A DNA stretch of 64,000 bases, from the NCBI RefSeq assembly GCF_037975245.1, contig NC_092568.1, positions 3,472,001 to 3,536,000 of the forward strand, written 5' to 3'. Position 1 is the first letter of the stretch. Each line of letters starts with the position of its first letter. Under the pieces are notes generated by a model. The model saw only the letters and a list, made by a program, of their open reading frames with translations, was not told the DNA's origin and did no database searches. This DNA is from Apostichopus japonicus (lineage: Eukaryota; Echinodermata; Holothuroidea; Aspidochirotida; Stichopodidae). Shown here piece by piece: positions 1 to 64,000 of this stretch. Both the position numbers and the translations under genes were made by a program.

Positions 1-444
1 CCATGGGCCTTCAAGCAGTAATCAAACAGATCCTTCCACGGTCTATGATTATCATCTAGATACATTTTAACCCAAGATGTTTTTAAACTTGTTGCAAACA
101 AGGCGACGTCAATCATACGTAGCCCACCATCTTGTTTATTATTGAAGAGAACGCTTCTCCGTATTTTGTCTGGCTTATTATCCCAGATAAATTTATGAAA
201 CAACCTATTTATCTCTTGAAGAAAATTCACAGGAGGAGACGGCAACACTGTAAGGATATACACCAATTGGGACACTGCGAAAGTTTTAATAATAATAATT
301 TTGCCTATAGGAGTTAAATCTCGCTTCGACCATTGGTGAATAAGATTCTTTATACGAGATAGCTTTGGCAAGAAATCTTCCGCGTGATGCGTGAAATTAA
401 TACCAAGATAGTTGACCGGACCATGTGTAATACGAAAATTAAAT
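1..444 (-). mobile_element. L1/Tx1-like non-LTR retrotransposon, C-terminal part of reverse transcriptase ORF (fragment)
   Basis: Read on the minus strand the segment is open throughout. It encodes the region just after the reverse transcriptase palm: a G-P-V-N-Y-L-G-I-N-F motif, then W-S-K-R-D-L-T-P-I-G-K, a stretch ending L-P-S-P-P, a F-I-W-D-N-K-P motif and Q-D-G-G-L-R-M. This order (LGI, W..R.LT..GK, F.W, GGL) is typical of the post-palm segment of L1/Tx1-type elements. The 5' part of the ORF is cut by the (AAT)n tract and the 3' part runs off the window. The family assignment rests on motif order only; that it is a non-LTR retrotransposon is quite certain. Confidence 0.8.
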
Positions 445-448
445 TCAT

Positions 449-807
<359 letters not shown>

Positions 808-1690
808 TGTCACAACCAGTTCGGGGATAACCCCCTCAAGTATTTTATTGATTGCTTTACGTGTTTATTTAATTGGATGCTAATTATTTAGCCATGGTTT
901 TGTGCATCCTTAAGCATTACGTAATCATTTCTTTGTTAACGAGTATCGGAATTTCGTCGGCATCGGGTATAAATAGAACAGTAAAGCCACGTGCTCTCTC
1001 TTTTCAATCTCGGTCTTGAACCGAAAGCAAAACCGTAAGTTGCTCTTGTTTAATTATAACATGTTAGCTCAGAATTTTAGTTCAAAAGAAACCAATTTCC
1101 ACCTTCATTGAGATAACATGGACTCATTACTTTACGAATTAAATTCGGTGTTTATTGTACTTTTATAGATGGCAAAAGAGGCAGGGAAGAAACTAAATTA
1201 AAGCTTGAACGACGAAAGAAAGAGAGTTACGTGAAACTACGAAAAGGAAAGGCCGACGCTCGTATATAGAAAGAAAGAACATTCATTTGTGTAGAAACCA
1301 TAAACGTTGACAGAACCCTCAACGAACAAAACTAGGACCATAAGAAAGAAAGCCATATGAAGTATAGAAGTGGAAGTTTAAAAGGATATATATAGAAAAT
1401 GATGATTTATTTTGTTCTATGTAACCAATATTAATTTTATTGTTGTTGTTAACAATTATATTGAACTTGTGAAACTCATATACTCTCTCTGTCCGTCTTT
1501 ACATCGTTGTCGACTGCTCTCTTGAAAAGAATCCGTGAAAATAATAAAAATAATAAAAATAATAATAATAATAATAATAATGATAATAATAATAATTATA
1601 ATAATAAGGCATTTATATAGCGCCATATCTGAAACAATATTCTATGGCGCTTTGCAATTAAGGAAAATTTAGAACATACAAATGAACAAA
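808..1690. other. Non-coding stretch with a TATA-like box; possible LTR or promoter fragment
   Basis: No supportable gene. A TATAAATA box lies at 968-975, followed by a pyrimidine-rich CTCTCTCTTTTC tract about 25 bp downstream. The block starts near 809 with GTCACAACC, so a decayed LTR is possible, but no matching second LTR or primer-binding site was found. 1541-1606 is an imperfect AAT/AAAT-rich tract. Confidence 0.3.
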
Positions 1691-2480
1691 AAGAGCAACA
1701 AGATAGAAAAAAGAAAAAGAGGATTACTTAAAGGCCTCATTAAAGAGAACTTTCTTCAGAGCTTTTTTGAAAGAGAGAAATGTGGATTGATTAGCAACCG
1801 AAGACGGCAAGTCATTCCACAGCCTGGCCCCAGTTACAGAAAATACACTGTTTTGTGCGGGTGGCGGGAACGTTTAAAGTAGTAGCAGATATGCTTCTTA
1901 TGCAGTTTGACGAAACACGCCTAGTAAACATCTTACACAAATAATCGGGGCCTGTTTATTAATTCATTTATAAATCAAACAAAGAACCTTGAATGTAATG
2001 CGTTGCTTAATGGGGAGCCAATGTAAAGTGAAAAGACAGTCCCTGGCACTGTCATATGTTCTTCTGCACAGAATCAATTTTGCAGCCTTGTTTTGTATAG
2101 ACTGTAAGGGCCCGAAGCAGGGTAGAGGCAGGTAAACCGATCAGCATAGCATTACATTAGACAACATGAGGTATTACAAGACCCAAGACCACAGATTTAC
2201 AACTTTCACAATCAAGGAACTTAAGAATTTGTCTGATTTTGTTAAGGTTACCACTAGCAATCCTGCATTTCTCAGAAATATGTTTTTTTCAGAGACAAGT
2301 TAGTGTCAAGCTGAACCCCAAATAGTTTAACAGAGTCAACAACGTCAACATTAGTATCACCCACCAACATTGAACTTGTTTGAGTCTTGTTTTTATAGAA
2401 CTGTGAATGAAACACAATGACCTCCGTTTTGCGGTCATTCATCTGTAGTTTATTCTCAGTCATCCCGGTTTTCTCACTGG
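1690..2480 (-). mobile_element. CR1/Jockey-like non-LTR retrotransposon, C-terminal half of reverse transcriptase (decayed)
   Basis: On the minus strand, 2463-2272 encodes the end of the reverse transcriptase palm (N-K-L-Q-M-N-D-R-K-T-E, later V-K-L-F-G-V-Q-L-D). With several stops, the frame continues through I-Q-N-K-A-A-K-L-I, L-H-W-L-P-I-K-Q-R and R-L-W-N-D-L-P-S-S to a terminal F-K-K-A-L-K-K-V-L-F around 1720. This is the standard C-terminal order of CR1/Jockey-clade elements. At least three in-frame stops and a break upstream of 2480 make it inactive. Confidence 0.8.
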
Positions 2481-2559
2481 ATGATGTGTGTTGTAGAACA
2501 GAGACCTCATGTTGCTCTTCTGCAGTGTTGCCAGATCTAAAATCCGTTTATTATGTATT

Positions 2560-3190
2560 ATGTATTTTATGTAAAAGTAAGAGGGCCTGACGTTTCGGGC
2601 CTAGCAGGACCTCTTCAGAGACTAAGCCGAAAACAAAACGAAAACAAACTAAGAATTAACACAGTCGGATGGACAGACAATTAAATTGAACAAATGAGCG
2701 GCAGTGAATATTGCACACATATATAGACACAACAAAGAAGAGGTCAAATGACAGGAAGGAGCGATAAGAGGATTAAGGGCTTTGGAGATAAACTCCAAGG
2801 GGTGTAACAATGGGGTAATAAGTAATGGAAGTGAAAGGGGATCAGGGAGGACAACCTGTGAATGTGAGAGGGCGAAGAATGGATGAGGGAGGAGAGAAGG
2901 AGGAGAGGGGAAGGGGGGGGGGGAGAGGGAGAAAAGGGAAGGGGTGGTTTAACTATTCCCTTCTTGAATGTTGAAACCATGTGGTTGAATGGTGCGAAGG
3001 TGTTGGATCCACAAACGTTTTCTGCTGAGGCGAATTGTATCGGAGCGGTCACTGATCCAAAATAGTTCGTTGCAAACGTTAGAAACGTCGCCCAAGTCGA
3101 GTTTTCGATTCCGGAAAGTGGACCTTGCAGACAATGCTTCTGGAGGGAAATGAACCATACTGGACGCTGGTAGTAATTAGGCAAAGAGGC
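2560..3190 (-). mobile_element. Penelope-like element remnant: GIY-YIG nuclease C-terminus plus 3' tail
   Basis: Minus-strand frame at 3158-2949 ends in R-K-R-L-W-I-Q-H-L-R-T-I-Q-P-H-G-F-N, the usual C-terminal signature of GIY-YIG endonuclease domains of Penelope-like retroelements. It is followed by a C/T-rich tail (minus strand) and the motif CCTGACGTTTCGGGCCTAGC at 2585-2604 (plus strand). The same ending and tail recur at 25760-26110 (plus) and, tail only, at 22340-22560, which supports one repeat family. The 5' part of the ORF is missing. Confidence 0.6.
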
Positions 3191-3734
3191 GGCAGATTGG
3201 GATGGAAAGTGACAACAAGAGGATTTCTGGACGTTGTTTTCAGTTACCCTGGGCTCCTTTCCCAGGAGAGTGGATTTACGAAGAGAGCTCTTTGAACGGC
3301 TTGGTGAACACTCCTGGCACTGTGTCCACTGACAATGAAATCCAACTTTAGGTTCATTTCATGGTGAAGAAAAGTAGAATTATTACAGCAAATTCAGTCA
3401 AACTCGAGTAAGCTTTACGAACTGTGCAACCAGTATGACGACGTGAAAAAAATGGCATGACGTAATGAACTACGTTGGCTAAATTGAAGTATTAGATCGA
3501 TGTGGTTTACCCTGATAGGCCTGTATTAATTTTAAAGTAAATTTAGTGCTTTTACATTGCAACTTGGGAAATTGATAATAACGCTAAGTGTAAATGTTTG
3601 AAAAAGAACAACAGCCAAGCCCTGGCAAAATATGCAACTTTTCTGTTTTCCAGTCGAAGCAGTACTAATTCTAAGATCCAGTGGTCAAAGGCCTAGATAA
3701 GTGTATTGTTGCCTGACAAATCTCCTTAAATAAC
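3191..3734. other. No gene seen
   Basis: Unique-looking AT-rich DNA between the Penelope-like remnant and the start of the duplicated Ig locus. No recognisable exon, RNA gene or repeat. Confidence 0.5.
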
Positions 3735-3897
3735 GTTGAGACACTTTCTTATCTAAAACTGTTAATTTATTTCAGAATGTTGTGATCGCAAGTCCTCAAC
3801 TGCCGTGGAGATACTTTTCTTCTTTACAATACTTTCACATATACTGGCTCAATCAGGTAGGTACTATCTATTATCTATTTATCTGTCCGTCTGTATG

Positions 3898-4390
3898 TTT
3901 AGCTACAACGCGTACTAAACACCGCCGCACGTCTTGTTACTAGAACTCGGAAATATTAACACATTACCCCTACCATGATCGAACTCCACTGGCTCCCGAT
4001 ACGTGAACGATTCAACTACAAACTACTTCTGATGGTGCTCAAATGTATGCACAATGTAGGACCAAGCTACCTCACCAACTTGTTTCAGCTCTGAGTATCA
4101 TCCACACGCGCACTTCGCTCTAATTCATCACTGATGTTACTTATCCCTAGAGTAAAAACACAGACTTAAGGCTTGAGAACGTTCGCATCCAGTACATCGT
4201 GCCTGTGGAACTCACTTCCAGAACATATAAAAATGTGCAATACTGTGAACAGTTTCAAATCAGCAAATCTTTTCAACAAAGCATATATGTTATAATTGTT
4301 ATAATTATGTTAAGCGCTAAGAGAATTATTTCATAGTTTGTTTGGCGCTATATAAAAATGATCTATTATTATTATTATTATTATTATTGT
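3898..4390 (+). mobile_element. CR1/Jockey-like LINE 3' end in intron 1 of copy A
   Basis: Frame reads L-H-W-L-P-I-R-E-R-F-N-Y-K, then C-L-W-N-S-L-P-E-H, ending in F-N-K-A-Y-M-L, stop, and a (TTA)n tail at about 4365-4388. In-frame stops are present. The same insertion sits in copy B at 39625-40110, so it predates the duplication. Confidence 0.85.
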
Positions 4391-6824
4391 ATTGTTTTGG
4401 CTGTCAGCATGCAAGATTTACTATGTCAAGTATTCATATGTACAGTCTAGACAATTAAACACATCGTACTTCCAAAGCTGCCGATTTGCAAATTGCTCAT
4501 TAGATTCGAGTACGGCCCGAGTCAGAGCCCAGCTAGTCCTTGTCCAAGATAAATGGGCTCAAACCGGTCGGAGACCTAAAGGATCCGGAGTTCAGACCTT
4601 CACGAGGTTATGTCAAAGTCTGAGCTATATGGACTTAGAAGACTGTTTATAGTTGAAAGTTAACTTTTCAGGACCATCTCTGCCCAGAACTATTCTTATA
4701 TATATGATATATTCTTCAGTGAAACACAGTGAGGCATCCTTTCCTTTTTGTTACCCATGCAGGTATAGCCTCATATCGCTTAACAATCAGCAAGAAATAC
4801 GGCTTGAAAAGTATACTCATTAATCGCTTTTTAAAACTATTTAAGAAATATTTCTCATACAAATAAGTTTGACGGATGTGAAAAAAAACTACTTATAATG
4901 GTGATTCTATGTCAACAAGTAATACAAATCATGCGGTTTTTGACCTTGTTTTAACATAGATAATTTCGTCATATAGTATGTCTTCTCAAAACTTGCATGG
5001 ACACTATTTCAGTGATCGTACACATTTACAAAAGTATGAAAGTTTTTCCGGCCGGGTAGGTTTTGGTATGTATTTCAGCCGTTCACAATACTTTGAAGGA
5101 GGGGAGTGGGGGGGGGGGGGAAGGAGGAGGAGGAGTGTGGTTACGAACTTTGAAATGTCGTCCAACTCGAGTTTCAGTCTTTAATTGTTGGTTGTGGATC
5201 TGCGGTTATAGTTTCTTGTGAGAATTCTTGGTCTCCCCTACTGACTATTTCAGACTCTATAAGTAATAGGGTAAATTAGATGCAGTGAAAGTCATAACCC
5301 TTTGACTGGTGAGAGAATCCGATTTCCGGATGTGGACTTTGTTTGGTGAGGGGGGGGGCGGGGAGGGGGGATAGTTATATAATATGAATGAAATGTCTAA
5401 TGATTAATCGATAACTAATAAAGGTATTATAGCTACCACCAATGACTTCCATATTCATAAGCAAAATTCATAATGTGAGTGTGTGTTTATGATGGCAAGT
5501 TTAAGGTAGTCATTTTATCCCATCGTAAGTGATTTGTGCGGAACGTCAGGTTACTGAGGTCAGGTGTTTTACTTGCCTACAATCGTTTCATTACAGAAAG
5601 CAACGTTCTCTTGTGTAACCCACAACAATATGTACACATTCATCAACAAGGAACGATTTACTGCAGCGTGTCTGAGCCTATATATGGCTTCTACTGGTAT
5701 TTTGAGGATAACCCACAATCCATAGTAACAATGTTGGAAGACAGACAGGCCGGACCTAGGAGTAATACATTAAGGATTGCTCGCAATGGATCTCTGATAT
5801 TCAGCAACGTTTCACTGAGTGACGAAGGACAGTTTAAAGTCGATGCTATTCTTGACGCTGGTGGCGATGTATCCGCCTTCATTGATCTTGTTGTAATAGG
5901 TAAGTAATGTATACAGGCTATACTGTTATAGAGAAATATGTCTAAGCAGATGCGAAAGTACCCCAACCAAACTTGAGTTTATAATTACCCTTTCATTGTT
6001 TCCATTTGATATGAAGTCGTTTTAAGGAAAATTTCACCTGTTTGTAAGCTTAAGGCTTTGCCAAAGGACCGTCATTGCCAACTGCCAAACATTAACGGAA
6101 GGTTTCCAAAGTTTTAATTCCGATTCGGTACTCCACATTGATTACGTTATAAATCATTCAGGTACTTGGGTGCTGTTGAAATATGTTTTGGAAAGATTGT
6201 CGATGAATCCAGTTCCCTGGTATCCCTTACTTTTACCCTAGTATGTCTCAATGATTACGCCAGTGTAAGACAAGCCACGTGGATAAACCCCTCGTAAGAT
6301 ATACGCGTTTTTAAGTCGAGTATACGCGTATCTATTGATATATAGCCAATCATAAAACGTTTGTATATGGTCGTATTAAATTGAATATATTCATGGTTTC
6401 ATTCAAATATATACGCATACATGCATTCGAATATATACGCGTAAATTAGTTCGAATTTATCCTGGTATGAATTTAATACTGTCCTTATTTTAATTCAAAT
6501 ACATCCTCGTATTAATTCGAATGTAAACATATATTAAATCTTGAGATGACAAGAAGGCTTTCTAATACCATCGTACATAATGAAAGTATTAGTTAATCCA
6601 CGATCATTGACGATTAGGAAGTCCACTTTTAATATAGGTGGAGTCAGACCGAAGTTTGAACACAGACTCAGGTAAGGAATTTGTATATCTGCAAGGAGCA
6701 AGTTTGGATTTCTGGCGGCAAGGATGGAGGCTTTTAGGTGATAAGAAGGGTTGTCGTTGCTCTCCCTAAACAACATATTTATAAGTGCTCATGTTGCCCT
6801 CGTTTACTAATTACTTTATAAATA

Positions 6825-7016
6825 TGTCTCTTGTGAGACTTTGTACCTTAATAGCAAACCTGTGTATACCAGACACAATGTTGTGCATGTCGTAATATGT
6901 GATTTTGGAACTATGGGAGTCAACGAAATACAGGGAACAACAAAATCACAGACAGATGATTACATAAGAGGCAGCTGTTATTTTTTATCAAACGACATAT
7001 TTCACTATCAATTAAA
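6825..7016 (+). other. Conserved intronic frame, possible lectin-like (SUEL) exon relic, copy A
   Basis: Lies between Ig1 and Ig2 exons and matches 45139-45336 of copy B. The frame contains S-C-E-T-L-Y-L-N and N-V-V-H-V-V-I-C-D-F-G. A Cys of copy B is Ser here. See the copy B entry for interpretation. Confidence 0.3.
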
Positions 7017-8499
7017 GTGACACTGTTTAATAAAAGAAAAAGAAATTGGAAGAATGCAAATTTGATGTTTATTAATTCGTTATATAAACAAAATCACGTT
7101 AAGTCAGAAACAATTAGCAACATGTTAAAAACAAAGTACTTGACTATATGTTTGAACAGCTAAATAATCGTTTAAAAATACCTCCGAAATCCCCTTTCTA
7201 ACGGATTTAGAATGGATTTTGTACTTTCTGAAATGATCTTTTCTGATGTTCTTTCCTTTTAGTACCTTCAACACAGTTGTTTCCCACAATAGATGGTTGC
7301 CAGGGTGATGATTGCCGTTTGTTTCGGTATGGTGAATTTAAGTTGACATGTACATTGGTTGGACGACCAGCAGTAAATCTTACTTGGTACAATGATACTG
7401 CGGAGGCGCCAGTGACGGACGCCACTGAACTGAATTACAAGGACCCATCCTCAGATATGTTCGTGTCTTCTTCTACCATCAATGTAACGATTGATATCGA
7501 AAACGTACAAAACTTGACATGTTTCCTACGAGGTTTATCAGTTTCCGAAAGGACGAAGAACGCGTCGGTTCTTTTGATGGGACCTACAAATCTTGATAAT
7601 GTATACAGGTCCAAATACCTTGATATTAACTAGGACACTATCTTTAATGAGATACTACAAAATAGTTGTGATAGAGAAACAACGTTTATTCAAACAACAG
7701 AACCTATTGGCAAGACCATTCATATGGCAGATAAATACGATGATCATGGTCCACTTGTACTAACTTCGATGTGTCGTTCAAATCATACTTACACAAGAAC
7801 GTCGATTAAATTGCTTCGTTACAAAACACCAGATGACAGTAGTGCATCATTCGTTGAACAATGTCAAAGTAAAAACAATTGCATTATTGTTGCTGACGAT
7901 GGTAACGCAATTTTGACATGTTTTGTCAATAACACTTGTCCTGCAGCAGAAATCTCATGGAAAGTAGGTAACCAACATGTGTCGATCATTGAAACAACAG
8001 CTTCCTCGTCATGTATCTTCGATGTGTGTAATTCATCTGTGACTATCCGAGTTAAAGTTACCAGCTATAACGGCCAAATCGAGTATCCGCAATGTCTGAT
8101 GTGTCTTGTTACTCTCCCGGGATCTGGCTTTAGTGACGTGTCGTCTGTTACATTACAACTGAATGGTGGTAAGATGATATTACTGAGTGACAATAGATTT
8201 AAGGGAAAAAGTTAACTCGCTGTAGTATATGACCCCGAAGGTGTGGTCGACAGTTTCACGTCCTAAGAACTGAAAAAAAGTGAAATCAGCAATATTTAGA
8301 GAAAACAATGAACAGAGGACTTAAGCAGAAAGTAAACAATGCAATACAAAACATATTTAATAATACGTATCCTAAATTCAAGAACACACTTACCGTAATA
8401 AACCCAACCAACGACCAGCTCTCCCCTCCCCTCCCATCCCCTACCCCACCCACTCAAACCCACAGCTTACACAATCGATAGGTGAATGATGCAACATTA

Positions 8500-8900
8500 A
8501 AATTGATCACAAGAGATTAAGAGTCCTACAGCTTGGTGGTATGATCACGAAGTTTAAACAAAGAAATGTGGCGAATAACTCGTTTTGGCTAGCTTATGGG
8601 GGTAAAATGTTCCTGTCGAACAATACTTAAGACGAGGTTAAACAAGAGTGAAGTAAATTGTACGAAGAATACTTTTTGGTTAAAGGAATGTCTTAATCTG
8701 CCAATTACACCAATATTTTTGAAGATATATGACTGATGTGCTCGTGCTAAATAAGCTTACTGTCAATTATAACACCAAGAAATGTAACAATTTTGGCTGG
8801 TTCAAGCATATTAAAATTAAACGTTTGTGTCTCGACACGGCGAGGGACGGAATTTGGACTTACTGTTTGATATTTTCTTTCAATATTTAGAAATCATATT
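8500..8900 (-). mobile_element. Non-LTR reverse transcriptase remnant in intron 3 of copy A
   Basis: Minus-strand traces of a reverse transcriptase (F-L-G-V-I-I, then K-N-I-G-V-I and Y-L-T-L-V-Y-P-H-L-like motifs), better kept in copy B at 46800-47240. Shared by both copies, hence older than the duplication. Confidence 0.6.
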
Positions 8901-9963
8901 TGGGAACGTTGTTTTTAATTTCATGAGCTTCGATTAGTTATGCTACATACCAAAAGTGAATGTTTCCTATTGAATTAACATCTATATTCAAGTTTGTGGT
9001 TGAACAGTTTTGGCTCTTACCCAGTTATTAGGAACAATGATGATGTAATTGGTGTTTCGTTATTTATTCGCAGCAACTACCAGTGTAGTTACCACCAGGG
9101 AAGATACAAGGAGCACCTCGGTCACGACAAACATCCCCACTACACCGATTACACCAGACTGTCCATCTCACGTCGGAATTATCGTTATTCTTTGTACGTT
9201 AGCGGTGATTGAATTCATTATCATCATTGTCATCAGAAAAAGACAACTCTTCAGAGAAAGTATGAAAAGAGAAGCCATTGAACCATCTCTGTAGCTTTCG
9301 AGAACATCAGAGATCTTGAGTATAGCCAACGATCACATCGAATGTCTCTTCTCTCGTTGAAATAAATATGATTATAAATATGATTGCAATAATTATTAGC
9401 CATTTTCTTGCCAAAATCCTAAGCAGTGTCACCACTAGTCTCCATTTGAACCATTTAACCTCACACGCAACTGGTTGCACTGCATCACATGTGTTCCACT
9501 TCTATGTCGTTTGATTATGAATTACATTGTTGATTTAATGTAATGTTGTCACACTGGACCATTGTTAGGAATCCGGTATGGGTGCTATTCATGATAATCC
9601 CTATGCCAAATACATATAGCAATTAATTTAATAAACTAATTAATTAATTAATTACATAATTATATACATGTCGCTCTAGGTGAATTTAACTCTTTTCACC
9701 ACACTTCGGGCGACATAGAATAAAATAACACTTCGGGCGACATTGGAATGCTTGTATTAAAAAACGCCCATCTATCCAATTTTTTCTTCAAATGATCATA
9801 CAAAATGATCATATAATGTGTTACTACGTCATGTTCGGGTAATCTACATTCGCGCAATTTTCAGTGAAATCTTAGCTTATCATACCTACTACATACGACA
9901 AATGGCGGCGACTCAAATACTTCCTAATGACCAATTTAAAAAATTTAGCACATGCATATAGGC

Positions 9964-10315
9964 CAGGGATGGGCAACCTTTTGAATGAATGGGCCAGATA
10001 TAAGGAGTGAAAAATTGACTGGGCCGCGCTTAACCAACGACCTGCTGTTGATTTCAAACCTTTGATTCCGAGGACTTTCAAGCAATAGGTGTGTGTACTT
10101 AATCTGTATTCACAAAAACATAATGTCAATACAGTACCTACCTAAAAGGCCTACCTACATAACAGTATCATTGGTGCCGATAAATAAGCAGCTTGCGTTT
10201 TTTGTGATGATGTAAAATAGATTGATTTTTTCTTATTCTTGAGACATCTCACGGGCCGCAAAAAAATCACTGGCGGGCCACATGTGGCCCGCGGGCCGTA
10301 GGTTGCCCACCCCAG
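9964..10315. mobile_element. Short hAT-like non-autonomous element with 8-bp target duplication
   Basis: 352 bp, flanked on both sides by ATATAGGC (9956-9963 and 10316-10323). Termini CAGGGATGGGCAACCT and AGGTTGCCCACCCCAG are imperfect inverted repeats. The interior carries the GGGCCGC and GTGGCCCGC stretches common in hAT-derived miniature elements. No coding capacity. Confidence 0.88.
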
Positions 10316-10323
10316 ATATAGGC

Positions 10324-13300
10324 GAAATGCCTATTTTCTTATTCTTATTCAAACCCCCCTCAAACCTACAATGACGGGGGCACGAACTCCAAAACCACCG
10401 CAGTGGTAGTCCATGATGTCTGACGCGTTAAAACTATTCTCATACCTTCTTAAAACTAGCAGTGAAGACAGTATAGGCCACCCCTTAATATGACCGTTTA
10501 TTGTTAATATAGATGGAATTTTAAGAGGTTCAATCAAAAATATATTAAGAAACCAAGTTACCTTATGGACACAACTGCCAACAACATGTCTTACTGTTGC
10601 TTGGACTCTGCTCTATGTTACTAAGAAAAACGTGTCCTGATGTTGCTTGTACAAGGACTACAAAACCAAATTGGCGGCAAGTTCTTTCTCAATGTAAATA
10701 ATATTTGGAATATTTTGAGTTTTTCAGATCATGAAAATACGAACTCCTTTCATATCCATTAAACAAGATTCAAAGAACACAATTTTTGCAGACGATATAT
10801 TGATTTTTTTGTCCCTCTGTACAGGTTTTAACAATATTAATATCAAATACAATTTTATATAATACTGATGATTTACAGGCCTATAGCATCATGTTTGAAA
10901 TAATTTTCAGGTTGTGAAAACAGTTGTTTTGTAGTAAGGAAAGAAATGCTTCAGTTTTACAATGCAAAATTAAACCATATTCCATTACATATATTCCTTT
11001 TTTATTTTATTTCCCTTTTCTAGTTTGCTATTGGCACCCTTATGGATGATTACTTAGGTAAGTTGTACACATGACAAAGAAAAAAAAAAGAATGAGAGAG
11101 AGACATAAAAATGAAAGATTTTAGCAGACAGTCTGCAATATTTATCGTTAGTGGCAGCTGGATTCCATTTGAAGCATGATTCGTCTTACAAGTATAAGTA
11201 GTGTATTGTTAGTTTCATTGCATCATTGTCACAATGCAGTTATGGATCTAGGATTTCTCCACAGGGGGTGAGGAGGAGGGGGGGGGGGGTGGGGGATTCC
11301 CGACGGTACCGCACTTTCGATTTGACGGTAACGCACATTCCATTAAACGGTACCGCACATTTAGACAAGTATCAGTGAATACCGAAATTGCTATAGGAAT
11401 AGAGGTGCATATGACAATATCAGTAGAAAGGAAGGATGAAGGGCATGCCAAAGATAATTCAAAGAGGGGACATGCTCCCCCCTGGCCCCCTAACTGGATG
11501 TACCCCTGCAATGAGTGCTTAAACATGTTAATTGTAAAATCAAGCATTAATGCTGGACCTATCACCTTTCTGTGCAGATGTTTCTAGCATTGTTTGCATG
11601 TAACAATCAGGGCTGAATTTGTTTTTCTTTAATGAGCTGTTGGATAAAATTCCAGCTGATTTCATCATGTTGGGTGATAGTAAGATCTTGTTATTATATA
11701 CCATTGCAAGTTGCAGTTAATTAAAGTGGATATAGTTAAAAGGGAAATCTTCTGATATCATACACCCAGCTGCTTCAAGTCCTTATAAATTTGTCAAGTT
11801 ATAGCTTTACAGTCTTGTACAAGGCCAAGGTCTCCTCAAATGACTTTTCGACGCTTATCCCCTGGTCATTGGTAACTTGTCACCACCCAAACACTAAAGG
11901 TGTGCAATATTCAACAGTCGCTCCCAAGCCACTACAGTGCGCCACATCTACATGTCCCCTGGGAGAGCAAGGGAAGGTATCGCATCTAGCCATCTTCATC
12001 CAGGCTGTTTGCTGGAACACGATGTGAGTGGTTTTGTAGTGGGTTTCACAACCTCAGAAACTTCCTCCATTATTGTAGGTTGCCACTGTTCTACAGTTCT
12101 ACTTGAACATGCTTGTACAGAGATAAGTAATTGTTCTGCCAAAAGAAGAAGTTGTTTCTTTGTACGGGGGGTACGGGGGAGAGGGGGGACGGGAGGGGGA
12201 AGGGGGTTGGGCGCTTTTTCTTGTGGAAGAGAGCAACAGTGTCACAGCTATACCACGTAGTTTTCATTAGTGATGCATAGATGCAAGAATGGCATTGATC
12301 ATAACACACAAGGAGGTATTCCACATGGTAGTGCTATAAGTGTAAAATCTGCATATCATATACCATGATATTCCCTGCCCACCCTTCCTCCCCCCAAATC
12401 AAACAAAAATCTAGTCTGTTTTTTGTTGTGTGATTGTGTCTTGATCTCTTATGGATTAAAACTTCACACTCATGTACTTGTTTATATTATCATATTATGC
12501 CAAATACTGATATTGGCAATCAAGCCCAAGTAGGGCTAATACAAGATCCATTCAAGATATTTGTGTATATGCTTGTAGCAATAAAACATTGTCACATTGC
12601 TGGTTTCAGAGGCTGGTATTTGTCCAGTTCCTATTATATGAGATGTTTTCAAAGATTATGTAAAAAGGTTTCCATTGGATCACTAGCTTTGAAATACCTG
12701 AAAAAGTCTACGTCAGTTTATACAACAGAAGGACACAAAATATCTGAAAGTTGAACCCATTACATTAGACCTAAGTCTAAGACAACCATTTACCTAGTGA
12801 GGGTTGACACTGCCATAGTGTGTTTTACCTATATAGCAAAGTTATCTTGAAATGTTACGATCAACGAAGGCCTTAAAGACTGCAGTATTATGTATATGTT
12901 TCTCAACTGACATTCTTCCAAGTTCCAGCAGATGAAGAATTCACATTATTTGCTTTATAATGATAACTGGCTTAAAGATACAAACTCGTGGGTTAAACAA
13001 CTTTTCAGAAGAATACATTTCTTCTCTAAGCATGTGGCATGAAAGAGCCCTGTTAACTTTTTGGAATTACAGAATGTGTTTGTAATTGTTGCATCAATTC
13101 CATGTACTAGGATCACAAACTTGTGCATGATCTTTAACTTTTTAATATTCATCTCTTCTCGGAAAATATGTCTAATAAATTCCACATGGAACAGACAGGT
13201 CTCAATTGTTTCTGGTTTACGTTTAATAAGTTTATAAATGTTTATCTTCTTCAGAGAGTTTTGCGTGTGTGTGTGTGGATTTGAAAGACGATGCATATTG

Positions 13301-13427
13301 TAACTGCTTGGACCGTTTTTGTAATTGTAAATATAAATTTGTTCTTTAATTAGTTATTTCGCTCTCATCTATGTGTCTGTAGTCTTATAAAGAAAGACTA
13401 AAAGATTCTTGTACAATGTTGTGATTC
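10324..13427. other. Intergenic; no gene recognised
   Basis: About 3.1 kb with only short unrelated frames. Contains G-rich runs near 11275-11295 and 12165-12205 and a C-rich block downstream. No conserved domain, RNA gene or element ends could be identified. It may include a distal 3' UTR of the receptor gene on the minus strand. Confidence 0.5.
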
Positions 13428-13433
13428 TTTATT
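13428..13433 (-). terminator. Candidate poly(A) signal of the Cys-loop receptor gene
   Basis: AATAAA on the minus strand about 405 nt past the stop codon of the receptor gene. It is the first clear hexamer downstream of the stop. No cleavage data. Confidence 0.4.
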
Positions 13434-13838
13434 TACAATTGTTTAGATGGTATGACAGTCAGCTATGCATGCACACAACATGTCTCCCGCACCATTGAAC
13501 TTTAACGACTTCTCCCAGTTACTCTTACCATCACCACAAAGACGAAAACAATACTAGAGAGATACATTGAAACTAGCTTGTGACATTTACATTAGCCAGT
13601 AGTCTTGCAAGTACCCCACATAACCCCATTCCACCCATAACTCCTCCCATAACCCCCTTCGCACCCCCCCCCCACAAGTCCACCTGTATACACATTGATT
13701 CTCTGAAAGGTCGCTACCCTTAATTCGGGTATGTCGGGGTAGACCCTTCACCTAACTTGTTCAAATTATGTTTAACCTGTTACACCACCAATTCTAAGAA
13801 ACACAATACATTTATAAGAATAGGCCAGATCACACGTG

Positions 13839-16800
13839 CTATGGCATTTCGTAAATAAACCGAAATAAGCAGTATGCCAATGCAAAGAGCATTGCAGACA
13901 ATGCGAGACCGAAAAATATCATATCCAGCCGAATAGCTGCATTGACCCATTCAGTTTCAAATGCTGCTGCGCTAGCTTCACTGTGTCGACTTCTGGAACC
14001 TCTGTTGATGGATCTCACAGAAGGTTGCATCGGCTGATTTGGGATAATCCTGGTATCATCGGTGGGAACTGTACCCGGGGATACCACGATTCCCTTGTCC
14101 TCCATGCCCGCATGGTTTTCGATCAAAGTCTCACCTTTCCGATTTCTTGATCAATGAAAATATGAATTTCTGAGTAGGCTACTGTTGAACTATGTACACA
14201 AAGAATTACACAAATTGCTTGTACTGTCCGATTGAAAGGTCCTCTATAGTGAAACGAACAGGCTAACAGGATCAATAAGCTTGAAACGTACTTCTAAAAA
14301 TATCTTAATTTAATTGTAGTTGGAGGATTTGTTAGCAGGGTAATCATACTGTAGAGAGATGTATCCATAGAACGATGAACTATCGTCAAACTAGGCTTTT
14401 TTTTGCGTACCTGTATAGCAGAGACATTGAGATATAGCACAGACATTTAGAACCAGGTTAGAACCCGGGGACAACTATTTCACCAGCCCCCATTTTACAC
14501 TCTTCATATAACCCATATTCCCCGGTCCCCTTCACATCTTGCCTGGCTGCATGACGCCGGGCTGTGCCCCCATCCCCACTCCCTCTCGCCTGACCTGCTT
14601 TATAGTCCCATAAAAATGGTCTAGCCTGATTGAACTTACCCGCGACCGTCTGAACTATCGGTAACGCGTCGTTGACTAAGGCAACCTCCGGGGTATAATA
14701 TCAGTTTAAGCAGCTTGGGAAGAGGGCGCTTGGCTTTATTATGATAGATGCCAAGGGTCAGGCAAGTTGTTAGAACCGACAGAAAGCTGATGCTGATGAC
14801 GACTACGAAATAATAAGCTGAAAGAGTACAAAATATATATATCATTAACGTCTTAAATATCGATAAAAGAAGAAAAGACGGAAGGTGGGCGGGATTGGAA
14901 GTTTGGAGGGACAATGTCCTCTCTTCCACCCGCAAATAAGTCAAACCAAGTTGGTCCCGGTGTGGATACTCGGGGAGGTGCACTACGAAATTGATCATCG
15001 GTACATTGTTCAGACATTTTCAAACAATAGGTTAAAGTCACTGTCTTGTACAACCATATAGTGTACTGTATTTGCATGACGAGGTGGGTTGAGTATAATG
15101 GGTGAGGAATTACAGTAGGTCCATTAATTACCAGCAATGTTGACAATTCTACCTCTGAATTAACGTGTGTTATGTTCAATCTAATAATCAGCCAATATTT
15201 GAAGGTGATTTGATTGGTGTAAATATTGCTACCTGTCACCTATGTATACAAGTATATAACAATCGGACTAGTATATTTGGGTAAATGCTCTTATAAGCAT
15301 TTTTCTATTTTGATCTCAACTGGATAGCTACTCCCTCCTCTCCCTCCCCTTCGTTTTCCTCCCTTCCCTTCCCTCTATCCGCTCCCTCCTCCTCACCTCC
15401 CTCCCTAATATCTACTTTTAACCTGACGGCCTTCACAAACTGTTCATCGCTACACCCGAAATCTTTCGAAAACATTTTTGATGCCTGAATACACTCACCC
15501 TTTATGTTGTTTGTGGAGGCAATACTAGGCCCTATTAATACCCGAACCAACGAATACCACCTTATAATATAAAGCCCATTGTTTCAATATATATACTTAC
15601 CAACAATAGGCATTTCATCTCCAGTTGGCGGCATATTCGTAGCTAGCAATTGTTGAAAAATAATCAAAGCCAGGACATTGTTAACACAGAGAGATACCTT
15701 TTCACCGGACTCGGGGTGGAGTAGAAACACCGATAGAGTAGTTAGTGATAACAAGACGGTCGGTACTCCAACATTCAGGACATAGAAACCACTCTCTCTC
15801 CGTATGTATATCGTATAGTAAACCTCTCTATACGGTGTTGGGCAACACAGATATTCGGTCTCAATGTCTTTAATATCGTACCCGGAAACCGACCAAACAC
15901 CGTTCTTCTTTAATATGTTTTCGGATGAATCAGAATCGTTCACATAGTAAAGAGAAACCTGTAACAAAAAAACAAAAAAAAATGGTCACGGTCATCTTCA
16001 TCGTCAATTCCGTCACCATCGTCGTAATCATCGTCGTCGCAATCGTCATCGTAGTCTACGTCGTCATCGCCATCGTCATATTCATCGTTATAATCGTCAT
16101 AAAGACCGACACCGTTAACTTAGGAAAAAAAGTTATGTTGTGCTAATGTGCTTTTCTCACGTAACACACGTTTGCTGTTCCAGGTTCACGTTTTGCTACA
16201 TGTTATAACTTATCGATTCCAAATGATGTTACCTGGAAACAAAATGTCAGAGTTGGGATGCATATTCATCCGGATGCCTAAAAGATATGGTTCTCTGTCA
16301 CCAGTCCCGAACCCCCCCTAAAAAACCCGTACCTCTAAACCATCGCTTTATGAGTAAACAAAATCTTTGGTGTTTGAAACTATATGAAGGATTTTGAAAG
16401 TAGCTTACGGCGTCTCCTTCAAAAGAATAAGCCGAAAAGGTAATGGCACATCTATGGCTGTCGTAGGGGAAGAGACGAACGTCCATCTTGCAGAAAATAG
16501 CATAAAATGCGATATTATAGTAAACGACCTGACCTTCGTAGTCCACTGTTAGAAACGTTTCATCCATGTTAGCCTCTGCCGGTCCGGTATCAACTCTGTT
16601 AAGGTTTTAGTAAAACAAGCATAGACTACTTTTAAAAGTATTAATAAATGTTATGACTAACAAAACTAATTTCGAAAACTTTAACGTTAATTGCTTAATA
16701 TATATATATTTTTTTACATTTTTGTTCCAATTTGACCGAGTCAAGTTGTATTATTCGAAATAAGATTGTAATTAATGAAATTAATCCACTCAGTACCCTG

Positions 16801-19800
16801 AACTGAACGAACATTTAATTAATTTATGTGAAGCGAGTGAAGGATGTTTAGTAATATTGATCGAATGTACAATAACGCACTTCTCACACATTATCCATGG
16901 GTGGGGGGGGGGGTACACCCCTCCCCATATAAAAAAGACAGTAGTTATGAGCACAACCTTGCGTGTAGACCAAATTTTGAAATTGACATTTCACGTCCAA
17001 GACTTTATTTTTCTAGGGGAGGACCGGCTAGACCCACTCCATGGTTGAGAGCCACAGCCTTCCTTTGTGAAATCCTGGATACGACCCAGTAGGCGAGCTT
17101 CTAATATACGTGGAAACTTACAATTACAGGCCAGTCATATTTCGATACAAACTCACCTCTCATAAGGAGTTACATCTGGAAACCAGATTTGATCTTTCCC
17201 AAAATTTATCTCTGTAACGTTTCCATAGTCGTCTGGATTCCAAGTCAGAAATTCGTCTTTCCATTTCTAGAAGGACAATTTGTTAAAGGTCATTGTTTCT
17301 TCTTCCCAAATGTAGAATACTAAAATTTGCTAGAAGTTTTCAAAAGGAATCAGCTGGAGGTTCTGAATCTCGAAATTATTCCCAGAAATAAATTGGAGTG
17401 TTCAATAACATAACAGTTGAATGTCCAAGATATCATTGGCAGTGACCATTATATATGTCTCGGCCTAACATATTTGAGCCGGGCAATACTGATGGCCTTA
17501 CTAAACTCCATCAAACATTGCGTAAAATATTTTGGAATAATAATCAGGTTATTTGAGATCATATTTAGGAGTAACCTACATATATACCTTGAACGGTATA
17601 GGATTGACCAGTCAACGTATTATTTTCGGTATTCCATCTTGAATCTTATTGGATGCATATTGTAGGAAAAATGTCATAACACAATACAAAGTGCATATGA
17701 CAATAGACCACGGTTGGAGACTTTTTCTACGAGTGACTTCAGACGCAATAACTTGAGTTTGATGTGGGTGGAAAAAGTGTTAAACAACATTTACAAGTTC
17801 GAGGATGCATTCTTTAACTATTCTTAAAATCTCATGCAAACATTAGCACTTTCATGTGTTACATTGATATGATATTGTGGTGCTTTAGCACATAATCTGT
17901 TACGTCATTTCTAAGAAACATCACATTTAATATAGACGGGCAAATTGAGCCGGATGCAAAGCCAAACTTCAACTTTGGCTCATATTAAAAAAAAACTCAA
18001 TTGTAATCAAAGTCTCTTTGAAGGATTTAAATGGAGCTGTCAGAATTTGTTATGTAGAATTAAATATTTCAATAATAAAACAGAAAGTTCAAATTTCGTC
18101 TTTATCTTGAAAACTGATAATGAAGACAATTAATTTATGAATCCTTACGTATTGATTTGTCGCAACGAATGACAACACTTGTCTTGCTTCGTCCTATTAT
18201 ATATATATATAAAGAAGAATCAGAAAGAAAATGGAAACAAATTCTAGAAATGTTTCAAAGATACTGAAAATGCTAATAAAAGTATGATTGATATCAAACA
18301 GTACATTAGATGCGTTTCATTAGTTAAATCACCGAGAATGGTGATTGATATTTTCTGCATTTGTTAGTGAAAAACACGTTAAGTTAACATAATCTACAGC
18401 AGGTATTGCTTTGTTTCAGCACGTTTTCTTGACATTTCGGTGACATTGAAAGAATGCACCTGGCAATAATAGAGTTAAGTGTTGCAATCATGGCATATGA
18501 CATCAACACGTTTGTAGCGTTCTTTGCAAAATGAACAACTATATTAGAAATAAGAGCTTTAAATATTTCGGAACGCGAAAATGCCACAATAGCAGCGAGA
18601 ATTCATCCATACTTCCTTTATACTTATGTCATACGGAATAGAACGGAGGTTTTGACAATAATTTTTTTAAGATAACCTTTCTTCTTATAATATTACAGTG
18701 TTCTCCTTGAAACCAGCTTAATCAAGGGCGTAGGAACCGGGGGGGCTGGGGGGCGCTAGCCCCCAGTGAAAAATATGGGGGGGGGCGGAAGTATCATTCC
18801 GCCCCCCCCCCCCGCTTGGCAAGTCAGAAAACCCCTTTTTCATTTCCAAATGAAAAAAAATCTCATTTGGAGCACCAAATTGCATCTAAGGCCAGGTGAA
18901 AATCAGAAAACCCCTTTTTCATTTCCAAATGAGAAAAAAATCTCATTTGGAGCACCAAATTGCATCTAAGGCCAGGTGAAAATGCAAAATTTTTTTAAAA
19001 AATGGAGTGGGTGTTGAAGTGTGCTATATTGCACCAAATTGCATCTGAGGCCACCTGGAAATGCCAAAAAAAATCCAAAGGGGAGGGGGACACCCCCTCC
19101 CCTTAGACCCCTCCCCCAGGTCGGCCATCAGTCTTCAGCCCCCCCCCCACTCAAAAGTACCTTCCTACGCCACTGAGCTTAATTAAGTGCTTGATTTCAA
19201 GCCTTCTCAAAGTACCAGGTTTTATTCAAAGACTATCACGCCGTCGTTCTTGAAACCGGAATCAAGAGCTATATACAATTATACTAGCTGGTTTCGTTCC
19301 ATTTCATTTCTCAAGTTAAAGAACCCGGACGGACAACAACGTTCCAGTTAATTCAATTAAAGGGGTAATCTGGTGACTGAAGAAAGTTTTACATATTTAG
19401 ATCGGAGTCACATCCTCAAAGCATTTTATCTGTCTAAGATGAGACCCCCCCCCCCCCATCAACCCATCAAATGTTGTTACATTTCGCCAATGCGTCGGGA
19501 AAAAAGAAGATCAAATGATTTCATTATGGCAGTTAAGCTGTAAAATGTTTTGTTCTTTTTTGTACTATATGTGAATCATTTTTCCACAGATGAAACTAAT
19601 ATGTCTATGCACAAAATGATTTACTTTGACTAATGAACTTCTAAGTACAAAGAACTTTGACAGCCAGGTAAAAAGTTCGTTAAATCACATGAGAGGGATA
19701 AACCAATAAGAACGTTGCTCGAGTCATTGTTGCGAATTTTAAGGTATGAAACGTATAACCAGAGCCTGTACGTGCAATGGCTTCCAGTGAGAACTGCAGA

Positions 19801-20018
19801 TTATGATAAAGAAGTATACTGCTATATTAATGCTGAATTAAATTGTCCAATCTTTCCTTTACAAAGCTGAATATAATTATACATTCTATCCCACATACGC
19901 GGGTACCATCTAGGTATGCATTACAGTTACCTAGGCAACTATCTAGTCAGTAGGTTATGCAAGCGCAGTTGAATTGTACTACTAAGATTTGCCAATATGC
20001 TTATAGTTAATTTAACAG

Positions 20019-20091
<73 letters not shown>

Positions 20092-20137
20092 ATTGTACTA
20101 CTAAGATTTGCCAATATGCTTATAGTTAATTTAACAG

Positions 20138-20187
<50 letters not shown>

Positions 20188-22006
20188 TTATAACACGTTA
20201 AACACATACAAATTTAAAACACGTATTTCGTTTGAGTCAGTCTTCAACTTACAAAATCTGCAAACCATATTAGCTTGGCTCTGAAGTAAACGCTCAGCGT
20301 GGAGTTGACATCTTTGACTGGTCTAACATAGCGTGAACCATAGTTAGTAAGAAGGTCATCGGCTAGCCGTTTAGAGGCAACCGTTTGCAATGCACCTGAA
20401 CAAAAGAACAGCAGACAAGAAGATTCAGCTAGCTATATGCTAAATAGGAAAGCAAAGGGGAAAACAGGGTGTATTATTCGGCAAATTGTAGTTCCGTGTG
20501 CTGTGAACATTTTGACGCCAGCTATCCCCTCTTGCAATTCTGCATTTCAACACCCTCACGAAGCGTTAAAATAAGTAGACTACGCAACATTAATGATGAA
20601 AATGCTTGATACATGACCCAAATCACTCTCAGCAATCCCCCTCTTTCCGGAGTAAAGATAAATGCGGTGAAATTATGTCATGAACGGCGGTGCTGTTATA
20701 CTAATGCACTATCCATCCGAGCATATACCTCCATGGTCACGTTTGAATCATTGTTGTTAGTATACTAACTCACGAATCGAGTAACCGTCTATACTGTTCA
20801 TGTACTGTTTCTTCTTCGGAAAACACTGACCTATAATAAATTTATCAACTTCAGGTTATAATGAATAGCAACAAAAAGTGAAAATATTTTTGTCTCTTTC
20901 TGACATGGGCGGCGATCCGTACTCTTGAGTGGGGGGATATGACCTTGTTGACTATCTAAGCGTAGCGCCACCATGAGTTGGCGCGAAGCGTACAAGAAAA
21001 TTTTGGGATTTACAAACCCTCTAGATGGCCGGAAACGGCACTTCCCGAGGTTTCCAAGCGGCATATACCCAACTTTAAAATAGGGATATCATGTCCGAAA
21101 TATCTCATAATCAGGATCCAAAATACTTTCTTTTTTTTTAATTTCGGGTGTTATTTTGGGAAAATTGCCCCTGTCAATCTTGTTTCAGGCGCTACGTTAG
21201 AATGTTCGAGAGCTCTTTTATATTATTCGATGAAGAAAATGGCCTCATGCAGGCCTTTATAGGCCTATACACATGCAATACACAATTACACATAGTTACA
21301 TACCTAGGTACCGATTGCTAAGGCATCCAGGTGAAACGTGTATGAAGCATTACCCTGGTAACATGAGATTCTGAGCTGATCGAGGGAACATGTACGTGTG
21401 TAGGCCTACTATAGGGCCTATATGAATACTATGAGGGTGCATATATGTACTATATCAATACCGTGGGCGCAATAATACATTTGTTGTTATAGGGCCAATG
21501 AAGCCTACAGTCAACTATTCTTGCTTTATAAAGACGGTTTATTTGAAAAGATCGCACTGCGTTTATGGTAGGCGAGAAATGAAGCTAAAAAAAAGCCGTA
21601 CATTCACGATGATGCATAAATGTAGGCATGAAAAAATTCTTATCCCTGGCATTTGGTGGGGGGATATGGTGTATTACATCCCCTCCACCCATTTTCATGG
21701 GGGGATATATCCCCCCTTCCCCCCCCCCCCAGGATCGCCGCCCATGCTTTCTGACATGAATTGTGCAAATGTACAGTTTTAAAATAGAGCTATATCTGTA
21801 ACGCATGGGTGAGTGATTACTCTACCATAGCATTGTTTCTACAAACACATTTTAGCACAACGTTTTAGTTCAGTCAACCGTGGCTTCTTTAAAGTTAAAC
21901 GGTAAAGCAAATAACATTGGCACTTACTCACTCCACAGTGAAATCCAAACTGAACATGGAGGAACACAATCGCAACTCCCAGACACACATTCTTGAAGTT
22001 TGCCAT
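13839..22006 (-). CDS. Nicotinic acetylcholine receptor-like Cys-loop channel subunit (alpha-type, divergent)
   Basis: Seven coding exons are placed (minus strand): 22006-21928, 20395-20253, 17266-17157, 16595-16409, 15958-15601, 14817-14640, 14145-13839. All have GT/AG ends and compatible phases. They encode a signal peptide (M-A-N-F-K, then a hydrophobic core), the N-terminal helix (R-L-A-D-D-L-L) and a loop A region (L-T-W-N-P-D-D-Y-G, I-W-F-P-D-V). The 110-nt size of the loop A exon is that of vertebrate nAChR exon 4. The Cys-loop has C-x13-C containing F-P-Y-D, and loop C has adjacent cysteines (Y-L-C-C-P), an alpha-subunit mark. TM1 and TM2 follow, with G-E-K before TM2 (cation selectivity) and Leu at 9'. 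TM3 and TM4 are in the last two exons. The 45-nt exon expected between 20253 and 17266 was not securely found; 17633-17589 reads similarly but lacks matching splice sites. Loop B has Tyr where Trp is usual. With a 45-nt exon the protein is ~468 aa. It probably forms a pentameric cation channel; the ligand is uncertain. Confidence 0.88.
15975..16095. repeat. Degenerate GTC/ATC trinucleotide tract in receptor intron
   Basis: Intronic stretch built of imperfect TCGTCATC-type trinucleotides, lying within 20 bp upstream (minus strand) of the exon that encodes TM1-TM2. Frames through it give poly-Val/Ile and are not genes. Confidence 0.7.
18723..19175. mobile_element. hAT-like miniature element, family 'GGCGTAGGAA', in receptor intron
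   Basis: 453 bp flanked by AGCTTAAT on both sides (18715-18722 and 19176-19183). Termini CAAGGGCGTAGGAACC and TTCCTACGCCACTG are inverted. The interior has G9 and C12 runs and two tandem copies of a ~74-bp unit (CCCCTTTTTCATTTCCAAAT). A second copy, inverted, lies at 53115-53469. Confidence 0.92.
19972..20183. repeat. Two (TA)n tracts with duplicated flank
   Basis: A ~45-bp segment beginning TGTACTACTAAGATTTGCCA occurs twice (from about 19975 and 20094), each copy followed by a pure TA run (about 20020-20088 and 20139-20183). It looks like a tandem duplication with variable repeat length. Confidence 0.9.
20904..21746. mobile_element. hAT-like non-autonomous element, family 'CATGGGCGGCGATCC', in receptor intron 1
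   Basis: 843 bp flanked by CTTTCTGA on both sides (20896-20903 and 21747-21754). The 15-bp termini CATGGGCGGCGATCC and GGATCGCCGCCCATG are perfect inverted repeats. It contains one copy of the hairpin cassette (GCGCC...GGCGC) shared with other elements in the window. No transposase. Confidence 0.93.
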
Positions 22007-22330
22007 TTTCTTCTCGTCTACAACAGACGCATGCGTAAAAAAAAAGATGTTTTCAGACAGTTGACTTCTTTCATAGCCTACTTCCATGCAAGCGACCACG
22101 GTCTTACTGGAGAAGAAATCCAGATTTGTTGTCCTAAATTTCATATCATATTCATGGAAAGGAATGACACGGTAAACCCTCTCCTCCCTTTGAGTTAATG
22201 CATACACAATGAACTTGTAACTTCGAGAGCTATCGGGTAGCTATTTTCAATACTAAATATCAACAGAAAGTGTCATCGTGTGTTTTCGATTTCCATCAAT
22301 GTACCAGCAATTTAAATATGAGACGTAAAT
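22007..22330 (-). promoter_or_regulatory. 5' flank / probable 5' UTR of the receptor gene
   Basis: Upstream of the signal-peptide ATG the frame stays open to 22207, so an upstream ATG is possible. The ATG at 22006-22004 is preferred because it starts a typical signal peptide. The stretch is similar to 24960-25140, the decayed second copy. No clear TATA box was seen. Confidence 0.4.
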
Positions 22331-22339
22331 TAAAATCTT

Positions 22340-22560
22340 GTGTAACAGTAAGTTGGCCTGACGTTCCGATCCTAGCAGGATCTCCTTAAGAGGCTAGATG
22401 ACAAATAGCGTACAGTAACAGAAGGGACAAAAGCACGCACAGAATACAGACAGGTTAATGAGCATGGTAAACACAAAGAGATAGATGTAAGGGGATTAGT
22501 AAGAATCTTAACTTGCTTAACTTGGGGAAAGGTGCTGGGATTGTTGATAATGAGTATAGG
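22340..22560 (-). mobile_element. Penelope-like element 3' tail fragment
   Basis: Contains GGCCTGACGTTCCGATCCTA (plus strand, from 22358), matching the tail motif of the remnants at 2560-3190 and 25760-26110. The next ~150 bp resembles the adjacent tail sequence. No coding part is left. Confidence 0.55.
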
Positions 22561-22789
22561 AGTACTATTGGCCTAAATACAGAAGCATTAGCATATATAT
22601 AGATCTATATAGATATATATCAAATTTCCTATTTGTTTGTAGGTCTACATATTTCGAGAACCTATTATCAAATATGAACATATGGGGAGCTTGGTACAAT
22701 ATTATCGTTCCTACCAGTAAGAAGTAAGAAAGAATTTCGTGATTGTATATAGAGACGAGTGTTCAACGCCGGTTGGCAATCGTTTAGGC

Positions 22790-22930
22790 ACACGAACAAC
22801 GAACTACTACCCACCAGTGCCCATCAGTTTTCTGAAGCACTACCCACCAGTGCCCACCAGTACCCACCAGTACCACACCATCAGTTTTCTGAAGCACTAC
22901 CCACCAGTGCCCACCAGTACCCACCTCCCA
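22790..22930. repeat. Short tandem repeat (ACCCACCAGTGCCC units)
   Basis: Two copies of a ~63-bp block that itself contains ACCCACCAGT subrepeats, each preceded by CATCAGTTTTCTGAAGCACT. No gene. Confidence 0.85.
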
Positions 22931-23682
22931 TACAAAACATTAAAAGTTGTTATTACCACCCACCTTTCGTTTTACATAATTTATAGCCTAAATATGCCTC
23001 AAAATGCATCATTTCACGTTTACGTTTTAGACCTTACTCTCACCTCTCTCTCCACGCTCTCTCTGTCTCTGCAAAACTATGATGCGCTGAAAGTAACCCA
23101 TGTACTCTCATATCCATAGGCGTACGGGACCATTTCAGTTTGGGGGGCAGAACTTTTTGTGCCCGAAAGTTCCCGTGATACTATCTAGGCGGAGCGCCAC
23201 CATCGGTTGGCGCGTAGCGTACAAGAAAATTGTTGGCACACAATTCCTCTCAGATTGCCGGAAACGGCACTTATGAGGCCTTGCAAGTTGCATCTAAACA
23301 TTCTTTATTTCATAATCTCACGTTTTAGAAATTTACACTTCCCCAAAAATGCGGTAAATTAGAAGAAGAAAAAATGGTAACATAACTTTAAAGGGGAAAA
23401 ATGGGACAGCATATTTTTTAAGCTCCTATTTAGTTACCTTATTTATTATTTTAACACAGTACTCAGATACCTCCAGAAAAACATACATTGTTCAACGACA
23501 CGTAGGCGGGATAATGTCGCTGTGTCGGGTGAGACTGCAATTTGTCTCACAAAAAAAGTATAAAATATAACAAAGAATATGATAAACCTGTACTTCTAGG
23601 CTTGTAGGCACCCCCCACCACCATCCCTGAAAAAGAAAATGTTTCTTATATACACTCATGTTGGGGATGTCCAGGTCCAGGT

Positions 23683-24275
23683 CAAGGGCGGCGGAAGCAC
23701 TTTTATTCGGGGGGGGGGGCACCGACATCAAAGGGCACTTTGCAGAAATTCGATTGGACTGATGCAGCCTTAAATTTAGTACCCTTTATAACTCTTATTG
23801 TATTATCTTATTTGTGTATACACTTCACTCCATCAACGCCCCCCCCCCCCCTCTAGGAAAATATTCATACTATCACTGCAATATCCAATGCGCAAATTGG
23901 GAAACAAGGAACAAGTTTTCTTTTGAGACAAAATGAGGTGAAATCATGCTAGTTGCTAATGTAGGAATCTTCCGAATTAGAGTTTTTGTTTCTTGTAAAT
24001 ATCTTTACAATTATTTTCCATTCGAAATAGCTTTGAGTTTCACCCACAGAAATTCATTAAAAGTCACGGGCTTAGCCAGGAGGGAACTAGAAAATTTTTG
24101 GTTTACAAACCCCTCAGATGGCCGGAAACGGCCCTTCCCGAGTGTTCATTCTGGTTCCCTGGCCTCTTACTAACTTGAAGCACCTCAATTTTTATGTAGA
24201 AAAAAGGCACATTTCTAACCTGAGGAAAGTGGGGGTGGGGGGGGGGGCACGTGCCCCCCGGTTCCGCCGCCCTTG
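23683..24275. mobile_element. Nested hAT-like element, family 'CAAGGGCGGCGGAA'
   Basis: 593 bp flanked by GTCCAGGT on both sides (23675-23682, 24276-24283). Termini CAAGGGCGGCGGAA and TTCCGCCGCCCTTG are perfect 14-bp inverted repeats. Long G and C runs sit near both ends. A second member is at 33163-34801 and a fragment at about 41555-41616. Confidence 0.93.
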
Positions 24276-24452
24276 GTCCAGGTATACCATTGACTAGTTA
24301 GAAAAAATTGATCGTGCAAAAAGCCTGGTAGCCCAGATGAACTGCGCTTATGGTGGTGTTACACGGAAATATTCGGGCATCATGATGCTAAATAAAGAAA
24401 ATCATGGAATTGTCGTGCAAAAATTTGAAAAAGATTCGGGCAAGCTACTGCA

Positions 24453-24455
<3 letters not shown>

Positions 24456-24517
<62 letters not shown>
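24456..24517. repeat. (TA)n microsatellite
   Basis: About 60 bp of pure TA next to the left arm of the 24515-24650 inverted repeat. Confidence 0.95.
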
Positions 24518-24519
<2 letters not shown>

Positions 24520-24650
24520 CCAGAGGACAAGAAATTCGGGCAAAAGTCCTGAAAAATTCGGGCAGCCTAAGAGGAGAATTTTTTTTTTCTCCTCTTAGGC
24601 TGCCGGAATTTTTCAGGACTTTTGCCCGAATTTCTTGTCCTCTGGAAATT
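24515..24650. repeat. 64-bp-arm inverted repeat with 8-nt T loop
   Basis: Left arm 24515-24578 and right arm 24587-24650 are complementary with a single mismatch. The loop 24579-24586 is eight T. Transcribed, it would form a near-perfect ~64-bp hairpin. Confidence 0.95.
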
Positions 24651-24894
24651 GGGGGGGGGGGCAGTCTGCCCCCTGCCCCCGCCTCGTACGCCTATGCTCA
24701 TACCTGGTACTGGACTTCGAGCCACACTTTTTCTTTTAGAAGCAATGTTGCAGAAAGTTATCATATGATGAGTATCTTTATTTTCCGGGGCTCGGGTAAG
24801 TTAAGCGATCCGAAAAATATAGGATAAATTCAGAATAATATAACAGTCCCAAGAGGGTCCAGCCTGGTTTAATAAATGAATTAGGCCTACTTAT

Positions 24895-25140
24895 TCTCCA
24901 CATTCAATTCCAAACTTTGAGAAGCTCATTCTTGATGTCTGCCATTTCTCCTTGTAGAATAATTCAGGCGCTTGCGTAAAACAAGTACATGGTTTTAGAC
25001 AGCTCAAGCGACCATGGTCGTACTGACTATGAAAGCCCGATTTGTTGTCTTAGTTTTTTTCCCGATGTTTATGAGACACATACGGTAGGTCACAAAACAC
25101 TTTCTCCTCCTCTGAGTTAGTGCATATCATACACGATCAC
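24895..25140 (-). pseudogene. Decayed copy of the receptor gene first-exon region
   Basis: Matches 21940-22210 over about 240 bp in the same orientation, with shared landmarks: the signal-peptide codons (ATTCTTGA...TGCCATTT), AAGCGACCA, AGATTTGTTGTC-like and CTCCTC..TGAGTTA. The start codon region has changed and the reading frame is broken, so no product is expected. It implies an old local duplication of the channel gene, of which only this 5' piece remains. Confidence 0.7.
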
Positions 25141-25759
25141 TTTTTTCTTCGCTATTATTTTTGTTATCCCGTGAGTGGATCGTTAAACACAACCATGCAG
25201 CAAAGCACCAGCATTGTAAAGTTTCAACTTCATTTAAAACCATCTTGATTTGCTACTATTGGTGAAACTGCCTGGATTGTTTATTGGAACTGAGTATAGG
25301 GTACAATATGTTTACAAACAGACGAGGCATAAATAGGCCTCCCTAATTAGCGGTAACGACTTGCCAGTAAAATATAACAAAAAGTTTCCGCGCGCTTCGC
25401 GCTCCGCATGTTGTTATTTCATATAGGCATGCATCGGTTATTACATCGCATGACAAATACATACAATACTTTGCCGTGTTATAAACCTTCCATATTGGTT
25501 ATCATCTTTGGGCAAGTCGTAACAATAATAATGATCATAATAATATAAGTATTACTATTGAAAAACACATTGCAATTTATTTTCTGTCAGCAGGTGCCCG
25601 AAAAATTCTCGGCACATTGCCCGAATTTTCACAAAAATATTACGCATAGGAAGACCTTCCTTTACTGAATGAAACAAGTAAAGTACTGACAGTGATAAAG
25701 ATGAACACACGAAATTTTAGGAACCGCTTTGCGAATTGAACCATGTTTATGATTTAAGT

Positions 25760-26110
25760 GAATTACGTGAAAATAGACCTGAAGTGCTGTAACATCGATG
25801 TCAATGAACACAATGAAGACTGTGCATGCAACGCCTTCGCAGCTTACAACCTCATGGCCTCAACATTCAGGAAGGAAATGACTAACTCTTCTTCTGTCCA
25901 TCCCTCCATCTGCCCCCCCCCCCCCGTTTCTCCACTTCTCGTAACTCTCTTCCACCCTTTTTTACATCTATCCCTTAGTGTTCACCATGCTCATTAACCT
26001 GTCAGTATTCTGTGCGTGTTTTGTCCCTTCTGTTACTGTTACTTGTCATTCAGCCTTTGAAGAAGATCCTGCTAGGATGGAAACGTCAGGCGAACTGTTA
26101 CACATCAACA
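25760..26110 (+). mobile_element. Penelope-like element remnant: GIY-YIG C-terminus and tail
   Basis: Plus-strand frame ends C-M-Q-R-L-R-S-L-Q-P-H-G-L-N-I-Q-E-G-N-D, stop, nearly the same ending as the minus-strand remnant at 2949-3010. A C/T-rich tail follows, then GATCCTGCTAGGATGGAAAC near 26067. Only the 3' end is left. Confidence 0.65.
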
Positions 26111-26389
26111 AAATCTCAATGTAATGTTTATATGTATGACGCGACTGAGCTTAACCTTATTAGGGTCATGATGTCAGATGCACGTGACAGAAAGTGAAAG
26201 TAATATAATACATATGATACAGGAACTTAACCAAGATAAAGTGAGCCGCACATTCAGCCGCACTTTTATACAACGTTAACGGAAAGAATCTATAATGAAG
26301 TTAGCAATCACCCACTCGCGCACTGGCAACGTCAACGATATTAGTACGGTGGCCATGAAATGCCATATACACGCGTGTGCATATGTACG

Positions 26390-28470
26390 GATGGAAAATG
26401 TATTTTTCAATATGAACAAATATATGAGGGGCGGCTGGGTATAGCCTCAAAAAACATTCTTAAAACTGTTGTCACTAAGTAATACAATAATTACCTTTCA
26501 TATTATGTATTATTTGGCGTGTTACTTGCCAAGTATGAGAAACCTACGGGTTCTTGAAATATACCCACCCCCTAAAAAACGAGGTAATTTAGGAAAGTGC
26601 CATATTTTTCAATATGAAAAAATATAATAGGTGCGGCTGGGTATATAGCCTCATAGACATTTCTTCAAACTTATGTCACTAATTAATACGACAATTATCT
26701 TTCATACGATGTATTACTTGGCGTGATACCGCCACGAATGAGAGTGCTACGGATTCTTGAAATATCCCCACCCCCCTGCACTCAGAAACGAGAAAATTTA
26801 GGAAAGTGCCATATTTTTCAGTATTAAAAATATATTAGGGGCGGCTGGGTACTTAGCCTCATAGAAATTTCTTCAAACTTATGTCAAAGGTTAATAGAAT
26901 ATTTACCTTTCATATGATGTATTACTTGGCGTGATACCGCTAAGTATGAGAGTTCTACGGGCTCTGGGAATCTCCCCTCCGCACTCAAAAACGAGGAAAT
27001 TTAGGAAAGTGCCATATTTTTCAATATGAAAAAATGTATAAGTTGTGGCTGGGGCTTTAGCCTCATAGAAAATTTTTCAAACTGTTGTCACTAATTAATA
27101 GGACAATTACCTTCCATATGATGTATTATTTGGCGTGATACCGCCAAGTATGAGAGTGCTAAAGGTTCTTGAAATATCCCCACCCCCCTCAAAAACGAGG
27201 AACTTAAGAAAGTGCCATATTTTTCAATATGAAAAATTGTATTAGGTGCGGCTGGGTATATAGCCTCATAGAAATTTCTTCAAACTGTTGTCACTAATTA
27301 ATAGGACAATTACCTTTCATACGATGTATTTTTTGGCGTGATACCACCAAGTATGAGAGAGCTACGGGCTCTGGATATACCCCCTCGAAAACAATATACA
27401 CGCGTGTGCATAGATGCTGATGGAATATATATTTGTCAATATCAATGAATATATTAGGTGCGGCTGAGAATTTAGCCACATAGAGAATTCTTCAAACTGT
27501 TGTCACTAATTAATAGAGTAATTACCTTTTATACGATGTATTATTTGGCGTGATACCGCCAAGTATGAGGGAGCTAAGGGCTCTGGAGATACAACCTCAA
27601 AACGGTGGAAATTTAGGAAAGTGCCATATTTTTCAGTATTAAAAAATATAAGGTGCGGCTGGGTATTTAGCCTCATAGAAATTTCTTCAAACTTATGTCA
27701 CTAATTAATACGACAATTACCTTTCATTCGATGTAATATTTGGCGTGATACCGCCAAGTATGAAAGTTGTACGGGCTCTGGAAATCCCCCCACCCCCTCC
27801 GCATTCAAAAACGAGGAAATTTAGGAAGTGCCATATTTTTCAATATGAAAATATATAATAGGTGCGGCTGGGTATTTAGCCTCATAGAAATTTCTTCAAA
27901 CTTATGTAACTAATTAATAGAACTTATATTTGCCTTTCATATGATGCATTAATTGGCGTGATACCGCTAAGTATGAGAGTTGTACGGGCTCTGGGACCCC
28001 CCCCCCCCCCCCTCTCTGCGCACTCAAAAACGAGGAAATTTAGGAAAGTGCCATATTTTTCAATATGAAATAACTTATTAGGTGCGGCTGGGTATTTTGC
28101 TTCATGGGAATTTCTTTAAACCTATGTCACTAATTGATAAGATAATTACCTTTCATATTATGTATTATTTGGCGTGATACCGCTAAATATGAGAAAGCTA
28201 CGGGCTCTGGAAATCCCCCCCCCCCCCTCAAAAACTGAGGAAATTTAGGCAAGTGCCATATATTTCAATATTTAAAAAATATTATAAGGTGCGGCTGTGT
28301 ATTTAGCCTCATAGAAATTTCTTCAAGCTTATGTCACTAATTAATACGACAATTATCTTTCATACGATGTATTATTTGGCGTGATACCGGCAAGTATGAG
28401 AGTTGTACGGGCTCTGGAAATCCCCCCCGCCCCCCACCCTCCGCCCTCAAATACGTGGGAAATTTTCATT
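26390..28470 (+). repeat. Satellite array 1: about ten units of ~205 bp
   Basis: The landmark GCGGCTGGGT recurs at about 26431, 26633, 26841, 27045, 27248, 27460, 27655, 27864, 28084 and 28291, spacing 195-220 bp. Units also share TTTGGCGTGATACCGC, GGGCTCTGG followed by a C run, and GTGCCATATTTTTCAATATG. Units are diverged by substitutions and variable C runs. Confidence 0.95.
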
Positions 28471-29330
28471 GTAATTTTCCTGTAATCTGGGCGGCATTTT
28501 TGACAACAATTTCGTCGCTACGCTACGCGCCAACCGATGGTAGCGCTCCACTTAGATCACAGCCCCATCCCCCATGAAATCATTTTGCCCCTAAAAAATT
28601 AAGATTGGCCACGCCCCTGTCCCTGTCCCCAAGACACAAATTGCATAAATGCAGCTACATTGTTTGATTCACCAAAAGACCTCTACAGTTGTCGACTGTT
28701 GTGGGAAGGAGGTGGCAAATGTTATTATTCTCACAAAGACTACACCCAGGGGCGCTGTCCGCTATATTTCGATCGTCGACAGTCAGAAGGCTGCATAATG
28801 AATGTTAAATTTTTCTTCTGAACTAATTAGTCATGTCTGTCTGACTCTGCTGCTTATCAATCATTACTACCATTAGGGTAGTTGTTTGGAAGGTCGGAAT
28901 TTCTAAACGTTGGAGAAAGGTCAACCATGTAGGTCGACGGCAAATGTATTTCAACCGATACGCAGAGGATGTAGGTCGACGGCAAATGTATTTCAATCGA
29001 TACGCAGAGGCGGAAAGTTTCCCCGCCACCCGGAGCATGAAGGTCAAATCCGGGGTCAGAATCATACTTTATTCAGTACAAGGGAAATGTGGAAATCTCC
29101 CGCTCTACGTTCTCGGTGTGAAAAAGTTTTTATTTCACGCATGCGTATTTGTATTCTACTGTAAGACGTATTCTATACTCAGTGAAGTAAGCCAAATGTG
29201 CCGTCTAGGTCGTTAACGTTGAATGAAACGCGCAGGCCCAAAAATTCTTAGTAGTTACATATTTGTACGCACGGTTCGACCCTTCTGTTGTGCAATTAAT
29301 CCATGCTTTTGTTACACCCCGCCTTGTTTT
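28471..29330. other. Core DNA with an inverted hairpin cassette; no gene
   Basis: 28514-28558 is a reverse-orientation copy of the hairpin cassette found in several elements here. It is followed by CACGCCCCTGTCCC, resembling the end of a hAT-like element. 28919-29005 contains a ~50-bp direct duplication (TGTAGGTCGACGGCAAATGT). No supportable exon. Confidence 0.5.
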
Positions 29331-29379
29331 CTGTAATTCTATTTTCATTGGCCTTCCAAAAAATCTGGTAATTCGTTTG

Positions 29380-29790
29380 CAAAAACATTAAAACTGGACT
29401 GCCAAACTTATCTTCAAGCAAACTAAGTTTACACATGTTACCCCTCTTCTTAAAGCATTACACTGGCTTGCAATTGAAACGCGAATACATTTCAAAGTCC
29501 TTACTTTAATCCACAAATCTCCAAACTACCTTTCAGAACTTCTAATAGTGAAGCAATACAAGCGTGCCACCCGTCAGTCAAAAATTATTACCCTCCTTGA
29601 ATCTAGGACCAATGGGATTACTTATGCCAACCGTGCTTTTTCAGTTTCTGGTCCCAAATTGTGGAATTCCCTCCCAAACCATTTAAATGTATAACTAATA
29701 AATCACTTTTCAAATCATAACTAAAAACCTACCTCTATGCTAAACATTTATCAATTGGATGTGTAATTATATTTCATTGTTGCATTATTA
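29380..29790 (+). mobile_element. CR1/Jockey-like LINE C-terminal remnant
   Basis: Plus-strand frame with H-V-T-P-L-L-K-A-L-H-W-L, I-H-F-K-V-L and S-G-P-K-L-W-N-S-L-P motifs, the typical C-terminus of these reverse transcriptase ORFs. It ends after a stop near 29692 with a decayed K-T-Y-L-Y-like tail. Confidence 0.75.
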
Positions 29791-30239
29791 TTTTTGCTTT
29801 TCTTTCTATTCATATTTATATGTATGGCGCTTTTGACAACTATTTTGTTTATAATGAGCGCATTAAAAATTTTAGTTAAAATTATGTTAATAAACAAGAA
29901 GTCTTTCCTTTCTATACGGTTGCTTCCATACAATAAGTCTACAGTGAGAATTTCTGTCAGTAATATACAAAATTCTGCAAGTTCACTTCAAAGATTAATT
30001 TGTAACAGATCAAAATGCTTACAATAGATACCAAAGTATATGTTGTTCCATTCCAATGTATGCTTCCTACATCAGTGAGGTGTAACCCTGTCACTCAATG
30101 ACAGATCCCATGGCAACTTTCTGACTAACTATCAATCACTCATCCAGGTACTTATACATGACACTTTTATCCTATTTGTTTCGAGCCATTCTTTTCATCC
30201 TGTCCGCCCAGACAGAAAATCACCACACACGGACGTTTG

Positions 30240-30332
30240 GGGGAATTCCGCGAGACCGAAGGTCCGCGAGACCGAAATTAAAAAAAGGTCCTCGAGACCG
30301 AAAGTAAAGAAAGGTCCGCGAGACCGAAACTA
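30240..30332. repeat. Short tandem repeat of ~17-24 bp (CCGCGAGACCGAAA)
   Basis: Four copies of a CGAGACCGAAA core immediately upstream of the protease frame, partly inside its open reading frame extension. Confidence 0.85.
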
Positions 30333-30394
30333 TTACTAGGCCCCACGACATCGACGTAGCCATAAATTTAAAGCGGGCACATTTCGAGATTGAT

Positions 30395-30955
30395 ATGGGG
30401 GGGGGGGGGTCTCTGTTGAGATTTCTTTGGCTGGACGACATCATAATAAATGATTTCATGCACCTCATCCAACGACAAACCATTGATTCGCATACATTTG
30501 TGTGCAATTCCTTCCACACAAAATCATCTAATACAGAAGAAAGACAAGCGAGGAAGTGGTATGGAGGCCAGAAAATAATTGCATCCAAGTGGGTCCTGAT
30601 GCCAGTAAACGACGGGAACTGCCATTGGATCTTGCTTGCGGCAAACTTGGTCCAGAAGAAAATATACCTTCTAGACCCCCTTTGTGACAGAAAGGTAAAC
30701 GAAGACATGAACATCTTTCGACGCTTTATTGAAGCGAGATCAGCCTTTGAGGGGAAACCAATGATATGCAAACAGTGGCCTGTAAAGACAACATCAGATA
30801 TGAAGTTTCCCTTTCAGCCAACAATGAATGACTGTGGTTTATATATATACTGTTCTATGCAAAGTCATTGTTGTCTGGTAAAAACGTACCAGTGACAGAC
30901 ATTCGAACCATGCGTTTGTCGGTATATTATGAACTCCATGAGTTCGATATGACGA
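30395..30955 (+). pseudogene. Ulp1/SENP-like (C48) cysteine protease domain, frameshifted near its C-terminus
   Basis: Open from well upstream of the ATG at 30395 to a stop at 30893-30895. The product has the Ulp1 layout: W-L-D-D-I-I-I-N-D-F, then W-V-L-M-P-V...N-C-H-W (catalytic His), Y-L-L-D-P-L (catalytic Asp) and Q-P-T-M-N-D-C-G (oxyanion Gln and catalytic Cys). All four active-site residues are kept. After Y-I-Y-C-S-M-Q the family-like continuation (A-K-S-L-L-S-G-K to M-T-R-P, stop near 30953) is in another frame, so one indel near 30855 breaks the tail. Such domains are deSUMOylating enzymes in hosts and also occur in large DNA transposons; given the flanking satellites a transposon origin is likelier. 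The true start is uncertain because a G13 run follows the ATG. Confidence 0.75.
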
Positions 30956-31069
30956 GACCCTAAGACTAATGAGTGGCAAAATTCTTTTTCTCTCAACGAT
31001 CGTATTGTTTGTGTATCCGCGCAAATCCCGACAAATGTTAGTGTGTCTTGCAACATAGAATGTCATAAT

Positions 31070-31640
31070 ATCCTAGGAGAGCCAAATGAAGTTTCCACGA
31101 ATATAATCTGTGAAGATTTCATATGAGACCTAAATGATGATGTTGACTGTCATGATTTCGTAGGAGAGTTAAATGATGTTTCCATTCAACAATGTAAACT
31201 GTCACGATATTATAGGAGAGCTAAATGATCATGTCTCCACCCATATGGACTGTCATGATTTCATGATAGAGCTGAATATTGATGTTTCCGCCCAATTAAC
31301 TTCCATGGACACGGTGTCACAGCAGAGCTAATGATAATATGTCATAATTTCATAAGAATGGAGCTAAATGATGTTTCCATACAACAATGTAAACTGTCAT
31401 GATATTATAGGAGAGGTAAATGATGTTGTCTCCACCCATATGGACTGTCATGATTTAATGGGAGAGCTAATTGCAAGTGGTTCACCCCATATGGACTTTC
31501 ATTATTTTTAGGGGAACTAAATTAGGATGTTTTGGCTAAGATGGACTTCCAGATTTCATATGATCGCTATAACTGTTGATGTTTTGGCAAGGATGAACTG
31601 TCGTGGTTTTATAGGAGACCTAATTGCTTTTGATTGGCTC
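31070..31640 (+). repeat. Diverged minisatellite, ~55-65-bp units
   Basis: About nine imperfect units sharing GGACTGTCATGATTTCAT, then GGAGAGCTAAATGATG, then TTTCCACCCAT. Units vary in length. It lies just downstream of the protease frame inside the composite element. Confidence 0.85.
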
Positions 31641-33162
31641 CATGTCCCTTCTCCTCAACCCTAACGTAACAACAACGAAACTCCCAAAGTGGCCTTGATT
31701 GCTTGTATGTCCAGAATTGCAGTGGCGAGGAGATAATCCAGAAAACAGGAAACGGTTAGTATATATGCACATGCCCAATAAATATAATACCAAATATCAA
31801 ATTATGTGTTAAATGTAGAAAATACTCACCAAATATGCATATTTGTAACGTTTCCCTAATTGTTTTGAGGGGGTGGGGTGGAATGCAAACCATTAAAATT
31901 CACGATCGATATCACGTTAATATTTTCATTCCACAGAAGTTTGAAATTAGTGTCACCGCGCGCTCACGGCACATTTCTCAAAAGCGATCATGACCAGGGA
32001 AAATTCGATCACGATCGTTGTAATTAGTTCTTTACATAACATATGCACAAGGCATTCGCTCGATATGCGCTCAAGTTTCCTCCCTGCATTTCCATATTAA
32101 CTTAAAAATAATTCCATACAGTGGTCTCTGGCATATACCACCAAATCCCAGGTAACGTTTAAATATAGATCGCCTTTTATTGGGAAAGCGGACCGTGAAT
32201 TCCAAAGCAAACGGACTTGGGGCCGGGTGGGGCAACTGGGGTGGGAAAATGACATTCGGGGCAAATGGTTTCGTGGTTTGAAATTTGTGCTTATAAAACT
32301 TAAGGGCGTGTCCACTTCCCGTTATAATTGTTTACACTAAAAATGTTGTAATACATTTATAACCGTTGTATAGGTGTAACAAGGTTAATGCCATCACCAC
32401 TTCCGTAAAGTATCAACACATATGTCAATGATATACACGAGGGTTAACGTTCCGACACTCTTTGTTTCTTCCGACAGGAATATGGACAGTCTGTCATAGA
32501 CTGAGTTGATGGAGGGATTCATACGAGGCAACATCATTCAACGTCACGACACGGTACTTTTGACAACTTGGTTGTTGTTCATCATTTAATTGTGCAAGTA
32601 CTCTAAGAGTTTGATTCAATTGCATAATATGACTTGTTTCAATGTGTTTATTCGGTTTATTCTACTCATTCTGACAATCCACAGGTATTAGTTTTTCGGC
32701 GATAAGCGAGTAATGTTGAAAAAACCGTAGCAGTGTGGAAACAGCCAACGTTTTCGTAATTCTCGATAGTAATAATTAGAACAATTTGATAATTGTTTGC
32801 TCGCGAATTTTAGTCCCCCAAAAACCTTGACCGTACCATTAAAGGAATGATGTTCTGAAACATCTAACATAACAGTATGTCAATTTTTGTATAATTATGG
32901 TGGGTAGTGTATGCGGCAAATAGTCCCAAAATTAAGCAGCTCGTAAATAGAGATTCGTTTACTTAACGTTATAGTTTAATTTAGTGTTTATAGTTCATAA
33001 CGTTGAGATGTTAAAGCGTATCTTTTTAATTATATGGTCCATTTAACTTGTAGGTTGGTACATTGTTATAGTTTTGAACAATGTATTGTAACAATTGTTG
33101 CTTGAAGATGCTATTTCCATCGATAATATTGCTTAAGAAGTCACTAATTAGGCCTACATTAT
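31641..33162. other. Core DNA of the composite element; nothing recognised
   Basis: About 1.5 kb without repeats of note or conserved frames. A transposase would be expected somewhere in the core, but none could be read here. Confidence 0.45.
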
Positions 33163-34801
33163 CAAGGGCGGCGGAAGCACTTTTAATCTGGGGGGGGGGG
33201 GGGCACCGACGTCGAAGGGCACTTTGCAGAAATTTGATTGGACTGATGCAGCCTGATATTTAGTACCCTTTATAACTCTTATTGTATTATCCTATTTGCG
33301 TATACACATCACTCCATCATCGCCCCTCCCCCACCCTCAAGGAAAAAATGCATACTAGCACTGCAATATCCAATTTGCAAATTGGGAAACAAGGAACAAG
33401 TTTTCTTTCGAGACAAAATGAGGTGGAATCATTATAAAGTCCCTGCACACGCGATCGATAAATGCATGAAAGCAAATGAAATATGTCAAAATACGAAAGG
33501 ATGGGGTACGTTATGGGATATTAAACTATACTCATTATTCATAGTAGGCTATAAATGGCTTCTGCTTATTAAAAAGTTAAAATGTAATATAGCAATGCAA
33601 TTTTGGATATGCATTAGAATTTTTTAAAAATTGATTATGCATAATGGCACTCACCAGAATGTTAGAAGCAGTATAGCGGAGCTAGGGGTAATGATCAGGG
33701 GGTCGATAATGGTCTGTAGGGGCGTTTTTGACACTATCTAAGCGGAGCGCCGCCACAGGTTGGCGCGGAGCGTAGAGAAAATTTTTGAGTAAAGATACTC
33801 CCCAGATCGCCGGAAATGACCCTTTGCGGGCCTTGCTTATTTGCAGATAAACGAAGAATAAATAGGTGTCATCGCCATTTTGTCAGAAAATTACACCAAC
33901 AAAACGTGACAAGTTTCAATAGGTAGATGAGAGCGCAATTAAAAAGTCAATAATCGCGAATAAGTAAAAAATGGTAAAAAGCTGAAAAGGGCCCAAGCAG
34001 TACATTTTAGTCCGTCAGGGGGGCATCCGCCCCTGACTGTATGGACGCTCCGCCACTGATTACAAACCTTGTGGTAGTAAACATTGAAAACTTCCCGAAA
34101 TATTTCATTCGACGTGGGTTTCGCTTTGTAAACTCTTTAGCAATGTCCCGCTCATTGGTGCCAGTAGGTATATGTGTATTAGGCAGAGAACATTCGGAAT
34201 AGCCAGGCGAATGTCATTGTGGTCAGACAGGAGAGATACTAAAATGTTTTTGCATTCGAAATAGCTTTGAGTTTGACCCACAGAAATTCATTAATAGTTC
34301 TAAATTAGGATTAGATCTCTGAAATATCGCTGACCTAATAAGGTGATCGAGAGTACAATTTTTATGAAGAAAAAGGGCACATTTTTAACCTGAGGAAAAG
34401 TGGGGGCACGTGCCCCCTGTGCCCCCCCGGTTCCGCCGCCCTTGGTTACAATTATAGCCAGTAATTGTCTTTGATATGAATTGTAGCTAGTAAATGTTTA
34501 TCGAAAAGGCTGTTTTTGGAACTTGGAACGCCGATCGTGACAACAACAGGCAACAAAGTGCTGCAGCTCTATACATATAAAGTCTGTTAATCAACGATAG
34601 GCCCGGGCCTACAGTGCTACATACTGGCTACGCCCCTGATAGTTCTAAAATAGGATTAGATCTCTTACTGAAATATCGCTGACCTAATAAGGTGAACAAG
34701 GGTACAATTTTTATGTAGAAAAAGGGCACATTTTTAACCTGACGAAAAGTGGGGGGGGGGGGGGCACGTGCCCCCTGTGCCCCCCGGTTCCGCCGCCCTT
34801 G
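33163..34801. mobile_element. hAT-like element, family 'CAAGGGCGGCGGAA', with internal insertions
   Basis: Flanked by TACATTAT on both sides (33155-33162, 34802-34809), with CAAGGGCGGCGGAA and TTCCGCCGCCCTTG termini. The 3' end module (about 34290-34445) is duplicated at 34640-34801. An unrelated ~330-bp segment with a hairpin cassette and C/G runs (about 33740-34060) interrupts it. Compared with 23683-24275 it is about 1 kb longer because of these additions. Confidence 0.88.
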
Positions 34802-34974
34802 TACATTATAAAGAATAACAAATGCTTCTGGATGCAGTGTGCATTGATATCAAGTTCATTCATAATCCAAACAACCACACATTCTATTGTGTAGTTTTTC
34901 CTCCTCATTCGTACTAGGTCAGTTTCATTTGTCATTGAACTTTTCCTTTAATGATAACAGTTTAAATAGATTTC

Positions 34975-36640
34975 AATATATGAGGCTAAATATCCATCAG
35001 TACCTAAAACGTTAGTTTTCCATGTCATTTTAAAAATTATCTTCGTATTCGAGGAAGGGGGTAATTAGGTAGCCTAGCCCTCTAATACGTAGCAAATTTT
35101 ATATCAATAGAAAGTGCATTGTTTTTTATGTTAATGACCACAGCTTGAAGAAATTTCTATGAGGCTAAATACCCAGCCGCATCTAATATATTTGTTCACA
35201 TTGAAAAATACATTTTCCATCAGCACATTTGCACACGCATGTATATTGTTTTTGAGGGGGGAGGGTGTTCCCAGAGCCCGTAGCTCTCTGATACTTGGCG
35301 GTATCACGCCAAATAATACATCATATGAAAGGTAATTACTCTATTAATTAGTGACATAAGTTTGAAGAAATTTCTATGAGGCTATATACCCAGCCGCACC
35401 TAATATATATGTTCATATTGAAAAATACTTTTTTCCATCAGCACATTTGCACACGATTGTATATTGTTTTTGAGAGGTGGGGGGAGGGGTATTTCCAGAG
35501 CCCGTTGCTTTCTCATACTTAGCGGTATCACGCCAAATAATACATCATATGAAAGGTAAATATTGTACTAATTAGTGACATAAATTTGAAGACATTTCAA
35601 TGAGATTAAACACCCAGCCGCACCTAATGTATTTTTTTCATATTGAAAAATACATTTTCCACCAGCACATATGTATATTTTTTGAGAGGGGGGGGGGGAG
35701 GGGTATTTCCAGAGCCCGTTGCTTTCTCATACTTAGCGGTATCACGCCAAATAATACATCATATGAAAGGTAAATTTTCTATTTATTAGTGACATACGTT
35801 TGAAGAAATTTCTATGAGGCTAAATACCCAGCCGCAGCTAATATATTTTTTCATATTGAAAAATACATTTTCCATCAGCACATATGCACACGCATGTATA
35901 TTGTTTTTGAGGGGGGTATATCCAGAGCCCGTAGCTCTCTGATACTTGGCGGTATCACGCCAAATAATACATTATATGAAAGGTAATTACTCTATTAATT
36001 AGTGACATAAGTTTGAAGAAATTTCTATGAGGCTATATAACCAGCCGCACCTAATATATTTATTCATATTGAAAAATACTTTTTTCCATCAGCACATTTG
36101 CACACGATTGTATATTGTTTTTGAGAGGTGGGGGGGGGGGGGGTATTTCCAGAGCCCGTTGCTTTCTCATACTTAGCGGTATCACGCCAAATAATACATC
36201 ATATGAAAGGTAAATATTGTACTAATTAGTGACATAAGTTGGAAGACATTTCAATGAGGTTAAACACCCAGCCGCACCTAATGTATTTTTTCATATTGAA
36301 AAATACATTTTCCACCAGCACATATGTATATTTTTTGAGAGGTGGGGGGAGGGGTATTTCCAGAGCCCGTTGCTTTCTCATACTTAGCGGTATCACGCCA
36401 AATAATACATCATATGAAAGGTAATTTTTGTATCAATTAGTGACATAAGTTTGAAGAAATTTCTATGAGGCTGAATACCAAGCCGCACCTAAAACATTTT
36501 TCATATTGAAAAATATGGCACTTTCCAAAATTTCCTCTTTCTTGAGTGGAGGAGGGGGGGGGGGTATTTCCAGAGCCCGTAGCTCTATTATACTTAGCGG
36601 TATCAAGCCAAATAATACATCATGTGAAAAGGTAACACGT
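34975..36640 (-). repeat. Satellite array 2, inverted relative to array 1
   Basis: Same unit as array 1 but reverse complement, about seven full units of ~215 bp (landmark CCCAGCCGCA near 35174, 35390, 35612, 35827, 36041 and 36267). Units here share CACATTTGCACACG..TGTATATTG and G runs. The first unit is heavily decayed. Confidence 0.93.
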
Positions 36641-36819
36641 AAAATACATACAGCATAGGCTTGTTCCTATCAAAGCGTACTGGCCACGTAATCTATTATA
36701 TAAGGCCCCTATAAGCTACTGTATAATATACATGGTAAGATTAACATCTGGATACGTACTTGTTGCTCGCTTCAACGACAACAGATTCTTGAATGTGAGG
36801 CTGAATGTGCGGCTCACTT

Positions 36820-39330
36820 GATTTTAATAGGAACTTAGCCTATACAGTGTGAAGCAGAGCTATTCAAGCTAGATATACGCACTCGTTGACATTGACATTG
36901 ACAGTGTGTGGTGTGTAGGTCTATATAGTTTATTATGCCATTATTATATTACCTTAGCCTACCACGTTGGATTCGTGTGCACCATATAGACTGTAAGAGA
37001 AGAGCGATGGCGTACTTGTTTTCCACGGCGATATTTAACAAAGGTAGTTATTTTTCTGAGTCAGTATCAGGCATCTGATCATTTCAAGGTAACGAATGTG
37101 ATGAATGATTTAACTTGTATGTGTTAGTAAACTATATGATGCCATAGCCTAAGGTATATGCCAATAGAAGCCATAATTAATGAATTGGTATAATGCTTTC
37201 TATATAGAACTAATGCATAAAATTCATGTAGCTCTACAATCAGTGCAGTGCGCACTGTTTTCTCAAGAAGACCAAAAAACATTAGCAATATTGGAGACTA
37301 CGCACAGGGACGTAGCTAAGGCCATGATGATAAGGGGGGGGGGGGGGGGGTGGGTGTAGTGGCTGAAATTTCAACTGCATGGGTTTTGAAGCCAGAAAAT
37401 TCCGACTGCTGCCTTGTACCCCCCCCCCTCCCCCCCCCCCGCGCTACTCGTCAGCGATACGGTCAGTCAGAAACCCCATCTTTTGCCACTGTACTTTTGT
37501 TCCGAACTTTGGCGATACATTTGCACCCCCTGGCCCTCACTTCACAAACCTATTAATCGCAAATAAGCAACCGAGTATAAGTTATCTGTTTGAAGGCTAC
37601 ATAGACTACTAACTACAAAACCTATGTTACTGCAACAAATTATATTCGACGACATAGTGAATTACCAAAAAATAACAATCTGCCTATCATCTTCGTCAAG
37701 GACCAATATAGGTCTTAGAAATTAGTATAATTAAAAACATACTGTAAAAACATACATTTTTCAGTAGTTGCGGTTCTCACGCAGGCCTTCATATTAATTC
37801 GATATGGACAAATTCGGTGGTGATATACTCCAACCCGTATTAACTAATAAACTGATAGTTAAGTATGCTCTAAGATGAATAGACAAAGTTCGCAGATAAA
37901 ACAACTACAACCGTGACTTAAACTAGTAGTGTTTTCTTGGCAGCCATATGCATATAAAATAGCTGTAAAGCTGTAAATTTTAGTCAGTCTAACTCTGCCA
38001 ATGCGAAACCGTAGCCGGGAAATATTCCTAGGGCGGGGAGGAAATATCCCTAGGGCGGGGAGGAACATATACTAAGTATCGCCCACGTGTTACATACACC
38101 AAATTATTTACCCACTATTTTTTAAAGAAAGTGCAACCCTCGATGGTGGTAAAATCGAGAGGTTTCTCAACATTATGGATTTCTCGGCCACTGTACAATT
38201 GAGATAATCAGTTGTAACTAGTTAAACCTCGCCTAGGGCCCAATGGAAGTTGGAAAGCCGATACTTTGAAGAATATAGTTCGTACAACAAACCAGAATGC
38301 AAAATGCATTGAGGTTTCGATGACTTCAGTGCAATAGACTTCTGGTCGTTAGTACTAGCGTTTTCAATAGAAATGGCACAATTTTTTTGATACAATAACA
38401 CTACAATGGCATGACAAACACAGGCCAGTATACTGTACTTGGCTATACACACCTCCACCAAAAACAATAGGGGTATTGTTCTTAACGTTATGAATCCACA
38501 CACCAAGTGTTATAGGTATCCACGGTTCCCATCGTTAGATATCATGTAAAAGGTGTTTCAGAGTTTGACCTCTGGTGACCTCTACGGAGATTTGACCTCC
38601 AAGGCAACAGGATTCTTGTACACAATAGAGCAAATCCATATACCATGTATGAGAAGTATCCATGATTTCTACCATGAGAAATCATGTTGTGAGGGTTTTC
38701 AGGCCTCGACAAATAATTTTTTAAAGTACTCGCTATTTGGCGACCGTGACTCAAATTCTACTCGCCAAATTTCACTCGCCACTAGGCCTATAATTGCTGC
38801 TCAAGTCTCCATGGTACAGATCTTCAACATCAATACTTTAGGTAAAAAAAGATTAGGCGCTAAGGCAGATGCATGGTGGTATGTAATTGTACATTGGAAA
38901 ATTGTGTTTCAGTACAGTATGAAGTGTATTCTTTTTCCAACAAAAGGAAGTGATGAACAAAGTAAAACAGGACGCAGAATCATAAATAAGCAGCTATGCC
39001 TACTGTAGTGTCTCAAACAATTAAAATATGCTGAAACTGGTGGAAACTACTACACAAATTGAATCAACAGCCGATCCAGACAAAAGCTTGTGAACTCATT
39101 GCCAAACTAAGACCACAATTAAAAATAGAACATCTGTAAAAAATACCTACAAAGATAGCTTGGCTTCTGTTACATTAGGGCTACTCTATATCTCACTAGG
39201 CATATACTATACAGAAACTAGGTGTACGGGTATATGGTTGGCCACAGTGGACAAAATTCGGGAATTTATGCCGACATATGTTCGATTTAATGCTGACATT
39301 AATGATTCTGAGCCAATCAGGAGGCAGTTT
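36820..39330. other. Intergenic; no gene recognised
   Basis: Contains G and C runs near 37335 and 37420 (repeat-derived) and a small GGCGGGGAGGAAATAT duplication near 38030. A 151-codon frame at 38553-39008 has no recognisable domain. Nothing else supportable. Confidence 0.5.
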
Positions 39331-39368
39331 TATATGTCTACATAAAATCGATTTTATGTAGACATATA
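39331..39368. repeat. 38-bp perfect palindrome followed by TTCGATTTAA repeats
   Basis: Perfect inverted symmetry centred on 39349/39350 (AAAATCGATTTT core). It is followed to about 39440 by four imperfect ATATATTCGATTTAATGGTG units, ending about 10 bp before the left edge of duplication copy B. Confidence 0.9.
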
Positions 39369-39523
39369 TTCGATTTAAAGCTAACATATATTCGATTTAA
39401 TGGTGAGATATATTCGATTTAATGGTGAGATATATTCGATATATATAAACAAAGTTGAGACACTTTCTTATCTGAAAATGTTAATTTATTTCAGAATGTT
39501 GTGATCGCAAGTCCTCAACTGCT

Positions 39524-42500
39524 ATGAAGATACCATTCTTCTTGACAATCCTTTCACATATACTGGCTCAATCAGGTAGGTATTATCTATTATCTATCCA
39601 TCTGTCCGCCGTGTGTATGTTTAGCTACAACGCGTACTAAACACCGCCGCACGTCTCGTTACTAGAACTCGGAAATATTAACACATTACCCCTACCATGA
39701 TCGAACTCCACTGGCTCCCGATACGTGAACGATTCAACTACAAACTACTTCTGATGGTGTTCAAATGTATGCACAATGTAGGACCAAGCTACCTCACCAA
39801 CTTGTTTCAGCTCCGACCATCATCCACACGCTCATTTCGCTCTAATTCATCGCTGATGTTACTCATCCCTAGAGTAAAAACACAGACTTACGGCTTGAGA
39901 ACGTTCGCATCCAGTGCACCTTGCCTCTGGAACTCACTTCCTGAACATGTTAAAATGTGCAATACTGTGAACGGATTAAAAACAGCTCTCAATACATACT
40001 TTTTCACCAAAGCATATATGTTATAATTGTTATTATTATGTTAAGCACTACAAGAATTATTTCATAGATTGTTTGGCGCTATATAAAAATTATGTATTAT
40101 TATTATTGTATTCTTTTGGCTGTCAGCATGCGAGATCTACTCTGTCAAGTTTTCATATGTGCAGTCTATAGACAATTAAACACATCGTACTTTCAAAGCT
40201 GCCGATTTGCAAATTGCTCATTAGATTCGAGTACGGTCCGAGTCAGAGAGCAGCTTGTCCAAAATTAATGGGTTCAAACTGGTCGGAGTCAAAAAGGATC
40301 GGGAGTGCAGACCTTCACGAGGTTATGTCAAAGTCTGAGCTATATGGACTTAGAAGACTGTTTACAGTCGAAAGTTAACTTTTCAGGACCATCTCTGCCC
40401 AGAACTATTCTTATGTCATATATGATATATGCTATATTCTTCAGTGAAACAAAGTGAGGCATCCTTTCCTTTTTGTTACCCATGCAGGTATAGCCTAATA
40501 ATCAGCAAGAAATAAGGCTTGAAAGTAAACCAATTAATAGCTTTTCAAAACTTTTTAAGAATTGTTTCTCATATTTTTTCAAAGGTATTATAGCTACCAC
40601 CAATGACTTCCTTAATTCATAAGCATAATTCATAATGTGAGTGTGTGTTTATGATTGCAAGTTTAAGGTAGTCATTTTATCCCATCGTAAGTGATTTGTA
40701 CGGAACGTCAGGTTACTGAGGTCAGGTGTTTTACTTGCCTACAATCGTTTCTTTACAGAAAGCAGCGTTCTTTTGTGTAACCCGCAACAATATGTACACA
40801 TTCATCAACAAGGAACGATTTACTGCAGCGTGTCTGAGCCTATATACGGCTTCTACTGGTATTTTGAAGATAACCCACAATCCATAATAACAATGTTGGA
40901 AGACAGTCAGGCCGGGCCTAGGAGTAATACATTAAAGATTGCTCGCAATGGATCTCTGATATTCAGCAACGTTTCCCTGAGTGACGAAGGACAGTTTAGA
41001 GTCGATGCTATTCTTGACGCTGGTGGCGATGTATCCGCCTACATTGATCTTGTTGTAATAGGTAAGTAATGTATACAGGCTATACTGTTATAGAGAAATA
41101 TGTCTAAGCAGATGCGAAAGTACCCCACCCAAACTTGAGTTTATAATTACCCTTTCATTGTTTCCATTTGACATGAAGTCGTTTTAAGGAATAGTCCATC
41201 TGTTTCTTAGCTTAATGCTTTGCCAAAGGACCGTCATTGCCAACTGCCAAACATTAAAGGAAGGTTTCCAAAGTTTTAATTCCGATTCGGTACTCCATAT
41301 TGATTACGTTGTAAATCATTTAGGTACTTGTGTGCTGTTGGAATATGTTTTGAAAAGAAAGTCGATGAATCCAGTTCCCTGTGTTACGTTGGAATGCGAG
41401 AGGTCTCGATAACTAATTTTTAACTAGACACAAGCCTGGGTTCGTTTTTGAGAGGAACACAGACAAAATGACGAGTTTAGAGAATTTAAATGAGAACGTA
41501 AACTATATTGAACAATGGAGTTTGAACTAACAACAACAAATGGTAATTACAAATATTCGCAAAGTGCCCTTTGATGTCGGTGCCCCCCAGATTAAAAGTG
41601 CTTCCGCCGCCCTTATATTCGTGGTTTCATTCAAATATACATGGTATGAACTTAAAACTGTCCTGATTTTAATTCGAATACATCCTCGTATTAATTCGAA
41701 TGTCAACGTATATTAAATCTTGAGATGACAAGAAGGCTTTGTAATACCATCTTAACTAATGTTAGTATTAGTTAATCCATGATCATTGAAGATTAGGAAG
41801 TCCACTTTTAATATAGGTGGAGTCAGGCCGAAGTTTGAACACAGACTTGTATAGCTGCAAGGAGCATGTTTGGATTTCAAGCGGCAAGGATGGAGGCTTT
41901 TAGGTGATAAGAAGGGTTGTCTTTGCTCTTCCTAAACAACATATTTGTAAGTGCTCATGTTGCCCTCGTTTAAATTACTTTAAAAAAATGCCCGATCAAA
42001 GACCACCCTTTTTATCACCTAAAGGTCTCCATCCTTGACGCCAGAAATCCAAACTTGCTCCTTGCAGCTATACAAATTCCGTAGTTCCAAAGTTGGTGGG
42101 GAGGTACCCCAGGGTAAAAACCGGAGCCAATGATCATAACGACAAATTGAGTGAAAATCGATATATTTGTTGCTGTTGCTATAACTCAAAGGAAAAACAT
42201 TGAATTGACAATGCACTTTCAGGTAGCATGGTAAGTCAAGTTCTACCAAGATATGTGGTTACCATGGGAGCCGAGATAAGACGTCACGTGGTTAAAGGCC
42301 AAAGGTAGTATAATGAGTGGAATTTTGTGTCCAAGACTCATCCTAAACGGCTGGGCCGATTCTCTTCACATATAGTGGGAAGGTATACTCAGTACTTGAA
42401 CCTTTTTGTCTCGCAGGCCCCAGGAACCAAAGGTCAAAGGTGATATTCAGTGAAATCGTCTTCTGAAAAAGTTGTGTTATACTAATTAACTCCAAGGGGA

Positions 42501-45500
42501 ACATTTAATTAACATGGAACCTTCAGCGGTGAATTTGTTCATTTGATATCAGGGTTTGCTGGCGATGAGATATGCAACTCCGTGGATTGCTCTCTTGTTT
42601 GTATTAAGTAATGCTAGTGGAGTTAGAATGGGAAAAGGGCGGGATTGGATACGTGTTCCAGTAATACCAAGTATCAAAGATTGCTTTATGGGCATAACCA
42701 TGAGACATGACCTTTAAAGAACTTCTCTTCTGTCTTTTAGATGAGAACTAGGAGGCAACCCAAACATAGATGAGATCTGAAGAAGCTATTTCGGAATTGT
42801 ATATTTATATAAATATAAAAGTCAAGGGTGAATGTGAGATGTTTAAATATGGGAGAGTGAATTTATCCAAACGTGTTACTATTGGCAACAGGGTCTCCCT
42901 GATTTAAATTTATTTTCAAAATCCTTCCCTCCATCGATGAAGTAAACTAAGCTTTCCGGTTATCAGTAATCACAGACTAATACCCATCTTCTTCAGGTTA
43001 AAGAAATTATTTCTGTCATGAGATTCAAATAGATACTCGCTTATCCGCGTGTATACTTCGACTTAATAATTTAATAATATATTCGATATAAAACTAGTTT
43101 AAATTCATACGAATGCGATTGGCTGTTTTAATACGCGTAGGAAGCTCCACTTCAGCTATACCGGGTATGCTGCCCTCGCAGACGCGTCTAGATATGCGAC
43201 ACTAGACAGCTAGCTAACCAGCGAAATGACGAGAAAAAGACAGGAGTACGGTTCTGTAAACTGTATTGAGATTCCTCACTCATGTTATCGCGGTAAAACT
43301 GAAATAAAAGGATATGATAAACTTGAATAATAATGATGCTAAATACAACACTATGAATGTTTTAAATGAAAGATTATAACGGTGAACTTCGAACTTGCCA
43401 TAGGCCAAATGAAGCTCACCACAGTACAATATTCTACACTGAATAACTATAATGTGATGAGAGTCGAATAACTCTGGAGTTTAATTAATTCTCTTAACTT
43501 GTCTTAAGAAGAATAATTAATGAAGTTTACTAAAGAACAAATAGAGTATCAAATGAGCAAAAACTATTATGATTAATTAGTAACATCAATCCATCTCAAC
43601 GAACGGCAATTACGTAACGTAAGTAATACGCAACTCTGATAGGAACATGAATATGTAAGCAAACACATAGTAGAACAGGGGTAAGGTAATTGAAACCCAA
43701 GTGTAACTAAATAAATATTAACTTAATCAAGTCACAAGTAAATATATATATAGTTATGGAGTCGCCCATATTTAATAAACAACAAAATATGTGCAAACCT
43801 GCAATCGAGGTAAATACTTCTTAATTGGAAAACAAATACATTAATTATGTCTAATTAACAATCTCAATAAACTGACATGTGCATGGTAAGCAAGGTAGTA
43901 CAATAATTAACCTAACAAATAAGACAAAGAGAAAACTTACAGATTATAATTGAGCCAGGTCGAAAACGTTAGCTAATGAAACTGTGTACGATATGTAAGG
44001 CGGATGCGGTTTTGCCTACTATAATGCTGAAAACAGAATGATGTCTATAATGAAAAGCAACACAGGTCTCTGAGAAAAGAAATAAGTGTGAATCTCCCAT
44101 TACCCAGAGACCCTCCTCATGTGTGGTCAGGGAGAAAGTTTAACAACAACTCTTCCATCCTGACTTGCCCCCTGCTGACCTATCATAACAGAGCTGTGCT
44201 ATGAAGTTACAGATAGCTCAAACTGATCTGACCAAAGAGCAGGCAGCAGAGCGAAAGATAAGAAGAGTCACAGGTGGCCTGCTTAATGAAGTATAAACAA
44301 TAACATGTGTAGTACAGTGTAAACTGAATCCCTGTGAAAATGAATAAGTACTGAAAACAGGACTACCTGCCCGATAGGCGATAAAAAAAAAAACATTTAC
44401 TTGAATGGCAGAATACCGGGCCAGTATCGGGTTGACGCTATCTTAAATACTGGTGGCGATGTATCCACCTTCATATATGTACTTGTCGTAGGTTAGTACT
44501 TCTATGTTGATGATGCATATCAGGCTCATAAGCAGGAGGGGGGGGGGGGGGAGTGGTCCGGACGAACTCCCATGCAGCATCCATGATCCGCTTCGGATAG
44601 GATTTTGTAGTTGCGTGATAAGACTATTTGGGGTTTTAATAACAAAGAAAGACTTTCATCACTAGCGCCGCTACACATTCATTATTATAGTCCACTACTG
44701 CTTGGATACAAGGTAGTTGACGTGTTTGCAGTACAGCAACCAAGGAGGATGGACCTGCAGAGTGTCATATTCAGATCGACTATGTTAAACCTTTATATTA
44801 TATAAAATACTGCCGAGTACTTGCCACGGGGGGGGGGGGGTGGGGGTACGATTGGATATGTCCTTCCGTTAATCCGCGACTGGTTCTTTACCTTTGCAGC
44901 TCTTGGATTCTTTCTATTCATGCGATATTCCTTCTAGGTCTCTATATCGAAACGGCTTTTTCTCTATAATTTTGGTAAAATCCATAAAATTGTGAAATAT
45001 TTTTTTTTTGGGGGGGGGGGCAAGAAGGAAGGCTTTTCCAGACCCGTGCCCACAGGAGTTAGTAATTAAAATGGTCCACTTTTCATTGTAAAAGCTGCAC
45101 GAGGGCCTGAATATATTGTGACAATGGACGTGCCATTCACACTCTCGTGTGAGACTTTGTACCTTAATTGCAAACCTGGGTATACCAAACACAATGTTGT
45201 GCATGTCGAAATATGTGATTTTGGAACTATGGGAGTCAACGAAATACAGGGAACAACAAAATCACAGACAGATGATTACATAAGAGAAAGTTGTTATTTT
45301 TTATCACACGTCATATTTTACTCACAACTAAAGTGAGAATGCTTAATAAAAGAAAAGAAATTGGAAGAATGCAATTAGATGTTTATAAATACGTTATGTA
45401 AAAGAAATCACGTTAAGTCAGAAACAATAAGCAACATGTTACAAACAAAATACTAAAATTTTTACTATATGTTTGAACAGCTAAACGATCAGTTTAAAAA

Positions 45501-47609
45501 TACATCCGAAATCCCCTTTCCAACGGATTTAGAATGGGTTTATTACTTTCTGAAATGATCTATTTCTGATGTTCTTTCTTTTTTAGTTCCCACAACACAG
45601 ATGTATCCCAAAATAGATGGTTGCCAGGGTGATGATTGCCGTTTGTTTCGGAATGGTGAACTCAATTTGACATGTACAATGATTGGACGACCGGCAGTGA
45701 ATCTTACTTGGTACAATGAAATTGCGGAGGCGCCAGTGACGGACGCCACTGAACAGAGTTACAAGGACCCATTCTCAGATATGTTTGTGTCTTCTTCTAC
45801 CATCAGTGTAAAGATAGATATCGAAAACGTACACAACTTGACATGTTTCCCACGAGGTTTATCAGTTCCCGAAATGACAAAGAACGCGTCGGTTCTTTTG
45901 ATGGGACCTACAAATCTTGATAATGTATACAGGACCAAATACCTTAATATTAATGAAGACACTAGTTATAATGAGCTGCTACAAAATAGTTGTGATAGAA
46001 GAACAATGTTTATTCAAAGAGCAGAACCAAGTGGCGAGACCATTAAAATGGCAGATAGATACGATGATCATGGTCCACTTGTACTTACGTCAATGTGTCC
46101 TGAGAATAATACTTACACAAGAACTTCGATTAAGTTGCTTCGTTACAAAACACCAGATGACAGTAGTGCATCATTCGTTGAACAGTGTCAAAGTAAAGAC
46201 AACTGCATTATTGCTGCTGACGATGGTAACGCAATCTTGACATGTGCTGTCAATAACACTCGTCCTGCAGCAGAAATCTCATGGAAAGTACTCAACAGTA
46301 GTATTTCGATCATCAATATGATAGCTTCCTCGTCATGTATCTCCGATGAATGCAATTCATCTGTGACTATCCGAGTTAAAGTTATCAGCTATCACGGACT
46401 AATCGAGTATCCGCAATGTCTGAAGTGTCTTGTTACTCTCCCGGGATCTGGGTTTAGACATGAGTCGAATGTTACATTACAACTGAAAGGTAAGAAGATG
46501 TTACTGAGTGACAACATATTTAAGGGAAAAGTTAACTTGCTGTAGTATATGACCCCGAAGGCGCTGTCGACAGTTTCACGTCCTAAGAACTGAAAAAAAG
46601 TCAAATCAGAAATATATCGAAAAAGCAATGAACAGAGGAATACAGTAGAAAGTAAACAATGCAATACAAAACATATTTAATCATACGTATTCTAACTTCA
46701 AGACCACACTTACCGTCATAAACCCAACCCACGACCAGCTCTCCCCTCCCCAACCCATTCCAACCCACTGCTTACAATATCGATAGGTAAATGATGCAAC
46801 ATTAAGATCGATCACAAGAGATTAAGAGACTCATACAGCTTCGTGGTATGATCACCAGGTTTGAACAAAGAAAGGTGGCGAATAACTCTTTTGGCCAGCT
46901 TATGGGGGTAGAATGTTCTTGTGGAACAATACTTAAGATGAGGATAAACAAGAGTGAGGTAAATTGTAAGAAGAATACCTTTTGGTAAAAGGAATGTCTT
47001 AATCTGCCAATTACACCAATATTTTTGAAGATATATGACTGATGTGCTCGTGCCAAATAAGCTTACAGTAAATTATAACACCAAGAAATGTAACACTTTT
47101 GGCGGGGTCAAGCATATTACAATGAAACGTTTGTGTCTCGACACGGCGAGGGACGGAATTTTGACTTACTTTTTGATATTTTCTTTCAATGTTTAGAAAA
47201 GATATTTGGGAACGTTCTTTTTTAAATTTCATAAGCTTCAATTAGTAAGTTATGCTACAAACCAAAAGTGAATGTTTCTTATTGAATTAACATCTATATT
47301 CAAGTTTGTGGTTGATCAGTTTTGGCTCTTACCCAGTTATTAGGTACAATGATGACGTAATTGGTGTTTCGTTATTTATTCGCAGCAACTACCAGTGTAG
47401 TTACCACCAGCGAAGATACAAGTAGCACCTCGGTCACGACAAACATCCCCACTACACCGACTACACCAGACTGTCCATCTCACGCCGGAATTATCGTTAT
47501 TCTTAGTATGTTAGCGGTGATTGAATTCATTATCATCATTGTCTTTATCAGAAAAAGAACACTCTTCAGAGAAAGTATGAAAAGAGAAGCCATTGGACCA
47601 TCTCTGTAG
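39524..47609 (+). CDS. Type I membrane receptor with three Ig-like domains (intact copy B)
   Basis: Coding exons 39524-39575, 40759-41061, 45587-46489 and 47386-47609 give 1482 nt: 493 codons plus stop. All junctions are phase 1 with GT/AG ends, the usual Ig-superfamily pattern. Residues 1-17 are a signal peptide (M-K-I-P-F-F-L start). Residues 18-118 form Ig1 (C40, W51, S-L-S-D-E-G-Q-F), which lacks the usual second Cys. Ig2 has C148, W160 and C205. Ig3 follows (I-L-T-C, I-S-W-K). Residues 420-448 are a Thr/Ser-rich stalk, about 453-474 a membrane span with Glu466 inside it, and the last ~19 residues a basic tail without ITIM or ITAM. Many N-x-S/T sites suggest heavy glycosylation. A cell-surface recognition or adhesion role is inferred; the family was not identified. 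The AATAAA after copy A is AATTAA-like here. Confidence 0.87.
39625..40110 (+). mobile_element. CR1/Jockey-like LINE 3' end in intron 1 of copy B
   Basis: Ortholog of the 3898-4390 insertion and better preserved. 39697-40026 is an open frame with L-H-W-L-P-I-R-E-R, C-L-W-N-S-L-P-E-H and F-T-K-A-Y-M-L at its end, then a short (ATT)n tail. Confidence 0.87.
41555..41616 (-). mobile_element. Fragment of the 'CAAGGGCGGCGGAA' hAT-like family
   Basis: The end module of the family (AGTGCTTCCGCCGCCCTT, preceded by a C run and AGTGCCCTTTGATGTCGGTG) in reverse orientation. The other end is missing. Absent from the matching place in copy A. Confidence 0.75.
41845..42083. repeat. Inverted repeat, ~80-bp arms, at the edge of the B-specific insertion
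   Basis: 41845-41930 (TATAGCTGCAAGGAGCA...TTTAGGTGATAA) is repeated inverted at about 42000-42083 (TTATCACCTAAA...TGCTCCTTGCAGCTATA). Copy A has only the first arm (6660-6760). Confidence 0.88.
42084..44400. other. Body of the B-specific insertion; no gene recognised
   Basis: About 2.3 kb of AT-rich DNA in intron 2 of the Ig gene, with no conserved frame and no identifiable element termini. Confidence 0.5.
44415..44493 (+). pseudogene. Relic of a third Ig1 exon
   Basis: Reads P-G-Q-Y-R-V-D-A-I-L-N-T-G-G-D-V-S, closely like the end of the Ig1 exon of copies A and B (G-Q-F-R-V-D-A-I-L-D-A-G-G-D-V-S), and is followed by a GTTAGT donor at the same relative place. The upstream two thirds of the exon are missing. 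It shows that a third gene copy once existed or was inserted here. Confidence 0.75.
45115..45336 (+). other. Conserved intronic frame with lectin-like (SUEL) cysteine pattern, copy B
   Basis: Open frame with F-T-L-S-C-E-T-L-Y-L-N-C-K-P-G, then V-H-V-E-I-C-D-F-G, then R-E-S-C-Y-F, ending at a stop. The spacing resembles the first half of a galactose/rhamnose-binding (SUEL) lectin domain, but the second half and clear splice sites are missing. It could be a lost exon of the Ig gene or an inserted fragment. Copy A keeps most of it at 6825-7016. Confidence 0.3.
46660..47240 (-). mobile_element. Non-LTR reverse transcriptase remnant in intron 3 of copy B
   Basis: Minus-strand frames contain S-V-T-F-L-G-V-I-I, H-I-S-H-I-S-S-K-I, K-N-I-G-V-I-G-R-L-R and Y-L-T-L-V-Y-P-H-L-K-Y, the order seen in the C-terminal palm and thumb of non-LTR reverse transcriptases. 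Frameshifts and stops are present. The same remnant is in copy A. Confidence 0.75.
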
Positions 47610-48005
47610 CTTTCGACATCATCAGAGATCTTGAGTATAAGTCACCGCTCACATCGAATGTCTCTTCTCACGTTGCAATTAATATGATTGCAATAATTAT
47701 TAGCCATTTTCTTGCCAAAATCTTAAGCAGTGTCACCATTAGTCTCCATTTGAACCATTTAATCTCACACACCACTGTTTGCACTGAATCACATGTGTTC
47801 CACTTCTATGTCGTTTGATTATCCATTACATTGTTGATGTAATGTAATGTTGTCACACTGGACCATTGTTAGGACTCCAGTATGTGTGCTATTTATAATA
47901 CACCCTATACAAAATACATATAGCAAATAATTTTTTATGAACTAATAATTTAATAACACATTTACATGACGCCCTATGAGAATTTTAACTCTTTTCATAA
48001 CACTT

Positions 48006-48600
48006 CGGTTCAGATTCTTCAAAATCGTGCAGCTAGATTATTCCTGGGGTGTGGGCTTCGGGATGTGCATGTTACATATATTTTTGCTGAATTAAAGGTG
48101 GCTAAATGTTCGTCAACGTGCATTTTATTTCAGGAATATTCTAATGTAAATATGTGTCTACGGCCTGGCTTCAGATTACCTTACTGATTCTACTATTCTA
48201 CTGAGATATAGCCATTGATACAGAACTAGATCTAGATGCTCTAATAATGTTTTACTTGCTCCTGTTAGATCTGGGAATGGTAAAAGGTCCTTAAAATTTT
48301 CTGGAGGCAGGTCGTGGAACAGTCTTTCCCCAAATTTGAAATGCTTGCCAAATGTTAATATTTTTAAACGCAATATGAAAACTTACATATTTTGTTTAGA
48401 TGTCTGATATTTGTTTGTCTATCTTTTTGCCGTCCTTTTTGTGCTTTTGGATGTTTACCGTTTTACTACTGCATAATATTGTATATTTATTTTGTATTGA
48501 AGGCTCCCTTGGAAGCAGTGCTTTTGCACTGAGCAAGACTACTCGCATTAAATATGACAATAAAAAAAGAAGGATAACAAAGGACCCTTTGTAAAAAAAA
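48006..48600 (+). mobile_element. Non-LTR retrotransposon 3' end (decayed)
   Basis: Plus-strand traces: V-Q-I-L-Q-N-R-A-A-R-L-F-L-G at the start, then G-G-R-S-W-N-S-L-S-P-N-L-K and N-I-F-K-R-N-M-K-T-Y-I-L near 48310-48400. An A-rich tail follows to about 48604. It lies exactly at the right edge of duplication copy B. Confidence 0.7.
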
Positions 48601-48604
48601 AAAC

Positions 48605-49072
48605 AGAATAAATAGCGATGGCTCTTTGGATGCATGCCCAAAGTGACCTCAATGATGAAGAAAATAAATAAAAATCAGGTAGATAATAGTTCTCTATTAA
48701 TATAGGAACTGTTCTTCTAGCTCACCCACGAGGTATTATGGGGGATGGAAGTATGTCACTTTTGCATATTTTAATGGAGCGATGTTATTTTTCATCAAAT
48801 AACTGCATGATCATGAGAAACAACCCGTAACCCTCTCATACCTTAAACAACCTTCAAAACAACTGATGAAAAACATCTGTTACTGCTATGTGCATGACCA
48901 TTGTTAAGTAGCCAAGCGATAGTACAATGTCAAGTATGCAGATAATGGTATCTATAAACTTTGTCATTTGTGTTTTCCGAAGCTAAGAATTTTCCCTTTT
49001 GTTATATATGTAATTATGTATTACCAGTATAAACGCGACAGGTTAATACAGGGTTGGGTTTGCTTTCTAGTC
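48605..49072. other. Intergenic; nothing recognised
   Basis: AT-rich spacer between the LINE remnant and the tandem-repeat element. Confidence 0.5.
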
Positions 49073-50007
49073 ACTTCGCCCAACAACCATTTCGCCCAAC
49101 TGCCATTTCGCCCAACCAGCCTGGTCATTTCGCCCAACCAGCCTGGTCATTTCGCCCAACCAGCATTGTCATTTCGCCCAACCATCATGGTCATTTCGCC
49201 CAACCGTGTTGGTCATTTCGCCCAACCTTATTTTTTACTAATATTCAGTCAGAATAATATTACTTTTTTCTATTCCACTAGTTCAATTTGATTTATTTTG
49301 GGTTAGGTTACTTCGTAATAGGTAAATAAAAAAGTGAGGTCCGCTCGATATCTCGATATCGATCGGAGTAGCTGAGCAGTTATTTCGGGTATATATGGGA
49401 GGATTACACTACTTTAGGCGAAGTTACGCATACAATGGAAGTTATATTATTATACAAACACAGGGGAATCGGTCTTCATAAAAACCTATCAAACGTAAAC
49501 ACTGATCCATTCTACTGACTAACAATTCCCGAACGTTTCCTTATTAAATTGAAAAAAATATTAAACCCGTCCGTAATATTGAATTACTATATTTAATCAA
49601 TGTAACCACTTATGTAATCACATATGTTATCAATTTAACCACGACTTCAAGTTTCCTTAATACTCGGTTCGTATCCCGTAACGTTAACATTTCCCGAACG
49701 TTTACTATATCAAACCTATCAAACCTAACCCCTAAAACACTGATCCATCCTCAAGATTCCTTAATATTCGGTTCGTATCCTGTAACGTTAACAATTCCCG
49801 AACGTTTCCTTTTGAAATATCATATTTAATCAAGGTTGGGCGAAATGACCAGACTGGTTGGGCGAAATGACCAGGCTGGTTGGGCGAAATGACCAGGCTG
49901 GTTGGGCGAAATGACCAGGCTGGTTGGGCGAAATGACCAGGCTGGTTGGGCGAAATGGTAAGGTTGGGCGAAATGGCAGTTGGGCGAAATGGTTGTTGGG
50001 CGAAGTG
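49073..50007. mobile_element. Miniature element whose inverted termini are mirrored tandem arrays (CATTTCGCCCAAC)
   Basis: 49073-49229 holds about eight copies of a CATTTCGCCCAACC unit (units 16-25 bp), and 49832-50007 holds about nine in reverse orientation. The order of variants is mirrored: outermost CACTTCGCCCAACAACC, then CATTTCGCCCAACTGC, then ...CAACCAGCCTGGT. The ~600-bp interior repeats AACGTTAACA-TTCCCGAACG. No coding capacity; target duplication not identified. Confidence 0.8.
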
Positions 50008-53000
50008 TCCTGCTTCCGTTGGGCCCAGCTTTAGTTGCACAAAATCTAGCAACATGCTAGCACTAAAATCGAAGGAAAATGTACGGATTTGTCAATGAGG
50101 ACATGAGTTATAATAGCCAATATATTTTCCATCGTACCGCTGAGGGTCGCATTTGTAGCTTCTGGTCGCTGAGGGCCTGGAAAAAAATAGAGAGGTCCCT
50201 TGAGTTGAACTTTATTGTGATGTTTGTGTGACCATATGAGAGCACTGGTAACAGTTTCACAGTACCTGTTGTGGCGAATCAGGGCTCATGTTAAGATATT
50301 TTAACACATTCTTGCTGTTGATCTATTTTATCAGTTTACAGAGTAGTTACTGTATCTTATACGAGCATCGGGAGGTGATGGACTGTATGGCGCCTCCGCT
50401 TCCATTTTGTGACTTCATGACTTCAATATGTCACTGTTTGATATTAGCTCTTTTGTATAAAGAGTGGTGCCCCATAGCGTAGGCTACTGCCCCGTGGACA
50501 CCGTGTATGGTGTCGAAGGGAGCGCGGCTTAGGGTTGGGTGGGGGGGGGGTACGAGGGGGTGTTTAAACTGACAATAGTTCATCTCTGGTAAGAGAATGA
50601 TCCGAAAACGGGCAACTTGGAGGTAGAAGTTGCACCTAGATTGTTTACGGCCGCGACTCCACTGTGAACCGCAGTTTTGGGTGAGTCTATTTGCCGGGAA
50701 TAGTTTTTAATCAGCGTACACTCGTCATTAGTAACAGTAGCATATATCAGTTTGTTCAAAACAGCCAAATGTAGGGCCCTGCACGTGCCAGGTTACTCGC
50801 TTAATCCGACCCTGATTTGAGTGTGTAACTATGGAATAACGGCAATTTCCACTCTGGCACAGTAATGACACTGCATTTATTGATCACTGACCCCCACCCC
50901 ACCCCACCCCACCGTCCCACCCACCCCACCCACCCCAACCACCCCTATAAAAACAGAAGGAGAGAATTAAGTAATGTTACAGCAGGCCTTCATTTATTTT
51001 GCATACTAGAATGTAAACACGTCTCGTTTGCTATGAAAATTGCACCTTTTGTTATGATTACTTCACTCGCAGGGACAAATGTTTCATCGATGTTTCTAGA
51101 TTTTCAAATATAAAACCATTCTGGATTCGTGCCCCATCTTGGTCAACATTCCGTTATTTAAATTCATTTTATTACATTTCCGTTGTGTTACCAACAGTTT
51201 TCGATAATATCTGATAGGCTTGTTATGTCGGTATATGGACAATATTCATCATATATCAGGGGCATAACTGTGCCGGTGCGGCCTCACAAGGCCCAGGCCA
51301 CAGGGGGGGGGGGGGCAGTGACAAGTATAAACCCATCTGCATAAGCATAATATTAATATTAACGGTGCAGTCAGTAAACCAAACGGGCACTGATCTATCT
51401 AGATATCCAGATGTGCACGTTCTTTATTCTGCTGTCTGGCAAAATGCGATCAGTACAGTAACGTCACGTAGGACTACTGTCTAAGGTCCCTTGGAAATTT
51501 TTAATCATTATATGGGCCCTTCAATCGAATATCTAACATTCTAGGTAGGAAACTCTACCCACCCTAGAAGTGTAACGTTCTCCACAGACCACGGCCGTAC
51601 ATGAGACTAGACGTATTGTGTGTGTGCCTACCCCTGGCAACATCCAACACCTGTGAATACATATTTTATTCATATACAGGCTATTTTGCTGTATCATTAA
51701 GTACATGTATGTGTGTATTGAGGATCAAATCAGAAGAAGGGACAATAGCAGTACTTTGACTTGTACCATTGTGTAGTTTTCTTCTATTGTGCAGTTATTT
51801 TCAATATGCTTCTCATGGTTTTTATTTGATTATACTCCGTAATTAAAATTTTCTGTTTAATGATTATCGAAGCACTAGAAACATATCTATTACATATTTG
51901 CTTACTTACACTAGATGCACTCCACGTACTCACATTTGAAATGAAAGGAAAATGTGACGTGAAAGTAAATAAGAAGGAAGATAATAGTTTAAACCAAACC
52001 AGGTGTCTTTCTCTTTTCAAGTCTATCCACAAATTACACAGGACAAAACCCATGTTTTTTTTGAGAGTCACATGAGAACTAAAATTGAAATCAATGTAAC
52101 CGACATAAAACGGTGTGGAAATCAAAGGTGGGTCGATGACGTCACCGTTGTTTCTGTCACCATTTCGAAGGTTAACTGTGTAGACATGACAAACAGACAG
52201 ACGGACATATTTAAAATCATCTGATTTATCTCGACATTGATCACACAACGAACAAGAAGACTTTGGAGCTGCAGTGTCATCATATTTCGTTGTAAGTATA
52301 CTTTTCGTTTGGCTCTTACCTCTTGTAGCGTATGTTTGAAATACTTTATTTTGTCTTTTTTTCCCCTTCTCGTTTAATTTTTCTTCTGTCATTTTTCATT
52401 TTTATTGAAATTTGATCTCTCTTAAATTACCTGTCGTACTTCAATGAAGCTTTCTGTTTTTTTTGTTCTTTTCATATAAACTGACGTCGCTAGCTTTAAC
52501 AACAACATTTCTGCTTCTTAGTGTTTTATATATGTTGCTTTCCTACTGCACTTAATGCTCGGTTATTTCTGTATTATCAAAAGATGATAAGAAAAATTGA
52601 ATTAAGAACTGAGTTTCATCAAAACTCAATTACTACAACACTTATTATTTTACGTAGTTATTCTAAGAAGTGGGATATTTGCGCGTCAGTTTGTAACATT
52701 CATTATAGGTTGGAAGTTGGATCAATTCTGTTCTGCTTCAAATTTGATACATTAGGCTACTTTAACAAGTGGGGTAAATAATTGTTTAAATTGATTTTAT
52801 CAGTCGCAAAATACAAATATTTCATTTTTTTAATCCTCCGAATAAAAACAACATCAGTTTGTCTTGCAAATCGATTTGGTCAGTCTATTTTTCTTTATTT
52901 AGTCGTTATTTAGATCAATTGTACACCGTAGCTTTATCTTGATTTATGTCCGGAACGATGAAATTATACTGACTTTTTTGACAAATGTACAGATTGTAGA

Positions 53001-53106
53001 CATAAATAATCAATATTGGAGAATGCTGGTCATCTATGATATATTCAATATAATTTGGTTAAAACCGAACTTTTGATTGGCTTTCGTCAAAATCCAGCTT
53101 GAAACC
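50008..53106. other. Intergenic; no gene firmly recognised
   Basis: Holds G/C runs (50540, 51305), a CCCCACC tract near 50893-50940, and a 202-codon minus-strand frame at 51784-52392 of unknown nature (see findings). No element ends or domains were identified. Confidence 0.5.
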
Positions 53107-53114
53107 CAATTCAG

Positions 53115-53469
53115 CAGTGGCGTAGTAAGGTACTTTTGAGTGGGGGCGCTGAAGACTGATGGCCGGCCTGGGGGAGGGGTCTAAGGGGAGGGGGTGTCCC
53201 CCTCCTCTTTGGATTTTTTTTGCATTTCCAGGTAGCCTCAGATGCAATTTGGTGCAATATAGCACACTTCAACACCCACTCCATTTTGTAAACTTAATTT
53301 TGTATTTTCACCAGGCCTTAGATGCAATTTGGTGCTCCAAATGAGATTTTTTTTCTCATTTGGAAATGAAAAAGGGGTTTTCTGACTTGCGAAGCGGAAT
53401 GATACTTCCGCCCCTCCACATGTTTCACTGGGGGCTGGCGCCCCCAGCCCCCCGGTTCCTACGCCCTTG
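53115..53469. mobile_element. hAT-like miniature element, family 'GGCGTAGGAA' (inverted copy)
   Basis: 355 bp flanked by CAATTCAG on both sides (53107-53114, 53470-53477). It is the reverse complement of the 18723-19175 element, with one instead of two internal ~74-bp units. Termini CAGTGGCGTAGTAAGG and GGTTCCTACGCCCTTG. Confidence 0.93.
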
Positions 53470-53477
53470 CAATTCAG

Positions 53478-54953
53478 AACATTGAAAGCAAAAGCTAAGA
53501 AGTCCTTCTTTTGACGCATGACAGAAATACAGAGGCAGCACCATTTTGTACTGGGGCGGTTGAGCTGGAATGTTATGTCGTCGAGCGGGAAGGTTTAGTA
53601 AAATAGGAAAGTGGCATGTTCCGTTTGAGAAATTTCAGCCCCCCCTCCCCCCTAACATAAGTATATGTGGTTGTGCCATTTTCCAGAGGATGGGTTGAGC
53701 TATTGTGAAAGGAGCTAAGACAACATGAGTTTATTTCCTCGCCTCCTAGCAACATCAGATTTGAGGCAACATGAAATCTGACCAAAAAAGAACAAAAGAC
53801 AACCTCAATGTTACTGGAACTTTGGGACGTAACAATAAGCCCAGCTTGCAGAACACGACCACAGAAATTACATATAAAACTGAATCGAAACTTAAGAAAG
53901 TGCGTTTAATAAACGTGTCAAACGTCGGTGTTTAGTTGTTTACAAACATTGATGTTGTATTCTCATTTTGCAACAAAGGCTTGCGGACAACACCTGCTAC
54001 GATATTTCAACCTTGGGTGTTTGTCGTAAACACAATGTTTGTTAAATGTTATCACGAAATATTTCGATTTTACAGTTTCTCTAAATTTGGATCTCAAACA
54101 TGCAAGGACACAGCGACACTCAGTAAAAACATCTGTTTGGTTTGGGCTTAACCAATACTTTTCTCTGGTAACTGACAGTGTTAAGTGTTCATTGTTGATC
54201 TCTTTAACGCCTAACGATCGATTAGGTGTGAATGCTTGAAACACAATAGTTGTACGAATAACACCCAATAGGCTGGCCTTGTCAAAATTGTTGAATTTAA
54301 TTGGTATCGACTTCCGAACTGTTATTTTGGGTATATAAGACCGACAGTGTTTTATCTGTCTTGTTCAACATGTTCATTTTCCTTGCAAAATTTGTTCATT
54401 TTCGTTACTTCATGATATGGATACCAACATTGACTTATGCTTATGCTATGCTTTAAGCAAATCCAAGTAATGTTAAGTAAATTATAAACTTAGTAAAAGA
54501 ATGTTCTTTTGGTCAAATTTCTCTGTAAAATGCATCCTCTCGATATTGATACTAGTAGATCTATAGATAGCTGCATCCAGTGTGTATATATATAATTCTA
54601 TAAACTAATTAATATTGATATTTTTTTTGACAAAATTATTTTGAAAAGTTATGAAAAAAATATTCGGTGTTATTTTATGTAGCAAAAAACATGTAGAAAC
54701 TGTGAAAAAACTAATGTTAACAACATCGTGAGCAAACTGCACTCTCGATTGTCTTGGCAACCAAATGCTCGAAAACATTCGCTCTTATTTGATATAAAGG
54801 TTATAAAAAAAGGTTTTTACAATAGACAATTAAAATAATCAGCACCACAAGAAGCTAAAAGACAAGTTTGGCTATCTTTTATATAATCAGGTTAACTTTA
54901 TTTCAACGAGGTCGTACACATCTGGACCAAGGGGAAGACACGATCGCAGTACG
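53478..54953 (+). promoter_or_regulatory. Upstream region of the peroxidase gene with TATA-like boxes
   Basis: No coding sequence recognised. TATATAAG at 54332-54339 is a good TATA match but lies ~620 bp before the start codon, which would need a long 5' UTR. A TATATAATC near 54876 is closer. Which is used cannot be told from sequence. Confidence 0.3.
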
Positions 54954-57900
54954 ATGGCTGCTACAAGGTACGTTCTTTGGGTAAATTTCACTGTCATTCC
55001 GAATAAAAGTAAAACACAAATATGACAGTTAGAAAGGAAGACATTATGCCAGTTACTGATTGAGGACGTCGTATTTTAAAATGAATGAAATCATTTAGGC
55101 AAATGATACCTTTACTTTAGAACCAGACACATGTACACTATTGCAAACCACGATCAAATTTCATCGCGGTTTGGTTGGGATAAATTGATCTCATTTTTTC
55201 GGTATCGAATGCATGTGCAGATTGAATTCAAACTCTCACAAACTTGTATCGTATATACAAGCTATATATACAAACTGTTGTGGAAAATTCGAACCCAAAC
55301 ACTAAAGGTAGTTGTTATTTTTCCTTCGACCGAATAAAAAGAAATGGCTAATAAAGGGTTGTCTATTTTCTTGTAAATTTATGTGAAACAATACAGAGTA
55401 AATTAGTAACGAAGCAAGTTTCATAGTTTCAAGTTTCGATGTCACAGCGACGTCAGAGAATGAACCTGTGGCGTTTTCACAATGAAGTCTTTTCCCCTTT
55501 TCCCAAGGCAAATCTCCAAATGAAAAGCATAGAGGTATTGATACGTAGAAATATTTATAGTATATATTTTTTATTCTAAGCTATCTCTCTGTAAGTTGTG
55601 ATGGATGTTTTACCAAATGCATGTACAGTTTTCGGATTTGCGGACGTTCCATCAAATATGCTAAAAAAACACACACATTAACAATGACGTGTTCCGATTT
55701 TGCAAACAAATATTTGCATATGTATTCGTCAAATTAATTCTCCTGTTCCGAGCTTTACTTGATGTGAGATAAAATTACAATGAAAAACGTGGATTCTTCT
55801 TCAAGTTGAAAACATTTTTTAGGCCAGATCGATAGAAGTTTCTTAACATGTCTTATGCCACCATGAGATTGCATGCGATGACAAAAGTCTGCGGATACAA
55901 ACATTTTGCAATCTTTTGTGTATTGATGTCGGATTACATTTCTTTTCCAGTCATTAATGTTTCATGACTATTAAGATAACACCATGCTGAATAACATCCA
56001 TCCATCCATCCATCCATCCATCCATCCATCCATCCATCCATCCATCCATCCATCCATCCATCCATCCATCCATCCATCCATCCATCCATCCATCCATCCA
56101 TCCATCCATCCATCCATCCATCCATCCATCCATCCATCCATCCATCCATCCATCCATCCATCCATCCATCCATCCATCCATCCATCCATCCATCCATCCA
56201 TCCATCCATCCATCCATCCATCCATCCATCCATCCATCCATCCATCCATCCATCCATCCATCCATCCATCCATCCATCCATCCATCCATCCATCCATCCA
56301 TCCATCCATCCATCCATCCATCCATCCATCCATCCATCCATCCATCCATCCATCCATCCATCCATCCATCCATCCATCCATCCATCCATCCATCCATCCA
56401 TCCATCCATCCATCCATCCATCCATCCATCCATCCATCCATCCATCCATCCATCCATCCATCCATCCATCCATCCATCCATCCATCCATCCATCCATCCA
56501 TCCATCCATCCATCCATCCATCCATCCATCCATCCATCCATCCATCCATCCATCCATCCATCCATCCATCCATCCATCCATCCATCCATCCATCCATCCA
56601 TCCATCCATCCATCCATCCATCCATCCATCCATCCATCCATCCATCCATCCATCCATCCATCCATCCATCCATCCATCCATCCATCCATCCATCCATCCA
56701 TCCATCCATCCATCCATCCATCCATCCATCCATCCATCCATCCATCCATCCATCCATCCATCCATCCATCCATCCATCCATCCATCCATCCATCCATCCA
56801 TCCATCCATCAGTCATTCAATCATTCAATCATTCATTTTGCAGGTGTGTCCTTCTTGCAGCTCTGCTGGTTGCAGGATTAAGCTTCATTTTCGCGTACGA
56901 AGACGATAATGATCAAGGTAAAATGAAACAGTAAAAATATGCTACATTAGTCCTAAAGGTTAATCAGGGGAAAGGGGGAGGTTCCAGACCGTCTGTAAGG
57001 CAGACGAAATCAACACAGCCACTCCCCTCAAAATCAGTCGGGGAAAAGTTGGAATATGCCACCCTCCCCTATCCCACCTTTGAAATCCCGTGCACGTCAC
57101 TAATCAAGCTTACTTCAAAGCAAACTTGTTCGGTTCTAAAGCCTTTCTTGTTTCTCCTTGTTCGAATGCAGAACTTGGAAGTCAAATGTTCAGTAGAAGC
57201 TCTCAACAAGTTTTAGCAAGATTTTCGAGTGATGAGATGCGTCATGTTCGCAATCGCAGAGGAACAGCTGAAGAAACTAGTCAGGCGTTTCTTGACGCCG
57301 TCTTGTCAATTGAAAGAGCTCAGAGAAAGTTGGCTGACCCTGACATAGATGAAGACGAAAGGGAGTAAGTTCGACCGTAGTATGTTTTATACATATCGTA
57401 AAAGTGTCTGGATTAGATATTACTATGAAAATAGCAATTCTCTACATATTTTACTTAACCGACGTTCTTTTACTTACTTTTACACATACTCTACATATTA
57501 TATCAACTAATGATATTCTTGACAACTGTCTAAGTCCCTGGTATTCAAAGTGAGATCTTCAAAAAGCACAATTAATCAAAATGAAAAGGTGGTGGGGAGT
57601 TAAATCCTCCCCGCTGACACATTCACCAGGCCCACATCAACCCCACTGGGGCCTCGCCAAGATGATTACGGTGAACAATAGGGTCATCAAAGCAAACCAG
57701 TTTAAATACCAGGGCTCTCAATGTTCAGACGTCCATCGAGCTCTCGAATAGGGTTTGAAAATATACAAGACGTCTTGGTTGAGAGGTGAATGCGAGTGTA
57801 GTTAGGTTTTGTTCAAATACAAGTTCTCGTTTCATTTAGGCAGACAATGGAAATGGTAATTCCACGCAAAAGTCCTTACTTTGAATGACAAGAGAAGAAC

Positions 57901-60900
57901 AGAGAGAGAGAGAGAGGGATAGAAACGTAGTGTAATTTATGGGTTTCGAGACTGATTTTGTCTACTACTCCCTGAATGCTTATTCATAGTCACTACTTGT
58001 TGATTCATATTACCCAGATTTACTGCTTTCTTCTTACCAATTGTACGCTCTCCATCTGTGGTGTGCACATGGGCGTTTTGGGGTGGCTGTAGTTGTAACT
58101 GGAAAGGCTTTCACCAGTGGGTACTACCTATTAAAGTTTCTTTGTTATATTTTTAGTGACTTGGAAAAAAAACTTCGTCGAAGGCTTTCCAACTTTTGTG
58201 AATGGGTAGGATACGACGCAGCACCGGAAGTTGAAGATTGTAAAGAAAACAAATATCGATCCTTTGATGGTGTGTGTAACAACATTGACAATCCAAACTG
58301 GGGCAAAGCTGGCTATCCTTATCTGAGATTGTTGCCATCAGCCTATAAAGATGGTAAATGACTCAATATTTTGAAGGATATCATTCTATTTTGATATTAC
58401 CAATTCTTCAACGATACGGTTCCACTCATTTGTAAGACGTTTTATATGACTAAATTAATCCAGTTTCCATGTCAATTAATCGTACAAATGTCCAATCATC
58501 ATGCAAAACATTTAGTACCGTAATATTCAATGCGGTGTAATAGACTAAAAATCTTCCGGTTTCACCTCCGCAAGAATTAATATACGCCTTAAAAATCACC
58601 TTCAATCCTCCCGATTGATTGACCATAAGTATTTAGTCCATTCTCTTCAATAATCAAGAAAAAAGAAAAAGATGATGATGACTGAACACATGCCAATACA
58701 TTCTCTTCAGTAGGTCCATTTAGGGCTATGTAAACTTTTCAAGCGAAAGAAACATGCATCGCAGTCGAAGGATTTACAGAAAGGATTTCAACTCATAACC
58801 CTCAGAAGTTTACATTAAGAGTTGTAAAGGCGGCTAGATACATATTTGCCACGGTACTTCAGTACATATGGCGACATCGCAGGATAATATAGAGAAGGAA
58901 CATTAACAAATAATGAATTTTATGTCAAACAACAACGTAAAGAGTTATCTTTTTTTCGTTTTGAAATCTAATAAAAAAGAGAAACAAAGATTAACGAAAA
59001 AAAAGTTTGAAAAGTGAAGAGGACCACGGACAGTACTCGGTATGTTGGCCAACTGCATAATAAGAACGAGGTTTGCACGTGTAGTTGTAATAACGTGCGA
59101 ATCCGTCGGGTGGCCTACCATAACCGTCAGCCGGTCATACCTATAAACAGTTGACCGGGACCAAAGACAACAACTTCACAGCCAGATGAAATGTGTTTTG
59201 ATCTCGTGTTCAGGTTAGACATAATCCGGCGGTATACCATGTTCTCACGATAAGAAATATATTGCAACGTAACATGGTGATAATAAAAAACGTTACCTTG
59301 ACACATACGTGATGACAACTGCAATAACACAACGCTTGACCCCTTAACAAATGTGCCGTATTATATCATACCCTGTAGTAACCCGACATGTCGTTTTTTA
59401 TGATTGGGTGTGAGTACAAACGTCATGAATAATTGGCTGTACACTAATTAACTTATCGAAAACCCCTTGCAGGTATCGCAAGACCCAGATGGTACAAATC
59501 AACCGCGAGAGAGGTTTCCAAGGCCTTCGTTGGTAACGAAGAAGGTACATTTTCAACACATGGGGCTTCAGAACTTGTTATGCATTTTGGACAATTCCTG
59601 GACCATGATATTAATCTTACACCTGCTCTGAGAGGTATTTGCTCATTTTATTTTGTTTCTATACCGGGTATGCCTCCAAAGTTGATCTTTGGAGACGTCT
59701 CTTTTAAGTGCTGGACTATATCCGTAAGAATGTCCGTCCATATGAACTTACGTTCTTTTAGCAATGTGTTTGGTTATAACATCAACTGATATCAGCGAAA
59801 TACCGTATGTGGCATCCATATCTTTGAACATAATCGAGTGAGTGTGTGTATGCATAAATGTATTAAAGTGTATTTCAAGGAAAACATATCGAAATCACAT
59901 CTATTTTCTATTTTCAGTTAACTGCACTTGCACCGACGATGATGAGAACAACAGTTGCTTTTCAATCCCTTGTGATGATGAAGATGATGAAGTTTGTGGA
60001 ACAGCTGGATGTATTCCATTTCGACGTTCGCGTCCAACTATTCCAGGAGACTGTGCTCCAGGTTCACGAACCCACGAGAACACGATCACGTCATTTGTTG
60101 ATGCTTCTAACGTGTATGGTAGCTTTCCAGAAGATGCAGAGGCACTGCTGGACAAGGAAGAAGGTATATATGTACTATCTGCTGTTGCAGGAAATTTGTC
60201 ATACCAGTCTTTAAATATGGCATTTTTACTTAAAGAATTTACAAGTGGGGGTGGGATGGGATGAGGGCGGGGGATGGGAACCTATGAATGGGAACTCCAC
60301 CCCGTGATAATAGTTAACGATAAATAGGGGAACGTTCATTGAACCAAGGGACTTACAATATTATATAAACCAAAATTAGTACAAAAAATATGAAAGTAGG
60401 TAATTCACCAATGTTGTCTAAAACAGTCCTAACGAAACGAACTTTTTCTGTTTCCATCTGCAGTATACTCTATGAGATTAGGAAAGTTCATTCTTCTGTT
60501 CTTGCGATTAAACAATCTCTGAACTGACGTTGCTTCGTGTAAATGTACAAATGTTGTTGAACTCCTTCCTCATATAGAGGTGGTGTGTCAGTATATTTGG
60601 CAGAGCCCTATAAACGGCTCTATCTAGGTTTCCATGGATAGAGAATTTGTGAGCAATATGACGATGTTATGTGATGTTGATGGTATAAGAGTTTCAGATT
60701 TTCCACGAGCTCAACGAACCTTGGTTCAAAATATGAAACAATGAAAAACTAAGATTAGACAAAGCGGTAGGTGGGAATTGCTCCTCAGTGAGCGGGGGAA
60801 GGGGTGGGGCAATGGGCAGGGCGTGAAGATCTTCAGTTAGTGTATAAGATACAGCCCTGCGTTTAAGGGTATAACGAAAACAGCAATTTGTATGGAAATT

Positions 60901-63602
60901 ATACCAAGCAAATGTAATGAAGTGGATCGGTCACATTCGAATCTATACTAGAGCTTGTAATACTACTGAGATGGAAAACGTTGCCATGCTATTCATTTCA
61001 TGCATGAAAGTACATTATGCAAGGATAATGTCACATATTTCACAACAACGATCAAATTATGAAACAAGAAGTTAGTTAGTTGTAACTATAATTTATATTT
61101 GTTTTTTTTTTTAAATTAAATTTCTGTCAGGCCAAGGTAAAATGCAAGTTGAAGTACAAGTAATTGATGAAGTCCATATTCACTTACTACCTCCTGATAA
61201 AGAGAATCAAGCATGTTTAGAAATCGGAGATAAGAACCATTGTGGGAGGGGTGGGGACGTCAGAGCCGCAGAGCAGCCAGGACTAACAAGCCTACATACC
61301 TTATTTGTGCGGGAGCATAATCGCATTGCTGGCTTACTTTATAGCGACCATTCGGACTGGGACGATGATCGCTTATACCAAGAAGCAAGGCAAATTCTTG
61401 TTGCCGTAATGCAGAAAATAACCTACGATGAATTCCTTCCACTGGTGTTGGGGAAAGAAATCATGGACAAATATAAGTTGGGATCATGGAACGGATACGA
61501 TGGATACAATAAAACGGTATTTATACTATACCTTCAATATATTTTCGAGCTTGGTTACAGTAACTCAATAACAACACCGAATATAGTTTCACGATGACGA
61601 CATAAAGACGTTAAAACCGCTTATCTATAGTTGCACATTTAGGCTAACTTTCACTTTTGGCATGATTAAGACAATGACTATAAGTATCTATTAACATTGT
61701 CTTTCATAATTTCAACAACCTTTTTGGTGACCAGGATATAAACAGCGAAGTATAACTTTACATGCAAAACGTTTGTTCAAAATGATGACGAACTTGGCGA
61801 CATATGCAGGCATCAAGTATGAACAAGATAAGATAAAGAATTAATTCTGAGATTGTAGATTTTTGTGCAAAACATTTTCTCGTTTTAGAGTATTATATCT
61901 CGTGCTCAATATGTATATTTTTTGATGTGGTATTGTCAGGGACGGGATTTGAGTTGTGAAAGTGGGGGGGGGGGGGCAAACCTGCCAGCAAGACTATCTA
62001 AGCGGAGCGCCACCATCGGTTGGCGCGGAGCGTACAAGAAATTTTTTGGCTTTACAAACCCTCCAGATGGCCGGAAATGGCACTTCCCGAGTGCTCTAAG
62101 CTGCATGTACCCTTCCTTGAAATATGGATCTCATGTCTGCAATTTGTATCTAGATAGTTAATTATTGTTTAAAAATTTGAAGAGGATTGATAGTAGAATT
62201 ATGGTCAAATGGTGATGTACAACTTTTGTTATACGTCACTATCTAAGCGGAGCGCCATCATCGGTTGGCAAGGAGCGTCGAAATTTTCGATGAAAGGTAC
62301 CCTTAGATCGGTAAAATTAACACCCATATAGGCTTTAAATTGCATCTAAACAATTAATGAACATGTGTAAATTTAGGGAGGGCGGATAGAAGAACTTATA
62401 TGGTGATGTACAACTGAAGCTTATACGTCACTGTTTAGGCGGTGCACCACCATCAGTTGGCACGGCGCGTCGAAATTTAAGCAAAAAGGAAATCCTAGAT
62501 CAGCAAAAATGACACCTCTGGTAACAATAAACTGCATCTAGACAGTTCTTTCCCCCTAAAATTATTAGTATATTGTACACTTGTACCGATCAAGAATATG
62601 TTCAGCACCCACTTCGAAATTCTCCCCGCGGTCCCCACTTCTTGGAGCACTTGGCAAATATTGGGGCTGAACATACCTTTACCCCCCCCCCCCACTTTTT
62701 TTCATGGGGGATAAGCCCCTCAAGTCCACCGGTTCCGTCGCCACTGAAGTCGAGGAGGGGTGATTTCGAGCAGTAAAGAAATTACATCGGCATACGCCAT
62801 TGCATATTGTTGAATGACACGGGGGGGGGGGGGTTGTCATGTGTCAGTGTATAATTATTGATATACCCAATATGCAAATCTGGCTTTCGTAAATCGTTTC
62901 TCTGGATTTAGTTATTCAACGCATTCAGTAGAGCAGCAACGTTGAAAATCAATTCCTGAAGCTAGCACTGTAGCACATGCCGCGGATTCATCACATGCAG
63001 AATTGAATCGCTTGTGTGTTAGCTCCAGGATTCGTAACCTGTGCTGCGAACCATGTGCTAGCTCCAGCTCCAGTTATTCTGCATGCTACATGTTACGATC
63101 TTAAACACAAATTCGACTTAGATTCGAAACAAATAGGCCTATTTGATAGAGCTGTTGTGGGGGGATAACTTCGATTAGGGTTGTGCACATTTGTCTGCAA
63201 AAACGACAAAACTAAGATTTGGGAAAAAGTGGGGGGGCAAATGCCCCCTCTTGCCCCCCCCGTAATCCCGCCCATGGGTATTGTTGTTTATCTAAAACTG
63301 TTCGGTAAATTTTATCTCCAGGTTAATCCTACCATTACAAACGAGTTTGCGGCAGCATTCATGCGTTTCGGTCACAGCATGATACCTGACACCTTAACAC
63401 GTGTAACATCTCTTTATGACCACGACGAATTTCCATCCATTGAAATGCGTAGTTCATTCTTCAACGCCGCTCACATGTACGAGACAGAATATGGATCGGT
63501 TTCTTCGCTACTGCTTGGAATGATATGCTCTAAGCTACTGCCAGTAGACAGACACTTTAGCAAATCTGTATCAACTCATCTCTTTGAGAATCCTCTAACT
63601 GG
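54954..63602 (+). CDS. Secreted animal heme peroxidase, ovoperoxidase/peroxidasin-like (5' part; C-terminus beyond window)
   Basis: Eight exons with GT/AG ends and matching phases: 54954-54967, 56844-56917, 57172-57364, 58157-58353, 59473-59634, 59918-60163, 61131-61516, 63322-63602, giving 517 codons. Residues 1-22 are a signal peptide split by intron 1. The catalytic domain shows the full set of residues. Gln200, Asp203 and distal His204 lie in G-Q-F-L-D-H-D. The calcium loop is T-S-F-V-D-A-S (271-277). Arg340 and Glu343 lie in R-A-A-E-Q, with Asp203 and Glu343 as the expected ester links to heme. The proximal His is H442 in R-F-G-H-S. Gln after Glu343, not Met, places it with peroxidasin/lactoperoxidase types. 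An acidic Cys-rich insert (residues 216-245) precedes the calcium loop. Echinoderm ovoperoxidases of this plan crosslink the fertilization envelope by dityrosine; that role is inferred. Intron 1 ends with a (CCAT)n tract, and introns 7 and others hold transposon debris. At least one further 3' exon is needed. Confidence 0.92.
55996..56811. repeat. (CCAT)n microsatellite, ~204 units, in peroxidase intron 1
   Basis: About 815 bp of perfect tetranucleotide repeat ending 33 bp before the acceptor of exon 2, followed by degenerate CATTCAAT units. The long repeat-like frames on both strands are artefacts. Confidence 0.97.
61937..62745. mobile_element. Transposon-like insertion in peroxidase intron 7 with three hairpin-cassette repeats
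   Basis: Begins CAGGGACGGGATT followed by a G run, and ends after a C run with GGTTCCGTCGCCACTG, like the hAT-type ends in this window; no target duplication was seen. Inside, a ~190-bp unit starting ACTATCTAAGCGGAGCGCC is repeated about three times (61992, 62238, 62430), the later copies diverged. Confidence 0.6.
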
Positions 63603-64000
63603 GTATGCGTCTTTACGAATATATTTTGAAAGGTTTCAAGTGGGAGTTCTGAGTGAGTGAGGTAACGATCTTACTCATACGAGATCCATGGATTCAAAGT
63701 GTTGTATAATGTTTTTCGTTTCAATACTGTGTGAGATATATTTTCATGGTCTTTGTTTATTCGTATCCCTATGTTCGAAGCATAACTGATGGTAAGAAGA
63801 GGTTACCATACATAAATAATAAAACCAACTAGGCATCTTAACCAGAAATACATTACTTTGTATCTTACTTAAAATTAGAAAAAGGAAAACGGAAACAGAT
63901 GAAAGTAAAATTACAAGCATACTTTTCCCATTCTGGTTACGTTCGTTCGTTCTGTTTTCCTTCAATTGAAGAAAAGGAGGCATAGACCTGATTGCCCTTA
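63603..64000. other. Intron 8 of the peroxidase gene (start)
   Basis: Begins with the GTATGC donor after the eighth exon. No further peroxidase exon is visible before the window ends. Confidence 0.6.

Follow-up and report, generated by a model that had tools for sequence, protein, structure and literature searches.

Positions 26230-36828 of the window (the whole 64,000-bp stretch of Apostichopus japonicus DNA that was analysed) are occupied by a single inserted DNA transposon of 10,599 bp, referred to here as the window copy. The inverted 21-bp ends of the preliminary description were borne out, being exact at 26239-26259 (forward strand) and 36799-36819 (reverse strand), and a scan of the 64 kb allowing up to five mismatches located the 21-mer at these two sites only. 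The target duplication which that description lacked is also present. It consists of an exact 9-bp direct repeat, AGGAACTTA, at 26221-26229 and 36829-36837, each copy lying 9 bp outside a 21-mer, which places the ends of the element at 26230 and 36828 and gives imperfect terminal inverted repeats (TIRs) of 30 bp. The 21-mer had no matches in viral contigs. The features are given below, with C21 denoting another complete element of the family in the same genome.

26221..26229, forward strand: left target-site duplication AGGAACTTA; 12 other copies have exact duplications when bounded in the same way
26230..26259, forward strand: left TIR, 30 bp, 26/30 identical to the right end
26401..28428, forward strand: left satellite array, ~203-bp units, 9.8 copies (units aligned)
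28454..30429, forward strand: 5′ part of the core, with 90.8% identity to C21 element positions 9742-11744
30422..30853, forward strand: what remains of the transposase gene, an Ulp1 protease domain with 95% identity to C21 protein residues 1177-1320
30428..30429, no strand: internal-deletion junction with 2-bp overlap, from comparison with the C21 element
30428..33166, forward strand: 3′ part of the core, with 95.4% identity to C21 element positions 21712-24517
33163..34801, no strand: later nested insertion, bounded by CAAGGGCGGCGG ends and flanked by an 8-bp duplication, TACATTAT, at 33155-33162 and 34802-34809
35145..36635, reverse strand: right satellite array, ~213-bp units, 6.9 copies (units aligned)
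36799..36828, reverse strand: right TIR, 30 bp
36829..36837, forward strand: right target-site duplication AGGAACTTA

The two opposed satellite arrays reported earlier were thus confirmed, and the right array carries in addition a recent three-unit higher-order repeat (96-97%). Of 302 inverted pairs, the 25 longest are 80-90% complementary. A motif common to the ends and the satellite unit had also been proposed, and the element has 15 occurrences of the 8-mer AGCCGCAC/GTGCGGCT, versus none in the remaining 53.4 kb of the window and one in 200 kb sampled from the genome. In each end it runs opposite to the 8-mer of the array on the same side. Conservation of GTGCGGCT across the satellite units averages 0.953 versus 0.876 overall; 48 of the 198 eight-base windows of the 205-base consensus are conserved better, and the idea that the shared motif is the most conserved stretch of the unit was therefore rejected.

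A search of the genome with the left end and satellite gave matches at no fewer than five loci, these being complete elements (the window copy, C15 and C21) and end fragments (C17 and C16), with the C16 fragment still close to element coding sequence. As to whether the satellites might stand alone, unlinked to the element, the arrays occur in this search only at elements of this transposon family (at least five loci). No satellite was found in a random 200-kb sample of the genome, where matches were limited to the nested insertion (33163-34801) and a short dispersed repeat (28476-28557).

In the core of the window copy, the frame at 30308-30892 matches the Ulp1 domain PF02902 (E-value 2.4e-12) as well as Ulp1/SENP structures, in agreement with the Ulp1/SENP frame noted previously. 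The sequence of this remnant shifts frame at a TA run near 30845, its tail going on in another frame, and when the piece alone served as a protein query, none of the 28 candidates reached E 0.001. It was not retained as a fragment of a host SENP gene, since in full copies the transposase frame has Ulp1 at its 3′ end. No transposase was detected in the window copy by a six-frame Pfam scan (stops as X), in which only Ulp1 exceeded the Pfam cut-off; two names, DVL (0.81) and DUF6300 (0.16), were sub-threshold. Approximately 9.97 kb of a C21-type element, including its PHD finger, USP deubiquitinase and transposase, is missing at 30428..30429. Judged from its sequence, the window copy is a non-autonomous internal-deletion derivative with a core some 10 kb shorter than that of C21. 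The ORF at 29392-29691, which we take to resemble the end of a LINE reverse transcriptase, had no Pfam match. The nested insertion is absent from the corresponding place in C21 and partly common to the 7.0-kb C15 copy; from the length of its duplication it is presumably hAT-like.

Both ends were found in opposed orientation as 14 pairs in the genome, spaced 2.4-56 kb. Duplications are exact in all 13 pairs checked, with lengths of 9 bp (11 pairs) and 10 bp (two pairs), which upholds the earlier suggestion of one mobile unit. The DDE transposase sought in longer copies was found, with eight of the 14 pairs enclosing coding sequence for a USP deubiquitinase, the transposase and an Ulp1 protease. 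Full-length copies encode these three in a single frame, and the copy that was read has a PHD finger upstream of it. This finger (PF00628) was identified in the C14 protein (1e-5) and in the upstream frame of C21 (7.8e-9). A nested insert, flanked by a 15-bp duplication, interrupts the C21 gene.

The catalytic residues D, D and E are present in all 14 aligned rows of the transposase, and the WDATG and SD blocks are invariant across them. A CxxH between the catalytic residues is a signature of MULE, hAT and P transposases; its Cys is present in 12 of the 14 rows, the two USP-first holothurian proteins having Gly instead. A Pfam scan of the protein gave no transposase model at E 1, although such models may miss divergent animal MULEs. 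The structure model, built from 14 sequences, is of medium confidence (pLDDT 71.7), an earlier AlphaFold model from three sequences (pLDDT 40) having been discarded. None of its Foldseek matches reached E 0.001, the best being 6.3e-3. In a second-look alignment its fold was closest, among the listed structures, to ISCth4 of the IS256 family, and it possesses a WRKY-like zinc finger, which together point to a transposase of the IS256/Mutator type. Given the lack of a Pfam or Foldseek match and the medium-confidence model, this assignment rests on the residues, the second-look alignment and the duplication length. The MULE superfamily is defined by target-site duplications of 8-11 bp (PMC6446971, in the part available), and the family has duplications in this range, DDE residues with CxxH and an IS256/MULE-type fold.

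The closest anatomy is that of Rehavkus, which available accounts place in or beside the Mutator superfamily/MULEs. It is described in part with 9-bp duplications, a PHD finger and a minisatellite before the 3′ TIR (PMC6446971), and in a beetle with a 164-bp satellite within inverted termini (PMC10218199, in excerpt). Compared with the printed description of Rehavkus (Rehavkus-1_TC and kin), the sea cucumber family shares the 9-bp duplication (11 of 13 pairs, 10 bp in the other two), the PHD finger and, as seen in subfamily A, a satellite adjoining the TIR. In contrast, the hosts named in the Rehavkus accounts available are arthropods and annelids rather than echinoderms, and those accounts mention neither a USP nor an Ulp1 domain. 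Inverted termini made of tandem repeats are also shared with Foldback elements (Tetris, Tm1) and Phantom MULEs. Duplications are 8-10 bp in Tetris and mostly 9 bp in Tm1, with composite repeat-built inverted termini, and a satellite DNA arose from Tetris repeats (PMC4079207, PMC3169594, both in part). However, Tetris copies are without coding capacity as far as these sources describe them, Phantom-type proteins are outlined as a FLYWCH finger with a MULE domain and no USP, and the sea cucumber end pairs, unlike Foldback and Phantom, span 2.4-56 kb.

Partial descriptions also report an Ulp1 protease, as here, in Mutator elements of hydra, lancelet and plants (KAONASHI/KI-MULEs), with an alignment of Ulp1 and PHD from Ginger1 and Mutator proteins (PMC2836005). 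They report no USP, unlike the sea cucumber element, and in KI-MULEs the protease domain is reversed relative to the transposase gene (PMC2528002, in part). A transposase_11-Peptidase C19 protein of Trichomonas vaginalis also unites a DNA transposase with a ubiquitin hydrolase (PMC2836005); its transposase belongs to a different family, and no Ulp1 is mentioned in the text available.

The preliminary description had invoked a new transposon type and a comparison with Zisupton/KDZ. Neither was supported, with the 9-10 bp duplications, IS256-like fold and PHD finger pointing instead to Mutator/Rehavkus/Foldback-like elements. KDZ/Zisupton target-site duplications are 8 bp, as opposed to 9-10 bp in 13 of 13 pairs checked here. 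Ginger1 and other transposons do carry Ulp1, but Ginger duplications are 4 bp and those of TDD-4/5 are 5 bp (PMC2836005, in part), and the second-look fold is closest to ISCth4; membership of Zisupton/KDZ, Ginger or another Ulp1-bearing superfamily is thus very improbable. Still less credible is a satellite locus without any transposon, in which a SENP-like fragment of a host gene is flanked by chance by inverted arrays. This would suit the broken Ulp1 frame and the lack of a recognisable transposase in the window copy, but it is refuted by the other copies, namely the 14 opposed end pairs, with exact duplications in all 13 checked, the satellite matches at element loci only (at least five loci) and the position of Ulp1 within the transposase frame of full copies.

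A new superfamily that is MULE-like on the surface only, i.e., a separate DDE lineage with convergent duplication length and satellites, is unlikely, though to a lesser degree; the absence of Pfam and Foldseek matches at the thresholds above and the invariant WDATG and SD blocks would favour it. Since the family agrees with the printed Rehavkus in the length of its duplications, in its PHD finger and in the satellites of its inverted termini, no new class is proposed. The family is very probably one of large cut-and-paste DNA transposons of the IS256/Mutator type with a Rehavkus/Foldback-like anatomy and giant size, of which the window copy is a non-autonomous, internally deleted member.

Relatives of the USP-transposase protein were identified in another holothurian, a mussel and rotifers, with the USP either before or after the transposase, and no relatives were found in phages and viral contigs. 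The Holothuria protein has a PHD finger (PF00628, 4.6e-6) in one frame with USP and transposase, while none was detected in the mussel and rotifer proteins. Ulp1 was undetected in six rotifer proteins and in the Holothuria protein, suggesting that it is dispensable in some lineages. No description of a USP-transposase-Ulp1 fusion was found in the literature searched, and the double-protease fusion is apparently undescribed there. The chances seem evenly balanced that these proteins define an undescribed animal lineage of large transposons (20-56 kb in full form), in which an IS256/Mutator-type transposase is combined within one protein with a ubiquitin protease, often with a PHD finger and, in echinoderms and molluscs, with a SUMO protease as well. 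The two domain orders would then suggest repeated capture, removal of ubiquitin (in some lineages SUMO) would be part of transposition or of escape from silencing, and the satellite arrays would have been born and kept inside the element. This estimate was lowered because Ulp1 was undetected in the rotifer proteins.

As to element activity and the roles of the proteases, we infer that the WRKY-like zinc finger of the transposase would bind the AGCCGCAC copies in the ends, and perhaps those in the arrays too. The transposase would then pair the ends, cut via its DDE site and join them 9-10 bp apart, and deleted copies such as the window copy may have moved in trans. The USP and Ulp1 enzymes are predicted to strip ubiquitin and SUMO tags, probably from the transposase itself or from chromatin or repair proteins at the donor or target, which could keep the transposase stable or counter silencing linked to SUMO. 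The PHD finger may serve to read histone tails, and the arrays may grow and shrink via unequal exchange and exchange between arms.

The family bears on the origin of satellite DNA, with arrays here located only inside a transposon family (at least five loci), and on what large, low-copy DNA transposons carry. It also bears on how transposons handle ubiquitin and SUMO control, with USP fused to a transposase in three animal phyla and in two domain orders, and both proteases together in an echinoderm (the sea cucumber), a mollusc (the mussel) and one further source. Such proteins are labelled in databases as 'ubiquitin carboxyl-terminal hydrolase 36', 'unnamed' or 'uncharacterized', and deubiquitinase gene counts in these animals may consequently include transposases.

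Three features that the preliminary description ascribed to the window copy are seen in the window sequence: inverted termini of 21 bp, a pair of opposed satellite arrays and a Ulp1 frame. The copy also has a target duplication, thought at that stage to be missing: a 9-bp direct repeat (AGGAACTTA) sits exactly 9 bp beyond each copy of the 21-bp inverted repeat (21-mer), which sets the element at 26230-36828 (10,599 bp) with 30-bp ends identical at 26 of 30 positions. Two random 30-bp window stretches had a 9-mer in common in 62 of 20,000 draws (pairs <100 bp apart left out), and the equal offset on both sides makes a chance origin even less likely. The exact duplications found at other copies settle AGGAACTTA as the target duplication.

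In the 671.6-Mb A. japonicus assembly (35 contigs), where the window is C8:3472001-3536000, the 21-mer occurs with up to three mismatches at 54 places, the reversed pattern at none under the same limit. Of these places, 28 form 14 opposed pairs lying 2.4-56 kb apart, the window included, so that both ends do recur in opposition at other loci; the remaining 26 are unpaired at the three-mismatch limit. Target duplications are exact in all 13 pairs read (all except the 2.4-kb pair), with a length of 9 bp in 11 pairs and of 10 bp in two. The latter two gave 7-8 mismatches at the pre-set 9-bp boundary and a 10-bp match after extension by one base. The end sequences sort into four subfamilies, here named A-D.

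Opposed 21-mer pairs by contig, with span and end subfamily
C1: 25.0 kb (B)
C2: 26.2 kb (B)
C3: 55.9 kb (C) and 12.0 kb (B)
C7: 22.9 kb (B)
C8 (window): 10.6 kb (A)
C10: 12.3 kb (D)
C15: 7.0 kb (A) and 12.0 kb (B)
C16: 20.1 kb (B), 53.2 kb (C) and 2.4 kb
C20: 24.0 kb (B)
C21: 26.9 kb (A)

The left end and satellite, used together as a query, identified five loci with at least 93 matches: complete elements in the window, C15 (7,018 bp) and C21 (26,894 bp), a right-end piece on C17, and a decayed copy on C16 (at 30.8 Mb) with the right end and parts of PHD and USP. As all five are elements or element pieces, no satellite was found apart from the element in this search, and the proposed linkage of the two holds among these matches. 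From the three subfamily A copies 79 satellite units were aligned, with left and right anchor counts of 9 and 7 (window), 10 and 13 (C15) and 37 and 10 (C21). The window right array has a three-unit higher-order repeat (96-97% identity). Unit identity is 0.81-0.82 within an array versus 0.76 between arrays, and the nearest neighbour of left unit 4 is a right unit (90%), a pattern which fits local unequal exchange with some exchange between the arms. The motif AGCCGCAC is strongly enriched within elements, although other blocks of the satellite unit are better conserved, and a role in binding is thus plausible.

The transposase, also listed as missing in the preliminary description, is present in full-length copies such as that on C21 (protein P0001, read in genome stretch L056).

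Coding features of the C21 copy
L056:411-4475, minus strand: open frame of P0001 (1,355 aa)
P0001 7-283: USP/UCH domain (E-value 2.3e-25)
P0001 1178-1334: Ulp1 domain (E-value 4.4e-14)
Frame upstream of P0001: PHD finger (E-value 7.8e-9)

On C21, PHD is split from USP by a nested insertion that has a 15-bp duplication and that we take, from its GIY-YIG-like frame, for a Penelope-like element. The two parts abut in the C16 relic (30.8 Mb) and share one frame in P0003 of Holothuria leucospilota. With 34 of 165 candidates scored, at least 11 of the 14 pairs enclose P0001 matches; in at least eight of them the matches extend over USP, transposase and Ulp1. Stop-free frames of 1,523-1,622 aa are found in C3 (55.9 kb), C16 (53.2 kb), C20 and C1 (here in two pieces), while a single stop occurs in each of C2 and C7 (the C7 match starting at residue 107) and the 20.1-kb C16 pair has a split match with a stop. 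Among the matches listed, those in the window and in the 12.0-kb C15 pair cover Ulp1 only, C10 has only decayed coding pieces, and none falls in the 12.0-kb C3, 7.0-kb C15 or 2.4-kb pairs.

The window core is colinear with the C21 element, element positions 2225-4200 corresponding to 9742-11744 (90.8% identity) and 4199-6937 to 21712-24517 (95.4%). Compared with C21, the window copy lacks ~9.97 kb (PHD, USP, transposase), with a 2-bp overlap at the junction. A 1.6-kb nested insertion (window 33163-34801, 8-bp duplication) is later than the element; it is not at the corresponding place in C21 and is partly common to the 7.0-kb copy on C15, which has an even smaller core. These two copies therefore probably had a common ancestor already carrying the insertion, and moved afterwards. 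The window Ulp1 frame has a frameshift near its end and is thus probably not functional.

The transposon sits between the two copies of a tandem duplication (3727-9709 and 39446-48008, long matches 88-96% identical), presumably an Ig-domain-like gene region. Just outside its left end are related, inverted repeat pieces (25962-26104 and 22339-22490) which we take to resemble a Penelope-like 3′ end. Elsewhere in the window, a small foldback-like structure (49072-50010) consists of a 22-bp repeat (CATTTCGCCCAACCAGCATGGT type) arrayed in opposite orientations at two sites ~600 bp apart, with no direct repeat of at least 7 bp common to the 90-bp stretches on each side. There are also AAT (451-807, 119 copies) and CATC (55995-56810, 204 copies) microsatellites, both with 100% matches.

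Protein searches gave 14 relatives (3 and 12, one common to both), including P0002, a gene model of the C21 protein itself that starts past most of USP. The sea cucumber has a second family (31% transposase identity), with frames of 1,340-1,509 aa at loci on C14, C3, C22, C8 and C4; its match scores are near-equal at the five loci and it is possibly recently active.

Domain order in relatives of P0001
P0003 (Holothuria leucospilota): PHD-USP-transposase, Ulp1 not detected
P0004 (Mytilus coruscus): transposase-USP-Ulp1, PHD not detected
P0009: transposase-USP-Ulp1
P0006-P0008: transposase, then USP broken off at the protein end
P0010, P0011, P0014, P0015 (rotifers): USP ahead of transposase
P0016 (second family, L057, C14:1014001-1019500, one copy read): PHD-transposase-USP-Ulp1

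Lineages differ in whether USP precedes or follows the transposase, and both orders occur within one genome. Ulp1 is C-terminal wherever detected; it was not detected in any of six rotifer proteins, and no Pfam protease was found in P0005, P0012 and P0013. In the transposase tree, where long branches were flagged and deep forks are unsure, the rotifers stand apart from the other relatives. P0002, P0003, P0004, P0010 and P0011 appear in the database as "uncharacterized", "unnamed" or "Ubiquitin carboxyl-terminal hydrolase 36" (incomplete in the P0010 entry), likely a misannotation of these transposases.

Published accounts describe Rehavkus as an element of arthropods and annelids that makes 9-bp duplications, has a PHD finger and bears a minisatellite ahead of its 3′ TIR, its known members being described solely in Repbase (PMC6446971); the inverted termini of the 9.5-kb Rehavkus-1_TC hold a 164-bp satellite (PMC10218199). 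The likeness to Rehavkus drawn here is one of printed description. Duplications are 8-10 bp long in the Foldback-type Tetris and Tm1, mostly 9 bp in the latter (PMC4079207, PMC3169594), and Mutator elements carrying Ulp1 are known from hydra, lancelet and plants (PMC2836005). No description of a transposase with both USP and Ulp1 was found in the portions of the literature searched; Repbase, outside this search, may hold one.

Observed in this family are paired ends with insertion scars, coding copies of full length, derivatives shortened by deletion, and satellite matches at family loci only. The WRKY-like finger of the transposase would bind the element ends, and the window copy would have moved in trans. 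With no detectable Ulp1 in the rotifer relatives, a SUMO-protease part of the mechanism cannot be general to all lineages. USP and Ulp1 may stabilise the transposase or take off ubiquitin/SUMO at chromatin.
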